From positions 372,001 through 436,000 of the forward strand of contig NZ_JAEVLS010000002.1 in NCBI RefSeq assembly GCF_016801985.1: a stretch of DNA of 64,000 nt, read 5' to 3'. The notes under the pieces are model-generated. The model was given only the letters and a program-made list of their open reading frames with translations. It was not told the DNA's origin and made no database searches. The DNA is from Steroidobacter gossypii. GTDB lineage: Bacteria; Pseudomonadota; Gammaproteobacteria; Steroidobacterales; Steroidobacteraceae. Of the stretch, positions 1-64,000 are shown one piece after another (the stretch's first letter is position 1; the number at the start of each line of letters is the position of its first letter). The position numbers were made by a program, and so were the translations under genes.

Positions 1-455
1 TGCCGCTCGTTGGCCCGCCGCCTGGAGCGACGGCTAGGCAGGCAAGCAGCACGGTCGATGCAGGAGGGCGGCTGGGTACGCTGAAAGTACTGATCGCCGA
101 TGACAATGTCGACAGCGCGCAAAGTTGGTCTGCGATGTTACAGCTCGAAGGTTTCGATACCCGTGCAGTCCATACCGGCTCGGACGCCGTGAAGGTTGGC
201 GCTGAATTCCAGCCCGATGTTGCCTTGCTGGACATCGGCATGCCCGAGCTCAACGGCTATGAAGTCGCACGACAAATGAGAGCGACACCCTCGGGCGCGC
301 GCAGGCTGTTGATTGCAGTCACCGGCTGGGGACAGACGCACGATAAGCAAGCCGCGCTCGAAGCGGGGTTCGATGCGCATCTCACCAAGCCAGTCCAGCT
401 GCAACAGATCGTCAGGCTGATCAGTGAGCATGCGAGCGCGGCGAAGCGCGATTGA
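1..455 (+). CDS. Response-regulator receiver domain, C-terminal part of a hybrid sensor kinase (5' truncated)
   Basis: The reading frame is open from the left edge, so the gene starts outside the window. After a Gly/Pro/Ala-rich linker (to about base 80) comes a complete CheY-like receiver: LKVLIADDN with its acidic pair, the phosphoacceptor Asp in ALLDIGMPELNGYE, a Thr in AVTGWG, and the Lys in LTKPVQ. The protein ends directly after the receiver, as in hybrid histidine kinases where the REC domain follows the ATPase domain. It would receive phosphate from an upstream kinase core or take part in a phosphorelay. The kinase part is not visible, so hybrid kinase is inferred from the linker and the lack of a start near the domain. 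A stand-alone receiver with a long N-terminal tail is the alternative. Confidence 0.85.
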   Translation, partial: PLVGPPPGATARQASSTVDAGGRLGTLKVLIADDNVDSAQSWSAMLQLEGFDTRAVHTGSDAVKVGAEFQPDVALLDIGMPELNGYEVARQMRATPSGARRLLIAVTGWGQTHDKQAALEAGFDAHLTKPVQLQQIVRLISEHASAAKRD

Positions 456-764
456 TGGCTGTCTCGTGTACACAGTGCTGGTGACAATCCAGGGCCGGCC
501 GGATTCTCACAAAATCATTGTCTCTGTGCAGCCGTGAACGACGCTGATGCTCGCATCGTGGAACGAGCTGGCCGCCCTGCAAAGGGTAATTGACGAAAGC
601 ACCAGTAAAGAATATTAATGGCCCATTGCCGGTCGAGTGCTTTTCCGGCGCAGGCGCGTAGCACGGCTCCAAAGTCCCACTAGAGGTCGTGCGCGTGCAC
701 GGCTGGAGCGGATCTCTGCACCTGCTCGGTTGCAGAGATCCTTTTCTCCGATCAGGGGGGACCT
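456..764. other. Intergenic region between the receiver gene and the esterase
   Basis: About 300 bases without a credible gene on either strand. The only structure I see is the strong hairpin near its right end (710-741), listed separately. A short A/T-rich stretch around 605-620 could belong to a promoter but has no clear -35/-10 pair. Confidence 0.5.
710..745 (+). terminator. Perfect 11-bp hairpin followed by TTTT
   Basis: GGATCTCTGCA at 710-720 pairs perfectly with TGCAGAGATCC at 731-741 across a 10-base loop, followed by four T. This looks like an intrinsic terminator read rightward. It lies only 20 bases before the esterase start codon, so it could end the transcript of the upstream kinase gene or act in the esterase leader. 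The T-tract is short, so terminator strength is uncertain. Confidence 0.5.
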
Positions 765-2198
765 ATGATGCGAATGTGGATGACCGCCGTGGTAATCGCG
801 GCGACGACCTCGGCGCCGATACTCGCGCAATCGCAGGCAACGCAGGAAGGTGCGCCGGCGCCCGTCATCGTGAAGATCGACTCTGGCGTTCTCAGGGGTG
901 AAAGCCGTGATGGCGTCAATGTGTTCAGAGGCGTGCCGTACGCGAAGCCTCCGATCGGAGTTTTGCGTTGGAAGCAGCCACAACAGCCCGACAGTTGGCC
1001 CGGTGAGCGCGCGGCGATTGCGCATGAACCGCCATGTCCTCAGCCCGTGAACATCGACGGCAAGTCCGCCAACGCGGGCGGTGTCGTCGGGCCACAGTCC
1101 GAGGATTGTCTATATCTGAGCATCTATGCGCCAGCAAAGGCGAACCGCGCGCCCGTGGTTCTGTGGCTCCATGGCGGCGGAGCATTCCTTGGCTCGGGTC
1201 AGCTTGGGTCCTATGACGGCACGTCCAATGCCAGGCGCGGCGTGATCACTGTCTCGATCAATTATCGGCTCGGTGCACTAGCGAACTTTTCTCATCCGGC
1301 GCTCAGTCGGACGGCCGGAGCTCAGGACGCGCTCGGCAATTTCGCTTTGACCGACGCCGTCGCGGCGCTCCAGTGGGTCAAGCACAACGTCACTGCGTTC
1401 GGCGGCGATCCCAACAACGTCACCATCGCCGGCCAGTCCGCAGGGGGTGCGATGGTCGTGAACCTGCTGTCGATTCCTTCTGCCAGGGGTTTGTATCACA
1501 AAGCGATAATCCAATCTGGCGCGTTGCTTCGGCCGGGGCAAAGCATGGCCGATGCGGAAAGTCGGGGCGTGGAAGCTGTGAAAGCGCTCGGCTTGCCCGC
1601 CGATGTCACCGTAGAACAACTGCGCGCCGTGTCGGCGCAAACGTTTGTTTCGTCCGAGGCGACGCGCAGAGGCGTGGCAACCCCGATCGACCACCGATTC
1701 CGAACGACTACGACCGGCGAGGCGCTCAACGCAGGGACCGAAATCGATGTGCCGGTCATGGTGGGATCGAACAGCGGGGAAGCCGGATTCGATGCTGCGC
1801 GCGCTCTTGCGCGTCTCACCGGCGATACAGGCGCGAGCGCATGGCTTTATCATTTTGCTTACGTGCCCGGGTTCCGGCGCGATGAGTGGCAACAAGGCGC
1901 CATCCATTCCGCAGAGCTCATGTTCACATTCGACTCGATCGATACATCCAGTTGGGCCGCGAGCGCCTCGGGCAAAGCTGATGCCGCGGATCGCGCGGTC
2001 GCAGAACGGGTGCAGTCGTGCTGGATCGCCTTCTACAAGATGGACCCCAAGGCCAAGGCCCTGCGCTGCGCCGGCGATGTGACGTGGCCGGCTCATACCG
2101 AGGCGACGGATGCGACGCTGCAATTCAAGGAAACGGCGCGGATCGTGAAGTCGAAGACGATTCCCGACGGACCGTCGACGGCGAACGCCCGTAGCTGA
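765..2198 (+). CDS. Secreted type-B carboxylesterase (para-nitrobenzyl esterase family)
   Basis: 477 residues with a Sec signal peptide ending near AILAQSQA. It belongs to the alpha/beta-hydrolase fold carboxylesterases that cleave carboxylic esters. Visible motifs are EDCLYLSIYAP (about 113-123), the oxyanion-hole HGGGAF (136-141), the nucleophile elbow GQSAGG (Ser225), a candidate acid Glu339 in GSNSGE, and a candidate His381 in GAIHSAEL. Only about 42 residues separate Glu339 and His381, whereas family members such as B. subtilis PnbA have about 90, so a helical segment seems missing. The start codon follows a G-rich ribosome site (AGGGGGG); a second in-frame ATG follows directly. The natural substrate cannot be told from the sequence. 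Confidence 0.88.
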   Translation: MMRMWMTAVVIAATTSAPILAQSQATQEGAPAPVIVKIDSGVLRGESRDGVNVFRGVPYAKPPIGVLRWKQPQQPDSWPGERAAIAHEPPCPQPVNIDGKSANAGGVVGPQSEDCLYLSIYAPAKANRAPVVLWLHGGGAFLGSGQLGSYDGTSNARRGVITVSINYRLGALANFSHPALSRTAGAQDALGNFALTDAVAALQWVKHNVTAFGGDPNNVTIAGQSAGGAMVVNLLSIPSARGLYHKAIIQSGALLRPGQSMADAESRGVEAVKALGLPADVTVEQLRAVSAQTFVSSEATRRGVATPIDHRFRTTTTGEALNAGTEIDVPVMVGSNSGEAGFDAARALARLTGDTGASAWLYHFAYVPGFRRDEWQQGAIHSAELMFTFDSIDTSSWAASASGKADAADRAVAERVQSCWIAFYKMDPKAKALRCAGDVTWPAHTEATDATLQFKETARIVKSKTIPDGPSTANARS

Positions 2199-2248
2199 TG
2201 TGCGATTTACAGCCCCTCGGCCCCCCGGGGCGGGCGCCACGCTGTAGA

Positions 2249-2260
2249 AGTTGAACAACT
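2249..2260. promoter_or_regulatory. 12-bp palindrome upstream of the TetR gene
   Basis: AGTTG-AA-CAACT is a perfect dyad 29 bases before the start codon of the following TetR gene, close to an A/T-rich TATAAG. TetR proteins commonly repress their own gene through such dyads. The role as an operator is inferred. Confidence 0.35.
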
Positions 2261-2288
2261 CAGCATGCGCGGGCTATAAGGGCTGCGC

Positions 2289-2939
2289 ATGAAAACGCGC
2301 TCGCCCACGACAACCGAGAAAAAGGCCGAAACCACCAAGGCCAAGCGCCTCGCTCCTGAAGTGCGGCGCGCCCAGATGCTCGATGCGGCAGCGAAAATGA
2401 TCGTGGAACAGGGCTATCTGCCGCTGCCGGTCGAGGAACTCGCGCGCCAGGTGGGCGCAAGCAAGGGACTGATCTACGCTTACTTCCCGTCGCAGTACGA
2501 CCTGTTCAACGCGTTGCTGGAGCGCGAGATTCACAGCCTGTCGCTCGGTGGCCTGGACACGGCCTCCCAGGTACAAGATCTCGAACAAGCCGCCGTCTTG
2601 TGCGCAATGCTCTATTTCGAGCACGTGGCGCGCAGCGGTCCGTTGTTGAACATTCTGATGACGGACCTTTATATGGCGGGGCACTTGAGTCCGCAGGTGC
2701 GTCGCTCCTGCGAGCAGATTGCGGAGCGCCTGACGCGCCTTGCCGCCAGCCAGCTACCGTGCAGCCGGGAAGAGATCCATGCGGCGATCGAGATGATGAC
2801 CGCCATTCCAGATGAGGCCGGCCGGCTGGTATTCCATCGCGAGCTCGATCAAACCACCGCGCGTCAGATCTGTCACAGCCTCATTCTGAGTTGCTTGAAG
2901 GCGCTCAGGGCGCCCGAGAAGGTGAAGATTCCCGACTGA
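2289..2939 (+). CDS. TetR/AcrR family transcriptional regulator
   Basis: 216 residues. The N-terminal DNA-binding region runs from about residue 25 to 75, with the helix-turn-helix at VEELARQVGASKGLIYAYF (about 50-68), typical of TetR. The remaining helices form the ligand and dimerisation domain and give no ligand clue. A Lys/Glu-rich tail precedes the domain. It lies 90 bases after the esterase in the same direction, so it may regulate that gene. Its last 35 bases overlap the 3' end of the convergent TetR gene, which is unusual packing and implies antisense overlap of the two transcripts. Confidence 0.9.
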   Translation: MKTRSPTTTEKKAETTKAKRLAPEVRRAQMLDAAAKMIVEQGYLPLPVEELARQVGASKGLIYAYFPSQYDLFNALLEREIHSLSLGGLDTASQVQDLEQAAVLCAMLYFEHVARSGPLLNILMTDLYMAGHLSPQVRRSCEQIAERLTRLAASQLPCSREEIHAAIEMMTAIPDEAGRLVFHRELDQTTARQICHSLILSCLKALRAPEKVKIPD

Positions 2940-3792
2940 CCAGGTCGCGAGAACCTTGCAGCATCATGCTCAGGCAGAGCCGCTCCGCGGATTCCACCGG
3001 GATGCGGCCGTCGGCGACGATCTTGCCAGCACGCAGGCACAAGGTCGTCAGCACGACAGTCGTGCCGAGGGCGAGTGGCTTGGGAATGCCGTAAAGCGAG
3101 ACGAGTTCCTCCGCATGTGCATGGAAGCTATCGTCCTGTTCCTTGCGCCGCTCGCTGCGTAGCAAGGCGCGCACCTCGGGATTGCTGATCAGCGTTTGCA
3201 ATAACGCTCCCCGTCGGCCGATGTGGCGCAGATATGTCCTGGTCATGCGGGTGATCCGCTCATAGTGATCGTTGGAGCGCTGCTCATCGGCTTGCCGCGC
3301 TTCGCGGATCCGCTTGAACTCGCGCCGCGCAAGCTCCACGAACAACTGCTCTCGACTACCAAAATAGTTGTACGCAAGCGTCTCGCTGATTCCGGCCACG
3401 GCGGCGATGCGCTTCATCGTCGCCGCATGCACGCCCCCCTCAGTGACGAGTTGCTGGGCGATCTCGATCAGTTGCTCGCGCCGAGCTTGCGGATCCAGGC
3501 GGGTGCGTACCCGACGCGACGCGGCCCGTTCGCCAGGAATAATGATATGGGTGGCTTTGATATCCGGGGCGAGGGGCAACGGCGGCTTGGTGACGCTTTT
3601 GCGCGCGGCTGCCTTCGCCCAGTAACCCCGCGGCGGATAGGGCACCAGCAGGCGATTGCAAATCTTCGTCAAGGCATTGCCGCTCAAGCCGAACTCGTCG
3701 GCCACCGCGCTGATCGGCTTCGACCAGACGCGCCGGTACAGCTCCTTGCGAGTCAGAGTGATCGGCGCTTTGCGGCTCATCGTGCGATTCAT
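2905..3792 (-). CDS. TetR-family regulator with an additional N-terminal helix-turn-helix domain
   Basis: 295 residues, longer than the usual ~200 of TetR proteins. Residues ~12-60 carry LTRKELYRRVWSKPISAVAD and PYPPRGYWAK, a small domain I recognise from uncharacterised bacterial proteins, with its own helix-turn-helix (FGLSGNALTKICNRL). A linker (~61-100) leads to a normal TetR domain with the motif MKRIAAVAGISETLAYNYF, then a ligand-binding half. Two DNA-binding modules in one chain suggest bipartite operator recognition. The start at 3792 is supported by the complete first domain; an in-frame ATG at 3780 is equally possible. No ligand can be assigned. Confidence 0.85.
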   Translation of the reverse strand: MNRTMSRKAPITLTRKELYRRVWSKPISAVADEFGLSGNALTKICNRLLVPYPPRGYWAKAAARKSVTKPPLPLAPDIKATHIIIPGERAASRRVRTRLDPQARREQLIEIAQQLVTEGGVHAATMKRIAAVAGISETLAYNYFGSREQLFVELARREFKRIREARQADEQRSNDHYERITRMTRTYLRHIGRRGALLQTLISNPEVRALLRSERRKEQDDSFHAHAEELVSLYGIPKPLALGTTVVLTTLCLRAGKIVADGRIPVESAERLCLSMMLQGSRDLVSRESSPSRAP

Positions 3793-3907
3793 CGGGCGGA
3801 GGTGTGGAATGCAGCGACCCTAGCGGTCCGGGCTGCCACAGTCAAATCACGCGTCGACTGCAGTACGGTTCGAGTGCGTGCACCCGGAGCGAGGCCGCGC
3901 CGGAGAG

Positions 3908-3936
3908 TTGACTATCTAACCATTAATGATTCAAAT
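3908..3936 (+). promoter_or_regulatory. Candidate sigma-70 promoter for the HiPIP/cytochrome c' genes
   Basis: TTGACT at 3908-3913 and TCAAAT at 3931-3936 are separated by exactly 17 bases in a locally A/T-rich stretch, 41 bases before the HiPIP start codon. The -35 box matches 5 of 6 consensus bases and the -10 box 4 of 6. Confidence 0.45.
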
Positions 3937-3977
3937 GCCCGCCGTCGGTTGCCACAATCACATCGGGCGGGGGACTC

Positions 3978-4274
3978 ATGGCCAGTTGCGATCGTCGCAG
4001 ATTCATCACTTACGGATTGCGTGCTTCGGCGCTCATCCTTGCAAGCGCATCGGCGCGCGCGGCGTGCGTCGACCCAGACGAAATGAGTGGCAGCGTGCAA
4101 AGCATGCGCGAGTCTCTCGAATACACCGACAGCGCGCCGGACGCCAGTCAGGCCTGCAGAGACTGTGCTTATTTCAAACCCGTCAAAACCGGCGACAGCT
4201 GCGCTCCTTGCGAGGTTCTCACCAGTCCGGTGAGCGCGTCGGGTCATTGCGTGTCCTGGACCAAGCGCAGCTGA
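3978..4274 (+). CDS. High-potential iron-sulfur protein (HiPIP), Tat-exported
   Basis: 98 residues. A twin-arginine leader (DRRRFI then a hydrophobic stretch to about residue 28) predicts folded export to the periplasm. The mature part has Cys60-x2-Cys63, Cys78 and Cys91; the spacings 3, 15 and 13 fit the four ligands of the [4Fe-4S] cluster in HiPIPs. SGHCVSW matches the usual ending of the fold. Cys75 is an extra cysteine. HiPIPs are soluble one-electron carriers between the bc1 complex and periplasmic or terminal acceptors. A GGCGGGGGA ribosome site precedes the ATG. It is followed after 50 bases by a cytochrome c' gene, so both may serve one periplasmic electron route. Confidence 0.88.
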   Translation: MASCDRRRFITYGLRASALILASASARAACVDPDEMSGSVQSMRESLEYTDSAPDASQACRDCAYFKPVKTGDSCAPCEVLTSPVSASGHCVSWTKRS

Positions 4275-4324
4275 AGCTGCTTCGATCTCACCTGTTCGGT
4301 CACCGCTCGGCTCAACAAACAAAC

Positions 4325-4798
4325 ATGAATTCCAAGCTCAGCCTCAGCATCCTCCTGGCTATCGGTATCTGCTCCGGCGCCGGTGGTCTTCTCGCCGACG
4401 AAGAGTTCGATCCGCAACCGGTGATCGAAGGTCGGCAATCAGCGTTGCGCGACATCGGCGCGGCCTTCAAAGGAATCACCGATGAACTGAAAAAGACCGC
4501 GCCCTCGTTGCCGACGATTCGTCAGTATGCGCGGCAGATAGACGATCTGACCAGGCAGCAAAGATTCTGGTTTCCGGCCGGCACCGGACCAGAGTCGGAG
4601 ATCGAAACGGCGGCCAAGCCGGAAATCTGGCAACAGCCCGCGCAGTTCCAGGCCGCGCAGACAGCCTTCGCCGAACAAGCAGGAAAACTTGCGAAGGTCG
4701 CTGCGGGAGATGATATCGGGGCGATCAAAGCGCAGTGGCGAGCGCTCGGACAAACCTGCAAGAAATGTCACGAGTCGTTCCGCGCCGAGGACGATTGA
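4325..4798 (+). CDS. Cytochrome c' (class II c-type cytochrome)
   Basis: 157 residues with a signal peptide (cleavage after GLLA near residue 24). The heme-attachment motif CKKCH lies at residues 145-149, right at the C-terminus, and the rest reads as helices of a four-helix bundle; both are hallmarks of class II cytochromes c. The axial His is His149. These periplasmic hemoproteins bind NO or CO or carry electrons. The start is the ATG at 4325, directly before the signal peptide; the frame is open further upstream but overlaps the HiPIP gene without protein-like sequence. It is probably co-transcribed with the HiPIP gene. Confidence 0.87.
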   Translation: MNSKLSLSILLAIGICSGAGGLLADEEFDPQPVIEGRQSALRDIGAAFKGITDELKKTAPSLPTIRQYARQIDDLTRQQRFWFPAGTGPESEIETAAKPEIWQQPAQFQAAQTAFAEQAGKLAKVAAGDDIGAIKAQWRALGQTCKKCHESFRAEDD

Positions 4799-5048
4799 TC
4801 GTAGCGCGCGCGTCTTGGCTGTCCTGTTCTGCCAGGAGGATCAGCGCATACCGAGAATGCACGCAGATCTGGGTTTTGCGTCGCAGGAAAGGAAATCTGT
4901 CGAACCAAAAAGACCGGACCGACCCTGGTTACGTCAAGAATGTTTTTCGGAGCCGTAACGGTAATTGACGGTCGCTCCAGTAATGTACTACGGTCGGTCT
5001 GTGCGATGCGGCGCTCGATCAGTGGCGCCGCCGCCGGGGGGACGGACA

Positions 5049-6725
5049 TTGGTCAAGAAGACGGTTTCAGTGTTTGCGCTGCTCGGAGCAAACATTCTCG
5101 GCGGCTTCGCCATTCAGGCCGCGCCAGTGCAGGGCGCTGCGCAGGCGCCAGCCATGACGGTGGGTGTACGCCGGATCACCGAGACGCAATACCGACATAC
5201 CATCGCCGACGTATTCGGCCCGGCGATCAAAGTCGAGGCCCGTTTCGAGCCCGAGCGCCGCGAAGAAGGGCTGCTTGCCCTGGGCAGCGCAATGCTGTCG
5301 CTCACCTCGTCGGGCTTCGAACAGTACTTCGCGCTCGCAAGATCGATCTCCGAGCAGGTGCTGAGCGAGCAGGGGCGCGAGACTGCCGTTGCCTGCCAGC
5401 CCACAGATGCCGCTAAACCCGACGCTGAATGCGCTCGCCAGTTTGTAGCGCGCTATGGTGAGTTGCTGTTTCGTCGCCCGCTGACGCCCGCGGAGATTCA
5501 AAGCCGCTTGAACATCTCGGCGCGCGGAGCGAAGCAGACTGGAGATTTCTACGCCGGCCTCGAGCTGGCATTGACGAGCCTGTTGGTCGCACCGGAGTTC
5601 CTTTTCAGGATCGAGTCGGCCGAGCCCGACCCTGCAGCCCCCCACCAGTACCGGCTCGATGCATTCTCCAAGGCGACGCGCCTGTCCTTCCTGCTGTGGG
5701 ACACCACGCCGGACGCCGAGCTGCTGTCCGCCGCCCGCAGCGGTGCGCTCCATTCGCAGGATGAGCTCGAGCGACAGGTCGACCGCATGCTAGCTGCGCC
5801 GAAGTTTAATGACGGCGCCCGGGCCTTTTTCGCCGACATGTTCCAATTGGATGGCTTCGGCAATCTGGTCAAGGATCCGAGCATTTATCCGAAGTTCGAT
5901 CAGTCCGTGGCGGAGGCCGCTCGCGAGCAGATGCTGTTGCGTACGATCGATCTGCTGGTGCGCAGGCAAGGCGACTACCGTGACCTCTTCACTGCACGCG
6001 ACGCCTTCCTGAACCGCTCGCTCGCTGCCGTTTATCAGGTTCCTTACGCGTCCAGGGCGCAGTGGATGACGTATGTGTTCCCGCAAGATTCGGAGCGCTC
6101 CGGGATTCTGACGGACATCGGCTTTCTGGCGCTGCATGCCCATCCGGGCACCTCGTCGCCGACCAGGCGCGGCATCAAGGTGCTGGAAATTTTCATGTGC
6201 CAGGCGACGCCGCAGCCACCGGCGAACGTGGATTTCTCGACCGTGCAAGACAGCACCAAGGGCACCGTGCGCGGACGCCTGCTCGACCATATGGAAAACG
6301 AAGGCTGCTCGGGGTGCCATCGCCGCACCGATCCGCTCGGACTTGCGCTGGAGCATTTCGACGGCCTCGGACAGCTGCGTACGATGGAGAACGGCGTGCC
6401 CATCGATGTGACGGCGCAGCTCAAGAACATAACCATCGAGGGAGCTCGCGGCGTCGGGGAATATTTGCGCAACGAGCCGAAGGTGCCGGCATGTCTGGTC
6501 CGCAATGTGTATTCGTATGGCGTAGGCGAGAAGACCTACGGCCGCGACAAGGCGTACCTGGCAGAGCAGACCAAGGCCTTCATCGCGAGCGGCTATCGCT
6601 TTCCCGCGCTGGTCCGGCAGGTCGCCTCGAGCCCCGAATTTTTCAAAGTGATCGCACCGAAGTCGAAACCCAAGGCGCCCGTTGCCGAGGCAACGGTCAC
6701 GCAGCTGCAATCCACGGTGGAGTAG
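5049..6725 (+). CDS. DUF1592/DUF1588/DUF1585-family secreted protein
   Basis: About 558 residues, starting from a TTG at 5049 that is preceded by a run of G (ribosome site) and followed by a signal peptide (VKKTVSVFALLGANILGGFA). An upstream in-frame ATG at 4965 would bury the signal peptide, so I prefer the TTG. Domain order matches the planctomycete/myxobacterial family DUF1587 (RITETQYRHTIADVFG), DUF1595 (FVARYGELLFRRPLTPAE), DUF1592 (RLSFLLWDTTPDAELL), DUF1588 (RSGILTDIGFLALHA with PTRRGIKVLE) and DUF1585 at the end. One CSGCH motif (around base 6310) could attach heme. These proteins occur next to DUF1552 genes, as here (the next ATG follows after 4 bases). The biochemical role is unknown; a periplasmic redox function is inferred from the CxxCH. 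Confidence 0.87.
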   Translation: MVKKTVSVFALLGANILGGFAIQAAPVQGAAQAPAMTVGVRRITETQYRHTIADVFGPAIKVEARFEPERREEGLLALGSAMLSLTSSGFEQYFALARSISEQVLSEQGRETAVACQPTDAAKPDAECARQFVARYGELLFRRPLTPAEIQSRLNISARGAKQTGDFYAGLELALTSLLVAPEFLFRIESAEPDPAAPHQYRLDAFSKATRLSFLLWDTTPDAELLSAARSGALHSQDELERQVDRMLAAPKFNDGARAFFADMFQLDGFGNLVKDPSIYPKFDQSVAEAAREQMLLRTIDLLVRRQGDYRDLFTARDAFLNRSLAAVYQVPYASRAQWMTYVFPQDSERSGILTDIGFLALHAHPGTSSPTRRGIKVLEIFMCQATPQPPANVDFSTVQDSTKGTVRGRLLDHMENEGCSGCHRRTDPLGLALEHFDGLGQLRTMENGVPIDVTAQLKNITIEGARGVGEYLRNEPKVPACLVRNVYSYGVGEKTYGRDKAYLAEQTKAFIASGYRFPALVRQVASSPEFFKVIAPKSKPKAPVAEATVTQLQSTVE

Positions 6726-6729
6726 TTCG

Positions 6730-8085
6730 ATGAAACTGCGTTTCGATCGTCGCTCGGTTCTCAAGGGCATGCTCGGCGGCTCGGCAGTCTATGTCGGTCT
6801 GCCGGTGCTGGATGCATTTCTCAACAGCAACGGCACGGCGTTCGCAGGCGGTGCGCCGCTGCCGGTCAGGTTCGGCACATACTTCTGGGGATTGGGCCTG
6901 ACCGATACGCCGACCGGCGGTACCCGCTGGGTGCCGACGAAAGTGGGACCGGGGTACGAGCTCATGCCCGAGCTCGAGGCGCTCCAGGCGGTCAAAGACA
7001 AAGTCTCCGTCTTCTCCGGATTCCGGGTCATCGGCGACGGGCGCGCCAACCTCGTTCATTGGACCGGGCATGCTGCGATCCTGTCCGGGGTCGCACCCGC
7101 GACGGCGACCAGGTTCGACGCCGCGTCCTTCGACACTAAGGTCGCCGATGCGATCGGCACGTCCACTCGCTTCAAGTCCATCGACATCGACGCTTCGGTG
7201 TCGCGCCAGCCGGTGAGTTACTCGACACGCACCGGCTCGACATTCGCATCTCCCGATGCGACGCCGCTTGCGCTGTACACACGTTTGTTCGGTCCGGACT
7301 TCCAGGATCCGAACAGCGATGACTGGAAGCCGAACCCCTCGATCATGTTGCGCCAGAGCGTCCTGTCTGCCGTGACCGAGCAGCGTCGGGCATTGATGAT
7401 GGGGCTCGGCAAGGAAGATCAGATGAAGATGGATCAGTATTTCAGCTCGGTCCGCGACCTGGAGAATCAGCTCGCGGTTCAGCTGCAGAAGCCGGAGAAG
7501 CGCGAAGCGTGCGTGCTGCCGCAAGCGCCGCAGGACCCGACGCGTGTCTCATCGGTCGACATCGTCAATTCAAATACGAAAGTCATGGCGAAGCTGCTGG
7601 CGATGGGCCTGGCCTGCAATCAATCCCGCGTGTTCACTTTCGTGCATACCTCCGGCGCCTCGGAAACCTATCTGCCCGGCCAGAGCAAGATCTATCACCA
7701 GATCACTCACGACGAGCCGACCGATGCGCAACTTGGCTACCAGCCGGAAACCAGCAAGCTCGCCAGCGAGGTCATGAAGGGGCTTGGCGTGTTTCTGGGG
7801 GAGCTGGACGCGATCAAGGAAGGCGAGGGCACGCTGCTGGACAACTCCATCGTGCTGGCGTTCAGCGATACGGGATACGCGAAGATCCATGCGATCGAAA
7901 ACATTCCGATGTTCCTCGCCGGCCGGGCCGGTGGACGGCACAAGGCCGGACAGCACATCGCCGGCAAGGGCGATTCGGTGACCCGCGTATCGCTCACGGC
8001 AATGCAGCTTGCCGGGGCGCCGGTCGGCGAGTTCGGCGTCGGGTCGATGAAGACCTCCAACCCGATTGGCGAAGTGATCGCGTGA
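6730..8085 (+). CDS. DUF1552 family protein, Tat-exported
   Basis: 451 residues starting at ATG 6730, four bases after the previous stop. The N-terminus (FDRRSVLKGMLGG then a hydrophobic run) is a twin-arginine signal, so the protein folds in the cytoplasm before export. The body matches DUF1552: FGTYFWGLGL, SVFSGF, HAAILSGVAP, RNLENQL-like helices (VRDLENQLAVQ) and FAFSDTGYAKIHAIENIPMF-like text near the end. The family resembles sulfatase/phosphatase-fold proteins in part and is nearly always found with DUF1592 partners, but no activity is established. Tight spacing on both sides indicates an operon. Confidence 0.88.
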   Translation: MKLRFDRRSVLKGMLGGSAVYVGLPVLDAFLNSNGTAFAGGAPLPVRFGTYFWGLGLTDTPTGGTRWVPTKVGPGYELMPELEALQAVKDKVSVFSGFRVIGDGRANLVHWTGHAAILSGVAPATATRFDAASFDTKVADAIGTSTRFKSIDIDASVSRQPVSYSTRTGSTFASPDATPLALYTRLFGPDFQDPNSDDWKPNPSIMLRQSVLSAVTEQRRALMMGLGKEDQMKMDQYFSSVRDLENQLAVQLQKPEKREACVLPQAPQDPTRVSSVDIVNSNTKVMAKLLAMGLACNQSRVFTFVHTSGASETYLPGQSKIYHQITHDEPTDAQLGYQPETSKLASEVMKGLGVFLGELDAIKEGEGTLLDNSIVLAFSDTGYAKIHAIENIPMFLAGRAGGRHKAGQHIAGKGDSVTRVSLTAMQLAGAPVGEFGVGSMKTSNPIGEVIA

Positions 8086-8096
8086 GGGCGAGCACC

Positions 8097-9359
8097 ATGA
8101 AGCGGACCGAGCGAGCCTTCTTTGCGGTGGCTGCATTCGCGGCGCCCTGCGTTGCGATGGCGGCATGGACCAAAACGTATGTCGTCGAGTGGAACGAGCC
8201 GGCGATGTACTACGGCGGCAAGAGCGGCGTCATCGATCCCGGCACGGATTGTCCTTCGGGCACCAATCCTGAGATCGATTGGGTCAAGGTGATGATGGAT
8301 GCCGGCTATACGCGCGAGGAGGCGGAGTGGCTGCGTAATCCGGCCAATCCAACGCGCAGTCCCGTGCATGGCCAGAATCAATTGGCGTTTCGCGGCAAGG
8401 ACCGTGCAAACGTTTACGTCAACCCGACTTCGACGCCCGATCCCGGTCTGGTGGGCGTGAGCGGGACGATCGCCGAAGGCATCGATCTGGATGGCGATGA
8501 CGCCACCGGCTTCACCAGCCCGGACGGTGAGAAGGGCGTCGACAACAATTTCTATAAGACACTCGGCTGTTGGAAGACCTACCGCGGTCCACGGCGACTA
8601 TCGAGCGGCGCTCTGCAATTCAACGATTCCATGCGCAACGGCGCCTGGACGACGCTGATCGTGGTCGCGGGCCGGGGCGACGACCCGATGAACGACAGCA
8701 ACGTCACCGTCGGGTTCTATGCCAGTGACGACAAGATGGTGAAGGACGGTAACAGCAACATCGCCCGTGACTACACCTTCAGTATCAAGCCGCACGCCAG
8801 GTACGAGGCGATCTTTCCTGCTCGGGTGAACAACGGCGTGATCACTTCCACCAAGCCGGTCTCGGGCGTACTGCGCGAGCCGGCGTACTGGCGCGATCTC
8901 GAGCTGGAACGCGCGCAAATCAAGCTCACGATGCAACCTGATGGCTCGCTGACCGGTTACGTGGGTGGCTATCGGCCATGGGAGCATGTTTACAAAGGCT
9001 GGGTGAACGCGCGAGGCCCGGTGATCGAGGCGCTCACGTGGGTGCAACTGCCCGGTGTTTATTACGCGCTACGTCGCAATGCCGACTACAGCCCGAGCGG
9101 GGCGAAGGGCGAAAAGACTCACATTTCATATGCGCTGCGTGTCGATGCGCTGCCGGCGTTTGTCATGACGCCAGACGCCGCTCAGCAGGTCGCCGCCGTG
9201 GAGTCTTACAAGTCTATCGCGCCTCCGGACACCAGCCGCACGGCGGGACTGTTCTCGCAAGTCGTCGACGGGTTGTTCATCGATCCGAAGGCGCAACAGC
9301 AGGCCGGACCGGATGCCGTGATTGTGCCGCCCGCGAACCTCGCCACAGCGAAGGAGTAG
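8097..9359 (+). CDS. Secreted protein of unknown function in the DUF1592/DUF1552 operon
   Basis: 420 residues from ATG 8097, 11 bases after the DUF1552 stop, with a signal peptide (FFAVAAFAAPCVAMAA). I do not recognise the family. The mature protein begins WTKTYVVEWNEPAMYYG, has two Cys in the first half (CPSG, LGCWKTY) that could form a disulfide, and an Asp-rich stretch GIDLDGDDATGF resembling a calcium-binding loop. The remainder is rich in predicted beta strands and aromatic residues. Position and signal peptide suggest it works with the two preceding secreted proteins. An in-frame opening upstream reaches into the DUF1552 gene but is not protein-like. Confidence 0.75.
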   Translation: MKRTERAFFAVAAFAAPCVAMAAWTKTYVVEWNEPAMYYGGKSGVIDPGTDCPSGTNPEIDWVKVMMDAGYTREEAEWLRNPANPTRSPVHGQNQLAFRGKDRANVYVNPTSTPDPGLVGVSGTIAEGIDLDGDDATGFTSPDGEKGVDNNFYKTLGCWKTYRGPRRLSSGALQFNDSMRNGAWTTLIVVAGRGDDPMNDSNVTVGFYASDDKMVKDGNSNIARDYTFSIKPHARYEAIFPARVNNGVITSTKPVSGVLREPAYWRDLELERAQIKLTMQPDGSLTGYVGGYRPWEHVYKGWVNARGPVIEALTWVQLPGVYYALRRNADYSPSGAKGEKTHISYALRVDALPAFVMTPDAAQQVAAVESYKSIAPPDTSRTAGLFSQVVDGLFIDPKAQQQAGPDAVIVPPANLATAKE

Positions 9360-9364
9360 ACGCG

Positions 9365-9852
9365 ATGCGCTTCATGAGCAAGGTGAGAATGTCGCGCTTT
9401 TTTATCGCCGCGCTAGCCATTGCCGCTGCACCGGTGCTCGCAGAGACAAAGATGCGGCGGCGGGTGACGAAGTCAAACCAATCCGTGTGTCCGGGCTGGG
9501 CATACGTGTGAGCGATCTGGAACGCTCGAAGAAGTTCTATACGGAGGTGCTCGGCCTGAAAGTCGGCGCGAAAGTGCCAGCAGAAGGGGAGCCTTACGAG
9601 TACCTGCTGGGCCTCACCGGCAACATCCGCGAGGACACATTGGTCGTGATTCGCAAGGGCGAGGTGAAGCCAGGCGCCACCGAGTTCGGCTCGATCACCA
9701 TTGTGGTTCCGAACGGGCGCAAGATGGCGGAGCGTGTCGTCGCGGCGGGCTATCGGGCCGCACGTCCCATCGGCGATGGAACCAACTTCGTACGCGATCC
9801 TGACGGCTACCTCATCGAGTTGTATCAGCGGCCCGCCGCACGACCCAAGTAA
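9365..9852 (+). pseudogene. Secreted VOC (glyoxalase/dioxygenase fold) protein, frameshifted after the signal peptide
   Basis: A good ribosome site (AAGGAG at 9350-9355) and ATG 9365 start a clear signal peptide (SRFFIAALAIAAAPVLAETK). In that frame the protein ends at 9511 with unrelated residues. The VOC domain continues in another frame from about 9450: VSGLGIRVSDLERSKKFYTE, LGLKVG, GSITIVV, and the final FVRDPDGYLIELYQ holding a metal-ligand-type Glu. Reading leader and domain together needs one extra base near 9455-9460. So this is a one-base frameshift, or a sequencing error, in an otherwise intact gene. A GTG at 9487 could start a cytoplasmic VOC domain, but it lacks a ribosome site. 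Family members include glyoxalases and ring-cleaving dioxygenases. Confidence 0.75.
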
Positions 9853-10134
9853 TCCCGACGTACGGCCCGGTTTCGCTCCGCGGGCGAAGCAAGCAGCAGT
9901 ACACACGGGCTCGAATCAGTACTGGTGAGGTCGTCAATAAAGAGGTTAAATAGACGTAGGGTCGACCGCGCCGAAAGTGCGCCGGTGTTGAGAAAAGAAG
10001 CTCATAGATAGCACGAAGTCGGCGCGAGAGCATCGCGGACGGATCGCGATGGGGTCTGTTCGCTAATGGTGTGAGAGTCGACCGGAACGCGGAGCGATGT
10101 GATCGCCCGCATGTCGTCAGTCCATGGGGGAAAC

Positions 10135-12810
10135 ATGAGATCAAGAATTGCGATCGGCACGCTCATCAGTGTCACCACCGGATTACTCGCCATTCCAACG
10201 CAAGCTCAGGAAGCCAGGGGCCTCGAGGAGATCATCGTCACCGCGCAAAAGCGTGCGGAAAGCATCCAGGACGTGCCGATCGCCGTGTCCGCGTTCTCGG
10301 CGGACGCGCTGGAAGAGCAGCGGCTCGATGGCGCATACAACCTGCAGAATGCGGTTCCCAACCTGGTTTTCTCCGGTGGCACCGGCTCGACGCCAAACTT
10401 CAATATCCGCGGCGTCGGCTCGGCCAACGGCACGGGCTCGACCGGTGACTCCGGCGTGCTGCCTCATCACAACAATGTGCCGTTGACGGTGAGCCGCATC
10501 GGCGTCGCGGATTTCTACGACGTAGAGCGCATCGAAGTACTGCGCGGTCCGCAAGGCACCTTGTACGGCCGCAACGCCACGGGTGGCGTGTTGAATGTCA
10601 TCACCGCAAGGCCAAACCTGGCCGAATTCAACGCATCGACCACGCTGGAGTATGCCGACTACGACACTCGCAAAGCCAAGGGCCACGTCAACGTGCCGAT
10701 CGGCGATATCTTCGGTCTACGAATCGCGGGCAACTATCTGCAGCGCGACGGTTACACTGAGAACGTTGCAACAGGCAACGATATCGATTCGCGCGATTTG
10801 TGGTCCGCACGCGCCACGCTCGCGTTTCAGCCGACTGACAATTTCAGGGCATATGTGCTGTACGAGAGATTCGAAGAAGACGACTCGCGTAACGGCGGTG
10901 GCAGGACCTTGTGCATCAAGGATCCAGGGCCCGAGATGGTCGGGTCGACTCCAGTCAACAATGCGGTGGCCCGCAATTACTTGAGTCGCGGCTGCCTGCA
11001 GGGCTCGATCTATCAGCCTTCGGCGTTCGGCACGGTCAATAGCGTTGCAACGTTCGGCGGCATGTTCTCGAACGTGCTCGGTTTAACGACCGGCGATACT
11101 TTCGCCGGTCAGATGGGTGATCCTGATTTGCGGCGCTCCTCCGCGTATCGCGATCCGAGCTATGACGCCACGAACGATTTGCTGGAGCTGGAAACGCAGT
11201 GGGATATCGCCGATGGGTTGACGCTTTCCTTCCTGGCCTCGTACACGAGCGATGAAGCGCTGTCAGCCAGCGGCAGCCAACAGTCCGAGATCGGATTCAA
11301 CAATACGGCAGTGACGCCGGGTGGTGTGTTCAACGACCCGCAGGGCGGTCCTGGCGCCGGAGTACGCACGCTCGTCTACTCCACCAACGACGACATTCAG
11401 CGCACCGGCGAGTTGCGCCTGCAATCGAGCTTCGATGGCGCGGTCAATTTCAACGTCGGCGTGTTCGCCCTGAATCTCGACCGCTCGACCACCACCTTCA
11501 CCTCGACCAACGCCACCAACGCGTTCCATCGGGCTTCCGGCAACGCGAGCTTCTACGATGCGACCCCGGGCATCCCGGTGAATGGTCTGGGCCACAATTA
11601 CTTTTTCGTGTACACGCCATACCAGCTCGAATCGCAGGCCGCGTTCGGCGAGTTGTATTGGAACGTGACCGACACGGTCAAACTGACCGTCGGCGCACGC
11701 TACACCGAAGACGAGAAGAGCCGCATCTATTATCCCGTCAATCTGCTGGCGCCGGCAGGGCAGGGCGGAGTCGTGGGTGCGCCGGGCTGGAACGAGAGTC
11801 GCGTGGTTCCGGAACAACTCGAGTCGAATGCGACAACGGGTCGCGTGACATTGGACTGGGCAGCGACCGCCGATACGCTGGTGTATCTCACCTTGAGCCG
11901 CGGCTACAAGGCTGGTGGGTTCAATACGCCGACAACGATGGGCTCCGCTGCGCCGTATGACGCCGAGACCGTCGATGCGGTGGAGATCGGGGCCAAGAAC
12001 TCGTTGTTCGATGGACGCGTGACGCTCAACGTTACCGGCTTCATGTACGACTATCAGGACTATCAGTTCAGCAAGCTCGATGGCTTCGCAAGTCTCGTCG
12101 ACAATCTCGATGCGGAGGTACGCGGCATCGAGATCGAGGCTGTATGGTCGCCCATCGATGCGTTGCGTTTGAATGCGCAGATCGGCTACCTGGATAGCGA
12201 AATCACCGCGGGCAGCTCGGTGGATCCTTTCGATCGTACGCAGGGCGATCCGTCATTGCACTACGCGAAGTCGCTCGAAGGTGGCTGTGTCGTCGACCGG
12301 GCCGGACTGGAACGCGTGATCGCCGCAGTCAATGCAGGAGCGTTGCCCGCCGCAGCGCTCGCCCCATTGCCAAACGCGGGGCTGTGCGGATCAGCAGCCT
12401 TGAATTCGGGCTTCGGTCTCAACCGAAGCGCGGGCGTGCCGGTCAATCTGGCAGGCAATCAGCTGCCCGGAGCGCCCGAGTGGACGGCGTCCTTCGGGGC
12501 GCAGTACACGCTCGCGTTGGGCAACGATTGGCAAGCGACGCTGCGCGCCGACTACTATCGTCAGGCTGAATCCTATGCGTCGCATTTCAATACCCCGGAT
12601 TACGAATTGAACAGCTGGGACAATTACAACGCGAGTCTGCTATTCCGCAATCTCGCCTGGGATCTCGACGTGCAGGTGTATGGCAAGAATCTCGCCGATG
12701 ACGACGTGATCGTCGGCCTGGAGGTACAGTCCGAGCAGCTCGGCCTGACGCGCAACGTGCAACTGCTCGAGCCTCGTTTGTTCGGTGTGGCGATTACCAA
12801 ACGTTGGTAG
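10135..12810 (+). CDS. TonB-dependent outer-membrane receptor
   Basis: 891 residues from ATG 10135, which follows GGGGG and begins a signal peptide (RSRIAIGTLISVTTGLLAIPTQAQ). The TonB box region GLEEIIVTAQKR, the plug domain (IQDVPIAVSAFSA to VERIEVLRGPQGTLYGRNATGG) and a beta-barrel ending in a C-terminal aromatic (VAITKRW) are complete. There is no STN domain, so it lacks the trans-envelope sigma signalling module. Receptors of this subtype take up varied ligands besides iron complexes. It stands alone: an upstream region of 280 bases holds no gene, and the convergent neighbour is a chemotaxis receptor. The ligand is unknown. Confidence 0.92.
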   Translation: MRSRIAIGTLISVTTGLLAIPTQAQEARGLEEIIVTAQKRAESIQDVPIAVSAFSADALEEQRLDGAYNLQNAVPNLVFSGGTGSTPNFNIRGVGSANGTGSTGDSGVLPHHNNVPLTVSRIGVADFYDVERIEVLRGPQGTLYGRNATGGVLNVITARPNLAEFNASTTLEYADYDTRKAKGHVNVPIGDIFGLRIAGNYLQRDGYTENVATGNDIDSRDLWSARATLAFQPTDNFRAYVLYERFEEDDSRNGGGRTLCIKDPGPEMVGSTPVNNAVARNYLSRGCLQGSIYQPSAFGTVNSVATFGGMFSNVLGLTTGDTFAGQMGDPDLRRSSAYRDPSYDATNDLLELETQWDIADGLTLSFLASYTSDEALSASGSQQSEIGFNNTAVTPGGVFNDPQGGPGAGVRTLVYSTNDDIQRTGELRLQSSFDGAVNFNVGVFALNLDRSTTTFTSTNATNAFHRASGNASFYDATPGIPVNGLGHNYFFVYTPYQLESQAAFGELYWNVTDTVKLTVGARYTEDEKSRIYYPVNLLAPAGQGGVVGAPGWNESRVVPEQLESNATTGRVTLDWAATADTLVYLTLSRGYKAGGFNTPTTMGSAAPYDAETVDAVEIGAKNSLFDGRVTLNVTGFMYDYQDYQFSKLDGFASLVDNLDAEVRGIEIEAVWSPIDALRLNAQIGYLDSEITAGSSVDPFDRTQGDPSLHYAKSLEGGCVVDRAGLERVIAAVNAGALPAAALAPLPNAGLCGSAALNSGFGLNRSAGVPVNLAGNQLPGAPEWTASFGAQYTLALGNDWQATLRADYYRQAESYASHFNTPDYELNSWDNYNASLLFRNLAWDLDVQVYGKNLADDDVIVGLEVQSEQLGLTRNVQLLEPRLFGVAITKRW

Positions 12811-12847
12811 GCCTTCGCCGCGAGCCATCTAAGCTCTCGTGCCGGGT

Positions 12848-12869
12848 CCCGCTGCAATCGTGCAGCGGG
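12848..12869. terminator. Hairpin between convergent genes
   Basis: CCCGCTGCA and TGCAGCGGG form a perfect 9-bp stem around the tetraloop ATCG, 38 bases after the receptor stop. There is no T-tract on either strand, so it may aid Rho-type termination or 3'-end protection. Confidence 0.5.
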
Positions 12870-13010
12870 CACCTGGTCGAAGTGACTCGCGCTGGTTCAT
12901 GCAGTCGTTCGCCGCTCCCGCGCAGGCGCATCCTAGCAGCACTCGCGATCACCCACGTCGTCGCGACGCGCTTGTCGATGTTGCCTGCTGTTATGATCGG
13001 TGTTTTCGTA

Positions 13011-14639
13011 TCAAGCGGCGATCCGCTGCCGTCCGTAGGAAATTGGATCCGCCTGGACCTGCGCACCTTCGGCAGCCATGCCTTCGAGGCCTGGCGCCGC
13101 CTCGCCGCTCAGCTTGAAGACAGCGGCCGACTCCACGAGGCTGTCGGCCTGATTCTTCAAACTCTCGGTCGCGGCAGCGCTCTCTTCGACGAGCGCCGCG
13201 TTTTGTTGAGTGGCGCGGTCCATCTGTGAGAGCGCGTGGTTCATCTGGTCGATGCCTTCGGCCTGTTCCCGGCTCGCGGCCGAGATTTCGGTCACCACAT
13301 CGGTCAGCTTTCGCACATTGCACAGGATTTCGCCCAGGTTGGAGCCGAGCTGATCGACCAGCGCCGCACCGGTCGACACTTTTTGAACCGAGTCGTTGAT
13401 CAGCGTCTTGATCTCTTTGGCCGCGCCCGCGCTGCGCTGTGCGAGGTTGCGTACCTCGGAGGCGACGACCGCAAAGCCTCGGCCTTGCTCGCCCGCGCGA
13501 GCCGCTTCTACAGCAGCATTCAACGCGAGCAGATTGGTTTGGAACGCAATTTCGTCGATGACGCCGATGATCTGGGTGATCCTGGAGCTGGAGGAGTTGA
13601 TATCGCTCATCGCATCAACGGCCTTGCTGACGACGCCGGCGCCTGCATCGCCCTGACCGCGCACCCCTCGGGCAAGATCGCTGGCGCGATGGATGTTGTC
13701 CGAGGTCACCTTCACGGTCGCGGACATCTCTTCCATGCTGGCGGCAGTTTGCTCCAGCGCGGCGGCCTGTTCCTGAGTGCGCCTGGAAAGATCGTCGTTG
13801 CCTTGGGCAATCTGCGAGGAGGCGGCCGCGACCGCCTGGGTGTTCCGACGAACCTCGGCGATGAGTTTCACGAGGCTGCCCTGCATGCGAGTGAGCGCCA
13901 CCATCAGACTCGTCGTGTCGCCAGGGCGGGTCACCAGGCAAGTCGTCAAGTCGCCTCGCGCGATCGCGTGTGCCGCCGCAGCTGCTTCGGAAGGCTCGCC
14001 GCCGAGCAGTGCGACGACCGAGCGGCTGGCCAGCAGGCCCAGGAAAATTCCGGCAACGATCGTCAGGCTCATCCCGATGAGGCTGGCAAGCTCGGCGGAC
14101 CTGGCGGCAGCCACTGCTTCATTGCTGACCGCTGCCGCCTGTTCGGAGATGGCTGCGGCGCTTTCCTCCAGCAGTTTCGTGGGCTCGCGATCCATGCCCC
14201 TGACTGCCTGGTCGCCTTTGTCGACCGCGAAATCGTTCGCTCTGAAGGCCTCGAAGCCTTTGCGATAACTCGCGCCCATGGTCGCATGAGCAGCGGCGAA
14301 TTTACCGATCAGCGCTGCCGCGTGGGGCTCGCTGACGCGAGCATGCAGACGCTGCGCCAGCTGTGAGACCTCCTGCTCACGATGCTGGAAAGCGCTCCAG
14401 TACTTCTCCAGCTGCTCCGGATCCTTGCCTCGGATCAGCACGTTCTTCCATTCTTGAACCTGCTCCTTGAACTTGCTTTGCATCTCGCGAGCTTCACGCT
14501 CGCTCTGCACGGCATCGGCGACTTCGGTCTGGAAGGTGTCGAGCGCAGCGTTCATCTTCCAGAAGCCGAAGAAAGCGGCGGCGGCCAGCAGTAGCAACAC
14601 GGCTGCAAACGTGAGCGGCAACTTGGTACTGAGCTTCAT
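13011..14639 (-). CDS. Methyl-accepting chemotaxis protein
   Basis: 542 residues from the ATG at 14639 (an ATG three codons upstream is equally possible). A first membrane segment (LPLTFAAVLLLLAAAAFFGF) is followed by a ~170-residue periplasmic helical sensor with no recognisable PAS/Cache fold, closer to a four-helix-bundle type. A second membrane segment (LIGMSLTIVAGIFLGLLA), a HAMP region and the long coiled-coil signalling domain follow. The highly conserved hairpin tip IDEIAFQTNLLALNAAVEAA is present, and NDDLSRRTQEQAAALEQTAASM is the typical methylation helix. It would form receptor arrays with CheA/CheW, which are not encoded here, so it is an orphan receptor. Ligand unknown. Confidence 0.92.
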   Translation of the reverse strand: MKLSTKLPLTFAAVLLLLAAAAFFGFWKMNAALDTFQTEVADAVQSEREAREMQSKFKEQVQEWKNVLIRGKDPEQLEKYWSAFQHREQEVSQLAQRLHARVSEPHAAALIGKFAAAHATMGASYRKGFEAFRANDFAVDKGDQAVRGMDREPTKLLEESAAAISEQAAAVSNEAVAAARSAELASLIGMSLTIVAGIFLGLLASRSVVALLGGEPSEAAAAAHAIARGDLTTCLVTRPGDTTSLMVALTRMQGSLVKLIAEVRRNTQAVAAASSQIAQGNDDLSRRTQEQAAALEQTAASMEEMSATVKVTSDNIHRASDLARGVRGQGDAGAGVVSKAVDAMSDINSSSSRITQIIGVIDEIAFQTNLLALNAAVEAARAGEQGRGFAVVASEVRNLAQRSAGAAKEIKTLINDSVQKVSTGAALVDQLGSNLGEILCNVRKLTDVVTEISAASREQAEGIDQMNHALSQMDRATQQNAALVEESAAATESLKNQADSLVESAAVFKLSGEAAPGLEGMAAEGAQVQADPISYGRQRIAA

Positions 14640-14841
14640 AGTCGGCATCGCAGTTTGTATCTTCTGGTCGCGGTCCGGGCGCTGCGCCGACCGCTGGTGT
14701 GCGGCGAAGCAATGCAGAGGTTGGCGGCGCATGTGCGCAAAACTTGAAGGAGGATTTCCCTGCAGCCCTATCAGTCGTTCCCTGAATCTCGGGCACGAGC
14801 CAGGAGCGCGTTCGGTCGGGATGCGATGGCGTCTCCGCGCT

Positions 14842-15192
14842 TCAGACCGACAGCACTTCGTAGTGGACCGTTTGCATCACGATCCGACCGTCGCGTATGA
14901 CGAATGAGTCCACGCCGTGCTCGATCCGTGCGCACTCCGAGCTTGCGCGCCAAATTAGAAACGCGTACTCGCTTTCGACATGCCTCGCCACATACTCGTA
15001 TTTTCCCCCGCGGCGGAGTTGCTCTCGCAATCGCTGCGCTGACTCTCGGATTCCGGATCGCCCGCTCTTTACGCCGAACTGATGTATCAGGATCACCTCG
15101 TCGGAATAGTTTCGGTTGAGGTCTTCCTCCAGGTTCGACTCGGCTCGCAGCCTCAGATGATCGAAGAAGACTTCGCTCGTGGATCGGCTCAT
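14842..15192 (-). CDS. NTF2-like/SnoaL-type protein
   Basis: 116 residues with the cone-shaped NTF2-like fold pattern: an N-terminal helix (EVFFDHLRLRAESNLEEDLNR), YSDEVILIHQFGVKSG, and the strands YEYVARHVESEYAFLIWRA and DSFVIRDGRIVMQTVHYEV. Such proteins act as small isomerases, hydrolases or ligand-binding scaffolds; none can be chosen here. It is the last gene of a leftward operon, 34 bases after the SDR gene. A similar NTF2-like plus SDR pairing recurs at 24646-25754, which suggests a functional link between the two protein types. Confidence 0.75.
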   Translation of the reverse strand: MSRSTSEVFFDHLRLRAESNLEEDLNRNYSDEVILIHQFGVKSGRSGIRESAQRLREQLRRGGKYEYVARHVESEYAFLIWRASSECARIEHGVDSFVIRDGRIVMQTVHYEVLSV

Positions 15193-15226
15193 GCTTTCGT
15201 GCTCTCCAGGTCGCGGTTGTCAGGTG

Positions 15227-16285
15227 TCATCTCGGAGCTGCCGGGCGAGAGCTTGTGAGTGGGCGTGCCGCGCTCAACGCATACGGCCGGACTCTCTGCG
15301 ATCGGGCCGCTAGCGCGAGACCCGCCGTGAATGCAACCAGAGCACCCAACACAAACCAACGCGGCGGCTTGTTCCTTGTGGAGCGCCAGCCTCCATTCAC
15401 CTCCGCACGGCGCCATGAGGGCTCCACGAGGTTGCCCCAGCTAACGGTTTCTTCGGATCGACTCAGTTGCATCACGTCCACGGTGAGGCGCGCCAACCGT
15501 TCGGTGAGTCCGGGTGCCAGCGCATGGGCGAGATTGATCGTCGGCCCGATGCGCCCAGCGTAGGCTTCCCGTTTGGAACCAAAGGCGAGCTCGACGATCT
15601 GCCGTGCGACCGCAGCGGGATCCAGCAGGGGCCTGATGGGCCGGATCTCACGACCGGTGAAGTTTGCTGCGCTCGAGTAGATCGGAGTATCCACTGGCGC
15701 TGGATAGATCGAGCAGATGCGAATTTTGGGAGTGTCGAGCAACTCCTCGCGGAGGGACTCGACCCACCCGCGTCCAGCAAACTTGCTCGCGACATAGGCG
15801 CTGGCGTACGGCTGAGCTACGCGGCCCAGGACGGAGTTCACATCGATGATCAGGCCCTCGCCGCGCGTCCTGAAATGTTTGAGGACAGCCCGTGTACATT
15901 GGACGCGGCCGAAGAAGTTGGTTTCCACGACGCGTCGGAAGGCATCGGCGGGTACGTCATCGAACCGCCCCATTGCGAGCACGGCGGCGCAATGGATCCA
16001 AACATCGATGTGGCCGAATCGCGCCAGGGCGGCTCTTACCAACTCATCCACTTGCTCCGGTTCAGTGATATCTGTCGGCACCGCCATGGCTTGCCCGCCT
16101 TCCGAAGCGCACTCTCGTGCAACATCCTCAAGTGCCGAGGCACGACGGGCCGCCACAACGACGCACGCCCCCTTTCGCGCGAAGGCAACAGCAGTCGCCC
16201 GTCCGATGCCACTGGACGCACCGACGATCACGACGACGAACGTGTGGGCCTTGCGATCCCCGCTGGTGGGTGATGGAGACTTCAT
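15227..16285 (-). CDS. Short-chain dehydrogenase/reductase with C-terminal membrane anchor
   Basis: 352 residues. The NAD(P)-binding motif GASSGIG (about 22-28), the arginine pair in AARRAS suggesting NADP, VNSVLGRVAQPYASAYVASK with the catalytic Tyr-x3-Lys, and PAPVDTPIY are all present. It is longer than classical SDRs: after residue ~265 comes an extension with a hydrophobic segment (WFVLGALVAFTAGLALAA) near the C-terminus, likely a membrane anchor. The start codon overlaps the stop of a 37-codon upstream ORF by four bases, implying coupled translation. The divergent MarR gene at 16572 is a likely regulator. The substrate is unknown. Confidence 0.88.
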   Translation of the reverse strand: MKSPSPTSGDRKAHTFVVVIVGASSGIGRATAVAFARKGACVVVAARRASALEDVARECASEGGQAMAVPTDITEPEQVDELVRAALARFGHIDVWIHCAAVLAMGRFDDVPADAFRRVVETNFFGRVQCTRAVLKHFRTRGEGLIIDVNSVLGRVAQPYASAYVASKFAGRGWVESLREELLDTPKIRICSIYPAPVDTPIYSSAANFTGREIRPIRPLLDPAAVARQIVELAFGSKREAYAGRIGPTINLAHALAPGLTERLARLTVDVMQLSRSEETVSWGNLVEPSWRRAEVNGGWRSTRNKPPRWFVLGALVAFTAGLALAARSQRVRPYALSAARPLTSSRPAAPR

Positions 16286-16395
16286 TCGGGCGCCTTCTCA
16301 ACCGGGACGGCCTGCCGATCGACCAGTTCGCCTCGCGGTAAGGTGACCAGCATGGGATGCAAGGGATGACCGGCCACTCCTGCCCTGGTTCTCAT
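16282..16395 (-). CDS. 37-residue ORF matching the N-terminus of DUF2231 membrane proteins (probable remnant)
   Basis: ATG at 16395 with a well-placed GGGAG ribosome site six bases upstream. The first ~25 residues (MRTRAGVAGHPLHPMLVTLP then RGELV) closely resemble the start of DUF2231 membrane proteins as I recall them, including the twin HP motifs. The membrane helices that should follow are missing, and the peptide ends after a charged tail. Its TGA overlaps the ATG of the SDR gene, so it may now act mainly as a leader that couples translation. Identity with DUF2231 rests on pattern recognition. Confidence 0.6.
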   Translation of the reverse strand: MRTRAGVAGHPLHPMLVTLPRGELVDRQAVPVEKAPE

Positions 16396-16571
16396 GACAA
16401 TCTCCCGGTTGCGCCAAAGGACGATGGGCCGCCCCGAGCCGAGCGGCGCCCGTCGTCCGGTCCTCGACTGCGAAACACATCGTGACCCGATATAATCACG
16501 AATGCGCTCCGGTCAGGTTTGTTCCCAGCGGAACGTTGCGACAGGTACTGCTCGAAAGAGGGCATCAGGAC

Positions 16572-17009
16572 ATGAAATCGAGGGCGACCGGACGCGATCC
16601 AACAGATGCGGAGTACCAGGCATTGGCGTCCTTCAGGTACGCCCTCAGGCGCTACTTGGCTGCCGTGGGCCGCAATGCGCGTAGCGCGGGGCTTACAGCA
16701 CAGCAGCACCAGGCGCTTCTATCCATCCGGGCCGGCTATCCCGGACGGGAAGTCATATCGGTCACGGAGCTCGCGGACCATCTGCTCATCAAAAATCATA
16801 GTGCCCTCGAGCTGGCGGAGCGTCTTCGGGATTTGGGCCTGATTCAATGCGATCGGTGCGACGAGGATCGCCGCAAAGTGATGCTGAGTATCACTCCCAA
16901 GGGAGAAACGACTCTGCGCAAGCTCGCAGCGGGCAGCTTGCGTGAGCTTGCGCTGATCTCGGGTCAAATGCGCAGCCTGGTCGCCGGATTGAGCCAGCTC
17001 GACCCTTGA
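16572..17009 (+). CDS. MarR-family transcriptional regulator
   Basis: 145 residues from ATG 16572 (an earlier in-frame ATG at 16482 gives an unrelated N-terminus). The winged helix-turn-helix is clear: LTAQQHQALLSIRAGYPG, VTELADHLLIKNHSALELAERLRDLGLIQ, then the wing CDEDRRKVMLSITPKGE. The sequence around the recognition helix is typical of MarR proteins that sense small phenolic or lipophilic ligands or oxidants. It is divergent from the SDR/NTF2 operon across about 180-280 bases, so it probably controls that operon and itself. An effector cannot be assigned. Confidence 0.9.
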   Translation: MKSRATGRDPTDAEYQALASFRYALRRYLAAVGRNARSAGLTAQQHQALLSIRAGYPGREVISVTELADHLLIKNHSALELAERLRDLGLIQCDRCDEDRRKVMLSITPKGETTLRKLAAGSLRELALISGQMRSLVAGLSQLDP

Positions 17010-17147
17010 CCGCGGCACTGGAGCCCCGGATGAGCTGATCACTTCGATGCCAATTCATGAATGTCGGACCGAAGTTCGATCAATGATGAGATCGTTTCGA
17101 GCTCCACTACAGATCATCGGGCGATTCTCAGTCACAAGGGAACATCG

Positions 17148-17753
17148 ATGGATCCGGCACAAATTGAGATCGAACGGGAAAAGCTCGCGATCGAGAAGAA
17201 AAAGCTCCGGCAGACGTTCTTAGCCAACACCTTGCTTACTGGTCTCTTGGGAGGGATCGGGGCTCTGATATTCGGCATCCTTGAGTTCGACCTTAGACGG
17301 TCAGACTTGACGGTCCGCAAGAGCGACCTGGAGTTCAGGCTGGTAAGCGGGCCGGTGGAACGGATTATTAAAGATCCTTGCCGCCCGCAAGCCCAAACAG
17401 AGGCAGCATATTTGCAGACGATTCTAGGTACGGGAATTGTGGATGAAGCCGTCGCGCCGCGGTACACAAGGCTAATCGATGGATTGGACGTGCTCTGTGC
17501 GAAGCTGTGCGCGAAGGACAAATCTCTATGTGCCACGAACGATACGATGTCGCAGCCAGCATCTGGCGCTGCGAAGTGCGATCAGATAGTGCCCATCCGC
17601 CAGCTTGGCTGGTCCGCGGGCCATAAAAACAACTTTTGCATCAGGGCTGGATTCCTCGGCGTGTGGAACAAGCCCGGTGCTTCGTATGATTCAGGCGGGT
17701 TCTGCTTCAAAGGTGACGCCGATGCGTGTAAGCGGCAGATCGAAGGAAGCTAG
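17148..17753 (+). CDS. Orphan membrane-anchored protein with Cys-rich C-terminal domain
   Basis: 201 residues from ATG 17148, preceded by an AAGGGA ribosome site; an earlier in-frame ATG at 17061 is possible. A charged N-terminal helix (QIEIEREKLAIEKKKLR, coiled-coil-like) leads to one membrane segment (TFLANTLLTGLLGGIGALIFGI). The C-terminal ~150 residues contain eight Cys, an even number that would suit disulfides if this part is periplasmic, as the positively charged residues before the membrane segment predict. I do not recognise the family. Base composition is visibly less GC-rich than the neighbours and codon choice is less biased, consistent with acquired DNA. Confidence 0.7.
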   Translation: MDPAQIEIEREKLAIEKKKLRQTFLANTLLTGLLGGIGALIFGILEFDLRRSDLTVRKSDLEFRLVSGPVERIIKDPCRPQAQTEAAYLQTILGTGIVDEAVAPRYTRLIDGLDVLCAKLCAKDKSLCATNDTMSQPASGAAKCDQIVPIRQLGWSAGHKNNFCIRAGFLGVWNKPGASYDSGGFCFKGDADACKRQIEGS

Positions 17754-17761
17754 ACGGAGCC

Positions 17762-17872
17762 GTGCCGAGGAAGGGTTACGCCAATACCACCGGTCATGAC
17801 CTAACGATAGTCTTCAGCAATGATGGGTTTTACATGGAAGGGCGGTATGGCCGCGTCAGAGAAGCACTGTGA
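17762..17872 (+). CDS. Possible 36-residue ORF or gene fragment
   Basis: A GTG-started frame of 36 codons just downstream of the orphan membrane protein; the peptide includes HDLTIVFSNDGFYMEGRYGR, which reads like real protein, with the same lower GC content. No clear ribosome site. It may be the tail of a decayed gene rather than a functional small protein. Confidence 0.2.
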   Translation: MPRKGYANTTGHDLTIVFSNDGFYMEGRYGRVREAL

Positions 17873-17894
17873 TGAAACCTCTGCTAATCCATGA

Positions 17895-20273
17895 TCAGAA
17901 GCGCGCGTCGATGCGCAGGAAATAGTTGCGCGGCTCGCCGTACCAGAATGCACCGAGGAAATCCTCGTAATAGTACTCGTCGAAAACGTTGTTGACGGTC
18001 AGGGCAGCCTGCCAGTGTTCGTCGAACCGATAGCTCACGCGGGGATTGAGCACTGCATAGGATTTCTGGCCTGCGAATTGCGACCTGGGTGTCAACGTGC
18101 TCTTCGCGTGGAGCGACCCACCGATGGTCCAGCGATGCCACGCGCCAGGCAGTGGGTAGTCTGTCCACGCTTTAAGCAGGTGGCGGGGTGTCGGTTGGGT
18201 CTGTAGTACGACTCGCTCTCGCCCGTTGTACGTGTAGCCGGCTCCAATGAGCCAGTCTCGTCCGATGTGTCCACTCAGTTCCAGATCGACTCCAGTTGTC
18301 TCGAGTCTGCCACTGGCACGATAGCAGCAGCGCGGCACCGGTGCTGGTTGCCGGTCCGAGACAGCTATGCCGCGTTGAACGGTCTTGTAAACCGCCAGTG
18401 AGCTGTTGAGCGCACCCTCTCCCAAAGCGCCTTTGATGCCCGCTTCCAGGGTGACACCTTGGATTGCGTCGATGAGCGACAGGTCGCGGCGTCGGCGGGC
18501 GCCGCCGTTATGAGCAAAAATATCTGCGTAGCTTGCATAGAGCGACCACGTGCTGTTCAGCTTATAGAGCGTGCCGAAGTAGGGCGTCTTGGTGTACTCC
18601 TGTTCGAAATCCATCTCCGTCGGATGCTGGATGCGATAAACGTTCCTGTCCGTGAGCCGTTGGCTGCTCACTCGCAGGCCTGCTGTCACGAACCACGGGT
18701 TGGTGAGCTGTGCTCGCAGGGACGCAAAAGCACCACCGATGCGAACGTCGACGTCGTCGCTCATCGTTCTGAAATTTCGAGCGGGAGAGGGCGGCATCGT
18801 GGGATCGAAGTTGTAAGGATCGATGTCCGTGCGGAAATCGTGAATGCCCAGATCTGTGCTGGACGAGTTGCGCATCAGGTCTGCCCCGAGTGCCCACTCG
18901 ACGCGATGTCCCCACCACTCGCCGGCCCCTGTGAATGTGCCTTCCACACTCCAGTGTTGTTGCTCGACCGGTTCGAGCGTGTATTGCGAAGTTCCGTAGG
19001 CCAGTCGAGTGGCGCCGTCGATGAAAACGAGATAGCCGATTCGATAACTTGCGCTGTTGTCGAGATAGGTTGCACTCAGGCGCAGGCGAGAATCATCGCC
19101 GAAGGCGTGGTCCAGGCGAAAAAAGGCTTCCGCCACCCTGGTGTCCCAGCGCGACCAGTCGAATGCGATGCCGAGATCGCGAGGCAATTTGGGGTCTTCG
19201 GGCGTCGAGGCAGTGGTGTAGCTCGGCGGCCCGCCATACACGAATGGGCGACCGCGGCTCTTCAGATAGCTGCCACCGAGCGTCACAACGAGATCGTCCG
19301 TGAGATCGTAATCCACGACGCCGTAGATGCTCTGGCGCCGGTCATCGGCGTTCTTATAGAAGTATTCACGGCTCGCGTTGCTTGCAACCATGCGTCCGCG
19401 CAGGGCGCCGTCCTCGGTGATCGGACCGGTAACGTCGATTTCCTGCCGATAGTTTTCCCAGCTGCCCGCGGTTGCCGAGAAATGGACCTTGGTATCCGCC
19501 AGTGGACGCTTACGGATCAGGTTGATCGTTCCGGCGGGATTTGCATCCGCACCGAAGAGTGCATTGGAACCTCGGAGGACCTCGATGCGGTCGAACTCGC
19601 CGAGGTCCGGAGTAAACAGGATCGCTCCAATGAACTCCCATTGCGGTACTCCACGCAAGTTTCCGCCGCCGTCCAGCATGAAGCTGGAAATCTGGAAGCC
19701 GCGTGTGTGCAGCTCCAGAAAGAACGAATCCCACCGCACGGTGCTGACGCCCACGGCGTCCTGCATGGCGTCGAAGATATTGAGAGCCCCCTGCTGGCGC
19801 ATCTGCTCACCTGACATGATGGAGATCGATTGAGGGATCTCCCGAAGGGGCGTCTCCGTCCGCGTAGCGACCAGGTCCTCGGTGGTGCCGATGACGACGA
19901 CCTCCTCGATGTCCGGCTTGCTCGCTGCGGAACTGCGTCCCGCACGATGGGTAGAACGGACAATCGCATCGGAACGCTTGATTTCGAGCGTCGTTGCGTT
20001 GACGTGCCGGAACGCGAGGTCGGTCCCCTGGAGCAGCCGACGGAGCGCATCGGCGACCGCGTATTCACCGGTTAGGCGCGGGGCCGTGTGTCCTGCGGTA
20101 AGTTCGGAGTAATAGAGGATCTGGACGCCGCACTGGCGACCCACGTCCAGCAGCATCTCTTCCAGCGGCGCGCTGTTGACATCCAGGTGACACTTGGGAT
20201 CGGCACGTTCGGCGCTCAACGTGGCCGACGCATATGAAAGCGAGATAGCGATTGCGGCGACAATCGTCTTCAC
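17895..20273 (-). CDS. TonB-dependent siderophore receptor with STN signalling domain
   Basis: 792 residues with a GTG start and signal peptide (KTIVAAIAISLSYASATLSA). An STN (secretin/TonB short N-terminal) domain occupies about residues 28-100 (LEEMLLDVGRQCGVQILYYSE to HVNATTLEI), then the plug (IEEVVVIGTT, REIPQSISIMSGEQM, FDRIEVLRGSNALFGADANPAGTINLIRKRP) and a beta-barrel ending in RIDARF. The plug text is typical of ferric-siderophore receptors (FpvA/FhuE type). The STN domain transmits ligand occupancy to a FecR anti-sigma factor; such a FecR gene with its sigma factor lies divergently at 20418-21951. Import of an iron chelate with cell-surface signalling is therefore likely. The chelate is not known. 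Confidence 0.92.
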   Translation of the reverse strand: MKTIVAAIAISLSYASATLSAERADPKCHLDVNSAPLEEMLLDVGRQCGVQILYYSELTAGHTAPRLTGEYAVADALRRLLQGTDLAFRHVNATTLEIKRSDAIVRSTHRAGRSSAASKPDIEEVVVIGTTEDLVATRTETPLREIPQSISIMSGEQMRQQGALNIFDAMQDAVGVSTVRWDSFFLELHTRGFQISSFMLDGGGNLRGVPQWEFIGAILFTPDLGEFDRIEVLRGSNALFGADANPAGTINLIRKRPLADTKVHFSATAGSWENYRQEIDVTGPITEDGALRGRMVASNASREYFYKNADDRRQSIYGVVDYDLTDDLVVTLGGSYLKSRGRPFVYGGPPSYTTASTPEDPKLPRDLGIAFDWSRWDTRVAEAFFRLDHAFGDDSRLRLSATYLDNSASYRIGYLVFIDGATRLAYGTSQYTLEPVEQQHWSVEGTFTGAGEWWGHRVEWALGADLMRNSSSTDLGIHDFRTDIDPYNFDPTMPPSPARNFRTMSDDVDVRIGGAFASLRAQLTNPWFVTAGLRVSSQRLTDRNVYRIQHPTEMDFEQEYTKTPYFGTLYKLNSTWSLYASYADIFAHNGGARRRRDLSLIDAIQGVTLEAGIKGALGEGALNSSLAVYKTVQRGIAVSDRQPAPVPRCCYRASGRLETTGVDLELSGHIGRDWLIGAGYTYNGRERVVLQTQPTPRHLLKAWTDYPLPGAWHRWTIGGSLHAKSTLTPRSQFAGQKSYAVLNPRVSYRFDEHWQAALTVNNVFDEYYYEDFLGAFWYGEPRNYFLRIDARF

Positions 20274-20348
20274 GTTCTCAATGATCCCTGGCAGCTGTTG
20301 TATCGACTTCCCGTGGAGCCCCGGATCGACAAAAAGGTGTCGAGGGGG

Positions 20349-20378
20349 AGGGGGGAAGTCGTCTTCTCTTCGCTCTAT
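20349..20378 (+). promoter_or_regulatory. Candidate ECF-type promoter before the first sigma/FecR pair
   Basis: AGGGGGGAAG (20349-20358), 12 bases, then CGCTCTAT (20371-20378), 40 bases before the sigma gene. The second box and the spacing equal those of the three elements found in the sulfatase locus (CGCTCTAC), while the first box is only half conserved. It may be the autoregulated promoter of this sigma factor. Confidence 0.4.
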
Positions 20379-20402
20379 TCTGTCAGAGACACATTACAGA
20401 AT
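20377..20402. promoter_or_regulatory. Inverted repeat ATTCTGT-N12-ACAGAAT
   Basis: A perfect 7-bp dyad with a 12-base gap overlapping the candidate -10 box and ending 15 bases before the sigma-factor ATG. Its place between divergent genes suggests an operator, but a hairpin in the leader RNA is equally possible. It does not look like a Fur box. Confidence 0.35.
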
Positions 20403-20417
20403 GCTCCTGCTGCGTGT

Positions 20418-20909
20418 ATGTCCAACACCCATCTTCTTCTAGAGTGGCGGCGGCGGTGGGACCGCAGCCTGTTCCAGTTCCTGAAACGGCGCGTGCGCTC
20501 ATCGGTCGATGTGCAAGACCTGGCGCAGGAGACGTACTTGCGTTTGTTGCGTTCTCGCGATCTGAGCGACGTTCGCAAGCCGCTCGCCTATCTGTTGCAG
20601 GTGGCCAGCCACGTTGCACTGGAATGGGGCAATCGGCAGGCGAGGAACGCAGCTTTGGGCGTTGTCGAAGCGAAGGATCTCATCGATGAGCAGTTACCGG
20701 AGCTGGAGCTCGATGCCGGGCTGACTCAGCAACGCATCGAGCAAACGCTGGCGGCGTGCTCTCCCACGATGCGAGCGGTGCTGTTGCTGCGGTTGAGGGA
20801 CCAGCGCTCCTGCCAGGAGATCGCGAATGACCTCGGCATCAGCATGAGAACGGTGCAGCGACACCTGGAGAACGGCTACGCGCGCCTGCGCATGGCCATC
20901 GAGGGTTGA
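20418..20909 (+). CDS. FecI-like ECF RNA polymerase sigma factor
   Basis: 163 residues from ATG 20418 (MSNTHLLLEW); the same start position relative to domain 2 is seen in the paralogue at 44604. Region 2 contains VDVQDLAQETYLRLL, and region 4 contains QEIANDLGISMRTVQRHLENGYARLR, the promoter-recognition helix-turn-helix. Regions 1 and 3 are absent, as in extracytoplasmic-function sigma factors. Two bases separate it from the fecR-like gene, and the STN receptor is transcribed divergently, giving the classic receptor-FecR-FecI surface-signalling set. It should direct transcription of the receptor gene once FecR is signalled. Confidence 0.92.
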   Translation: MSNTHLLLEWRRRWDRSLFQFLKRRVRSSVDVQDLAQETYLRLLRSRDLSDVRKPLAYLLQVASHVALEWGNRQARNAALGVVEAKDLIDEQLPELELDAGLTQQRIEQTLAACSPTMRAVLLLRLRDQRSCQEIANDLGISMRTVQRHLENGYARLRMAIEG

Positions 20910-20910
20910 G

Positions 20911-21951
20911 ATGACGGAAGTGAACGAAGAGATGTTGACGGTCCCGGAGCAAGCGGCACGGTGGTGGCGTGTCATGCAGGATGACGAGCCCTCCGCGGGC
21001 GAGAAGCGGGCATTCGCCGCTTGGGTAGCGGAGTCGCCAAAGCACATCGAGGAGATGCTGCGCCTCGCTCAAATACACAGGGCCTTCTCGAGAGGGCAGG
21101 TGCGTTGGCCCGAGGACGCCGCGGAGGCGCTGATTCGCGCCGCAAAGACGGCCGGCGAGGACACCGTCGTGCCGCTATGGCCGCCTCGATCGTCGCGACC
21201 AGAACCGACTCGCCGGCCGGTTCGCGTCGCCGCTTTCGGCTTGGCCGCCACTGTTTTACTGGCTGTCTGCGTGAGCTGGTTCGCGCTGTCCCGCGCCGAG
21301 AGCTTCGAAACGAAGATCGGTGAGCAGCGCTCGGTGATGCTCGATGATGGATCGCGAATCACCCTCAACACCGCGTCACGGATCGAAGTTCGCCTGCGCC
21401 CGGATCGGCGCGTCATCGATCTCGTGAGAGGTGAGGCGCTCTTCGAGGTCGCACACGATGCGCAACGTCCGTTCGACGTGCGCATCGACGACACCGTTGC
21501 GCGTGCAGTCGGCACCCAGTTCGAAGTGGACCGCCGAGACAACCGCACGGTCGTGACAGTGGTGGAGGGACGCGTCGCTGTTACTTCCGCCGCGGCCGCA
21601 GCGCCTCACCTCTTGTCTGCGGGTGAGCGCATCACCGTCGACAGCACGGGACTGGGTGCTGTCGAGAAGGGCATAAAGCTAGACGACGCCACGGCCTGGA
21701 CGCGGCGGCAACTCGTCTTCAGGCGTCGTCCGTTGGGTGAGATCGCGGAGGAGTTCAATCGCTACAACGCTGCGCAAGTCCATATTCAAAGCGACACGTT
21801 GCGCAAGCAGGAGGTGTCAGGAATTTTTCGCACCGACGATGTGAGCTCGTTCGTCGCGCTGCTCGCGAGCAAGCCGGGCGTACGCGTCGTCGGCGATGGA
21901 TCCGGCGGATACGTCGTGACTTCGGACGACTCCGCATCACCGCACAGATAA
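20911..21951 (+). CDS. FecR-type anti-sigma factor
   Basis: 346 residues. N-terminal cytoplasmic DUF4880-like domain (PEQAARWWRVMQDDEPS, AFAAWVAESPKHIEEMLRL) binds the sigma factor. One membrane segment (VAAFGLAATVLLAVCVSWFAL, about residues 105-125) precedes the periplasmic FecR domain (IGEQRSVMLDDGSRITLNT, RGEALFEVAHD, AVGTQFEV). A C-terminal DUF4974-like part contacts the receptor STN domain (RRPLGEIAEEFNRYN, VSGIFRTDDVSSFVALLA). It holds or activates the adjacent sigma factor depending on receptor occupancy. It starts two bases after the sigma stop, so translation is probably coupled. Confidence 0.92.
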   Translation: MTEVNEEMLTVPEQAARWWRVMQDDEPSAGEKRAFAAWVAESPKHIEEMLRLAQIHRAFSRGQVRWPEDAAEALIRAAKTAGEDTVVPLWPPRSSRPEPTRRPVRVAAFGLAATVLLAVCVSWFALSRAESFETKIGEQRSVMLDDGSRITLNTASRIEVRLRPDRRVIDLVRGEALFEVAHDAQRPFDVRIDDTVARAVGTQFEVDRRDNRTVVTVVEGRVAVTSAAAAAPHLLSAGERITVDSTGLGAVEKGIKLDDATAWTRRQLVFRRRPLGEIAEEFNRYNAAQVHIQSDTLRKQEVSGIFRTDDVSSFVALLASKPGVRVVGDGSGGYVVTSDDSASPHR

Positions 21952-22041
21952 AGCGCCTGTTTGGTTTGCAGCTGACCGATCGTCAAAGCAGAGAGGGGTC
22001 CGCACGCGGGCTTCAATGCTATCTCGTGAGAAAAGACAGCC

Positions 22042-22764
22042 ATGAGCTCGGAAAATTTCGTCGTCTACGTGCTGGTCGGGGATCCCGCGATCCGGGAGAT
22101 GATTGAAGCGGCGGCCACCCGGGGCGGGCTCAGCCCCATTGTGCTGGGATCGGCAGGGGAATACCTCCGCAAGCCAGAATCGGGCTTGCCAGCCTGCCTG
22201 ATCCTCGGGATGCAATTGCCCGATATGAGCGGAGCAGACCTCCAGCAGCGTCTCGCGAACATTGGACCTGCGATCATCTTCGTCTCCGACCGGGTGGACA
22301 TCGGGCACTCAGTGCGGGCAATCAAAGCGGGCGCCGTCGACTACCTCACTACACCTGTGGATCCCGCAGGTCTGGCTCGCGCGGTACACGATGCCATCGA
22401 GGTGGATCGCTTTCGTCGAGCCGAGCGGGCACGCCTCGCCGAGTTGGTGCGCCGGTATCGTTTGCTCACTGCGCGCGAACGCGAGGTCTTCCCGCTGCTC
22501 ACGGCCGGCTTGCTGAATAAACAAGTGGCTTCGAGGATGGGAATCAGCCTGATCACAGTTCAAATCCATCGTGGTCGAATCATGCAGAAGATGGAAGCAC
22601 GCACGTTTGCCGAACTGGTGCGCTTTGCAGATGCGCTGGGGATCAGCGGAGAGTGGACCGCAAACGCGCAGCGCGATTGGCAACGTGACGGTGTACTCAA
22701 CGGTGCAAATATCCGAGGGGTTCGCAGCCCTCGAGTTCACGCCGCTGAATCAGCTTCGAGTTGA
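22042..22764 (+). CDS. FixJ/NarL-like regulator with degenerate receiver domain
   Basis: 240 residues. The N-terminal ~120 residues have the receiver fold, but the phospho-acceptor Asp is Gly56 (CLILGMQLPDMSG), one of the acidic pair is Gly13 (VLVGDP), and the conserved Lys is Thr (DYLTTPVD). It therefore cannot be phosphorylated in the usual way. The C-terminal LuxR-type helix-turn-helix is intact (LTAREREVFPLLTAGLLNKQVASRMGIS then ITVQIHRGRIMQKM). A ~30-residue tail follows. Family knowledge says such pseudo-receivers act constitutively or respond to protein partners or ligands. No kinase gene is adjacent; the FecR gene ends 90 bases upstream. Confidence 0.9.
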   Translation: MSSENFVVYVLVGDPAIREMIEAAATRGGLSPIVLGSAGEYLRKPESGLPACLILGMQLPDMSGADLQQRLANIGPAIIFVSDRVDIGHSVRAIKAGAVDYLTTPVDPAGLARAVHDAIEVDRFRRAERARLAELVRRYRLLTAREREVFPLLTAGLLNKQVASRMGISLITVQIHRGRIMQKMEARTFAELVRFADALGISGEWTANAQRDWQRDGVLNGANIRGVRSPRVHAAESASS

Positions 22765-23074
22765 ATGCTTTAGCCGCCGAGTGTGCGAAGACATCTTTCG
22801 TTGCAGCCAACGAGACCCGATTTGTCCTCTATCTGAGTTTTTTCCCAGGTTAAATGGTGTAAGTTATTTATTTTACAGAAAATAATCGGGCTGAAGAATG
22901 CATGTTGTTGCTACTCGACTCAACGGTGGTAGCCTAGCCTACAACTCCGCGACCGGTGAGCATGGCTGAATAGAGTCCATCCCTCACTTGCGCCGATGTG
23001 CGCGCAGGAAGATCGTGCTGCCGCTGTCGCTGCCGACGACCACGGAACCACGGCACTATCGAAGGGAAGGCGCC
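22765..23074. other. Intergenic region with an A/T-rich block
   Basis: About 310 bases without a gene. Bases ~22830-22890 are strikingly A/T-rich for this genome (TTATTTATTTTACAG and nearby), consistent with a promoter region or acquired DNA. The last 60 bases before the next start are again GC-rich. No RNA gene could be recognised. Confidence 0.45.
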
Positions 23075-23470
23075 ATGCTCGATCTGATCTGGAATCTGTT
23101 TCAGGACGATGACATCAAGAGGCTGCGATCCGGTGTCGCGAGCCGCGAAGCGCAGTCCGATTCGCTGCGCAGTCAAGTAGGCTCTGTGGAGGCGCGTCTT
23201 CTGGAATTGGAGAAGAGACACGAACAATTGAAGCTCGTCACCCTGGCGTTGTGGCGACTGCTGAAGGATCGGGTTGAGCTCTCGGAATTGAATCTCAGGA
23301 AGTACGTGGAAAGCACGGACCTTCTGGACGGTGAAGCCGATGGGAAAGTGGACCTGACGAAGGAGCTGATCGAGTGCCCCGACTGTGGGCGCTTCCTGCT
23401 CAATACCGCGATCGTCTGCCCCTATTGTGGCGCAAACAACAGGTCGGGCAATACATTCGACATTGCGTAG
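23075..23470 (+). CDS. Small coiled-coil protein with C-terminal zinc ribbon
   Basis: 131 residues from ATG 23075, preceded by GAAGGGAAGG. After MLDLIWNLFQDDDIKRL comes a coiled coil (~18-55, with heptad-like VGSVEARLLELEKRHEQL) and a second helix. The end holds a zinc ribbon with CPDC and CPYC about 20 residues apart, the last pair followed by GANNRSGNTFD. Such a layout suits a protein-interaction or oligomerising adaptor. I do not recognise a named family. It stands alone on this strand, convergent with a LysR gene. Confidence 0.7.
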   Translation: MLDLIWNLFQDDDIKRLRSGVASREAQSDSLRSQVGSVEARLLELEKRHEQLKLVTLALWRLLKDRVELSELNLRKYVESTDLLDGEADGKVDLTKELIECPDCGRFLLNTAIVCPYCGANNRSGNTFDIA

Positions 23471-23631
23471 ATCGAAGCCGGGACGCAGGAGCGCCGGGAG
23501 TTTCCCATGCTGCAATGAAGTTCAGAGGAATTCAGCAGCCCCAATGGCCAGCGCGTGATGGCCGTACGTCGCAGCCTCCCCACTAGGCACCGTCGCAAAC
23601 GCCTCAGACTCGAGCACCGCTTCGCCGGAGA

Positions 23632-24549
23632 TCAAACACTTCGAGCCTTGCCTCCATCCCGATCGAGAAGGCAGTCGATGAAGGCGCGCAGGGCAGGCTG
23701 AACGTGACGGCGGTTCGAGTAGTAGAGATACAGGCCCGGCATCGTGAGTGCCCAATCAGTAAGGACGCGCTTCAGCCGACCGTCTTCCAACGCGTCTGCG
23801 ATGCCGTCGTCGTTATACGCGTAGAGAATGCCCAGTCCCTGCAGGGCGGCTGGCACGACAATGTCCTGGTGGTTGGAGATCACCGGGCCTGCAACGACCG
23901 CTTCGATGCTTTTGCTCTTCTTCCGAAACGCCCATCGAGCAATGGTGCCGCTGCCCGGAAAGCGCCAGTTGATGCACGCGTGACGGTGCAAATCGGCCGG
24001 GCTTTTGGGCTCACCAGCACGGGCGAGGTACTCAGGCGACGCCACTGCAAGGAGTTTGATATCTGCCGTGAGTCGGACGGCGATCATGTCTTTCTGCAGG
24101 CGCTCACCCACGCGAATGCCGGCGTCGAAGCCGCCGGCCACGATATCGCTCAGGCCATCGTCGATCACGATGTCGAGCACCACGTCAGGATGCATCTGAT
24201 GAAAGCGCCCGAGCCGCGGCGCGATGATCTTCTTCGCCGCCATGCTCAGCGTGTTGATCCGCAGAGTTCCAGCGGGTCGGCTCGTTGCACCGACCGCCTG
24301 CGCGACGGCGTCATCCATTTCGCGGAGCATCGGCGCAATGCGCGCATGAAGACGCCGTCCCGACTCCGTGGGTGCGACGCTGCGAGTCGTTCGATTGAGC
24401 AGGCGAACCCCGAGACGAGATTCGAGCTGACGAATGATCTGGCTCAGCGCCGAGCGCGATACACCCAGATGATCGGCGGCGCGGGCGAAGCTCGCCCGGT
24501 CGACCACCGCGACGAATGCTTTCAGCTCGGCAAATTCGGATCCACGCAT
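23632..24549 (-). CDS. LysR-family transcriptional regulator
   Basis: 305 residues. N-terminal winged helix-turn-helix (FAELKAFVAVVDRASFARAADHLGVSRSALSQIIRQLESRLG, residues ~6-48 in two runs) followed by the RLLNRTTRSVAPTESG linker and a periplasmic-binding-protein-like effector domain. The text is closest to the large LysR group that regulates neighbouring dehydrogenases and oxidoreductases. It is divergent from the NTF2-like/SDR operon (24646-25754), and a T-N11-A dyad lies in the 96-base gap, so it probably controls that operon. The inducer is unknown. Confidence 0.92.
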   Translation of the reverse strand: MRGSEFAELKAFVAVVDRASFARAADHLGVSRSALSQIIRQLESRLGVRLLNRTTRSVAPTESGRRLHARIAPMLREMDDAVAQAVGATSRPAGTLRINTLSMAAKKIIAPRLGRFHQMHPDVVLDIVIDDGLSDIVAGGFDAGIRVGERLQKDMIAVRLTADIKLLAVASPEYLARAGEPKSPADLHRHACINWRFPGSGTIARWAFRKKSKSIEAVVAGPVISNHQDIVVPAALQGLGILYAYNDDGIADALEDGRLKRVLTDWALTMPGLYLYYSNRRHVQPALRAFIDCLLDRDGGKARSV

Positions 24550-24569
24550 TGTGCACTGATCTCTTCATA

Positions 24570-24588
24570 GCCTGGGTAGATAATAGGC
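24570..24588. promoter_or_regulatory. LysR-type T-N11-A dyad (GCCT-N11-AGGC)
   Basis: Between the LysR gene and the divergent NTF2-like/SDR operon, GCCT (24570-24573) and AGGC (24585-24588) are separated by exactly 11 bases, the usual LysR box geometry. The arms are only 4 bp, so the call depends on position. Confidence 0.4.
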
Positions 24589-24645
24589 GATTTTCTTAGC
24601 GGTCGAGGTAAGCCATCTTGGCGCCTCCAACTCGAGGAGACCGCG

Positions 24646-24975
24646 ATGAAAGACTTGAGCCTTCCTGAGCCTATCGAGGCGTATTTCGAAGCCGACCGAC
24701 GCGACGGTCAGGCCGTGGCGCGCTGTTTCACCGCCGACGCGACGGTTTTCGACGAGGGGCGGACGCACGCAGGTCTTGCCGCCATCGAAGCCTGGAAGAC
24801 TGCAGCGTCCGCACAGTTTTCGTACCTCGCCGAACCCTTTGCGCTGGAGCAAAAGGATCGCAAGTACATTGTGACAAGCAGAGTGACGGGCGATTTCCCG
24901 GGCAGTCCCGTTGATCTCCAGTACGCCTTCACGCTCGAGCGCGGCAAGATCTCGTCGTTGGAGATCAAGCCATGA
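24646..24975 (+). CDS. NTF2-like/SnoaL-type protein
   Basis: 109 residues. The pattern is that of SnoaL-like polyketide-cyclase-fold proteins: [33 protein letters not shown] split by a loop, then [34 protein letters not shown] and a final strand. Conserved acidic residues could line a small-molecule pocket. It overlaps the following SDR gene by four bases (ATGA), so the two are translationally coupled and likely act on one substrate. An AGGAGA ribosome site precedes the ATG. Confidence 0.82.
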
Positions 24976-25754
24976 GCTTTGACTTGCAACTCGCGGGCAT
25001 GCGGGCCCTGGTCACTGGCGGGGCCCGCGGCGTTGGTGCGGCGGTGGTCCGGGCACTGGTGGAAGCGGACGTACGAGTCGTAGCTGCCGCGCGCTCGCTG
25101 CCGAGTCGCCCGGTCGAGAACGTGCGCTATGTCGCCGCGGATCTTTCGACAGCGGAAGGCGCTCATGTCGCTGCGGATTCAGTGCGTCAGCATCTCGGCG
25201 GCATCGACATCCTCATCAACGTGGTTGGCGGTTCATCGGCGCCAGCGGGTGGGTTCGCAGCGCTCGATGATTCGGAGTGGTCGAAGGAGCTCGACCAGAA
25301 CCTCATGTCCGCTGTCCGTCTCGACCGCGCTCTGCTGCCTTCGATGATCGCGCAGCGATCCGGGGTGGTCATCCATGTCACCTCGATCCAGCGGGTGTTG
25401 CCATTGCCGGACGCGACGACCGCGTACGCGGCTGCCAAGGCCGCCTTGTCGACATACAGCAAGGCGCTCTCGAAAGAAGTCACGCCCAAAGGCATCCGCG
25501 TCGTGCGTGTCTCCCCGGGCTGGATCGAGACCGAAGCCGCAGTTGCGCTGGCCGAGCGCCTCGCCGCCGAAGCGGGTACGGACTACGAAGGCGGCAAGCA
25601 GATCATCATGAAGGGATTGGGCGGCATCCCGTTAGGACGGCCTGCGCAGCCACACGAAGTCGCAGACCTCATTGCGTTTCTGGTCTCGCCTCGAGCGGCC
25701 TCCATATCGGGGGTGGAATACGTCATCGACGGCGGGACCGTGCCGACTGTCTGA
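24972..25754 (+). CDS. Short-chain dehydrogenase/reductase
   Basis: 260 residues, a complete classical [11 protein letters not shown] (Rossmann glycine motif, ~17-24), [10 protein letters not shown] implying NADP preference, NVVGG, the catalytic Ser in IHVTSIQRV and Tyr-x3-Lys in AYAAAKAAL, and SPGWIETEA are present. The end [16 protein letters not shown] is the usual dinucleotide-fold closure. Here YAAAK supplies Tyr and Lys. It forms an operon with the NTF2-like gene under the divergent LysR regulator. The substrate, probably a hydroxy or oxo compound, is not determined. Confidence 0.92.
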
Positions 25755-25862
25755 GCGGCCGAGCACCGCCAAAAGTTGCTGGTTCGCCGTGCGGCTTCGG
25801 TACAGAATGTCACCGTCGAGCGGGGTCACTGCGGTCGTGTTGGGTCCAAAGGGAAGCATGTC

Positions 25863-26801
25863 ATGCGCGGTTACAGTCACAGCGTTCAATTCGAACAACG
25901 TGAGTCCACTGGACCGCGCGCAATCACCGACTCCCTGAATCTGAAGCGCGCGCCCGTCTTGCAAACCAGCACCGCTTGCAAGTCGGGCCTGGCGTTTCTC
26001 GAACTCGCTTCGGGCCACGAGGATGTCGGTACGACCGAACCGGTTCGCGACGATGCCTTCCTGATCGCTCTACAACTTCAGCCTTGCCCGGATTTCGATC
26101 TGTACGCGGATGGTCGCTTGATCCGTCCTCGCGAATTCGACGCAGGCGCGGTGGCCATCTTCGACCTCAGAGCGAATCTCGCGATCGATCGTCGGGATCC
26201 GTTCCATGCGGTGGACCTGTATATCCCGCGCAAGTCGCTTGACGCGCTTGCCGAAGATGCGAACGCGCCCGTGATCGACGAACTTCGCCATGAGCCGGGG
26301 AAGGCATTGCAAGATCCCATTGCGCGCCACCTGTTGCTCTCCATTCGGCCGGCATTGGCAGCGCCTGTCCAAGCGAGCGAGCTGTTCGTCGACCATCTCG
26401 CCATGGCCCTGGCAACTCACGTAGCGCATACCTACGGCGGCATGCGTGCCAGGTCGGACGCGAAGAGCGGCGCGCTGGCGCATTGGCAAGAGCGACGCGC
26501 GAAGGAACTGCTCGCTGCGAATCTCACCGGTGGCATCACGCTTGCTGATTTAGCGAAGGCATGCGAGTTGTCGATTCGCCATTTCACACGTGCATTCCGG
26601 GAATCCACCGGCATGTCGCCGCATGGGTGGTTGCTCCAGTTGCGGATTGAAAAGGCGAAGCGCTTGCTGAAGAGCTCTCACCGTATGTTGGCGGACATCG
26701 CACTCGAATGCGGTTTCGCGGACCAGAGTCACTTCACCCGTGTATTTCAGCGTGCCGCGGGCCTGAGTCCCGGCGCCTGGCAACGCATGCATCGGCGCTA
26801 G
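25863..26801 (+). CDS. AraC-family transcriptional regulator (copy 1)
   Basis: 312 residues from ATG 25863; this start matches the paralogue at 32817, where MRG also opens the protein. The N-terminal ~190 residues are a sensing domain with a beta-rich segment (DFDLYADGRLIRPREFDAGAVAIFDL in two runs). The C-terminal ~100 residues have the double helix-turn-helix: ITLADLAKACELSIRHFTRAFRES and ADIALECGFADQSHFTRVFQR. It is followed by a copy of the 35-bp repeat element and a secreted hydrolase gene. About four in five residues match the second copy by eye. It probably activates the adjacent hydrolase, GMC and molybdenum-enzyme genes; inducer unknown. Confidence 0.9.
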   Translation: MRGYSHSVQFEQRESTGPRAITDSLNLKRAPVLQTSTACKSGLAFLELASGHEDVGTTEPVRDDAFLIALQLQPCPDFDLYADGRLIRPREFDAGAVAIFDLRANLAIDRRDPFHAVDLYIPRKSLDALAEDANAPVIDELRHEPGKALQDPIARHLLLSIRPALAAPVQASELFVDHLAMALATHVAHTYGGMRARSDAKSGALAHWQERRAKELLAANLTGGITLADLAKACELSIRHFTRAFRESTGMSPHGWLLQLRIEKAKRLLKSSHRMLADIALECGFADQSHFTRVFQRAAGLSPGAWQRMHRR

Positions 26802-26820
26802 GAAGGTTCGACTCACGGCC

Positions 26821-26854
26821 CGATCGTTCAACCGACGGCCTGTTCGTTCAGGAT
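26821..26854 (+). promoter_or_regulatory. Repeat element copy A (upstream of the secreted hydrolase)
   Basis: CGATCGTTCAACCGACGGCC followed by TGTTCGTTCAGGAT, 62 bases before the hydrolase ATG. It shares CGAT-N-GTTCAAC and the GTTCAGGA half-site with copies at 27730 and 33809. The two GTTCA half-sites are 20 bases apart, about two helical turns, as expected for AraC-type binding to direct repeats. Confidence 0.6.
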
Positions 26855-26915
26855 AGGCGAGCCTCGAGTTCGCGACCATCGCTTCTCCGTAACAACCTCC
26901 CGGCGGAGAAGCGTC

Positions 26916-27710
26916 ATGAAGAACACACTGGTCCTCGCGACCGTCGTCGCAGCGGCTGCGCTCAACACCACAGCTCACGCGCAATCGCCCGCGGCTGCGT
27001 CCGGTGGGAATCCCGCAAAGAACGTCGTCCTGGTACACGGCGCTTTTGCGGATGGCTCCGGCTGGCGCGGCGTCTATGACGAGCTCACCAAGCGCGGATA
27101 TCGCGTCACGATCGTGCAGAACCCGCTGACTTCGCTCGCGGATGACGTTGCCGCTACGCAAGCCGCCCTCGATCGTCAGAACGGCCCGACCATTCTGGTC
27201 GGACATTCATGGGGAGGAACTGTGATCACCGAAGCGGGCACGCACCAGAACGTGGTAGGCCTGGTTTACGTTTCGGCGCTCGCGCCGGATGCCGGCGAGT
27301 CCACGGCGCAGCAGTACCAGGGATTCGCGCCGACGCCCGAATTCGTCATCGAAACGCACAAGAACGGCTTCGGATATCTGAGCCTGGAGAAGTTCAAAGC
27401 CGGCTTTGCCCACGACGTGAGCGATGCGGATGCGGCGTTCCTGCGGGATTCGCAGGTCCCGATCAATATGTCGGTCTTCGAGACCAAGCTCAAGAGCGCA
27501 GCGTGGCGGACCAAGCCCAGCTGGGCGGTGATCGCAACCGAGGACAAGGCATTCGATCAAGCGATGCTGATCCACATGGCAGAGCGCATCGGAGCGAACA
27601 TCACCAAGGTGTCTGCCAGCCATGCAGTCTTCATGACGCAGCCAAAGGTGGTCGCCGGCACGATCGATCGTGCCGCGAAAGAGTCCGCACTGAAATCGAA
27701 GCAAAAGTAA
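26916..27710 (+). CDS. Secreted alpha/beta hydrolase
   Basis: 264 residues with a signal peptide (KNTLVLATVVAAAALNTTAHAQ). The mature domain has VVLVHGAFADGSGW (oxyanion region), the nucleophile elbow GHSWGG, DKAF as acid-loop candidate and a late His in SASHAVFM. Text such as HGAFADGSGWRGVYDELT is typical of a family of esterase-like or C-C hydrolase-like proteins related to plant methyl-ester hydrolases. It starts after AACCTCCCGGCGGAGAA with a GGCGGAG ribosome site, and is preceded by repeat element copy A. It belongs to the region of redox genes regulated by the AraC proteins. Substrate unknown. Confidence 0.87.
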   Translation: MKNTLVLATVVAAAALNTTAHAQSPAAASGGNPAKNVVLVHGAFADGSGWRGVYDELTKRGYRVTIVQNPLTSLADDVAATQAALDRQNGPTILVGHSWGGTVITEAGTHQNVVGLVYVSALAPDAGESTAQQYQGFAPTPEFVIETHKNGFGYLSLEKFKAGFAHDVSDADAAFLRDSQVPINMSVFETKLKSAAWRTKPSWAVIATEDKAFDQAMLIHMAERIGANITKVSASHAVFMTQPKVVAGTIDRAAKESALKSKQK

Positions 27711-27729
27711 CGAGGCGCTGTCGGCGGCT

Positions 27730-27764
27730 CGATGGTTCAACGGGCGTCCCGCTCGTTCAGGACC
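27730..27764 (+). promoter_or_regulatory. Repeat element copy B (upstream of the GMC oxidoreductase)
   Basis: CGATGGTTCAACGGGCGTCC followed by CGCTCGTTCAGGACC, ending 63 bases before the GMC start codon. Similarity to copy C continues downstream (GGCTACGGCAGCAT against AGCTTCGGCAGCAT), so the conserved promoter region is about 65 bases long in these two copies. Confidence 0.65.
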
Positions 27765-27827
27765 ATCGCGCTTGGCTACGGCAGCATGCTTTCTCTCGAT
27801 GGAAGAACGGCACTCCAGGTAATCACC

Positions 27828-29420
27828 ATGTCGACGATTTCCAATATCTCAGGTATTCGACCCACGCTGGGCAACTCGCAGTTGGCAGACCGGTACGATT
27901 TCATCGTCTGCGGCGCGGGCTCTGCGGGCTGCGCTCTGGCGGGCCGGCTAGCGGAGAATCCCAGTGTCAGCGTCCTGCTGATCGAGGCCGGCGGCACGGA
28001 CGACGTCCCCGAGGTACTCACGCCAGGGCAGTGGCCGCTCAATCTGGGATCCGAGCGCGACTGGCAGTTCGTGGCACAGCCGAATGCACATCTGAATCAA
28101 CGTGCCATCCCGCTCAACATGGGCAAGGTGCTTGGAGGCAGTTCCAGCATCAACGTCATGGTATGGGCGCGCGGTCACCAGAACGATTGGGACCACTTCG
28201 CGCAAGAGGCTGACGACGAAGCATGGGGTTATCGTTCGGTACTCGAGATCTATCGCCGAATCGAGGATTGGCAGGGCGCACCCGATGCCATTCGTCGCGG
28301 CGTCGGCGGTCCAGTGCACGTCGACACTGCTCGCAGCCCGCAACCCGTGGCAATGGCCATGGTTCAAGCAGCCGAATCCCTCGGCATACCTGCGTTCGAT
28401 AGTCCCAACGGTTCGATGATGGAGGGCCGCGGCGGTGTCGCACTCAACGATCTGATCGTCAAAGCCGGGCTGCGCTCATCGATGTTCCGTTCCTACATCC
28501 TGCCGCGCATGGACCAGCCGAACCTCACTGTTCTAGTGCACACGCAAGTGACCCGGCTGGTCTTCAACGGCACTACGGTGGTCGGCGTGGAAGTCATGCA
28601 AGGCTCTCACCGCACGCAGATCATGGCGGATCGCGAAGTGATCCTGTCGATGGGCGCGATCAATACACCCAAGGTGTTGATGCAATCCGGCATCGGTCCG
28701 GAAACGGAGCTGCGTCCGCACGGCATTCCCGTCATCCAGCACCTGCCTGGTGTTGGGCGCAATCATCAGGATCACGTCTCCTTCGGTTGTATTTTCGAGT
28801 CGAAGCAACCGCTCGCAGTGGGCAACGGTGGATCCGAGGCGACGCTCTACTGGAAGACCGATCCAAGCCTCGACACCCCCGATGTATTCCACTGCCAACT
28901 CGAGTTTCCGGTGGCGACGCCGGAAACCGCGCATCGCGGTGTGCCGGAACACGGCTGGATGGTCTTTGCGGGGCTCGCGCATCCAAAGAGTCGAGGGTCA
29001 CTACATCTCACCGGGTCGGACGCTCACCACCCCGTTCGCATCGAAGCCAACACCCTTTCGCATCCTGACGATGTGCGAAGCGCGATGGCGACGATCGAGA
29101 TCGCCAGAGAGATGGCGCGTGCACCGGCATTCAGCCACTTGCTGAAGCGCGAAGCCATGCCGGGCGATCTAAGTGCGGCCGAGATGGAAAGCTATATTCG
29201 CGATTCGGCAGTGACGTTCTGGCACCAGGCCTGTACGGCGAAGATGGGGCACGACTCCATGTCCGTGGTGAACGGTCGATTGCAGGTCTATGGCGTGGAC
29301 CGATTGCGGATCGCGGATGCTTCGATCATGCCGAACGTGCCGAGTGGAAACACGATGGCGCCGTGCGTGGTGATCGGCGAGCGTGCCGCCGAGATCATCA
29401 AGCAGGCGCACGGCATTTGA
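27828..29420 (+). CDS. GMC-family FAD oxidoreductase (choline/alcohol dehydrogenase type)
   Basis: 530 residues from ATG 27828. The FAD-binding motif YDFIVCGAGSAGCALAGRLA lies near residue 23. Both GMC signatures are present (GKVLGGSSSINVMVWARG; GAINTPKVLMQSGIGP), as are the active-site HQACTAKMG and SGNTMAPCVVIGERAAE near the end. It would oxidise a primary or secondary alcohol, passing electrons to a quinone or other acceptor. No signal peptide is visible, so it is probably cytoplasmic. Codons upstream of 27828 are open but not protein-like and overlap repeat copy B. The alcohol substrate cannot be named. Confidence 0.9.
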   Translation: MSTISNISGIRPTLGNSQLADRYDFIVCGAGSAGCALAGRLAENPSVSVLLIEAGGTDDVPEVLTPGQWPLNLGSERDWQFVAQPNAHLNQRAIPLNMGKVLGGSSSINVMVWARGHQNDWDHFAQEADDEAWGYRSVLEIYRRIEDWQGAPDAIRRGVGGPVHVDTARSPQPVAMAMVQAAESLGIPAFDSPNGSMMEGRGGVALNDLIVKAGLRSSMFRSYILPRMDQPNLTVLVHTQVTRLVFNGTTVVGVEVMQGSHRTQIMADREVILSMGAINTPKVLMQSGIGPETELRPHGIPVIQHLPGVGRNHQDHVSFGCIFESKQPLAVGNGGSEATLYWKTDPSLDTPDVFHCQLEFPVATPETAHRGVPEHGWMVFAGLAHPKSRGSLHLTGSDAHHPVRIEANTLSHPDDVRSAMATIEIAREMARAPAFSHLLKREAMPGDLSAAEMESYIRDSAVTFWHQACTAKMGHDSMSVVNGRLQVYGVDRLRIADASIMPNVPSGNTMAPCVVIGERAAEIIKQAHGI

Positions 29421-29494
29421 TGGGATGCTCGGTATCGACGGGGTACTCGGCGTCTCCTCTGTTACGAGCATCTCGACACGCGTCGCTGTTGGAG

Positions 29495-30388
29495 TCACGG
29501 CGCCGAAGCGCGCCACTCCTTCAGGCTGGCCTGCAGTTTGGCAAGAAAAACCTGCAGCTTCGGCAAGATCTGCCGTCGCGTGGGATACACCGCCCACACT
29601 GAAAGATCCTGCGGAATGGTGCGTTCCAGATCGATGCGTACCAGAGCTCCGGATTGCAGTTCGTCGCGCACGTCCCAACACGAAAGGCGCGCGATTCCGA
29701 CCCCACTCACGCACGCACCCAAGAATCCATCTACGCCGCTGGACGTAAATCGACTTGCGATGCGGACTGAGCGCTCCTCGCCGTCGACCTGGAAGTGCCA
29801 GTGCGTCGTTTCGGAAAAGGCAAGACATTCGTGGGATTCGAGATCTTCTATCGTTCTCGGCGTGCCACGAACGGCCAGGTAGCCAGGGGTGGCGTATAGA
29901 TGCTTGGGATTGTCGATCAGATGACGCGCGATCAGTCCAGAGTCCTTCAGTGGCGCGATGCGAATGGCGACATCGATTCCGGAGGAGATGATGTCTACCA
30001 TGGCGTCACTGAGCCCCAGATCGATGCGCAACGCAGGGTTCTCCTCCAGGAGTTGAGGGAGCAACGGTACGATCACCTTTCGTCCGAGTGTGATCGGCGC
30101 GCTGATGCGGAGCAGGCCGGCAGCACCGCTTGCAGAGGGTATCACCGCTGCCTTGGCGGCCTCCTGCGCCTCGACGATCTCCATCGCGAAAGGCAATAAG
30201 GCTTCGCCCTCCGGAGTCAGAGAGATGGAGCGCGTGGACCGGTGGATCAGGCGTGCACCCACTTCTTGCTCCAGGGCCCCGATGCGTCGGGTGACAGACA
30301 TGGGGGTGAGTTTCAGACGCCGAGCCGCGCCCGACAGGCTGCCCGCGGCCAGGGCAGCTACAAATATTTCGAGATCGCCAATATCCAT
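29495..30388 (-). CDS. LysR-family transcriptional regulator
   Basis: 297 residues. Helix-turn-helix in LEIFVAALAAGSLSGAARRL and LTPMSVTRRIGALEQEVG, then IHRSTRSISLTPEGEALLP and the effector-binding domain. It is divergent from the tandem Old Yellow Enzyme genes across 92 bases that contain the palindrome TAACGA-AAC-TCGTTA, and convergent with the GMC gene. Regulation of the ene-reductases is therefore the best guess; LysR proteins next to such reductases often respond to electrophiles or redox stress. Effector not known. Confidence 0.92.
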   Translation of the reverse strand: MDIGDLEIFVAALAAGSLSGAARRLKLTPMSVTRRIGALEQEVGARLIHRSTRSISLTPEGEALLPFAMEIVEAQEAAKAAVIPSASGAAGLLRISAPITLGRKVIVPLLPQLLEENPALRIDLGLSDAMVDIISSGIDVAIRIAPLKDSGLIARHLIDNPKHLYATPGYLAVRGTPRTIEDLESHECLAFSETTHWHFQVDGEERSVRIASRFTSSGVDGFLGACVSGVGIARLSCWDVRDELQSGALVRIDLERTIPQDLSVWAVYPTRRQILPKLQVFLAKLQASLKEWRASAP

Positions 30389-30395
30389 GAGCTGC

Positions 30396-30410
30396 TAACG
30401 AAACTCGTTA
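30396..30410. promoter_or_regulatory. 15-bp palindrome between LysR and Old Yellow Enzyme genes
   Basis: TAACGA and TCGTTA around AAC, eight bases upstream of the LysR start codon, in an A/T-rich gap that should hold both promoters. Its location fits an autoregulatory LysR site. Confidence 0.4.
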
Positions 30411-30480
30411 AAAACTTTCACGCTTGCGACGGCTAATAACAGGGAGCGTTAATTCATAGAGTAGCGCATCCCGGAAATTA

Positions 30481-31671
30481 GTGCGCCAGCTCGTGAACCT
30501 CGATCCTCTTTTCCAGCCTCTGCAACTCGGTGTCCTGAGCCTCAAGCACCGTGTCGTCATGGCTCCATTGACGCGGCTTCGATCACGAAAGCCCGGGGAC
30601 GTGCCAACGGCGCTCAACGCGGAGTACTACGGCCAGCGTGCGAGCGAGGGCGGGCTGATCATCACCGAAGCGACCGACATTTCACCCCAAGCACGCGGTT
30701 ATCGTGGCGCGCCCGGAATCTACTCGTGCGAGCAGATCGCAGGATGGCGCTTGGTTACTGACGCGGTCCATGCCAAAGGAGGGTTGATCGCGAACCAGAT
30801 CTGGCACACCGGGCGAGTCTCGCATTCCTCACTTCAGCCGAAAGCTGCCTTGCCAGTTGCGCCCTCGGCGATTGCGGCGCCAGCCAAAGTGACCGCGGCC
30901 ACTGGCGACTTGGTGATGGCCGAGGTTCCGCGAGAATTGACTCTCGAAGAGATACAACAGATCGCTTCCGATTTCGTCCGAGCAGCGAACCATGCCACCG
31001 CAGCCGGTTTCGACGCGGTCGAGGTGCACGGGGCCAATGGCTATCTTCTGGATCAGTTCCTGCAGAACGGCGCCAACCAGCGTCGCGACGCTTATGGAGG
31101 CTCCGTCCAGAATCGTAGTCGACTGCTGCTCGAAGTCATCGACGCGGTGTCTGCGGCGGTGGGGCCCGGGCGAGTCGGCGTTCGCTTGTCACCCTTTGGC
31201 AGTGCCTACGGAATCTTCGATACGGACGGGTGGGCACTTTGGGAGCACATCGCAGACCAGCTCGGCCAGCGTCGCCTCGCGTATCTGCATCTGGTCGAAC
31301 CTCGCGCGATCTGGAGCAGCAATAGCAAGGCGTTCGATCCCAATGCGCCGGAGCTAACGGCCAAGCTGAAGTCGAGCTACGGCGGGCAGCTCATCACAGC
31401 CGGCGGTTATCGCGGCGACACCGCCAGAGCGGTCATTGCCAGCGGAGGCGCCGATGCAGTGGCATTCGGCCGGCTCTTCATCGCCAACCCCGATCTACCC
31501 GAGCGCTTGCGTCACGGTGCCGAGTTCAACAGCTACGACCGATCGACGTTCTATGGTGGCGGCGCTCGCGGCTACATCGACTATCCCTTCCTGGCCTCGG
31601 AAAAGTCTCAGCGGGCAGGCGCCGAGTCAGCGGCACTGTTTTCGAGCGAGATACCAGATCCTTCCACGTAA
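30481..31671 (+). CDS. Old Yellow Enzyme family alkene reductase (copy 1)
   Basis: 396 residues, opening with GTG at 30481; another GTG at 30493 (before NLDPLF) is possible. A TIM-barrel FMN protein: VVMAPLTRLRS (FMN phosphate/pyrimidine side), NQIWHTGRVSH, the substrate-binding EVHGANGYLLDQFLQ with the His-x2-Asn pair, RRDAYGG, and AFGRLFIANPDLPERLR. It reduces activated C=C bonds of enones, nitroalkenes or similar electrophiles with NAD(P)H. It is followed 22 bases later by a second, related reductase. The C-terminal ~35 residues after the barrel are extra. Confidence 0.92.
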   Translation: MRQLVNLDPLFQPLQLGVLSLKHRVVMAPLTRLRSRKPGDVPTALNAEYYGQRASEGGLIITEATDISPQARGYRGAPGIYSCEQIAGWRLVTDAVHAKGGLIANQIWHTGRVSHSSLQPKAALPVAPSAIAAPAKVTAATGDLVMAEVPRELTLEEIQQIASDFVRAANHATAAGFDAVEVHGANGYLLDQFLQNGANQRRDAYGGSVQNRSRLLLEVIDAVSAAVGPGRVGVRLSPFGSAYGIFDTDGWALWEHIADQLGQRRLAYLHLVEPRAIWSSNSKAFDPNAPELTAKLKSSYGGQLITAGGYRGDTARAVIASGGADAVAFGRLFIANPDLPERLRHGAEFNSYDRSTFYGGGARGYIDYPFLASEKSQRAGAESAALFSSEIPDPST

Positions 31672-31693
31672 CCACACAGGAGATCTTATTGCC

Positions 31694-32794
31694 ATGAGCA
31701 ACGACCAGCAGATCATCGATCTTTTTTCGCCGGCGACGATCGGTTCCGTAAACGTCGCCAATCGTTTTGTGATGGCACCCATGACCCGCTCGCGTGCCGG
31801 CGAGGATGGCATCCCGAAAGACATGCATGTCACGTACTATGCTCAACGAGCGAGCGCTGGCCTGATCATCACCGAGGGCGTCAACATTTCGGCGCAAGGC
31901 CGAGGGTATGCTGGCACTCCGGGCATCTGGAACGATCAACAGGTCGAAGGCTGGGAGAAGGTCACACGCGCTGTCCACGCGGCGGGCGGAAAAATCTTCT
32001 TGCAGTTGTGGCACGTTGGTCGTCTCTCTCACGTCGACCTGCAGCCTGGCGGCGCCGCGCCTGTCGCTCCATCGGCGATACGTGCCGGCGGTACGGTCTT
32101 CACGTCCGCCGGTTCAGTGGAGCCCTCCATGCCGCGTGCGCTCGAAACGGAAGAGATGCCTGGCATCGTGCATCAGTACGTCCATGCTGCAAAGTGTGCC
32201 AAACGCGCCGCCTTCGACGGCGTTGAAATCCACGCTGCGAACGGCTACCTGCTCGATCAGTTCATCCGAGACTCTACCAATCACCGAGATGACGCTTATG
32301 GCGGCTCGCCCGAGAAGCGGGCGAGGCTGATCCTTGAAGTGGTCGATGCCGTGGTGAAGGTCTGGGGGGCAGGGCATGTGGGCATCCGTTTGTCGCCGAT
32401 CACGAGGCAGCTGGGCGATACGCCGTTGGATAGCGATGTGATGGGAACTTACGGCTATCTGATCCAGCAACTGAATCGATTCGGGCTGGCCTATCTGCAC
32501 TTCGTCGAAGGCGCTCTAGGTGCGGAACGTGATTGGCCGGAAGGCGTGGATCTGGATCTCTTGCGGACCCGCTTCGAAGGCTCGTTCATCGGCAATAATG
32601 GCTACGATTTAGCGTTGGCAGAACAGCGCTTGAGGAATAGGCAGATCGACTTCGTCGCCTTGGGCCGGCCGTTCATTTCGAATCCCGACCTCGTCAAGCG
32701 ACTGCGTGCAGGCATCCCTCTGACACCGCCGGATCCTGCCACCTTCTACGGGAGCACCGAGAAGGGGCTGACGGATTGGCCGGCGGTCGCGTGA
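31694..32794 (+). CDS. Old Yellow Enzyme family alkene reductase (copy 2)
   Basis: 366 residues from ATG 31694, with AGGAG 12 bases upstream. Conserved elements: FVMAPMTRSRA, GLIITEGVNIS, FLQLWHVGRLSHVD, EIHAANGYLLDQFIRD (His-x2-Asn), YGGSPEKRARLI, and ALGRPFISNPDLVKRL. It is clearly related to the preceding reductase but far from identical, so the duplication is old or the two were gathered separately. Same FMN chemistry on activated alkenes. The pair lies in one transcript and ends 22 bases before the second AraC gene. Confidence 0.92.
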   Translation: MSNDQQIIDLFSPATIGSVNVANRFVMAPMTRSRAGEDGIPKDMHVTYYAQRASAGLIITEGVNISAQGRGYAGTPGIWNDQQVEGWEKVTRAVHAAGGKIFLQLWHVGRLSHVDLQPGGAAPVAPSAIRAGGTVFTSAGSVEPSMPRALETEEMPGIVHQYVHAAKCAKRAAFDGVEIHAANGYLLDQFIRDSTNHRDDAYGGSPEKRARLILEVVDAVVKVWGAGHVGIRLSPITRQLGDTPLDSDVMGTYGYLIQQLNRFGLAYLHFVEGALGAERDWPEGVDLDLLRTRFEGSFIGNNGYDLALAEQRLRNRQIDFVALGRPFISNPDLVKRLRAGIPLTPPDPATFYGSTEKGLTDWPAVA

Positions 32795-32816
32795 TCGGGT
32801 CCACTGAGGACATGCC

Positions 32817-33752
32817 ATGCGCGGGCACAACAGGGCTCAAATCGGACAACGAGAATCATCTGGGCTGCGAGCCCTCACCGACTCGTTGAAGCTGCAATGT
32901 GCGCCGGTCTTGCGGACGAGCGCCGCGCGCAAATCGGGGATGACGTTCATCGAGCTTGCGGCCGGTCCCGACGATATCGCGACGACCGAACCCATTCGCG
33001 ACGATGCATTCCTGATTGCGCTGCAGCTTCGGGCCTGTCCGGACTTCGACCTGTACACAGATGGCCGCTTGATCCGTCCACGCGAGTTTGACGCAGGCGC
33101 GGTCGCCATCTTCGACCTCAGAACGAACCTGTCGATCGATCGTCGCGATCCGTTTCATGCAGTGGATCTCTACATCCCGCGCAGGTCGCTCGATGCCCTG
33201 GCCGAGGACGCGAACTCGTCTGCCATCGACGAGCTTCGCCATGAACCCGGCAGGGCGTTACAAGATCCAGTCGCTCGGCATCTGTTGCAGACGATTCGGC
33301 CGGCGTTGTCGGCGCCCAAACAGGCGAGCGAACTCTTTGTGGATCACGTCGCGATGGCGCTTGCGACTCACGTTGCACATACCTATGGTGGCATGCGCGC
33401 GAGATCGGACGCGCATGCAGGGATGCTGGCGCGTTGGCAAGAGCGACGCGCCAAGGAGCTGATCGCTGAAAATCTCACCGGCAACATCACGCTGGCCGAC
33501 TTGGCGAAAGCCTGCGAGTTGTCGATCCGTCATTTCACGCGAGCATTCCGCGGATCGACAGGGATGTCGCCGCACGCGTGGCTGCTTCAGCTTCGAGTAG
33601 AAAGGGCGAAGCAACTGCTCACGACCTCTCGCCGAATGTTGGCCGACGTGGCATTGGATTGTGGTTTTGCGGACCAGAGCCACATGACCCGCATCTTCCA
33701 GCGTTCTTTGCAAATGAGCCCAGGTGCGTGGCGACGCATGCACCAACGCTGA
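32817..33752 (+). CDS. AraC-family transcriptional regulator (copy 2)
   Basis: 311 residues; TGAGGA precedes the ATG. Near-identical architecture to the protein at 25863: sensing domain, then ITLADLAKACELSIRHFTRAF and ADVALDCGFADQSHMTRIFQ as the paired helix-turn-helix. Differences concentrate in the first 50 residues and around residues 195-215. The sequence just upstream of both start codons is also alike, so the duplication included the translation start. It is followed by repeat element copy C and the molybdenum hydroxylase genes, which it probably controls. Confidence 0.9.
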   Translation: MRGHNRAQIGQRESSGLRALTDSLKLQCAPVLRTSAARKSGMTFIELAAGPDDIATTEPIRDDAFLIALQLRACPDFDLYTDGRLIRPREFDAGAVAIFDLRTNLSIDRRDPFHAVDLYIPRRSLDALAEDANSSAIDELRHEPGRALQDPVARHLLQTIRPALSAPKQASELFVDHVAMALATHVAHTYGGMRARSDAHAGMLARWQERRAKELIAENLTGNITLADLAKACELSIRHFTRAFRGSTGMSPHAWLLQLRVERAKQLLTTSRRMLADVALDCGFADQSHMTRIFQRSLQMSPGAWRRMHQR

Positions 33753-33808
33753 GGGCGCACAGTCTCCAGTGGCCTCGATCGGCCACGAACGTCGACTGCC
33801 TCGCGGCC

Positions 33809-33844
33809 CGATTGTTCAACGGGCGTCATGCTCATACAAGAACC
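33809..33844 (+). promoter_or_regulatory. Repeat element copy C (upstream of the molybdenum hydroxylase genes)
   Basis: CGATTGTTCAACGGGCGTCA followed by TGCTCATACAAGAACC, 56 bases before the (2Fe-2S) subunit ATG. The first half is identical to copy B over GTTCAACGGGCGTC; the second half-site is weaker. The downstream GGCAGCAT block shared with copy B lies at 33861. Confidence 0.6.
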
Positions 33845-33900
33845 GTCATCGTTAGCTTCGGCAGCATATTTCCTCCAACGATCATCCGGATATACCAATC

Positions 33901-34365
33901 ATGCTTACGCTCAACATCAATGGAGAATCGCACGCGGTCGACGTCTCCGAAGACATGCCGCTTCTCTGGGTGCTCCGCGACGTGGTGGGGCTGACGGGTA
34001 CGAAGTTCGGCTGTGGGATCTCCATGTGCGGCGCCTGCACGGTGCATGTCGACGGCGAACCGGTCCGCTCTTGCGTGACCCCCGTGGCGGCCGTCGCGGG
34101 AAAGCGCATCGTGACGATCGAAGCACTCGAGCACGATCCGGTCGGCAATCGCGTCCAGGAAGCGTGGCGTGAGCTCGACGTGGTTCAGTGCGGCTACTGT
34201 CAATCGGGCCAGATCATGTCCGCGACGGCCTTGCTTCGTACCAATCAGAAGCCCAGCGACGCCGACATCGATGCCGCGATGACCGGCAACCTTTGTCGCT
34301 GCGGTACCTATGCGCGCATTCGCGCTGCGATCAAGCTGGCCGGCACAAGAGTGACATCGGTATGA
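33901..34365 (+). CDS. (2Fe-2S)-binding subunit of a xanthine-oxidase-family molybdenum hydroxylase
   Basis: 154 residues. Two [2Fe-2S] cluster domains: plant-ferredoxin-like [20 protein letters not shown] plus a further Cys (RSC), and the helical domain with [10 protein letters not shown] and GNLCRCGTY. All eight ligand Cys are present. This small subunit carries electrons from the molybdenum centre to an outside acceptor. The length equals IorA-type or aldehyde-dehydrogenase-type subunits. It overlaps the large-subunit gene by four bases. No FAD subunit gene is adjacent, which points to a cytochrome or similar acceptor instead of NAD. Confidence 0.93.
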
Positions 34366-36578
34366 AAGACATGAAGGGCAGTGCCCCGCGCTCCGCCACT
34401 CGTCGCCAGGTGCTTCAGGCGGGCGGCGCGTTCGTTCTTGCATTCACGATCCCAGGGTGCGATCGCGGCGGACCCAGGGAGAGGTCGGCCGAGTCTGCTG
34501 CTGGCGCAGCGAGTGCAGACGTCACACGCGAGGCGCCGGGCTTGAACCCGAACGCTTTCATTCGTATCGACCGTTCAGGCAGCGTGACCCTCGTCATGCA
34601 TAAAGTCGAGATGGGCCAGGGCACTTTCACGTCCATCCCGATGCTGATCGCGGAAGAACTGGAAGTGGATCTCTCGCGGGTGAAACTGGAGCAAGCGCCT
34701 GCAAATGACGATCTATACGCTGACCCTATACTTGGCGGCCAAATCACGGGCGCCTCAACATCCGTCCGCGGTGCCTGGGAACCGCTACGTCGCGCGGGCG
34801 CTGCAGCTCGCATGGTACTCATCGAAGCCGCGGCACAGGAGTGGGGCGTTGACGCCAATAGCTGCGTCGCTCGCAATGGCACGGTGACGCACCCGGAGAC
34901 GAACCGCACGCTCGATTACAGTCAGCTCGTAGATGCCGCGGCGAAGCTGTCGCCGCCGTCAATCGTTCCACTCAAAGAGCCTGCCGATTTCAAACTAATT
35001 GGCAAGGCGCACAAGCGCCTGGATTCGCCCGCCAAGGTGAACGGAAGCGCGAAGTTCGGAATCGACGCGCGGCTGCCCGGCATGAGGATCGCTACCGTCG
35101 CCGCCAGCCCGGTTCCTGGCGGCAAGCTGAAGAGCACGGAGGATGCCAAAGCGCTGGGCGTTAAAGGCGTGTACCAGGTGTTGAAGCTCGATGATGCCGT
35201 TGCCGTCGTCGCCGATCATATGTGGAGCGCACGACAGGGGCTCGCCGCGCTTGCGCCAACGTGGTCTGACGGACCGCATGCGAAATTGACGACTGCGGCG
35301 ATCGTGGCGGAGATGGCCGTTGCATCGAGCAAGGAAGGCGTGGTTGCGCGCGACGACGGCGATGCGAGACAGACGATCACCGACTCTGGGCGCAAGCTCG
35401 AAGCGATCTACCAGATGCCTTTTCTCGCTCACGCGACGATGGAGCCGATGAATTGCACGGTACACGTTCGTTCGGACGCCTGCGAGATCTGGTGCGGTAC
35501 GCAAGTACCTGCGATCGCCCAAAGCATCGCCGCAAAGATCACAGGCCTGCCGCTCGAGAAAGTTCAAGTGCATAACCACTATATCGGCGGCGGCTTCGGT
35601 CGGCGTCTCGAAGTGGACTACGTGGCGCAGGCGGTTGCGTTCGCGAAGCAGATGAAGGAGCCCCTCAAAGTCGTGTGGACGCGAGAGGAGGACATCCAGC
35701 ACGGCGTGTTCCGACCTTATTACTACGATCGGCTCGCTGCTTCGCTCGATGAGAATGGGATGCCGAGCGCGTGGACACACAGAGTCACTGGGTCCTCGAT
35801 CACGGCGCGATACGCGCCGGATTGGTTCAAGGATGGACTCGACCCGGATGCCGTGGAGGGCGCGCGGGATCTCAAGTACGGCATCCCAAACATCCGCGTG
35901 GAGTACGTGCGACACGAGCCGCCATTTGCGACCGCGTACTGGCGCGGCGTCGGCGCCACACATAACGTGTGGGTCGTGGAGAGCTTCCTCGACGAATTGG
36001 CGACGGCGGCGAAAAAAGATCCTGTCGAGTACCGTCGGGCGCTGCTTGCCGATGTGCCGCGTCTGCGCGCAGTGCTGGAACTCGCTGCATTGAAAGCAGG
36101 ATGGGCTGAGCCGCTGCGCTCCTCTTCCGAGCGACGTTTCGGCCGAGGCGTCTCGGCGCAGTTCGTGTTCGGCACCTACATGGCTCAAATCGCGGAGGTA
36201 TCGGTCGGCAAGGAAGGTGATGTTCGCTTGGAGCGCGTCGTGTGCGCACTGGACTGCGGCCAAGTGGTGAACCCGGACACGATCGTCGCGCAGATTGAAA
36301 GCGGCGTCGTATTCGGCGCGAGCGCGGCCCTGTGGAACGAGATCACGTTCGACCGCGGCCGAGTGCAGCAGAGCAACTTCTTCGACTACCGCATCATGCG
36401 CATCAACGAAATGCCGCGCGTCGAGGTGCACATCATCCCGAGCACGGCGAGTCCAGGAGGGATCGGCGAGCCAGGTTGCTCGGCGATCGCGCCTGCGATT
36501 ACCAACGCGGTATTCGCCGCCACAGGTAAGCGGATCCGGAAGCTGCCGATCAACGCGGAGGAGTTGCGAAGCGCGTGA
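34362..36578 (+). CDS. Molybdopterin-binding subunit of a xanthine-oxidase-family enzyme (IorB-like)
   Basis: 738 residues from ATG 34362. The N-terminus has a twin-arginine signal ([17 protein letters not shown]) with a Cys after IPG that could be a lipobox, so the enzyme is probably exported with its small subunit. The order of domains, with [10 protein letters not shown]-like text first and [17 protein letters not shown] later, is that of isoquinoline 1-oxidoreductase beta and related aldehyde dehydrogenases. [19 protein letters not shown] carries the catalytic Glu of the family. It hydroxylates or oxidises an N-heterocycle or aldehyde using water. The substrate is not settled; no maturation gene is nearby. 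Confidence 0.92.
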
Positions 36579-36754
36579 ACGAACCAACGAAGGCGCATTC
36601 AGGCGGCAGCGCGCCGGAGGAGCAAACTGGGGCCCAGTGAGGTTCCGGGTTGAAGGTTGCAGAGGTGGATCAGGCATGCGGGGCCATTGCGCTCTGCCGC
36701 GGCAAGCGCAGGCGGCGGCGTCGCGCAGTGGTCGGATTGGAGATTCGGCGTTGT

Positions 36755-38974
36755 TCAGTCCTTCCAGCGTCGTGCTTTCATGTTTGCAACCACCGGCGGC
36801 CCCAGCGCTTCGGCGTGCTCACCGAGCGCGAACTCATATGCGCCAGCCGGCATCTGCCAGGAGCCATCGCGCCAGTCGGCGAGCAGGCGACGGTCGATGG
36901 TGAGCGACACCTTGCGAGATTCGCCGGCCGCGAGTTCGACGCGCTCATAGCCGACCAGCCGTCGCTTGGTCGCGCCAAGCCGCGAGACCAGATACAGCTG
37001 AGCGACCGTCGCGCCGAGGCGGTCGCCGGTATTTTTCACCTCGAAGCTGGCGGTCGCGCCGTCGGTCTTCAGGCCTGAAGTAACAAAGCTCGTATAGGAC
37101 AGTCCATACCCGAACGGGAACAGCGCCTGATGGCCGTGGCGCGCATTCCAACGATATCCGACGTCGGAACCTTCGATGTCATAGTCGGCGGTGAGGCGGG
37201 CATCCGCGCTGGGCGCGCTGCCGGAAAAATCGGGATCGAGGGTGTCGAAGCCGTCGATCTTGGTTCGTGGCAGATCGTTCTCGCTGGCGGGGAAAGTGAT
37301 GGGCAGTCGTCCCGACGGATTGACATCGCCAAACAATACAGCCGCGATCGCTTCGCCACCGCGCGCACCCGGGTACCAGGCCTGCACGACTGCGGCAGTA
37401 TGATCGAGCCACGGCATGAGAATCGGGCCCCCGGTTTCCAGTACGACGACGGTGTTTGGATTGGCTTCCGCTACGGCGCTGATCAGCGCGTCCTGGCCAT
37501 ATGGCAGGCTCAGGTCCGGTTGATCGAAGCCCTCGGCCGACCACTGCGTCGCGAAGACGATAGCAACGTCGGCCTGCCTGGCCCGAGTCACTGCTTCGCT
37601 GACGTAACGTCCATCGCGGAAACGCACATCTGCTTTCTTGGCCGCCGCTTTGATCGCATCCAGCGGGACCGAGCGGTGGTATGCCTGAGTGAGAAACGGT
37701 GCGTATGGGCCGTGGCCGCCGAGCGGGATCGACACTGCAGGACCGCCTTCGCCTTGCACTTGGCTGGAGCCTGCTCCAGATAGCACGCCCGTATCGGCAT
37801 AACCACCGATCACAGCGATGCGCTTGATGCTGCGAGAAAGAGGTAACGTGTTGCGCTCGTTGCGAAGTAACACGATGCCTTGCCTGGCCACGTTCTCGGC
37901 CACGGCGGCGTTGGCCTGCAGATCGACGGTGCCGCCGGGCGTTGCCGGATGCGTATCCAGTCCATTCGCGTAGATCGCAGTGAGTATGCGTTTGTTCATA
38001 TCGTCGACGCGCGCGGCGTATGCCGGATCCTTCTTCATGGCGTCGGCGAGCGGCTCGTCAAAAAACACTTGCGGATCGAGCTGTGCTCCGGACTGCTGGT
38101 CCAGGCCGTTCAGTGCAGCCTCGAGGTTTGCGACCGCGCCCCAATCGGACATCACGAAGCCTCGATAGCCCCAGTCTTGCTTGAGTACTTTGTTGAGCAG
38201 CCAGTCGCTGCCGCACGCTGGCTGTCCGTGAACGCGGTTGTAAGCGCACATCACGGATCCCGGCTGACCGATCTCGATGGCGATCTGAAACGCAAGCAAG
38301 TCGCTCTCGCGCGCCGCGCTCTCGCTGATCTTCACGTCCACGAACTTGCGGCCGGTCTCTTGTCCGTTCAGGGCAAAATGTTTGATCGTGGAGATGATAT
38401 CGTTCGACTGAACGCCGGCGATCGACGCGCCTGCCAAGGTGCCCGCCAGCCACGGGTCTTCGCCGAAATACTCGAAGTTGCGGCCATTGCGCGGATCTCG
38501 CATGAGATTGACTCCGCCGGCGAGCAGCACGTTGAAGCCTTTGGCGCGCGCCTCCGAACCGATCATGCGGCCGCCTTCACGCAGCAGTTCGGGATTCCAG
38601 GTCGACGCCATCGCCAATCCGGATGGCAAGGCAGTCGCGCCGTCCTTGCGCAAGCCGAACACATAGGCAACGCCGAGGCTGGCATCCGACTCTTTCAGCG
38701 CTGGCACACCGAGTCGCTCGATGCCGGCCACATAACCGGCTCCAGGGATGGCATCGGCCGGAATCGGTGGCGGATTGGGGCCGACAGGCAGGGGCATGAT
38801 GCCGTGAGTGAGCACGGTTTTTTCTTCAGCGGTCATTTGCTTGACCGTGGCGGCGGCGCGTTTCTCCGCGCGCGTCCAGCGAGCTTCGGTGGAGTTGGCA
38901 TCGGAGGCATAGATCGAGGGCGCGGTCGATGCGCCGAGCGTGGCGATCAGCAACGGAAACGCTTTGAGTTGCAT
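36755..38974 (-). CDS. Glycoside hydrolase family 3 beta-glycosidase, secreted
   Basis: 739 residues from the ATG at 38974, with AGGGGC upstream and a signal peptide (QLKAFPLLIATLGASTAPSIYA). An open frame runs much further upstream but crosses the divergent sulfatase gene and is not real. GH3 features: KHFALNGQE (~199-207), the nucleophile Asp277 in GFVMSDWGAV, the C-terminal sandwich domain (GIVLLRNERNTLPL) and a fibronectin-like end (SFEVKNTGDRLGATVAQLYL). It removes terminal beta-linked sugars from oligosaccharides in the periplasm. A strong copy of the locus-wide promoter-like element lies upstream (39047-39076), linking it to the sulfatase regulon. Confidence 0.93.
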   Translation of the reverse strand: MQLKAFPLLIATLGASTAPSIYASDANSTEARWTRAEKRAAATVKQMTAEEKTVLTHGIMPLPVGPNPPPIPADAIPGAGYVAGIERLGVPALKESDASLGVAYVFGLRKDGATALPSGLAMASTWNPELLREGGRMIGSEARAKGFNVLLAGGVNLMRDPRNGRNFEYFGEDPWLAGTLAGASIAGVQSNDIISTIKHFALNGQETGRKFVDVKISESAARESDLLAFQIAIEIGQPGSVMCAYNRVHGQPACGSDWLLNKVLKQDWGYRGFVMSDWGAVANLEAALNGLDQQSGAQLDPQVFFDEPLADAMKKDPAYAARVDDMNKRILTAIYANGLDTHPATPGGTVDLQANAAVAENVARQGIVLLRNERNTLPLSRSIKRIAVIGGYADTGVLSGAGSSQVQGEGGPAVSIPLGGHGPYAPFLTQAYHRSVPLDAIKAAAKKADVRFRDGRYVSEAVTRARQADVAIVFATQWSAEGFDQPDLSLPYGQDALISAVAEANPNTVVVLETGGPILMPWLDHTAAVVQAWYPGARGGEAIAAVLFGDVNPSGRLPITFPASENDLPRTKIDGFDTLDPDFSGSAPSADARLTADYDIEGSDVGYRWNARHGHQALFPFGYGLSYTSFVTSGLKTDGATASFEVKNTGDRLGATVAQLYLVSRLGATKRRLVGYERVELAAGESRKVSLTIDRRLLADWRDGSWQMPAGAYEFALGEHAEALGPPVVANMKARRWKD

Positions 38975-39016
38975 GAATGTCTGCCCCTGAGCTGACTCGA
39001 GCGGAATAGTTGTTGG

Positions 39017-39039
39017 GGCCCTGCGGAAACAGCAGGGCC
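39017..39039 (-). promoter_or_regulatory. Hairpin in the GH3 leader
   Basis: GGCCCTGC and GCAGGGCC form a perfect 8-bp stem around a 7-base loop, starting 8 bases downstream of the candidate -10 box of the GH3 promoter. It would sit at the very 5' end of the mRNA, a position that can stabilise transcripts. Confidence 0.35.
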
Positions 39040-39046
39040 AAATCGG

Positions 39047-39076
39047 GAAGAGCGCCGGCGCGCGACTTTGGGCCCC
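39047..39076 (-). promoter_or_regulatory. ECF-type promoter element P3 (for the GH3 gene)
   Basis: Read leftward: GGGGCCCAAA (39076-39067), 12 bases, CGCTCTTC (39054-39047), then 72 bases to the GH3 ATG. The first box is identical and the second box 7 of 8 identical to the elements before the sigma-factor gene and the TonB receptor gene, with the same spacing. Confidence 0.7.
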
Positions 39077-39142
39077 CACCTTGACTTCCATTGCCGATGG
39101 AACGAATTTGCCGCCGACAAAACCATGTTTCTCGGGGGATGA

Positions 39143-40906
39143 ATGCGTAGCACTGTGGTGTCGCTGGCTTTGTTGTTCATTGCCCAGCTGTGCTCGGCGG
39201 CCGCGCCCGCTCGGGACGATCAGCGTCCGAACATCGTCGTCATCCTGCTCGATGACGTGGGTTATTCGGACATCGGTTCGTTCGGGTCCGAGATCCGCAC
39301 TCCAGCGATCGACTCCATCGCGGCCGGCGGGCTGCGTTACAACCGATTCGATACCAAGGCCGTATGCTCGCCGACGCGGGCGGCGCTGATGACGGGGCGC
39401 AATCCGCAGACGGTGCGCATGGCGGATCTGCCCGCGACCAAACTCGACCCGAACGATTTCACTCGCGATCGCGGCGAGTTGCCGCAGAACGCGCAGACCA
39501 TTGCGCAAGTGCTACAACGGGCCGGTTACGCGACGCATGGCTATGGCAAGTGGCATCTCGCGCCCGAAAGCGAAGATGGGTCGCCGGGCAACAACGCTTC
39601 GTGGCCCCTGCAACGCGGCTTCGACCAGTTCTATGGTTTCTTCCTGGGCTGGACCGATCAATATCGCCCCAATCTCATCGAAGGCAATCGCCGCATTCCG
39701 ACGCCGGACACCGCCGGCTATCACTTTTCGACCGATATCACCGATCATGCGATTGCGGCGCTGACGCCCAAGCCGGGCCGGCCGCGGCAGCCGACGTTCG
39801 TATATCTGGCGTATGGCGCCGCCCATGCTCCGATCCAAGCGCCGAAGCAATACGCCGACGCGTACGCAGGCGTTTATGAAAAGGGTTGGGACGCGCTGCG
39901 CGAGGAACGGCTCGCGCGCATGAAACAGATGGGCATCGTGCCGGCGAATACCGTTCTGCCGCCGCGCAATCCGGGCGATCGCGCCTGGAGCGCTCTCTCC
40001 GACGTGGAGAAGAAAGTCTTCGCTCGCTTCATGGCCGTCTATGCGGGATTCCTCACGCACACCGACGAGCAGATCGGCCGGCTGGTCGCGCATCTGAAGG
40101 CGACCGGGCAATATGACAATACGCTGATCGTGTTCTTCTCGGATAACGGTGCGGCGTCGGAAGCGGGCCAGAAAGGTTCTTTCGAACGGCTGTATCGACC
40201 CAACACACTGACGCCCGAGCAGATGCTCGCGCGTCTCGATGAGCTGGGCACGGTCAAGACCCAGTCGGAATATCAGCGGCCCTGGGCCATGGCGGGTGTC
40301 ACACCGTTTCGCCGCTATAAGCTCTGGCCGCATCTGGGCGGCGTGCGCACGCCGCTGATCGTGTCATGGCCGAAGGTCATTCGCGATGGCGGGGCGATTC
40401 GCAATCAGTATGTCGATGTCGTCGATATCGCACCGACGCTCGCCGAGGCGGCCGATACGAGTTTTCCCACCTCGCTCGATGGCCGCGCAGAGATTCCGGT
40501 CGCCGGGAAATCGATTCAGGCCAGCTTCACGTCCGCCAACGCGCCGAGTGCACGCACCGTGCAATATTTCGAGCTGCGCGGCAATCGTGCGATCACTTCG
40601 GGTCATTGGCGCGCGTTGGCTGTTCACAAGCAGCTCACAGATTTTGCGACCGACAAGTGGGAGCTGTACAACACGGAGACCGATTTCTCGGAGAGCACCG
40701 ATCTTGCCGCACGCTATCCTGAGAAACTGGAAGAGCTCAAGCAGCTGTGGTGGAGCGAGGCGCGCAAGTACAGTACGCCGCCCCTGGCCGAAGCGCCGGA
40801 AAGATTTCGAGTTCGCGAGCGCTTCGACGATAGTCCGGATCGCGCCCCCATACCGCCGCACCTTATTCCGCCTCCGGAACCCACGGCACAGCAGGAAGTG
40901 CGTTGA
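39143..40906 (+). CDS. Type I (formylglycine) sulfatase, secreted
   Basis: 587 residues with a signal peptide (RSTVVSLALLFIAQLCSAAA). Sulfatase motif CSPTRAALMTG gives Cys75 as the residue converted to formylglycine. LLDDVGYSD (Asp37/Asp38) supplies calcium ligands; YGKWHLAPE and FFSDNGAASEAG complete the active site. It hydrolyses sulfate esters in the periplasm or outside the cell. It resembles arylsulfatase A-like family S1 enzymes, where subfamily decides the sugar and position; I cannot assign one. First of three sulfatase genes; the next ATG overlaps its stop. It is divergent from the GH3 gene. Confidence 0.93.
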   Translation: MRSTVVSLALLFIAQLCSAAAPARDDQRPNIVVILLDDVGYSDIGSFGSEIRTPAIDSIAAGGLRYNRFDTKAVCSPTRAALMTGRNPQTVRMADLPATKLDPNDFTRDRGELPQNAQTIAQVLQRAGYATHGYGKWHLAPESEDGSPGNNASWPLQRGFDQFYGFFLGWTDQYRPNLIEGNRRIPTPDTAGYHFSTDITDHAIAALTPKPGRPRQPTFVYLAYGAAHAPIQAPKQYADAYAGVYEKGWDALREERLARMKQMGIVPANTVLPPRNPGDRAWSALSDVEKKVFARFMAVYAGFLTHTDEQIGRLVAHLKATGQYDNTLIVFFSDNGAASEAGQKGSFERLYRPNTLTPEQMLARLDELGTVKTQSEYQRPWAMAGVTPFRRYKLWPHLGGVRTPLIVSWPKVIRDGGAIRNQYVDVVDIAPTLAEAADTSFPTSLDGRAEIPVAGKSIQASFTSANAPSARTVQYFELRGNRAITSGHWRALAVHKQLTDFATDKWELYNTETDFSESTDLAARYPEKLEELKQLWWSEARKYSTPPLAEAPERFRVRERFDDSPDRAPIPPHLIPPPEPTAQQEVR

Positions 40907-42815
40907 TGTCAGGATCGCGCCGAGAGTTTCTGAAGGCGGGCGCCCTGGCGACAGCGGCGCTTGCCTCGAATGTTCCGCTCGCTCGAGCGCGCGACAACGC
41001 GCGACCGAATTTCCTCTGGCTGGTCAGCGAGGACAACAACCCCTTCATTCACGCGTACGGCGATCGGCTCGCCCACACGCCGAACATCGATGCGCTCGCA
41101 AGCAGGGGCTTGCTGTATCGGAATGTTTATTCGAATGCGCCGGTGTGCGCCCCATCGCGTTTCACCATTCTTACCGGCATGTACTCGCAGACATGCGCGC
41201 CCGCCAATCACATGCGCGCAGTAGCCAAGTTGCCCGCGATGCTGCGTACATATCCTGAGTTGCTGCGTTCGGCGGGCTACTACTGCACCAACAACGCCAA
41301 GACCGACTACAACTGCGATGCCGATCCCGCAAAGCTCTGGGACGCGAGCAGTCGCGAGGCTCATTGGAAGAACCGTCCCGACGGCCGGCCGTTCATGGCA
41401 GTGTTCAATTTCGAGACCACGCACGAGTCGCAGCTGTTCAAGCCCACGCCGGGCCGAATCAAACCGGAGGATGTGCGCATTCCAGCGTATCTGCCGGACA
41501 CACCGGGCATGCGGGAGAATCACGCCAGCTACTACAACCTGATGGAGAAGATGGACGCGCAAGTCGGCGAGAAGCTCGCCGAGCTCTCGGCCGCCGGGCT
41601 TGCGGAGGACACCATCGTCTTCTACTACTCTGACAACGGCGGTGTGCTGCCGAGGTCCAAGCGATATTGCTACGAGGAGGGGCTGCGTTGTGCACTGGTG
41701 GTACATCTTCCAGCCAAGTGGGCGCACCTCGCGCCAGCCGCGCCGGGAGCCACCTTGGATGCGCCAGTGACCTTCGTCGATCTCGCGCCGACCTTGCTTT
41801 CCCTGGCCGGGCTGGCGATTCCAGCCACCATGCAGGGCAAGGCGTTCCTCGGGCCTGCGGCCGCCAAGCCTCAGCCATATGCCTTCGGCATGCGCAATCG
41901 TATGGACGAGCGCTATGACTTCGTGCGTACCGTAACCGACGGTCGCTATCGCTACATCCGCAACTACATGCCATTCCTGCCGGCCGTGCAGAATCAGGCG
42001 TTCGCGTGGCTGGCGCGGGGCTATCAGGATTGGGACGAGCTGCAACGCGCGGGCAAGCTGACACCTGCTCAGCGCAGAGCGTTCGAGCAGCGCCCGTACG
42101 AAGAGTTCTACGATCTGCACGCGGATCCCGACCAGATCGACAATCGAATCGCCGATGTCGCACACGCCATTCGTATCAAGGCGATGCGCAGCGCGCTCGA
42201 TGCGCACATGATCAAGATCAACGACAATGGCTTTATCCCCGAAGGCTCGAGCCTTGAAGGCTACGAGCCAAGTCGCGGCAAGGGCGCGTATCCGTTACAG
42301 CGTGTGATGCGGGTGGCGCAGGCGGGGGCACGTCGCGATCCTCGCAAACTTGCGACACTGCGCAAGGCGCTCGACGATCGCGACGAAGTCGTGCGGTACT
42401 GGGCCGCGATGGGACTATTGATGCTGGGGGCGAGCGCGGCGCCCGCGACTGCTGCACTCCAGGCGGCAATGCGCTCCGATCCATCCAAGCAAGTGCGTAT
42501 CGTTGCGGCGGAAGCGTGTGCCATGCTCGGTGACAAGGAGGAGAGCCTCGCAGCACTCACTTCGCTGCTCGAAGCGGCAGAAGGCATGCCGGTGCGACTT
42601 CAGGCGGTGAACGCCCTTACCAGGATCGGGCCGGCCTCGCGCGCCGCCTTGCCTGCCCTGCGCAAGATGACCGAGGGCGACGACAGAAATGAATATCTCA
42701 ACAACGCCGCGACGTATCTGATTCAGACGCTCGAAGGCAGTTACGATCCGCACCGACCGATTTTCGATCTGGAGCGGTTGCTACGAGGCACGCGCGCGGC
42801 GCCGGGCCGGGCTTG
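40906..42815 (+). CDS. Sulfatase with Tat signal and C-terminal HEAT-like repeats
   Basis: About 636 residues from the ATG at 40906, which overlaps the previous stop (TGATG) behind AGGAAG. The N-terminus SRREFLKAGALATAALA is a twin-arginine signal. CAPSRFTILTG provides the formylglycine Cys81; SEDNNP replaces the usual first metal-binding Asp pair with Glu-Asp. Residues ~470-600 form alpha-helical repeats (LRKALDDRDEVVRYWAAMGL, DPSKQVRIVAAEACAMLGD, MPVRLQAVNALTRIG) like HEAT/PBS-lyase repeats, which could bind a long substrate or a partner. This fusion type is known in S1 sulfatases acting like N-sulfoglucosamine sulfohydrolase; the exact substrate is unknown. Operon member. Confidence 0.92.
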
Positions 42816-42827
42816 AGGATTATCGTG

Positions 42828-44540
42828 ATGAGCAGATCGATGAAGGCAACCTTGTTTGGCGCGCTGTTCGGCGTGATCGCCACCTTGAGTTTCAGTGCGC
42901 ATTCTGCGCAGCCCGCGCCGAAAACGGGCGATGGTCAACAAACGCGGCCCAGCAATGTCATTTTCATACTGGTCGACGATCTTCGCTACGACGGCATGGG
43001 GTTCTTGCAGCCGGGCCTGAAGACTCCGAACATCGACCAACTGGCGCGCGGTGGCAGTTACTTCCCGAACACTGTCGTGACGTCTTCATTGTGCTCGCCA
43101 AGTCGCGCCACCATCCTCACCGGTCAGACGGCGCGCAATCACACGATCGTGGATAACAACGACGCCTCGGAAGAGGGGCTCATCTACTTTCCGAGCTATT
43201 TGCAGAAGGCGGGCTATCAGACCGCGTTCCTGGGCAAGTGGCACATGGGACAGAGCTCGGACGCACCGCGCCCCGGGTTCGACAAGTGGGTGAGTTTCAA
43301 AGGCCAAGGCTCCTATTATCCGACGACGGGCCTGTCGCCCGAAGCGGTCAAGGCCGGGCGCACCCACACGCTCAATGTCGACGGGCGGGAAGTCGCGCAA
43401 CAGGGCTACATCACCGATGAGCTCACCGACTATGCGCTGCAATGGCTGGATAAAGAGCGGAACAAGGGTAAACCCTTCTTCTTATATCTAAGCCACAAGG
43501 CCGTGCATTCCGATCCTCTGCCGGCGCCTCGCCATGCGCATCAGTACGACGACTTCGAGTTCAAGATCCCGGCAAGCGCCGCCAACACGCCGGAGAACTA
43601 CGCCGGCAAGCCGATGTGGGTCTACAACCAGCGCAACACCTGGCACGGCATCGACTTCTTCTACAACTCCGACATGAAGATGACGGAGTACCTGCGTTAC
43701 TACTATTCGACGCTCTCGGCGGTCGATGACAGCGTCGGTCGCCTGCTCGCATGGCTGAAGAAAAATCGCCTCGAGCGGGACACGCTCGTGGTGTTCACCG
43801 CCGACAACGGCTTTCTGATCGGCGAGCACGGCCTCATCGACAAGCGCAATGCCTATCAGCCCTCGGTGCGTGTGCCGATGGTCATGTATCGACCCGGCAC
43901 CGTCCCGGCTGGGGTCACCAATGAAGGACGCATCCGCAATCTCGATTTCGCGCCGACGTTCCTCGATATCGCCGGTGTGCCAAGCCCGCCGCAGTTCGAA
44001 GGGCGTAGCGCTTGGCCGTTGATCAAGGGCAGCGTGCCGGCGGCGCAATGGCAGCCGCAGGATTTCGTGTACGAGTATTATTGGGAATGGACGTTCCCCA
44101 TGACCCCCGGCACCTTCGCGATCCAGCGGGGCAACATGAAGTACATCCAGTACTACGGCATCTACGATACCGACGAGCTGTACGATGTGGTGAAGGATCC
44201 CGACGAGATGCACAACCTGATCAACGATCCGGCGTATCTGGACGCCAAGATCGAGCTCAGGAAGGCGCTGTTCGAGCAACTGGCCGATCGCAACGGCCGT
44301 CACACCATCCCTTACACGCAGCGCCTGTCGATCGGCAGTGTCCGCCGCCATCGCGAGGGAACCGGCGCCGCGCCTTACCCGGAGGCCTGGCTGGTGGAGC
44401 CCAATCGGCTCGATCGGCTCGATGACATCCTGCCGGACAGCCGTGCCAAGCAGTCGGCGCATGACCAGGGCAAGCCATTCATGCCGCTGCCGGTCGTCGG
44501 GCGGGGCACGAACGCGGTGGAAACCCCACCGAGACGCTGA
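42828..44540 (+). CDS. Type I (formylglycine) sulfatase, secreted
   Basis: 570 residues from ATG 42828, chosen because GAGGA lies 7 bases upstream and a signal peptide follows (MKATLFGALFGVIATLSFSAHSA). The sulfatase motif CSPSRATILTG (Cys89) is intact, with LVDDLRYDGM for metal binding, GKWHMGQ and FTADNGFLIGEHG. The latter and the text around YEYYWEWTFP resemble family S1 enzymes acting on heparan- or glucuronan-type sulfates, but this is only a similarity by eye. It is the third sulfatase gene and the last before the sigma-factor gene; a promoter element lies between. Confidence 0.92.
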   Translation: MSRSMKATLFGALFGVIATLSFSAHSAQPAPKTGDGQQTRPSNVIFILVDDLRYDGMGFLQPGLKTPNIDQLARGGSYFPNTVVTSSLCSPSRATILTGQTARNHTIVDNNDASEEGLIYFPSYLQKAGYQTAFLGKWHMGQSSDAPRPGFDKWVSFKGQGSYYPTTGLSPEAVKAGRTHTLNVDGREVAQQGYITDELTDYALQWLDKERNKGKPFFLYLSHKAVHSDPLPAPRHAHQYDDFEFKIPASAANTPENYAGKPMWVYNQRNTWHGIDFFYNSDMKMTEYLRYYYSTLSAVDDSVGRLLAWLKKNRLERDTLVVFTADNGFLIGEHGLIDKRNAYQPSVRVPMVMYRPGTVPAGVTNEGRIRNLDFAPTFLDIAGVPSPPQFEGRSAWPLIKGSVPAAQWQPQDFVYEYYWEWTFPMTPGTFAIQRGNMKYIQYYGIYDTDELYDVVKDPDEMHNLINDPAYLDAKIELRKALFEQLADRNGRHTIPYTQRLSIGSVRRHREGTGAAPYPEAWLVEPNRLDRLDDILPDSRAKQSAHDQGKPFMPLPVVGRGTNAVETPPRR

Positions 44541-44553
44541 CAAGGCCGTCGCC

Positions 44554-44583
44554 GGGGCCCAAAATTCGCGATTCCCGCTCTAC
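44554..44583 (+). promoter_or_regulatory. ECF-type promoter element P1 (for the sigma/FecR genes)
   Basis: GGGGCCCAAA (44554-44563), 12 bases, CGCTCTAC (44576-44583), 20 bases before the sigma-factor ATG, with the ribosome site AAGGGCGG between. The short leader and the identical elements elsewhere in the locus support autoregulation. Confidence 0.7.
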
Positions 44584-44603
44584 AGTAGGCAAGGGCGGAC
44601 ACC

Positions 44604-45101
44604 ATGGGCAATGGCACCTTATTAATGAGTTGGCGCGCGCGCTGGAATCGCAACCTGTTGCGGTTCCTGGGCAGTCGCGCCCGCCGCCAGGACATCGAGG
44701 ATCTGGCCCAGGAAACCTACCTGCGGCTATTGCGGGCCCGAGACCTGGATGACGTACACAATCCCGAGGCCTACCTCATCAGCGTCGCGAGTCATGTGAT
44801 CTCGGAATGGAAGCAACGGCAGCAGCCCTTCGACAGCGCGAGCTTCGACGAAACGAGCCTCGCCGCCGAACGGATGGATCTGGAAGCGGAGGCGGATGCG
44901 CGCATGTCGCAGCGTCGTATCGACGAGGCGCTCGCCAGCGTTGCCCCCATGATGCATGCCGTATTGTTACTGCGCCTTCGCGACGACCGCAGTTGTAAAG
45001 ATATCGCTCGGGATCTCGGCCTCACCGAGCGTCAGGTGAAGCGGCAGCTGGCGCACGGTTATGAGATTCTCCGGCGGGCGTTGCAGGACGTATCGTCATG
45101 A
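44604..45101 (+). CDS. FecI-like ECF RNA polymerase sigma factor
   Basis: 165 residues. Region 2: QDIEDLAQETYLRLLRARDLDD; region 4: KDIARDLGLTERQVKRQLAHGYEILR. It is a close relative of the sigma factor at 20418 (same WRxRWxRxLxxFL opening and matching helices). It overlaps the fecR-like gene by four bases and sits between the sulfatases and a signalling STN receptor, so it should transcribe genes for the sulfated-substrate system. The repeated promoter-like element in this locus is its probable target sequence. Confidence 0.93.
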   Translation: MGNGTLLMSWRARWNRNLLRFLGSRARRQDIEDLAQETYLRLLRARDLDDVHNPEAYLISVASHVISEWKQRQQPFDSASFDETSLAAERMDLEAEADARMSQRRIDEALASVAPMMHAVLLLRLRDDRSCKDIARDLGLTERQVKRQLAHGYEILRRALQDVSS

Positions 45102-46207
45102 AGCGCCTGAATTCTCCTGATGCGATCGAATCGGCCACCGTGCCGGAGCAGGCCGCGCATTGGTGGATCGTGCTGCATGAAGAGTCGTGCACGCGAGAGG
45201 ATCGCGAAGCATTCGCCGCCTGGGTGCGCCGCTCGCCGGAGCGGGTCGAAGCCTATCTGCGCGTGACCATGATGATGGGCACGCTGCAATCGAAACATCG
45301 CAAGTGGCCGGACACACCGCCCGACGAGCTGATCCGCGCGGCGCGCGCGTCTTCGGCAGAGATCATTCCCCTGGGGCGCTCCCAGCCGATGGCACGCGCG
45401 CCTGGTCCGTCTGCGTCTGTGGGTGCCCGCAGGTTCACGTATGCCAGCGTGGCGGCGATCTGCTGTGTCCTCGTAGTAGCCTGGCTCCTGTGGACACCGC
45501 AGCGTTTTCAGACCGAGATCGGTGAGCAGCGCTCGGTACTGTTGGGCGACGGCTCCTTGATTACGCTGAATACCGCGTCGGAGATCGAAGTGAAGTTGAC
45601 CGATGGCCGCCGCTTGATTCGGCTGGTGCGAGGCGAGGCGCTGTTCGAGGTGGCGCACGATTCGCAGCGGCCCTTCGATGTCGATACCGGCAAGGCGGTG
45701 GTGCGCGCGGTCGGCACGCGATTCAACATCGACCGGCGCGCCGATCGCACGACGGTGTCGGTCGTGCAAGGCAAGGTGCAGGTCATGACCGAGCAACCGG
45801 GCAAGCCGCAACCGTCAGGTCACGAGGCGGTCGCGGTCGATGCGCCAGCAACGGAGTTCCTGGTCGAAGCACAGCGGCTGGTGGTTACGGAGGCCGGCAT
45901 GAGCGAACCCGAGCACATTGCGGACATTGCGCCGGTGACTGCGTGGACTCAACGTCAACTGGTGTTCGAGAATCGCAGCCTGGCCGAGGTGGCCGAAGAG
46001 TTCAATCGTTACAATCGCCAGCACATCCTGATCGAGTCGCCGCGCCTGCGTACGCAATCGGTCACCGGCGTGTTTCAAGCGAACGATTCGGCGTCGTTCC
46101 TCGCATTCATTGCCAACATTCCGGGAGTGCGGGTCACGACCAGCGCGGCGGGACATCACGTAGTGTCGCTGCCGGAGGGCGGGGAGGGGCCCAAAGTTTT
46201 ACGATAG
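45098..46207 (+). CDS. FecR-type anti-sigma factor
   Basis: 369 residues. N-terminal cytoplasmic anti-sigma part (PEQAAHWWIVLHEESCTREDREAFAAW split by a loop), membrane segment (RFTYASVAAICCVLVVAWLLW, ~108-128), FecR domain (IGEQRSVLLGDGSLITLNT, RGEALFEVAHDSQRPFDV, AVGTRFNIDRR) and the C-terminal receptor-contact domain (NRSLAEVAEEFNRYNRQH, VTGVFQANDSASFLAFIA). Compared with the protein at 20911 it has an extra ~20-residue loop near residue 240. It relays the state of the STN receptor encoded next to the sigma factor. Its last codons overlap the promoter element P2. Confidence 0.93.
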   Translation: MKRLNSPDAIESATVPEQAAHWWIVLHEESCTREDREAFAAWVRRSPERVEAYLRVTMMMGTLQSKHRKWPDTPPDELIRAARASSAEIIPLGRSQPMARAPGPSASVGARRFTYASVAAICCVLVVAWLLWTPQRFQTEIGEQRSVLLGDGSLITLNTASEIEVKLTDGRRLIRLVRGEALFEVAHDSQRPFDVDTGKAVVRAVGTRFNIDRRADRTTVSVVQGKVQVMTEQPGKPQPSGHEAVAVDAPATEFLVEAQRLVVTEAGMSEPEHIADIAPVTAWTQRQLVFENRSLAEVAEEFNRYNRQHILIESPRLRTQSVTGVFQANDSASFLAFIANIPGVRVTTSAAGHHVVSLPEGGEGPKVLR

Positions 46208-46215
46208 CGCTCTAC
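46186..46215 (+). promoter_or_regulatory. ECF-type promoter element P2 (for the STN receptor)
   Basis: GGGGCCCAAA (46186-46195), 12 bases, CGCTCTAC (46208-46215), about 80 bases before the receptor ATG. Both boxes are identical to those of P1. The element overlaps the end of the fecR-like gene, so the base identity is not explained by the protein sequence. Confidence 0.7.
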
Positions 46216-46296
46216 GGGTTGGAGAGCGCAATCGTCGGGTTCACCGGACGCGACAGGCGACCATGAAGAACGATCGATAACAGACGGTAGGGGGAT

Positions 46297-49065
46297 ATGC
46301 CGCGACAGACCAGTTTCACGGTCGGTGCGGTGGCTTGCGTAGCTGCCTGGCTGCAGCCCGTGGGCACGGCCGCAGCGAGCGATGCCATCAGTCGCGAGCA
46401 CGACCTGCAGATCGAGCGCCAGCCGCTGGCGCGAGCGCTGCAGGCATTCGCCAAACAATCTGGCATTCAGATCATTTTCTTTTCGGATGTCGCCGATGGC
46501 CGTGAGGCTTCGCCTCTGGTCGGCCGGTTCACGATCGCCGCAGCGCTCGAGCAGATGCTCCTCGATTCGCAGCTCACGTTCCGCCAGATCAACGCCAACA
46601 CCATCGAGATCTGTCTGCGGAGCTCGCCGCTGTGCTCGGGAGCCCAACCCAATCCGGAGACAGAAATGAAACAACATTCGAGCGTGTACCTGGCGGGGAA
46701 CGGTCGCAAGCTACGGCGCATGAGAACGCTCTCCAGCGCGCTCATGTCCGCGGCGGCGATGACGGCGGCGGCGCAAGACAAACCGGCCTTGGAAGAAGTC
46801 GTGGTCACCGCGCAGAAACGCGAAGAGCGTCTCCAGGACGTGCCGGTGGCGGTCACGGCATTGTCTGGCGCGCAACTGGCGAGCGCGGGCATCAACGATA
46901 CCGCGAGCCTCACCAACATGACGCCCTCGCTGACATTCACCGAAGGCGCGCATCCGGCCAACAAGAATTTTCGTATTCGCGGCATCGGCACGGCCGTGTT
47001 CGGCCAGGGTCTGGAGCCTTCGGTCTCGGTGGTCGTCGATGGCATCGTGCTCGCGCGCGCCGCGCAGGGCTTTTCCGATCTCGCCGACATCGAGCGCGTC
47101 GAGGTGCTGCGCGGACCGCAGGGCACGTTGTTCGGCAAGAATTCGATCGGCGGCGTGGTCAACGTTGTCACGAAACGGCCGTCCACGACCTTCGAAGCAG
47201 ATATGGATGTCACGGTGGCCGAGGGAGATGAATATCGCGTGCGCGGCTCCGTGTCCGGTCCCCTCAGCGATACGGTGGGCGCACGACTCACCGGCTATTA
47301 CAACGATGTTGCCGGTCACATCCGCAACATCACGGTGGATCGCGACGTGAACGGCCACGAGGACCTGGGCTTTCGCGGCAAGCTCGAGTGGGATCCGACC
47401 GACCGGCTCAACATGCTGTTCATGGCGGACTATCGCGAGAACGATACTACCTGCTGCTCCAGCCAGATCATTTCCGTGGAGAACCCGCTGCTCGCGCAGT
47501 TGATGCTGCCGGTCGTGGCGAGTTTCAACAACCGGCTCGAGACCGACAATCGCATTGCCACCTCGAGCACCGAGCAAACCACGCTGTCCATCGAAGCCAA
47601 CTACGAGCTCGACGCGGTCACGCTGACTTCGTTGAGCGCGTATCAGGACTTCTTCGTCGAGAACGATCAGCCGGTGGACCGCCTCGATACGCCGACGCCG
47701 TTGTATCTGCCCGTGACCAATGGTTGGTTCGACATCAACGACGGCAGCATCGACATTCAGCAGTTCACGCAGGAGTTCCGCGTCACTTCGCCGGGTCAGC
47801 AGCGTTTCAACTACGTCGCGGGCCTTTATTTCCTGGACCTGGACCTGGACCGCAGGTTCGAGCGTCGCGTCGGCAGTTGCGCGCCGGGCGGCGAGCCGGC
47901 AGCGTTCGGCCTGCCATGCAATGTGCCTTTGTATCGTTCTCAGGCCGGCTTCCTCGCGAACACGACCACTCGCAACGTCGCGCTGTTCGGTCAGACGGAT
48001 TTCGCCATTGTGGGCAACCTGTCCGGCCTCGCCGGAGCGCGGCTGCAGTACGAAGAGATCACTTACGACGGCCGCCGTACCGCGGAGCGTGTCGTTCCGG
48101 GCGATCTGCCGCTGCCGGGATTCACGCCCTCTTCGGGCACAGGCAAGTCCGACGACACGGTGGTCACCGGCAAGCTCGGCTTGAAATATGAGTTCAGCGA
48201 CGCTGCGCAGGGCTATCTGACCTGGTCCACCGGCTACAAGGGCGCCGGCTACGAAGTGGAGTTCGCAACCATTTTCGAGAACCAGGAGCCCATCAACCCC
48301 GAAGAAGCCGAATCGTGGGAGCTGGGCTTCAAATCCCAGCTGTTCGATGGCCTGCTGTCGCTCAATACAGCGCTGTTCTATGCGCAGTACGAGGATCTGC
48401 AGGTGCAGGCCAATCGCGGCAACCCGGACTTAGGGATCGTGAGATTCGCGACCACCAATGCGGGCAGCTCGACGACGCAGGGTGTGGAGATGGAGTTTGC
48501 GTTCCGTCCCCTCGGTGGATTGTCCTTGAGCGGCGGCGTGACGTATCTCGACAGCAGTGTCGACATCGATGGATTGAACTGTCCGCTGTCCGAGCAGGCG
48601 GCGGCGCCGGTCATCACCGGCTCGCGGCCGATCAATCTGTGTTATCGCCCGGCAGTGGGGGCGAATCCGGTGCAGAACGTGCGCGGTGGCCAATTGCCGA
48701 ACTCGCCGGAGTGGCGCGGCAATCTGACGGCGCGCTATGACTTCGATGTGCCGGGCACCAGCTGGACCAGCTTCGTGCAGCTCGCGGGCAATGCCCAGTC
48801 GAAGATGAACTTCGTCATCGAACAGGACCCGCTCACGGTGCATGACAGCTACACGATCGTCGACGCCAGCATCGGTCTGCGCGACCCGAGCGAGCGCTAT
48901 CGCGTTACGTTCTTCGTCAAGAATCTTTTCGACGAGCATTACGTGACGTTGATGGGGCGCATGGCCACGCTCTCCACGGCACTGGTCACGCCCAACAACT
49001 TGCAGGCGACGATTCCCAAGGAAGCGAACCGCTACTTCGGCGCGACCTTCGGTGTGTCGTTCTGA
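46297..49065 (+). CDS. TonB-dependent receptor with STN signalling domain
   Basis: 922 residues. Signal peptide (RQTSFTVGAVACVAAWLQPVG), STN domain about residues 34-108 (LQIERQPLARALQAFAKQSG, LVGRFTIAAALEQML, INANTIEICLRS), then a second signal-peptide-like stretch (residues ~124-160: MKQHSSVYLAGNGRK, then LSSALMSAAAMTAAAQ), the plug (LEEVVVTAQKREERLQDVP, VERVEVLRGPQGTLFGKNSIGG) and a barrel ending in GVSF. The STN domain signals to the FecR protein. Given its neighbours it should import a sulfated or desulfated glycan fragment. An internal ATG at 46666 with a GGAGA ribosome site could give a receptor without the STN domain. Confidence 0.93.
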   Translation: MPRQTSFTVGAVACVAAWLQPVGTAAASDAISREHDLQIERQPLARALQAFAKQSGIQIIFFSDVADGREASPLVGRFTIAAALEQMLLDSQLTFRQINANTIEICLRSSPLCSGAQPNPETEMKQHSSVYLAGNGRKLRRMRTLSSALMSAAAMTAAAQDKPALEEVVVTAQKREERLQDVPVAVTALSGAQLASAGINDTASLTNMTPSLTFTEGAHPANKNFRIRGIGTAVFGQGLEPSVSVVVDGIVLARAAQGFSDLADIERVEVLRGPQGTLFGKNSIGGVVNVVTKRPSTTFEADMDVTVAEGDEYRVRGSVSGPLSDTVGARLTGYYNDVAGHIRNITVDRDVNGHEDLGFRGKLEWDPTDRLNMLFMADYRENDTTCCSSQIISVENPLLAQLMLPVVASFNNRLETDNRIATSSTEQTTLSIEANYELDAVTLTSLSAYQDFFVENDQPVDRLDTPTPLYLPVTNGWFDINDGSIDIQQFTQEFRVTSPGQQRFNYVAGLYFLDLDLDRRFERRVGSCAPGGEPAAFGLPCNVPLYRSQAGFLANTTTRNVALFGQTDFAIVGNLSGLAGARLQYEEITYDGRRTAERVVPGDLPLPGFTPSSGTGKSDDTVVTGKLGLKYEFSDAAQGYLTWSTGYKGAGYEVEFATIFENQEPINPEEAESWELGFKSQLFDGLLSLNTALFYAQYEDLQVQANRGNPDLGIVRFATTNAGSSTTQGVEMEFAFRPLGGLSLSGGVTYLDSSVDIDGLNCPLSEQAAAPVITGSRPINLCYRPAVGANPVQNVRGGQLPNSPEWRGNLTARYDFDVPGTSWTSFVQLAGNAQSKMNFVIEQDPLTVHDSYTIVDASIGLRDPSERYRVTFFVKNLFDEHYVTLMGRMATLSTALVTPNNLQATIPKEANRYFGATFGVSF

Positions 49066-49088
49066 TGTGACCTTTTGAAGTCGGTGAG

Positions 49089-50033
49089 ATGAATACCGGC
49101 GCACGCAGTCATGGCATGCGCCGGCTTCCCGGTGGCGATTTCATCATGGGCTCGGATCGGTTCTACCCCGAGGAGCGTCCATGCCGACGCGTGCGTGTCG
49201 ATGGTTTCTGGATCGACGAGACGCCGGTGACCAATCGGCAGTTCGCAGCGTTCGTAGCGGCCACCGGCTATCGCACCTTGGCGGAAATGCCGCCCGATCC
49301 CGCTGATTTTCCAGGCATGCCACCAGAGATGGCACGAGCGGGCTCGCTCGTGTTCGAGCGACCGCAAGGCGCGGTGAATCCCGATGCGTTTCATGGATGG
49401 TGGCAGTTTCGCTTCGGCGCCTGCTGGCAGCAGCCGCTAGGCGAGGGCAGCTCGCTTTCCGGGCTGGAAGATCATCCGGTGGTGCACATCGCCTACGCCG
49501 ATGCCGATGCCTATGCGGCGTGGGCGGGCAAGTCGCTGCCAACTGAAGCCGAATGGGAATACGCCGCGCGCGGCGGACTCGAGACGGAGTTTGCGTGGGG
49601 GGAAGAGTTGGCCCCGGAAGGGCGCATGCTGGCGAACTATTGGCAGGGTGACTTCCCGCACCAAAACCAGCTGCTCGACGGATGGGAGCGCACCTCGCCC
49701 GTGCGTACCTTTCCTCCGAATGCGTTCGGGCTCTACGACATGATCGGCAATGTTTGGGAATGGACTTGCGATTGGTACGCGCTGCCGAGCCTCGATAACA
49801 AACATCACGGCCGCTGCTGCATTCCGTCAAACCCCCGGGGCGGGCTCGAGCAGCACAGCTATGACCCGGACATGCCCCTGGCCCGCATCGGGCGCAAAGT
49901 GTTGAAGGGCGGTTCGCATTTATGCGCACCCAACTACTGTCAGCGGTACCGCCCCGCCGCACGTTACGCGCATGCCATCGATACCTCGACGAGCCACATC
50001 GGATTGCGCTGCGTGGTGCGTGATCGAGTGTGA
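49089..50033 (+). CDS. Formylglycine-generating enzyme-like protein (sulfatase maturation)
   Basis: 314 residues of the SUMF1/FGE fold. RLPGGDFIMGSDRFYPEERP, VDGFWIDETPVTNRQFAAFV, the central LPTEAEWEYAARGG and MIGNVWEWTCDWY are family signatures. Most important, GGSHLCAPNYCQRYR keeps both copper-binding/catalytic Cys (Cys279 and Cys284) with the spacing of genuine FGE, so it should oxidise the Cys in C-x-P-x-R motifs to formylglycine. The three sulfatases upstream all carry that motif. No signal peptide is seen, fitting a cytoplasmic action before Tat or Sec export. It starts 23 bases after the receptor stop, so it probably shares its transcript. Confidence 0.92.
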   Translation: MNTGARSHGMRRLPGGDFIMGSDRFYPEERPCRRVRVDGFWIDETPVTNRQFAAFVAATGYRTLAEMPPDPADFPGMPPEMARAGSLVFERPQGAVNPDAFHGWWQFRFGACWQQPLGEGSSLSGLEDHPVVHIAYADADAYAAWAGKSLPTEAEWEYAARGGLETEFAWGEELAPEGRMLANYWQGDFPHQNQLLDGWERTSPVRTFPPNAFGLYDMIGNVWEWTCDWYALPSLDNKHHGRCCIPSNPRGGLEQHSYDPDMPLARIGRKVLKGGSHLCAPNYCQRYRPAARYAHAIDTSTSHIGLRCVVRDRV

Positions 50034-50089
50034 TTCCCAGCCATTCACGGCCGTGAAGGTTTTCGAAGGATGTGTCGAGTCGGCATCGT

Positions 50090-51034
50090 TCAATCCACAT
50101 CCACCGGCAAGACCGCGCCACGTGTCTGTAGCTGAGTGGCCGTCATGTCGATCTCGCGTATCAATGCTCTTGCTGGTGAGGCCAGGTCATCGCGATCGCG
50201 ACGGCTGATGTGCACGGCGCAGCTACCTAGCGGCTCACGTGTGTTGATCTCCACCAGGTCGCCGGCTGCGAGATCGCGCGCCACGAGGTTGTGGGGGAGG
50301 ACGGCGATGGCGGTGGACTCCCGCAGGAATTCGTTGGCAATGTGATAGTTGCCTTCGATGAAGTTGGTGGGGAAGGGCACCTTTTGTCCGGCGAACAGCG
50401 CGCTGACCGGGTCGCGAAACTCTCGATAAGGATGCGCGATGAACCACGGATAATCGAGCAACTCGCTGCGTCGAGGCGATCTTTTGCTGGTCAGCGGGTG
50501 CCCCTTGCGCACGACGATCACCAGCCGCTCGTTGAAGAGGATGCGATGGTCGAGCTCCGCCATCTGCTCGGAGGTGCCCGCATAGCCGATGACGAAATCC
50601 AGCTCGCCCAGACGCAACGCTGGCAACAAGTTGTCGTTGTGGCTCGGTACGACGGTGACCACGACCCGTGGATGTGTGCGCTTGAAACTTGCGAGCGCGA
50701 GCGGCAGCAGCGGCGAAGCTGTAATCGGCAATACTCCCACGTTGACATGTCCGAACTCGGCGTTGCGCGTGGCCTGAACCCGCGCCAGCCCTACGTTCAA
50801 TTCCGACAGCACCTTGACCGCGTGTTGAATGAAAACGCGCCCGTATGCGGTCAGAGTGACGCCTTGCCGGCTGCGATCGAGCAGCTTGGCGCCAAGCGTG
50901 GCTTCCAGCTTGAGAATGGCGCTGGTTATAGCTGGCTGCGTTACGTCGAGTCGCTGGGCTGCCTTGAGCAGGCTGCCGCTGCGCGAGGCCTCGACGAAAT
51001 ACAGTAATTGCCGGGTTTGAATGCTGGTGTCCAT
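50090..51034 (-). CDS. LysR-family transcriptional regulator of the ring-cleavage operon
   Basis: 314 residues from the ATG at 51034 (MDTSIQTRQLLYF); codons further upstream are not part of the family. Helix-turn-helix in LKAAQRLDVTQPAITSAILK and KLEATLGAKLLDR. The effector domain (FGHVNVGVLPITASPLLPLALASF in two runs, LDFVIGYAG) resembles GbpR/CbbR-like regulators of aromatic and gallate catabolism. It is divergent from the HyuA gene; a 17-bp palindrome with LysR spacing lies 26 bases upstream of its start codon. It most likely activates the operon in response to a pathway intermediate. Confidence 0.92.
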   Translation of the reverse strand: MDTSIQTRQLLYFVEASRSGSLLKAAQRLDVTQPAITSAILKLEATLGAKLLDRSRQGVTLTAYGRVFIQHAVKVLSELNVGLARVQATRNAEFGHVNVGVLPITASPLLPLALASFKRTHPRVVVTVVPSHNDNLLPALRLGELDFVIGYAGTSEQMAELDHRILFNERLVIVVRKGHPLTSKRSPRRSELLDYPWFIAHPYREFRDPVSALFAGQKVPFPTNFIEGNYHIANEFLRESTAIAVLPHNLVARDLAAGDLVEINTREPLGSCAVHISRRDRDDLASPARALIREIDMTATQLQTRGAVLPVDVD

Positions 51035-51059
51035 GAGTCCGAGCGGGCGACCGCCGTTG

Positions 51060-51076
51060 TATAAACATCGTTTATA
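51060..51076. promoter_or_regulatory. LysR-type operator palindrome TATAAAC-ATC-GTTTATA
   Basis: A perfect 7+3+7 dyad containing T-N11-A, in the 142-base gap between the LysR gene and HyuA. It is the only A/T-rich stretch in this gap and therefore the best candidate binding site for the divergent regulator. Confidence 0.6.
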
Positions 51077-51176
51077 GATAAGCCCCGACAATCTATTCCC
51101 CGCCTGCCTATTCTGCAATCCATCGCGGCTGGCCGCTCGCATACGGCCACCGCAGGTTCATGGCGAAGGGGGGTTC

Positions 51177-53267
51177 GTGGCTTATATCGGCACCGACATC
51201 GGTGGGACGTTCACCGATCTTGTCTTGCTCACCGACGACGGTGACGTGCGCATCTTCAAGGCGCTGACGACGCCGGAGGATCGCACCCGCGGCGTGCTGG
51301 ATGCGATGGAATTGGCCGCACGCGCGCTTGGCCTGTCCTCCGGCGAGCTGGTCGGAAAGCTGCAATACTTTTCGCACGGTACCACGGCGGCGACCAACGC
51401 CTTCATCGAACGCAAGGGCGCTCGCACGGGGTTGCTGGCCACGCGAGGCTTCGAGGATACGTTGCGCATTCAACGCGCGATGGGTGGCTGGATCGGTATG
51501 CCGACCCACGAAATCTCGCACTTCTCCAAGCGCCGCGTGCCGGTGCCCATCGTTCCTCAGCATCTGGTCAGGGGCATCGTCGAGCGCGTCGACTACAAGG
51601 GAGAGGTGATCGCGCCGCTGGATGAGGCGCAGGCTCGCGAGGCCATTCGCGAACTGCTGGCTGAAGGGGTCGAGTCGATCGCGATCTGCCTGCTCTGGTC
51701 GTTCCGCAATCCCGCTCACGAGCGACGCCTGGCGCAAATCGTCGAAGCAGAGGCGCCTGGCATGTTCGTTACGATGAGCTCGTTACTGGTGCCGGTCATC
51801 GGCGAATACGAGCGGACTTCGACGACGTCCATCAACGCCTATCTCGGGCCGGTCATTCATCGCTACATCAACGGCCTTGAGCGTGCCGTACGGGATTATG
51901 GCTTCAAGGGACCGATCTCCATCATGGAGTCCGGCGGCGGCGTGCTGCCAGCGTCGGAGGCGGCGTTTCAAGCAGCCAACCTGTTGACCTCCGGTCCGGC
52001 CGGCGGCGTGCTCGCGTCACAGAAGCTCGGTGAGTTGCTTGGCTACAAGAACATTCTCACCGCCGACATGGGCGGCACCAGCTTCGATGTCGGATTGATC
52101 GTCAACGGTCAGCCGCTGCTCGAGACCGTTCGTGAAGAAGGCCGCTTTCACGTGGCGTTGCCTTCCATCAAGGTGACCGCCATCGGCGCGGGTGGCGGCT
52201 CGATCGCTCGCGTGCAAGACGGCCACCTGACCGTCGGCCCGGAGAGCGCCGGTTCGACACCGGGTCCGGCCTGCTATGGGCGCGGCGGCGTCGAGCCGAC
52301 GATCACCGACGCAGATGTGGTCTTGGGCATCATCGATCCGAAGTACTTCCTCGGCGGCAACATGCGTCTCGATGTCGAGGCCGCGCACGAGGCTGTCCGA
52401 AAGTATGTCGCTGAGCCGTTGGGAATGGACGTGGCGCAAGCGGCAGCGGGCATTCGTGAAGTCGCAAACAATCAGATGGCTGATCTGTTGCGACGAGTGA
52501 CGCTGCGCGCCGGCTTCGATCCTCGCGATTTCGTACTGATGGCGTACGGTGGAGCGGGCGCCACGCATGCTCATCAATACGCGGAAGTTGCCGGCATCGC
52601 CACTGTCGTGGTGCCGAACACCGGACCTGCGCACTCCGCATACGGCACTGTCACGAGCGATCGGCATCGGTCGTTCTCCATCGCTTTCGGTCAGCACGCA
52701 CCGGCGCGATTTCGGAAAGCCTCCGATCACATCGACCTTGCAGCCTTCAACGCCGGATTCGAGGGACTCGAGGCTCGAGCGCGCGAGGCATTGGGCGAAG
52801 GCGTCACGATTCAACGCTTCGTCGGCATGCGCTTCCGTCAGCAGGTGCATGAGATCAGTGTGCCCGTGCCCGAGGGGCGCATCGATGGCCGCCAGGTGGA
52901 CTCGCTGGTCGACGCCTTCGAGGTGGAGTACGAGCGCATCTACGGCAAGAACACGGCGCTACGCATCTCGGGCGTCGAGTTCACCGTGTTGCGTGTCGAA
53001 GGCACCTCGCCGGTGATCAAGCCGAGCGCACGCAAGGTGCGGAGCACCGGGCACTCCAATCAACCCTCGGATCGACGGCAGGTTTATTTCTTCGGTCGAG
53101 GCTTCTTGCCGACGCAGGTCTACCGCAGCGAATCGGTCGGGCCGGGCGCACGGCTCGTCGGGCCCTGCATCATCGAGCGCCCGGATACGACCATCGTGGT
53201 CGGGCCGGGGCAGAGCGCCGAGATGGAGCCCTACGGAAACATCATTTTGACGATTGGTGCGCCATGA
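51177..53267 (+). CDS. Hydantoinase A / acetone-carboxylase beta-like subunit
   Basis: 696 residues starting with GTG behind AAGGGGGG. GTDIGGTFTDLVLL is the ATP-binding phosphate-1 motif of the hydantoinase/oxoprolinase ATPase family; SHGTTAATNAFIERKG, LTADMGGTSFDVGLI, and TAIGAGGGSIARV follow at the expected places. These subunits phosphorylate a carbonyl oxygen with ATP for hydrolysis of cyclic amides or for carboxylation of ketones. The partner HyuB gene overlaps by four bases and carries a gamma-subunit-like zinc domain, which favours the carboxylase branch (acetone/acetophenone carboxylase type). First gene of the long catabolic operon. Confidence 0.92.
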   Translation: MAYIGTDIGGTFTDLVLLTDDGDVRIFKALTTPEDRTRGVLDAMELAARALGLSSGELVGKLQYFSHGTTAATNAFIERKGARTGLLATRGFEDTLRIQRAMGGWIGMPTHEISHFSKRRVPVPIVPQHLVRGIVERVDYKGEVIAPLDEAQAREAIRELLAEGVESIAICLLWSFRNPAHERRLAQIVEAEAPGMFVTMSSLLVPVIGEYERTSTTSINAYLGPVIHRYINGLERAVRDYGFKGPISIMESGGGVLPASEAAFQAANLLTSGPAGGVLASQKLGELLGYKNILTADMGGTSFDVGLIVNGQPLLETVREEGRFHVALPSIKVTAIGAGGGSIARVQDGHLTVGPESAGSTPGPACYGRGGVEPTITDADVVLGIIDPKYFLGGNMRLDVEAAHEAVRKYVAEPLGMDVAQAAAGIREVANNQMADLLRRVTLRAGFDPRDFVLMAYGGAGATHAHQYAEVAGIATVVVPNTGPAHSAYGTVTSDRHRSFSIAFGQHAPARFRKASDHIDLAAFNAGFEGLEARAREALGEGVTIQRFVGMRFRQQVHEISVPVPEGRIDGRQVDSLVDAFEVEYERIYGKNTALRISGVEFTVLRVEGTSPVIKPSARKVRSTGHSNQPSDRRQVYFFGRGFLPTQVYRSESVGPGARLVGPCIIERPDTTIVVGPGQSAEMEPYGNIILTIGAP

Positions 53268-55477
53268 ATGCACAGCGCCTGGATATTGAACGATCTTCTG
53301 TTTACGAGTACTCACGCAAGGAAGTCGACCCAATCACCTTCGAAGTGATCCGCCATCGACTGTTGTCGATCACCGATGAGCAGGCAGTGACGCTCGCCTC
53401 GGTGTCGGGCTCCTCGCTGGTGAACGAGGCAACCGACTTCAACACCGGCTTGTACCGCTCGTTCGGCGAAGTGGTCACGATGGGCAAGACGGTGACCTTC
53501 CATGCGGCATCGCTGTCGCTGATGGTGAAACACGTCATCGAGGATTGCGAGCAGAGCCCGGGCATCCATCCCGGCGACATGTTCATCGTCAATCATCCGC
53601 ACAAGGGCGCGTTGCACTGTCCGGACGTGGGCGTGCTCGCACCGATCTTCCACGAGGGCAAGAGAATCGGCTGGACGGGCGGCTGCGCGCACCAGCTCGA
53701 CGTGGGCGGCATGGTGGCCGGCTCATTCGCGTCGATGGCGAAAGACATCCGCCAGGAAGGCATGCTGATCCCGCCTGTGAAACTCGTCGATCGCGGCGAG
53801 CTGCGCACCGACGTGCTCAACTTCATTACCGGCATGTCGCGCCTGCCCACCAACATCAGCCTGGACTTGAAGGGCTTGATGGCGGCCAACAACGTCGGGG
53901 TCAAAGGCTTGCACGACACGATCGCGAAGTACGGCATCGACACCGTGCTGACCGTGATGGACGGCATGATGGAGCTGTCCGAGGCCAAGATGCGCAAGCG
54001 CCTGCAGGAGCTGCCCGACGGCGTGTTTCGCGCCCAAGCATTTCTCGATCACGACGGCTTCCAGAACAAGCTCTACAAAGTGCACGTCGAGCTGCGCAAA
54101 CAGGGCGATTCCATCGTGTTCGATTACACCGGCTCGGACGATCAGGCGCCGGGTTTCATCAACGCGACTCGCACTGGTTTGTTGGCGGGCATCTACGCCG
54201 GCATTCTGCCCATCATCGCATATGACTTGCCGTGGAACGACGGCCTGCTGCGACCCATCGAGGTGAAGTCGCGCGAAGGATCGGTTGTTTCCTGCAAGTT
54301 CCCCGCGCCGTGCAGTCAAGGGCCGCTCGGTGCGATGTGGCTGGTGGAGGTGACGACGACGGAAGTGATGTCGAAGCTCATGGCAACGCATCCGAAGTAT
54401 GTCGCCGAGGCGCAGGCGGCGCCGGCGAGCGGCCCGGACTTGTTTCATATTCATGGCAAGAATCAGTACGGCGAACCGGCGACCGCGCCGGTCCTGGAAG
54501 TGATGCTGTCGGGCGGCGGGGCCTATCAGCATCGCGATGGCATCACTGTTTCAGGTCAGCGCAATATCACTGCGGGTCGCGCGCCCAATGTGGAAGCGAC
54601 CGAGCTCAAGCTGCCGGTGCTTTATCTGTATCGTCGCATCATCACCGATTCGAGCGGCGCAGGCCGCAACGTCGGCGGGCAGGCCGCGGGCGCGGCGTTC
54701 ATCCTCCACGGAGTCGATGAAGTCGAGTCGCTGGTGGCGTGTCATGGCTATGAATCGCCCACCTCTCGCGGCCTGTTCGGTGGCTATCCGAGCGGCTGCA
54801 ATCATCGCCGCTTCCTGCGGCACACGAACATTCGCGAGTTGCTCGCGAAAGGCGAGCTGCCCGACAGTCTCGCGTCGCTACAAGGCGAGGACACCGTCTT
54901 CACCGCCAAGCCGCCGGAGTTTGAATTCCATCGCGACGATGTCTACGAGTGCAATCCGACAGCCGGTGGCGGTTGGGGCGATCCGCTGGAGCGTTCGCCC
55001 GAGGACGTTGCCGCCGACGTGAAGGGCGGCGTGTTCTCGGCGGCCGTTGCCGAGACCATCTTCGGCGTCATCACACGAGACGACGAACTCGACATCATCG
55101 CGACACAGGCGCGTCGTCGCCGCTTACGCGCACAGCGCCTCGAATGGCCTGCAGCCAAAACTCTCGAGCGCGCGCCCCTCATCGGCCCCGAGGCGGTTGT
55201 GAAAGCCATCGTCGGAGACGTGGCGAAGTTCATTCAAGCGGGTGGCTCCACTTACTTCGTTTGCAATTGCGGCGTGCCGTTGGCGCCGGCCAACGAGAAT
55301 TGGAAGGACTACGCGCGGCAGTCGGTCGCGAGCGCGAGTGACTTGGGACCGCGAGTACGCTTGCACGCGGATCTGGAAGTCGTGCGGCATGCTTGTCCTT
55401 CCTGCGCGAAGCTGCTCGACGTTGAAGTCAGGCGCAAGGGCGAGCCTTCGCTGCTCGATATCGAGGTCGCGTCATGA
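53264..55477 (+). CDS. Hydantoinase B / acetone-carboxylase alpha-like subunit with fused gamma-like zinc domain
   Basis: 737 residues. The first ~610 residues are HyuB-like: DPITFEVIRHRLLSITDEQ, PGDMFIVNHPHKGALHCPDV (metal-site His/Asp), RVPTN-like RLPTNISLDLKGL and GGGWGDPLERSPE. The last ~110 residues differ from ordinary HyuB: CNCGVPLAPANENWK and HACPSCAKLLDVEVRRKGE form two Cys pairs, as in the zinc-binding gamma subunit of acetone carboxylase. So alpha and gamma functions appear joined. It should bind and convert the phosphorylated substrate made by the HyuA partner. Family members range from 5-oxoprolinase to N-methylhydantoinase and ketone carboxylases; the fused domain supports the last. 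Confidence 0.9.
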   Translation: MNAQRLDIERSSVYEYSRKEVDPITFEVIRHRLLSITDEQAVTLASVSGSSLVNEATDFNTGLYRSFGEVVTMGKTVTFHAASLSLMVKHVIEDCEQSPGIHPGDMFIVNHPHKGALHCPDVGVLAPIFHEGKRIGWTGGCAHQLDVGGMVAGSFASMAKDIRQEGMLIPPVKLVDRGELRTDVLNFITGMSRLPTNISLDLKGLMAANNVGVKGLHDTIAKYGIDTVLTVMDGMMELSEAKMRKRLQELPDGVFRAQAFLDHDGFQNKLYKVHVELRKQGDSIVFDYTGSDDQAPGFINATRTGLLAGIYAGILPIIAYDLPWNDGLLRPIEVKSREGSVVSCKFPAPCSQGPLGAMWLVEVTTTEVMSKLMATHPKYVAEAQAAPASGPDLFHIHGKNQYGEPATAPVLEVMLSGGGAYQHRDGITVSGQRNITAGRAPNVEATELKLPVLYLYRRIITDSSGAGRNVGGQAAGAAFILHGVDEVESLVACHGYESPTSRGLFGGYPSGCNHRRFLRHTNIRELLAKGELPDSLASLQGEDTVFTAKPPEFEFHRDDVYECNPTAGGGWGDPLERSPEDVAADVKGGVFSAAVAETIFGVITRDDELDIIATQARRRRLRAQRLEWPAAKTLERAPLIGPEAVVKAIVGDVAKFIQAGGSTYFVCNCGVPLAPANENWKDYARQSVASASDLGPRVRLHADLEVVRHACPSCAKLLDVEVRRKGEPSLLDIEVAS

Positions 55478-56256
55478 ACGACGCAAGCGCCAGGTGGGTG
55501 ACCTTTCAGAGTGGCGGCGACCTGGTTCGGGGTTATCTTGCGGAGCCTGCTGGAAACCGGGTGGTCGGCGCCATTGTGACGGCCCCTGAAAATCTGGGCG
55601 TCACCGAGCATCGCCAGGCGGAAACGCGCCGGCTCGCAGGCGAAGGATTTGTCGTGTTGAGCGTCGACATGTACAGCCGCATCGGCGGCCGGCCTCCGCA
55701 GGATTATTCGACGCCGGAGGAAAGGCGTAGCAAGGCGTTCCTGGCCGCCAAGGATGAAACCGCGGTACCCGATTTGCAGGCAGGGCTCGAGTATCTGAAA
55801 TCCCTGCCGCGCGTGGATCGAACGCGAATCGGTGCAATCGGTTACTGCCTCGGCGGCGGCACCGCGCTCGCTTGGGCCGCGCGCTCGAAGGATTTGGCGT
55901 GCGCGGTGATTCTGTACGCCATTCCCGTCTTGCCGCCGGCGTATTCACCCGATGGCAAGGAGCGCTCTCGGCTCGTGTTGGCGAAACAGATCGGCTGCCC
56001 ATTGCAGCTGCACTTCGGCGACAACGACGAGGCCATCCCGCTCGAGCAGACGCTCGCGCTGAAAGCAGCGCTGGAGCGCGATTGTCCGCATCCCGTGGAT
56101 TTCCACATTCACGCCGGCGCGCGACACGCCTACATGGATAGCACCATCGAGCGCTACCACCCAGCGGCGGCGCGCGCCACCTACGACAGCTTTGTCTCCT
56201 TCTTTCATCAACATTTGGATCCGGGCGCGACGCGTGCGGATCGGAGCGCACGATGA
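55474..56256 (+). CDS. Dienelactone-hydrolase family protein
   Basis: 260 residues, overlapping HyuB by four bases. APENLGVTEHRQAETRRLA is the family start with Glu39; GYCLGGG carries the Cys nucleophile (Cys125), typical of dienelactone hydrolases instead of Ser; HFGDNDEAIPLEQ and HAGARHAYMD provide the acid and His of the triad. It hydrolyses a lactone, ester or activated C-C bond of a pathway intermediate. In this operon it could open a lactone or act on the product of the HyuAB enzyme. Confidence 0.9.
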   Translation: MNDASARWVTFQSGGDLVRGYLAEPAGNRVVGAIVTAPENLGVTEHRQAETRRLAGEGFVVLSVDMYSRIGGRPPQDYSTPEERRSKAFLAAKDETAVPDLQAGLEYLKSLPRVDRTRIGAIGYCLGGGTALAWAARSKDLACAVILYAIPVLPPAYSPDGKERSRLVLAKQIGCPLQLHFGDNDEAIPLEQTLALKAALERDCPHPVDFHIHAGARHAYMDSTIERYHPAAARATYDSFVSFFHQHLDPGATRADRSAR

Positions 56257-57122
56257 CTCTCTGGACCGATGCCTTGGGCTGCGAGATCAAGTACTACGAC
56301 GCCGGTGGCTGGCGCACGCGTGTGATCGAATCGGGCACGGGCGTGCCGGTGGTCATGATGCACGGCTTGAGCGGTCACGCCGAAGGTTTCATTCGCAACG
56401 TGAGGCCGGTAGCGGCGGCGGGCTTCCGAGCGATTTCCATGGATGCGATCGGGCACGGCTTCTCGGCCAAGCCTACCGATGTCACTTACCACTCTCCGCT
56501 ATTCGTGGAACACCTGAAGCGCTTGCTCGATACGATCGGGGCGCAGAAGGTTCATCTCGTCGGGCAGTCGCTCGGTGGCTGGACGGCGCTCAACTTTGCG
56601 CAGCTTTACCCGTCGCGAGTCGCATCGCTCGTCTCCATCACCGGCGCCGGTTTCCTGCTCGACGATGAAGCCAGCCGCAAGGAAAGCGAGGAGATCCACG
56701 CGCGAGTGCAGGCCGTCACCAAGAAGGCCAGCGAAGAGCCGACCCGAGAGAAGGTACGCGAGCGGCTCGAGTGGCTGATGCTGGACAAGTCGATTGTCAC
56801 TGACGAGCTGGTCGAGACGCGCTACACGGCGTTCATGCTGCCGGATAGCCGAGCCGCGATGGCCAAGCTGGTGGCCGAGCAAGCCGGGCCGGACAACAGA
56901 CGGAATCTGTTGACCGAGGAACAACTCGCCAGGATTCAGATCCCGACCAAGATCATCTGGAGCGATCGCAACCCCACGACCCCGTGGAGCGTGGCCAAGC
57001 GCGTCGCGGAGATCATGCCGAACGCGTCGTTCGAACTGGTGGAAGGCGCGGGCCACTGGCCGCAGTACGAGCAGGCCGCGGCAGTGAATCGCATCCTGAT
57101 CGACTTTTTGCAGCGGAACTGA
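56253..57122 (+). CDS. Alpha/beta hydrolase, meta-cleavage-product hydrolase type
   Basis: 289 residues. MMHGLSGHAEGFIRNV (oxyanion hole region), the nucleophile VGQSLGGW (Ser106), WSDRNPTTP (acid) and EGAGHWPQYEQ (His) form a complete triad. The pattern resembles MhpC/XylF/BphD enzymes that cut the C-C bond of ring-fission products, giving 2-hydroxypenta-2,4-dienoate and an acid. The dioxygenase gene follows after 6 bases and the hydratase/aldolase genes further down, which fits that role. An ester hydrolase is the alternative. Confidence 0.9.
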   Translation: MTLWTDALGCEIKYYDAGGWRTRVIESGTGVPVVMMHGLSGHAEGFIRNVRPVAAAGFRAISMDAIGHGFSAKPTDVTYHSPLFVEHLKRLLDTIGAQKVHLVGQSLGGWTALNFAQLYPSRVASLVSITGAGFLLDDEASRKESEEIHARVQAVTKKASEEPTREKVRERLEWLMLDKSIVTDELVETRYTAFMLPDSRAAMAKLVAEQAGPDNRRNLLTEEQLARIQIPTKIIWSDRNPTTPWSVAKRVAEIMPNASFELVEGAGHWPQYEQAAAVNRILIDFLQRN

Positions 57123-57128
57123 ATCGTC

Positions 57129-57953
57129 ATGGGCAAGCTGGTTTGGGCGGCGGCGACGGCTCACACGGGTGCGATGATGCGCGCGCCCGCGGGCGACAAC
57201 GACGATCTCGAAAGAGCACAGCGCGTCTTCGCGGGATTTCGTACGCTCGGCGAATCGTTGAAGGCGGCCCGGCCAGATGTCTTGATCGTGATCGCGACGG
57301 ACCATTTCCTGAGCTTCGACTACACCGTGCTGCCGATATTCGCGCTCGGCGCGGGCGAGCGTTTCGATGGCTGGGGCGAGTTCGGCGTTCCCAAGCGCGA
57401 CTATCGCGGGCATGCCGGCTTTGGCGCGGCCGTGCACGGCGGCATGGTCGATGCGGGATTCGATCTGGTGAGCGCACGCGATATGAAGCTCGACCATAGC
57501 TTCTCGTGTCCGCTGCAGCTGCTGCTGGACGGCTGGGATCTTCCCATCCTGCCGCTGTACGTGAACTGCACCATCGCGCCACTGCCGTCGTTGCGACGAT
57601 GTCTCGATTTCGGCGCGGCGCTGGGCGACGTGCTGCGTCGTCAGCAAGCGATCGAGCGAGTCGCCATCGTCGGCACAGGCGGCCTCAGCCACTGGGTGGG
57701 AATGCCGCAGACGGGCACCATCAATCGCGACTTCGACCAAAGGTTTCTCGACCTGTTTACCGCCGGCCGTTGCGAACAGATTGCGAGTTGGAACTCTGAT
57801 GAAGTGATCGACTCGGCCGGTAATGGCGCCGCCGAAATTCGCAACTGGATCATGGCCGCAGCCGCGGCTCGATCGAAGGGAGCGAAGGTGCTGGCGTACG
57901 AGCCGGTCGCCGCTTGGAACACCGGCATCGGCGTCACGGAGCTGCTGCTATGA
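57129..57953 (+). CDS. Class III extradiol dioxygenase, LigB-type catalytic subunit
   Basis: 274 residues. Iron ligands expected for LigB are in place: His12 (AATAHTG), His59 (IATDHF) and Glu236 (GNGAAEIRNWI); His123 (LDHSFSC) and His188 (GLSHWVGMP) are the active-site His residues. The enzyme opens a catechol-type ring beside the two hydroxyl groups using O2 and Fe(II). The small LigA-type subunit gene overlaps by four bases, so the active form is probably an alpha2beta2-like complex. The aromatic substrate is unknown; protocatechuate, gallate or a substituted catechol would be the first to consider. Confidence 0.92.
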   Translation: MGKLVWAAATAHTGAMMRAPAGDNDDLERAQRVFAGFRTLGESLKAARPDVLIVIATDHFLSFDYTVLPIFALGAGERFDGWGEFGVPKRDYRGHAGFGAAVHGGMVDAGFDLVSARDMKLDHSFSCPLQLLLDGWDLPILPLYVNCTIAPLPSLRRCLDFGAALGDVLRRQQAIERVAIVGTGGLSHWVGMPQTGTINRDFDQRFLDLFTAGRCEQIASWNSDEVIDSAGNGAAEIRNWIMAAAAARSKGAKVLAYEPVAAWNTGIGVTELLL

Positions 57954-58201
57954 GCCGCTCCGGTCTGGAAGGCTTCTTGTTTCGGTTTGACAAGGAGCCC
58001 GCGCGTCAAGAGGCGTTCAAGGCGAACGACGCTTCGTGCTTCGATGGATTCGACTTGGACCAGCGCGAGCGCGATGTGCTGATCGCGCGCGATGTCGCGA
58101 CATTGTACGAGTGGGGGCTTCATCCACTGCTGATTCGTAACTTTGCCGGCACGCTGGGCGTGAAGTACGTCCTCGAATATCGCAAGCGAGGGCTGCAATA
58201 G
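57950..58201 (+). CDS. LigA-type small subunit of extradiol dioxygenase
   Basis: 83 residues from ATG 57950 (overlap ATGA with the LigB gene). FLFRFDKEPARQEAFKAN, the aromatic/acidic middle and LIARDVATLYEWGLHPLLIRNFAGTLG (two runs) match the helical aromatic-ring-opening LigA domain. It is shorter than protocatechuate 4,5-dioxygenase alpha (about 139 residues) and closer to the small subunits found beside other LigB enzymes. It helps close the active site of the catalytic subunit. Its stop codon shares a base with the next start codon. Confidence 0.9.
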   Translation: MSRSGLEGFLFRFDKEPARQEAFKANDASCFDGFDLDQRERDVLIARDVATLYEWGLHPLLIRNFAGTLGVKYVLEYRKRGLQ

Positions 58202-58911
58202 TGGGCGCGCTAGCCGACATGCGGGCGGCGCTCGCGACCGCGAATCACATCCTCGCTCACGAGGGAGTGGTGGACGCCTTCGGGCATATCAGCGCGCGCC
58301 ACCCGGAGCGTCCGGATCGATTCCTGCTGTCGTGCTCGCGCAGCCCGGCGCTGGTCAGCGCCGAAGACATCATGGAGTTCGATCTGTCGAGCAATGTCAT
58401 CGGTTCGGACGCCCGTTCGCCCTACCTCGAGCGGTTTATTCACGGCGCGATTTACCAGACCCGTCCTGATGTGCAGGCTGTGGTTCATTCGCACGCGCAC
58501 GAGCTGATTCCATTCGGCGTCACGGCGACGCCGATCCGCCCCCTGATTCATGTCGCCGGCGCGATCGGCGCCAAGGTGCCGGTCTGGGATATCGCGGAGA
58601 ATTTCGGCGATACATCGCTGCTCGTGACCAACGACGCGATAGGCCGGGATCTCGCGGCGAAGCTCGGCAGCAACACGGTAGCCCTGATGCGCGGGCACGG
58701 TGCTGTCGTGACCGGCAGCTCGGTACGCAATGCAGTGCTCACTTCCATTTATCTAAGTGTCAATGCGAGCCTGGATCTGCAATCGCGGGCACTAGGCGAA
58801 GTGAAGTATCTATCGGCCGGAGAGATCGACAAAACCGTGGCCGCATTGCTGGGCGAGGCGCCAGCAGCGCGTGCGTGGGAATACTTCGAGAAGCGATGCC
58901 GATCTGAATGA
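58201..58911 (+). CDS. Class II aldolase/adducin family protein
   Basis: 236 residues with a GTG start that shares its first base with the preceding stop. ILAHEGVVDAFGHISARHP, the metal-binding HSHAHEL, LMRGHGAVVTG and the third His place it in the zinc-dependent class II aldolase fold. Members are fuculose-phosphate-type aldolases and decarboxylases acting on beta-keto or hydroxy acids. In this operon a C-C lyase or decarboxylase step on a ring-cleavage side product is likely; a sugar aldolase role is not supported by neighbours. Confidence 0.88.
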   Translation: MGALADMRAALATANHILAHEGVVDAFGHISARHPERPDRFLLSCSRSPALVSAEDIMEFDLSSNVIGSDARSPYLERFIHGAIYQTRPDVQAVVHSHAHELIPFGVTATPIRPLIHVAGAIGAKVPVWDIAENFGDTSLLVTNDAIGRDLAAKLGSNTVALMRGHGAVVTGSSVRNAVLTSIYLSVNASLDLQSRALGEVKYLSAGEIDKTVAALLGEAPAARAWEYFEKRCRSE

Positions 58912-58964
58912 CGCGCACGTCGCGGAAATAGAACGAGCACGCGCAAGTTGTTAACGGGGGCGGA

Positions 58965-61352
58965 ATGAACACGACGTATAGAAAGCTATCATCGGTCGCT
59001 GCTATGGCGATGCTGGGCGGCCAGGCGTACGCGCAGAGCACGGCCGAGCCTGCCGCGGGTGGCAGCGGCTTGGAGGAGGTGATCGTCACCGCAGAGCGGC
59101 GCAGCGAATCGCTCCAGCAAACGCCGGTCTCCATCATCGCGTTCTCGGCGGAGAATCTCGAGCGAGCCAACATCAGAAATGTCGACGATCTGCAGACGTT
59201 TCTGCCCAACGTATCGATCGGCGGATCGGTGCCCGTCGGCAACTCGGCGCCGAATTTTACGATTCGCGGCGTGGGCCAGACTTCGGGGCGTGCGAACAAC
59301 GAGAAGGGCGTCGGTCTGTACGTGGACGACATTTACTATCCACGCTCCACCGGCGCGATCCTGAATCTGCTCGATGTCGAGCGCATCGAGGTGCTGCGTG
59401 GCCCGCAGGGCACGCTCTTCGGCCGCAATACCACCGGCGGCGCGATCCGCTATATGTCACGCAAGCCGAAGGATGTGTTCGAAGCCAAGCTCACCGGCAC
59501 GGTCGGTTCGTTCGATCGGACGGACATCGAAGGCCTGATCAACATTCCGCTTGGGGAGAAGGCGGCGTTCCGTGGCCAGGCGGCGTATTTCAAGCGCGAC
59601 GGTTACGTGGACATCATCGGTACCGACGAAGCGCGCGGCAATCAAGACGACTATGCCATTCGCACGGCGTTGCGTTTGCAGCCAATCGACGATCTCACCG
59701 TCGATCTCACGGCCGCTTACACCAAGAACAAGAGCAATGGTTCTCCGACCGTGATCACAGGCGTCGGTCTGACCCAACCCAATGGCTTTCCCATCGGTCC
59801 GGTGGCGGCGTACAGTGCCTATCTGCAGAGCATCGGACAACCGGCGATTGGCATCGACGACCCGCACTTCGTTTCGCCGGACGGCTACTCGGTTTATGAC
59901 ACCTGCATCATGGATCGGGTGACGGTGGATGCGAGCCGCTTCGGCAACGCGCCCAATCTTTTGACGAACGCGTTCCCGAACGACCAGCTCTGCAACGCTC
60001 ATCGCAGCACCGAGAACACCTTCCTCGCAGCCGACATCAACTGGACGCTCACCGACACGCTGGCGCTGCGCTCGCTCACCGGCTACAACCACGGCACCGA
60101 CGTCGACCAGGACGATTACGGCCAGCTCGGCGCGCAGACCAATCTCACCGTCAACGAGATGGATTCGATTTCGCAGGAGCTGCAGCTGCTCGGCGATCAC
60201 GACAACCTGCAGTGGGTCGTTGGGCTCTATTACTTCCACGAGACGCCGGCGGAGCGGCGGTATAACCGCGAGCTCACCCGCGATTCGGCGACGTTGCAAG
60301 CAGAGTGCTGCATCGGATTCGATGCCGACGTGCAACTGACCACCGATAGCTACGCTGCGTTCGGCCAGGCGTCCTACAAATTCACCGACAAGGCCCGTGT
60401 GACGGCCGGCTTGCGCTATAGCTACGACGAGAAGGACGTGCTGATCAGCAAGGTTGGCATTTTCACCCCGCAGCTGCCGCCAGGCGGATCGCCCCAGGGC
60501 AACAGCAGCCATTGGGATGCAGTCGATTACCGTCTGACGCTCGACTATCAATGGACCGACCTGTTCATGACGTACGCGACGGTGTCGAAAGGATTCAAGT
60601 CCGGCGGGTTCAACATCGACATCACCTCGATCGGCTCGGCGCCGCCCCAAGTCACCAAGTTCGATCCCGAGACGGTGGTGAATTACGAGCTCGGGCTTCG
60701 TTCGCAGCTGTTCGATGACCGGGTTCGCGCCAATCTCACCGGCTTCTTCATGGAGTACGACGACCTGGTGGTGCAACTCGCCGACTTCTCGCGAGGCGCG
60801 CTGCAGGTATTGTTCCTGAACGCCGGTAAGCTCGACATCTACGGCTTCGAAGGCGAGTTCACGGTCGCGGCGACCGACAATCTCACCTTGAGTGCGAACG
60901 TCGGCTACACCAAGATCGACTACGTCGAGCTGCCGCCCAACAGCCCGCTGCTCATTCCAGGCAGCTGCCCCGGCGGCCCGTTGACTTTCGAGCGTTGCGA
61001 CGCGCAGCCACTGGCCCGCTCGCCGGAGTGGACGTACACCGCGGGCGCGCAGTATTCGCTGCCGCTCACGACGGGCGAGCTGAATTTCAGCACCAATTAC
61101 GCATACAAGGACCAACAGTTCTCCAACAACGCGACGTCGAATTCCATTCTGTTGCCGTCGTATGGAGTGATGACGGTGCGCTTGGAATACGACTCGGGCG
61201 CGGCTTGGAAAGTGGCCGCGTTCGGCACCAATGTGTTCGATGAGGAGTACATCACGACCGGCACCAACGGTCGGACCAACGTGCTGGGCACGGTGTCGCA
61301 ATCGCCAGGCCGACCGGCCGAGTGGGGCCTGAGCGCGACATGGCAGTTCTAA
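58965..61352 (+). CDS. TonB-dependent outer-membrane receptor in the aromatic-catabolism operon
   Basis: 795 residues from ATG 58965 behind GGGGGCGGA; signal peptide NTTYRKLSSVAAMAMLGGQA. TonB box region LEEVIVTAERR, plug (ESLQQTPVSIIAFSAENL, VERIEVLRGPQGTLFGRNTTGG) and a beta-barrel ending in LSATWQF. No STN domain, so it is not part of a sigma relay. Its place inside the catabolic operon, between aldolase-type and hydratase genes whose start it overlaps, suggests it imports the aromatic substrate, as reported for lignin-derived compounds in sphingomonads. The ligand is inferred only from context. Confidence 0.92.
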   Translation: MNTTYRKLSSVAAMAMLGGQAYAQSTAEPAAGGSGLEEVIVTAERRSESLQQTPVSIIAFSAENLERANIRNVDDLQTFLPNVSIGGSVPVGNSAPNFTIRGVGQTSGRANNEKGVGLYVDDIYYPRSTGAILNLLDVERIEVLRGPQGTLFGRNTTGGAIRYMSRKPKDVFEAKLTGTVGSFDRTDIEGLINIPLGEKAAFRGQAAYFKRDGYVDIIGTDEARGNQDDYAIRTALRLQPIDDLTVDLTAAYTKNKSNGSPTVITGVGLTQPNGFPIGPVAAYSAYLQSIGQPAIGIDDPHFVSPDGYSVYDTCIMDRVTVDASRFGNAPNLLTNAFPNDQLCNAHRSTENTFLAADINWTLTDTLALRSLTGYNHGTDVDQDDYGQLGAQTNLTVNEMDSISQELQLLGDHDNLQWVVGLYYFHETPAERRYNRELTRDSATLQAECCIGFDADVQLTTDSYAAFGQASYKFTDKARVTAGLRYSYDEKDVLISKVGIFTPQLPPGGSPQGNSSHWDAVDYRLTLDYQWTDLFMTYATVSKGFKSGGFNIDITSIGSAPPQVTKFDPETVVNYELGLRSQLFDDRVRANLTGFFMEYDDLVVQLADFSRGALQVLFLNAGKLDIYGFEGEFTVAATDNLTLSANVGYTKIDYVELPPNSPLLIPGSCPGGPLTFERCDAQPLARSPEWTYTAGAQYSLPLTTGELNFSTNYAYKDQQFSNNATSNSILLPSYGVMTVRLEYDSGAAWKVAAFGTNVFDEEYITTGTNGRTNVLGTVSQSPGRPAEWGLSATWQF

Positions 61353-62176
61353 CAGCCAGCGATATGAGTCAGGCGCGCGAGCAGGCAATCGCCGCAGCGG
61401 CCGCAGCGTTGCAGAAGGCATGGGTTAGCGGACAGCCCTGCGCGCCGGTGCGTCATCTTCTGCCGGCTGACGACGTGGCTGTCGCGTACGCCGTTCAAGA
61501 AGTGAGGACGGCGCGCCTTGTGGCTGAAGGCCGGCGCGTGATCGGTCGCAAGATCGGTCTCACCTCGCGCGTCGTGCAGCGGCAGCTCGGTGTGGATCAG
61601 CCCGATTACGGAATGTTGTTCGATGACATGGATGCGCCCTTGGGCGCGCCGATCGATTACCGGCGGCTGCATCAGCCAAAGGTGGAAGCCGAAGTGGCCT
61701 TCATCCTGGGTCGCGATCTCGACGATGCCAGGCTCACCAGCGCGGATGTCCTGGCCGCGGTCGATTACGCCGTCGCGGCGATCGAGATCGTCGGGTCGCG
61801 CATCCAGCAGTGGGACATCAAGCTGGTCGACACCATCGCCGACAATGCCTCGTCGGGGATGTTTGTTCTTGGCCATGAGCTGCGTCGGCTCACCCAATGC
61901 GACGTTGTCAATGCGACCATGCGCATGACGCGAGGAGCCGATGTGGTTTCGACGGGCAACGGCGCGGCTTGCATGGGAAGTCCCTTGTCCGCGGTGCTGT
62001 GGCTGGCGAAGACGGCGGCAAGCCTGGGCAAGCCGCTGCGCAGTGGTGACGTGGTGCTGGCGGGGGCGCTTGGCCCGATGGTCGGTGTGAAGCCGGGCGA
62101 TGAGTTCGAAGCCCGCATCGACGGCCTTGGCAGTGTCAAGGCGACGTTCGGCCTGGAGGAAAGCGGCGATGCCTGA
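61340..62176 (+). CDS. 2-keto-4-pentenoate hydratase
   Basis: About 278 residues from ATG 61340, inside the receptor's last codons; an ATG at 61364 is an alternative. Fumarylacetoacetase-fold hydratase: [23 protein letters not shown], the metal-binding [10 protein letters not shown] (Glu-x-Glu), [11 protein letters not shown] and [18 protein letters not shown]. It adds water to 2-hydroxypenta-2,4-dienoate to form 4-hydroxy-2-oxovalerate. The next two genes encode the aldolase/dehydrogenase pair that uses this product, so the lower meta pathway is complete. Confidence 0.92.
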
Positions 62177-63110
62177 CACCCATGTCGCAATCATCGGCAC
62201 CGGCAACATCGGCACCGATCTCATGATCAAAGTGCTGCGGTTGTCGCGCGTGCTGAAGATGAGCGCGTTCGTCGGTATCGATGCAGCTTCGGAGGGCTTG
62301 AAGCGAGCTGAACGCTTGGGGGTCGCGACCACGGCGCGCGGGATCGAAGGGTTGCTCGCCATGCCGCAGTTCGAGCACGTCGACATCGTCTTCGATGCAA
62401 CCTCGGCGAGTGCGCACGGACATCACGCCGCAATCCTCAAAGCGCATGGCAAGATCGCGATCGATCTGACCCCAGCGGCCGTCGGGCCCTATGTGGTCCC
62501 CTCGGTCAACGGCGATGCTTGTCTGGATGAGCCGAACGTCAACATGGTCACCTGCGGCGGCCAGGCGACCATTCCTATCGTGGCCGCCATCAGCCGGGTA
62601 GCCAGGGTCCACTACGCCGAAATCGTGGCTTCGATCGCATCCAAGTCGGCGGGCCCGGGCACCCGAGCGAACATCGACGAATTCACCGAGACCACTGCAC
62701 GGGCCATTGCGGAACTGGGCGGAGCACAGCGCGGCAAAGCCATCATCGTGCTCAATCCTGCCGAGCCGCCGCTCATCATGCGCGACACGGTTTACTGCCT
62801 CACGGGCGATGCAGACACGGCCGCGATCGCAGCCTCCATCGACACCATGGTGGCGGAAGTGCGCAAGTACGTGCCTGGCTATCGCCTGAAACAACAGGTG
62901 CAGTTCGAGCGCATCGAAGCCGCCAGCCCCTTGCGCATCCCCGAGATGGACGCGGCGTTCAGCGGCTGGAAGGTCTCGACGTTTCTCGAGGTGCAAGGCG
63001 CCGCGCACTACTTGCCCGCGTACGCCGGCAATCTGGACATCATGACCTCGGCGGCCTTGCAGACCGCCGAGAAGATTGCGCTTCGTTTGCAAGCGAAGGC
63101 GGCGGCATGA
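62169..63110 (+). CDS. Acetaldehyde dehydrogenase (acetylating)
   Basis: 313 residues from ATG 62169, overlapping the hydratase by eight bases. [16 protein letters not shown] (NAD-binding), [13 protein letters not shown], the catalytic Cys129 in [14 protein letters not shown], and [18 protein letters not shown] are family hallmarks (DmpF/MhpF). It oxidises acetaldehyde with CoA and NAD to acetyl-CoA. It forms a channelling complex with the aldolase encoded next, whose start overlaps by four bases. The protein is of full family length. Confidence 0.94.
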
Positions 63111-64000
63111 GCTTCGATCCGCGCACTAGCAAGCTCTACATTCAAGATGTGACGTTGCGTGACGGTATGCACGCCATCCGTCATCAGTATGGCATCGAGC
63201 ACGTCAAGGCAATCGCCAAGGCATTGGACGCCGCGAAAGTGGATGCTATCGAAGTCGCGCATGGCGATGGACTCGGCGGCTCGTCATTCAACTACGGCTT
63301 TGGCGCGCACACCGATTGGGAATGGATCGGCGCGGTTGCCGAAGTGCTCGAACACAGCGTACTCACGACATTGCTGCTGCCGGGGATCGGCACGGTAGAT
63401 GACCTGAAGCGCGCTTACGATCTGGGTGTTCGCTCCGTGCGAGTGGCGACTCACTGCACCGAAGCGGATGTTTCTAAACAGCACATCGAAGCCGCGCGCA
63501 GTCTGGGCATGGACGTGTCCGGATTTCTGATGATGAGCCATATGTCCGCGCCAGAAGCGCTTGCTCAGCAGGCGAAGTTGATGGAGGACTACGGCGCCCA
63601 CTGTGTTTATGTCACCGACAGCGGGGGTGCAATGACCATGGATGGTTATGCTGCTCGCCTGCAAGCCTATGACCGGGTGCTCAAGCCCGAGACGCAACGA
63701 GGTGTACATGCGCATCACAACCTTTCGCTGGCCGTCGCCAACTCCGTCGTTGCGGTCCAGAACGGCGCGATCCGAGTCGATGCGAGCCTCGCAGGCATGG
63801 GTGCGGGCGCCGGCAACGCGCCTTTGGAGGTTTTTATCGCCACGGCGAATGTTTATGGCTGGCAGCATGGCACGGACTTGTTTGCGTTGATGGATGCGGC
63901 CGAAGATCTAGTCCGCCCGCTGCAAGATCGGCCAGTGCGCGTGGATCGCGAGACGCTGACACTTGGCTATGCTGGCGTCTATTCCTCCTTTCTGCGGCAC
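63107..64000 (+). CDS. dmpG: 4-hydroxy-2-oxovalerate aldolase (3' truncated by window edge)
   Basis: The frame opens at ATG 63107 and is still open at the window end after 298 codons (family length about 340). [18 protein letters not shown] contains the catalytic Arg-Asp pair and His; [35 protein letters not shown] and [16 protein letters not shown] hold the metal-binding Asp and His-x-His. It cleaves 4-hydroxy-2-oxovalerate to pyruvate and acetaldehyde, and passes the latter to the dehydrogenase encoded just upstream. The remaining helices of the communication domain lie outside the window. Confidence 0.93.

Follow-up and report, generated by a model that had tools for sequence, protein, structure and literature searches.

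Three copies of a GC-rich two-box element as predicted promoters of a FecI-like ECF sigma factor at a sulfatase locus of Steroidobacter gossypii

Which promoters does an ECF sigma factor read when it is encoded between sulfatase genes and a TonB-dependent receptor gene? We addressed this question in a 64,000-nucleotide stretch of the S. gossypii genome (the window), for which an initial annotation had proposed a three-copy bipartite element as the promoter of the local sigma factor. The sigma gene (44604..45101, plus strand) encodes a FecI-like ECF protein of 165 aa with the Pfam domains Sigma70_r2 (36.8 bits; cutoff, 24) and Sigma70_r4_2 (28.9 bits; cutoff, 25.7) and a TIGR02937 match above cutoff; against the curated ferric citrate FecI model NF041727 it scores 35.4 bits, below the cutoff of 260. 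It overlaps by 4 bases the gene (45098..46207, plus strand) of a FecR-type anti-sigma factor of 369 aa, which contains the Pfam domains FecR (86 bits; cutoff, 24) and DUF4880 (41.2 bits; cutoff, 25), a FecR_C match of 22.2 bits, below the cutoff of 24.4, and a GT site at residues 206-207 that is invariant among 6 aligned sequences. The third gene of the set (46297..49065, plus strand) encodes a TonB-dependent receptor of 922 aa. Its Pfam barrel and plug domains are above cutoff, and a putative N-terminal STN signaling domain is matched with an E value of 6.4e-05 at 23.1 bits, below the cutoff of 28.4; the FecA model matches residues 25 to 103 with 46.2 bits, far below the model cutoff.

We then looked into the placement of the element, which consists of a first box, GGGGCCCAAA, 12 spacer bases, and a second box, CGCTCTAC. 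With up to 3 mismatches allowed, exactly three matches were found in the window, each with 0 mismatches. They precede the sigma-fecR genes (44554..44583, plus strand), the receptor gene (46186..46215, plus strand), and a GH3 glycoside hydrolase gene (39047..39076, minus strand, where the second box is CGCTCTTC). The chance expectation in the window was 0.12, and 0 of 100 shuffles gave three matches, which bears out the copies as they had been annotated. All three are, as had also been claimed, oriented toward their respective genes, 20 bases from the sigma ATG at 44604, 81 bases from the receptor ATG at 46297, and 72 bases from the GH3 start at 38974 on the minus strand. They are the only perfect matches in the S. 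gossypii genome (7,102,648 bases, 97.63% complete), and a dispersed repeat is thereby ruled out. Imperfect matches numbered 0, 1, and 6 at 1, 2, and 3 mismatches, respectively, and since the total of 10 equals that of a reversed-pattern control (10), all matches past the three copies are at chance level.

The receptor copy overlaps the end of fecR, whose stop codon (46205-46207) lies inside it. The initial annotation had noted this overlap and argued that protein conservation does not explain the copy. Our alignment agrees, because the equivalent site in two relatives (L083 and L085) lies wholly past the fecR stop and the tail of the window's FecR protein falls outside the conserved part. We therefore rejected a coding constraint.

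ECF promoters generally consist of two boxes about 16 bases apart, located upstream of the gene. The layout GGGGCC-N16-CGCTCTWC is present in all three copies, and we searched for its counterparts in 22 relatives with a sigma identity of at least 49%, 13 of which form a single lineage with L085 (sigma identity of at least 80%). Of the 22, 20 have a matching signal upstream of the sigma gene (the exceptions are L099 and L101); of 20 loci scanned for a site between fecR and the receptor gene, 16 have one. A clear receptor-side site is missing in L082, L084, L086, and L098; L086 has one off-position match, scoring 17.2, within its receptor gene. A strict expression matched 18/22 loci on the sigma side and 14/22 on the receptor side and nowhere else in these loci. 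The same spacing as in the window fits best in 17/22 relatives. Among the relatives, conservation of the first box is strictest in its opening hexamer, GGGG[G/C]C, and weaker in its CAAA part. The 10-base first box with its 12-base spacer, as initially annotated, is thus exact in the three copies, but the spacing is better counted as a 6-base -35 box, 16 bases, and a -10 box; judged from sequence, the element is best read as -35 GGGGCC, 16 bases, and -10 CGCTCTAC.

Across five sigma lineages less than 80% identical to each other, the two boxes are 76% and 78% identical, the spacer is 25% identical, and the flanks are 26% and 28% identical. The box values are raised because sites in the relatives were selected for their similarity to the boxes of the window. 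In the sigma-side scan, at least 3 control windows match equally well in L084, L092, L093, L097, and L098. A matrix trained on 17 unique sites of the relatives, with the window and P. soli left out, ranked the three copies on top in the 64-kb window. Within the genus, perfect copies occur in only 2 of 14 genomes, both with a close sigma factor. Upstream of other ECF loci, distant paralogues mostly lack a clear match: 18 of 20 score below 10, and L037 (41% identity) scores 20.2. The predicted promoter signal is specific to this sigma group and retained in its distant relatives.

The central claim of the initial annotation is supported by the uniqueness of the copies in the genome, conservation of the boxes only, the recurrence of sites at the sigma and receptor positions in most relatives, the restriction of perfect copies to the two genomes with a close sigma factor, and the few matches among distant paralogues. 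We also count in its favor the complete signaling set of sigma factor, FecR, and receptor. The three copies are very probably promoters used by RNA polymerase with the local FecI-like ECF sigma factor. It is highly improbable, in our judgment, that the element is the site of a separate DNA-binding regulator and not a sigma promoter. The GGGCCC palindrome within the first box would suit such a protein, as would a 10-base box that is longer than the usual -35 hexamer and identical in three copies, yet the palindrome is lost in relatives, which mostly carry GGGGGC, and the two boxes keep one spacing and always point toward the gene, beside this sigma clade despite differing cargo.

Even if the element is a sigma promoter, another sigma factor could be its main reader, above all the window's second ECF sigma factor (20418-20909), which is 52% identical and has a similar site, AGGGGGGAAG-N12-CGCTCTAT, upstream of its own gene at 20349 (score, 15.5). 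The first box of that site, however, differs from that of the three copies, and P. soli carries all three copies, yet its other ECF matches are only 35 to 40% identical, so it has no near counterpart of the second ECF factor. We regard this alternative as very unlikely.

P. soli JW-3, in which this locus is also present, bears on the GH3 copy as well. Its sigma and receptor copies are perfect, and its GH3 copy has an unchanged first box, a spacer of 13, and the second box CACTCTTC. A relaxed pattern fits four places in each of the two genomes, S. gossypii (control, 0) and P. soli (control, 3), and in both genomes these copies account for three of the four. The single S. gossypii match outside the locus falls inside a long open frame, as does the 2-mismatch match to the element, and both were taken as chance. 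We asked whether the GH3 copy might be a relic, or too weak to function, so that only the sigma and receptor genes would have working promoters. The longer spacer in P. soli points that way, as does the near-invariant second-box A, found in all 17 unique training sites, which is T in the window as well as in P. soli. Against this stand the unchanged first box in P. soli, the 17/18 box letters shared with the other copies, the correct orientation within a 168-base gap, and the rarity of the relaxed pattern outside the locus. A relic or nonfunctional copy thus seems unlikely, and we retain the GH3 copy as a predicted promoter of the local sigma factor.

A sigma-70-type scan of 38900-50200 gave one site in all, CTGACA-N17-CAAAAT at 44537-44565. 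It overlaps the sigma copy; no such site precedes the sulfatase genes. Both of its hexamers are kept in P. soli, and a housekeeping promoter might also, or instead, transcribe the sigma gene. We think this unlikely: the second hexamer itself belongs to the ECF element, so that its retention is no separate evidence, and one such site compares with a shuffle average of 2.7. As an addition giving basal expression, a housekeeping promoter would be compatible with transcription by the local sigma factor.

We then analyzed the genes that these promoters would serve. The GH3 protein (36755..38974, minus strand; 739 aa) has the Pfam GH3 N and C domains, and its closest solved relative is a beta-glucosidase. 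A hairpin in the GH3 leader was not notable (z-score, -1.5; 12/200 shuffles fold equally well). An FGE-type sulfatase-modifying enzyme (49089..50033, plus strand; Pfam FGE-sulfatase) starts 23 bases past the receptor stop and is probably cotranscribed with the receptor gene. Three sulfatases identified by Pfam are encoded on the plus strand at 39143..40906 (signature CSPTR), 40903..42816 (CAPSR, with HEAT repeats), and 42813..44540 (CSPSR); the first and third, searched against solved structures, match sulfatases of many substrates. The window scan found no element copy at any of the three sulfatase genes. By eye, we noted TTGACT-N17-GAATTT before the first sulfatase gene of the window and also in P. 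soli, a weak candidate promoter.

The predicted regulon comprises sigma-fecR, the receptor gene with the FGE gene behind it, and the GH3 gene and is confined to this locus. The small regulon of signaling, import, and glycan hydrolysis that had been proposed is thus retained for these genes and not for the sulfatases. Likewise, the genome-wide search that had been suggested returned the receptor and glycosidase sites of the locus but neither sulfatase sites nor an excess of matches beyond it. With GGGGSC-N16-CGCTCTAY at 1 mismatch, we found 15 places in the S. gossypii genome versus 11 for the control and near-control levels in the other nine of ten genomes.

We propose that a ligand, probably a sulfated glycan given the sulfatases, FGE, and GH3 at the locus, would bind the receptor with its putative STN domain, which would signal to the FecR-type anti-sigma factor and so set the sigma factor free. 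The freed sigma factor would transcribe its own sigma-fecR genes in a positive feedback, the receptor gene and probably the FGE gene, and the divergent GH3 gene, with transcripts expected to start just past the second box.

The mechanism is ordinary cell-surface signaling of a known kind; three predicted features make it a variant, namely a promoter rich in GC, its conservation at the sigma gene, and an additional promoter at the GH3 gene. Some relatives have different cargo behind the same predicted promoters, e.g., gamma-glutamyltranspeptidase. We lean toward viewing this FecI-like sigma clade of the Steroidobacteraceae and their kin as a portable, self-amplifying two-promoter module with a fixed GC-rich code and changing cargo, from sulfated-glycan genes to gamma-glutamyltranspeptidase, to which a third promoter recruiting the divergent GH3 gene was added in the window's lineage. 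This suggests that a sigma factor and its promoter code are retained while the genes served change. In a paper on glycan regulation in Bacteroides, predicting ECF promoters is described as a challenge, since it requires start-site data (PMC3878776). Here, a predicted ECF promoter defined from sequence, together with a small, closed predicted regulon, is available for a sigma factor linked to a receptor and encoded next to sulfatases. The genome has 30 FecR-domain matches, and the pairing of sigma factor and promoter can now be tested in it. The literature consulted on Fec-type and other FecI-like systems and on Bacteroides and Xanthomonas carbohydrate loci held no account of this promoter motif.

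Among known systems, the FecI-FecR-FecA type (E. coli Fec and P. aeruginosa Fox), as described in the sections consulted of PMC11637429, shares the ECF sigma factor, the FecR-type anti-sigma factor with a GT site, the TonB receptor, with a putative STN domain in the present case, and a receptor gene under the sigma factor, a control that is predicted here from the copy at 46186 and the matching sites in relatives. Unlike that type, the present locus has sulfatase, FGE, and GH3 neighbors in place of iron genes, and its sigma gene is itself predicted to be under a promoter of the sigma factor. E. coli fecIR and hasI are reported not to be autoregulated in the consulted portion of PMC9249621, as is S. 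maltophilia hemI in a source consulted in part, and we count this against our reading. The FecI-like groups ECF05 to ECF10 (now ECF243) also pair a FecI-like sigma factor with a neighboring FecR gene, a likeness and not a group assignment; their -35 and -10 motifs, in the excerpt consulted of PMC6180224, are AT rich, whereas the promoter predicted here is GC rich. At Xanthomonas CUT loci, a TonB receptor gene is likewise found with carbohydrate-degrading genes, but control of the sux CUT locus lies with a cytoplasmic repressor instead of an ECF sigma factor (PMC1790865, in part). Bacteroides glycan loci similarly couple a sigma factor and an anti-sigma factor to an outer membrane receptor (PMC3878776, in part), and SigW-1 is reported to direct arylsulfatase expression (PMC12596196, in part); these loci differ in belonging to Bacteroidetes, in their SusC-like receptors, and in the TGTT motif near -10 of the SigW-1 promoter.

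We found that the locus comprises three sulfatase genes on the plus strand, which successively overlap by four bases and each encode the C-x-P-x-R signature, a mark of formylglycine sulfatases, followed on the same strand by the ECF sigma gene, a FecR-type gene sharing a four-base overlap with it, a TonB receptor gene with an STN domain (scoring under the Pfam cut-off), and an FGE-type gene that begins 23 bases beyond the receptor gene. A GH3 gene lies on the minus strand, divergent from the first sulfatase. In the predicted GH3 leader, GGCCCUGC and GCAGGGCC can form a hairpin of eight pairs around a loop of 7 (39017-39039, minus strand), which was not significant against shuffles.

The initial annotation had described three copies of a two-box element, proposed as the promoter of this sigma factor, at 39047-39076 (minus strand, before GH3), 44554-44583 (plus strand, before sigma), and 46186-46215 (plus strand, before the receptor). 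The observation was confirmed: GGGGCCCAAA-N12-CGCTCTWC matched the window at these three positions, perfectly each time (0.12 matches expected; 0 of 100 shuffles reached three), with the copies 20, 81, and 72 bases upstream of the sigma ATG, the receptor ATG, and the GH3 start, respectively. Across the whole genome (7,102,648 bases), perfect matches were again these three only, and the sulfatase genes have no copy. One further match had 2 mismatches and six had 3, giving a total of ten at up to 3 mismatches, and a reversed-pattern control also gave ten.

We then looked into the relatives. Peristeroidobacter soli JW-3, from the same genus, harbors the complete locus with unchanged gene order; both boxes are perfect in the sigma and receptor copies of this genome, and its GH3 copy retains GGGGCCCAAA, followed by a spacer of 13 and the second box CACTCTTC. 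A relaxed pattern (spacer of 12 to 14) matched four places in each of the two genomes, three of them element copies in each case (controls, 0 in the own genome and 3 in P. soli). Perfect matches occurred in 2 of the 14 genomes of the genus, these same two, and among the 148 relatives searched, a sigma factor at 95% identity was found only in P. soli, the next best reaching 62%.

A scan across genome contigs yielded 75 loci, of which we studied the 22 (L081 to L101 and L135) with a sigma match of at least 49% over more than 100 residues; the 53 left out include three short matches of 58 to 59%. A first box beginning with GGGG and a CTCTA-like second box were found upstream of the sigma gene in 20/22 loci, the exceptions being L099, where the sigma frame is broken, and L101. 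These 20 sites match 12 to 18 of the 18 box letters (control windows, mean best of about 10), with a best-fitting spacer of 12 bases in 17 cases, 11 or 12 in L096, and 13 in L084 and L098; control windows that match as well as the site number three to twelve in each of L084, L092, L093, L097, and L098. A strict expression matched the sigma side in 18/22 loci, the receptor side in 14/22, and no other place across the 22 loci.

Grouping the window sigma and 21 relatives (L101 left out) into lineages with less than 80% identity between them gave 8 lineages, and the sigma-side site is present in all except that of L099 (7/8). Where the spacer is a plain 12 bases (five lineages), identity was 76% for the first box (90% for its first six bases) and 78% for the second, against 25% for the spacer and 26% and 28% for the flanks; on the receptor side (three lineages), the boxes were 87% and 75% identical, the spacer 17%, and the flanks 25% and 23%. 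The relatives' sites were chosen by best match, which inflates the box figures. We derived a matrix from 19 sites of the relatives, 17 of them unique and none from the window or P. soli, and scanned 20 loci with it (L099 and L101 left out). A site scoring at least 14.7 lay between fecR and the receptor gene in 16 of these loci; none was found in this gap in L082, L084, L086, and L098, and in L086 the receptor gene itself contains a match of 17.2. In the window, the three copies ranked first to third (22.5, 22.5, and 17.0), followed by a site upstream of a second ECF gene (15.5) and the next independent site at 12.7. On these sequence comparisons, the reading of the element as a putative promoter is well supported.

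Among 20 other ECF loci, the second ECF of the window (52% identity) scored 15.5 and L037 (41%) 20.2, with a control maximum of 15.8; the remaining 18 scored below 10, with the reservation that upstream DNA is nearly absent for L032 and that L025 and L101 are one and the same place. The second ECF gene (20418-20909) is followed by a FecR gene (20911-21951) and lies divergent from an STN receptor gene (17895-20273, minus strand); the related site is at 20349-20378, and no comparable site was found upstream of that receptor (best, 8.6). A 42% paralogue of the own genome (L036, C32) carries GGGGGC, 16 bases, and then CCCGTCAT upstream of its ECF gene, with the first box the same and the second different. 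FecR-domain matches number 30 in the own genome, and an ECF-like match lies close to 26 of these; together they form a large set of parallel signaling systems. We infer that a distinct promoter code separates these many systems.

In a Pfam scan of 20 proteins from seven relative loci, the gene after the receptor encoded a gamma-glutamyltranspeptidase (L087, L095, and L096), a thioredoxin-like protein (L083), or an unmatched protein (L086); that of L084 was outside the scan, and the L082 sequence stops within the receptor. In L087, L095, and L096, whose sigma, FecR, and receptor promoters are the same, a DUF885 gene also lies upstream on the opposite strand, and this cargo suggests peptide rather than glycan uptake. 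Matches to the sulfatases and GH3 of the window, in at most 6 kb of sequence to either side, were confined to 1/22 loci, that of P. soli. Given this varying cargo, the promoter module seems to predate the genes it now serves, and the window's lineage seems to have added the GH3 promoter.

The sigma factor, the FecR-type protein with its GT site (residues 206-207, invariant across 6 aligned proteins), and the receptor with its below-cut-off STN match are parts of cell-surface signaling; the passages of PMC11637429 on FoxR give its GT site as the place of self-cleavage. We propose that the promoter copy at sigma-fecR would close a positive loop, that the other copies would drive the receptor, FGE, and GH3 genes, and that the sulfatases, although no element copy stands at their genes, would be matured by FGE. 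A sigma-70-like match overlaps the sigma copy and could give basal expression. Autoregulation is not general in this sigma family: fecIR and hasI (PMC9249621) and hemI (PMC12772443, which also describes many ECF sigmas as autoregulated) are reported as non-autoregulated; here, in contrast, the sigma factor has a predicted promoter of its own type at its own gene. The kind of system is known, and this one is a variant of it in three respects: its promoter is GC-rich, the promoter at the sigma gene is conserved, and GH3 has been added.
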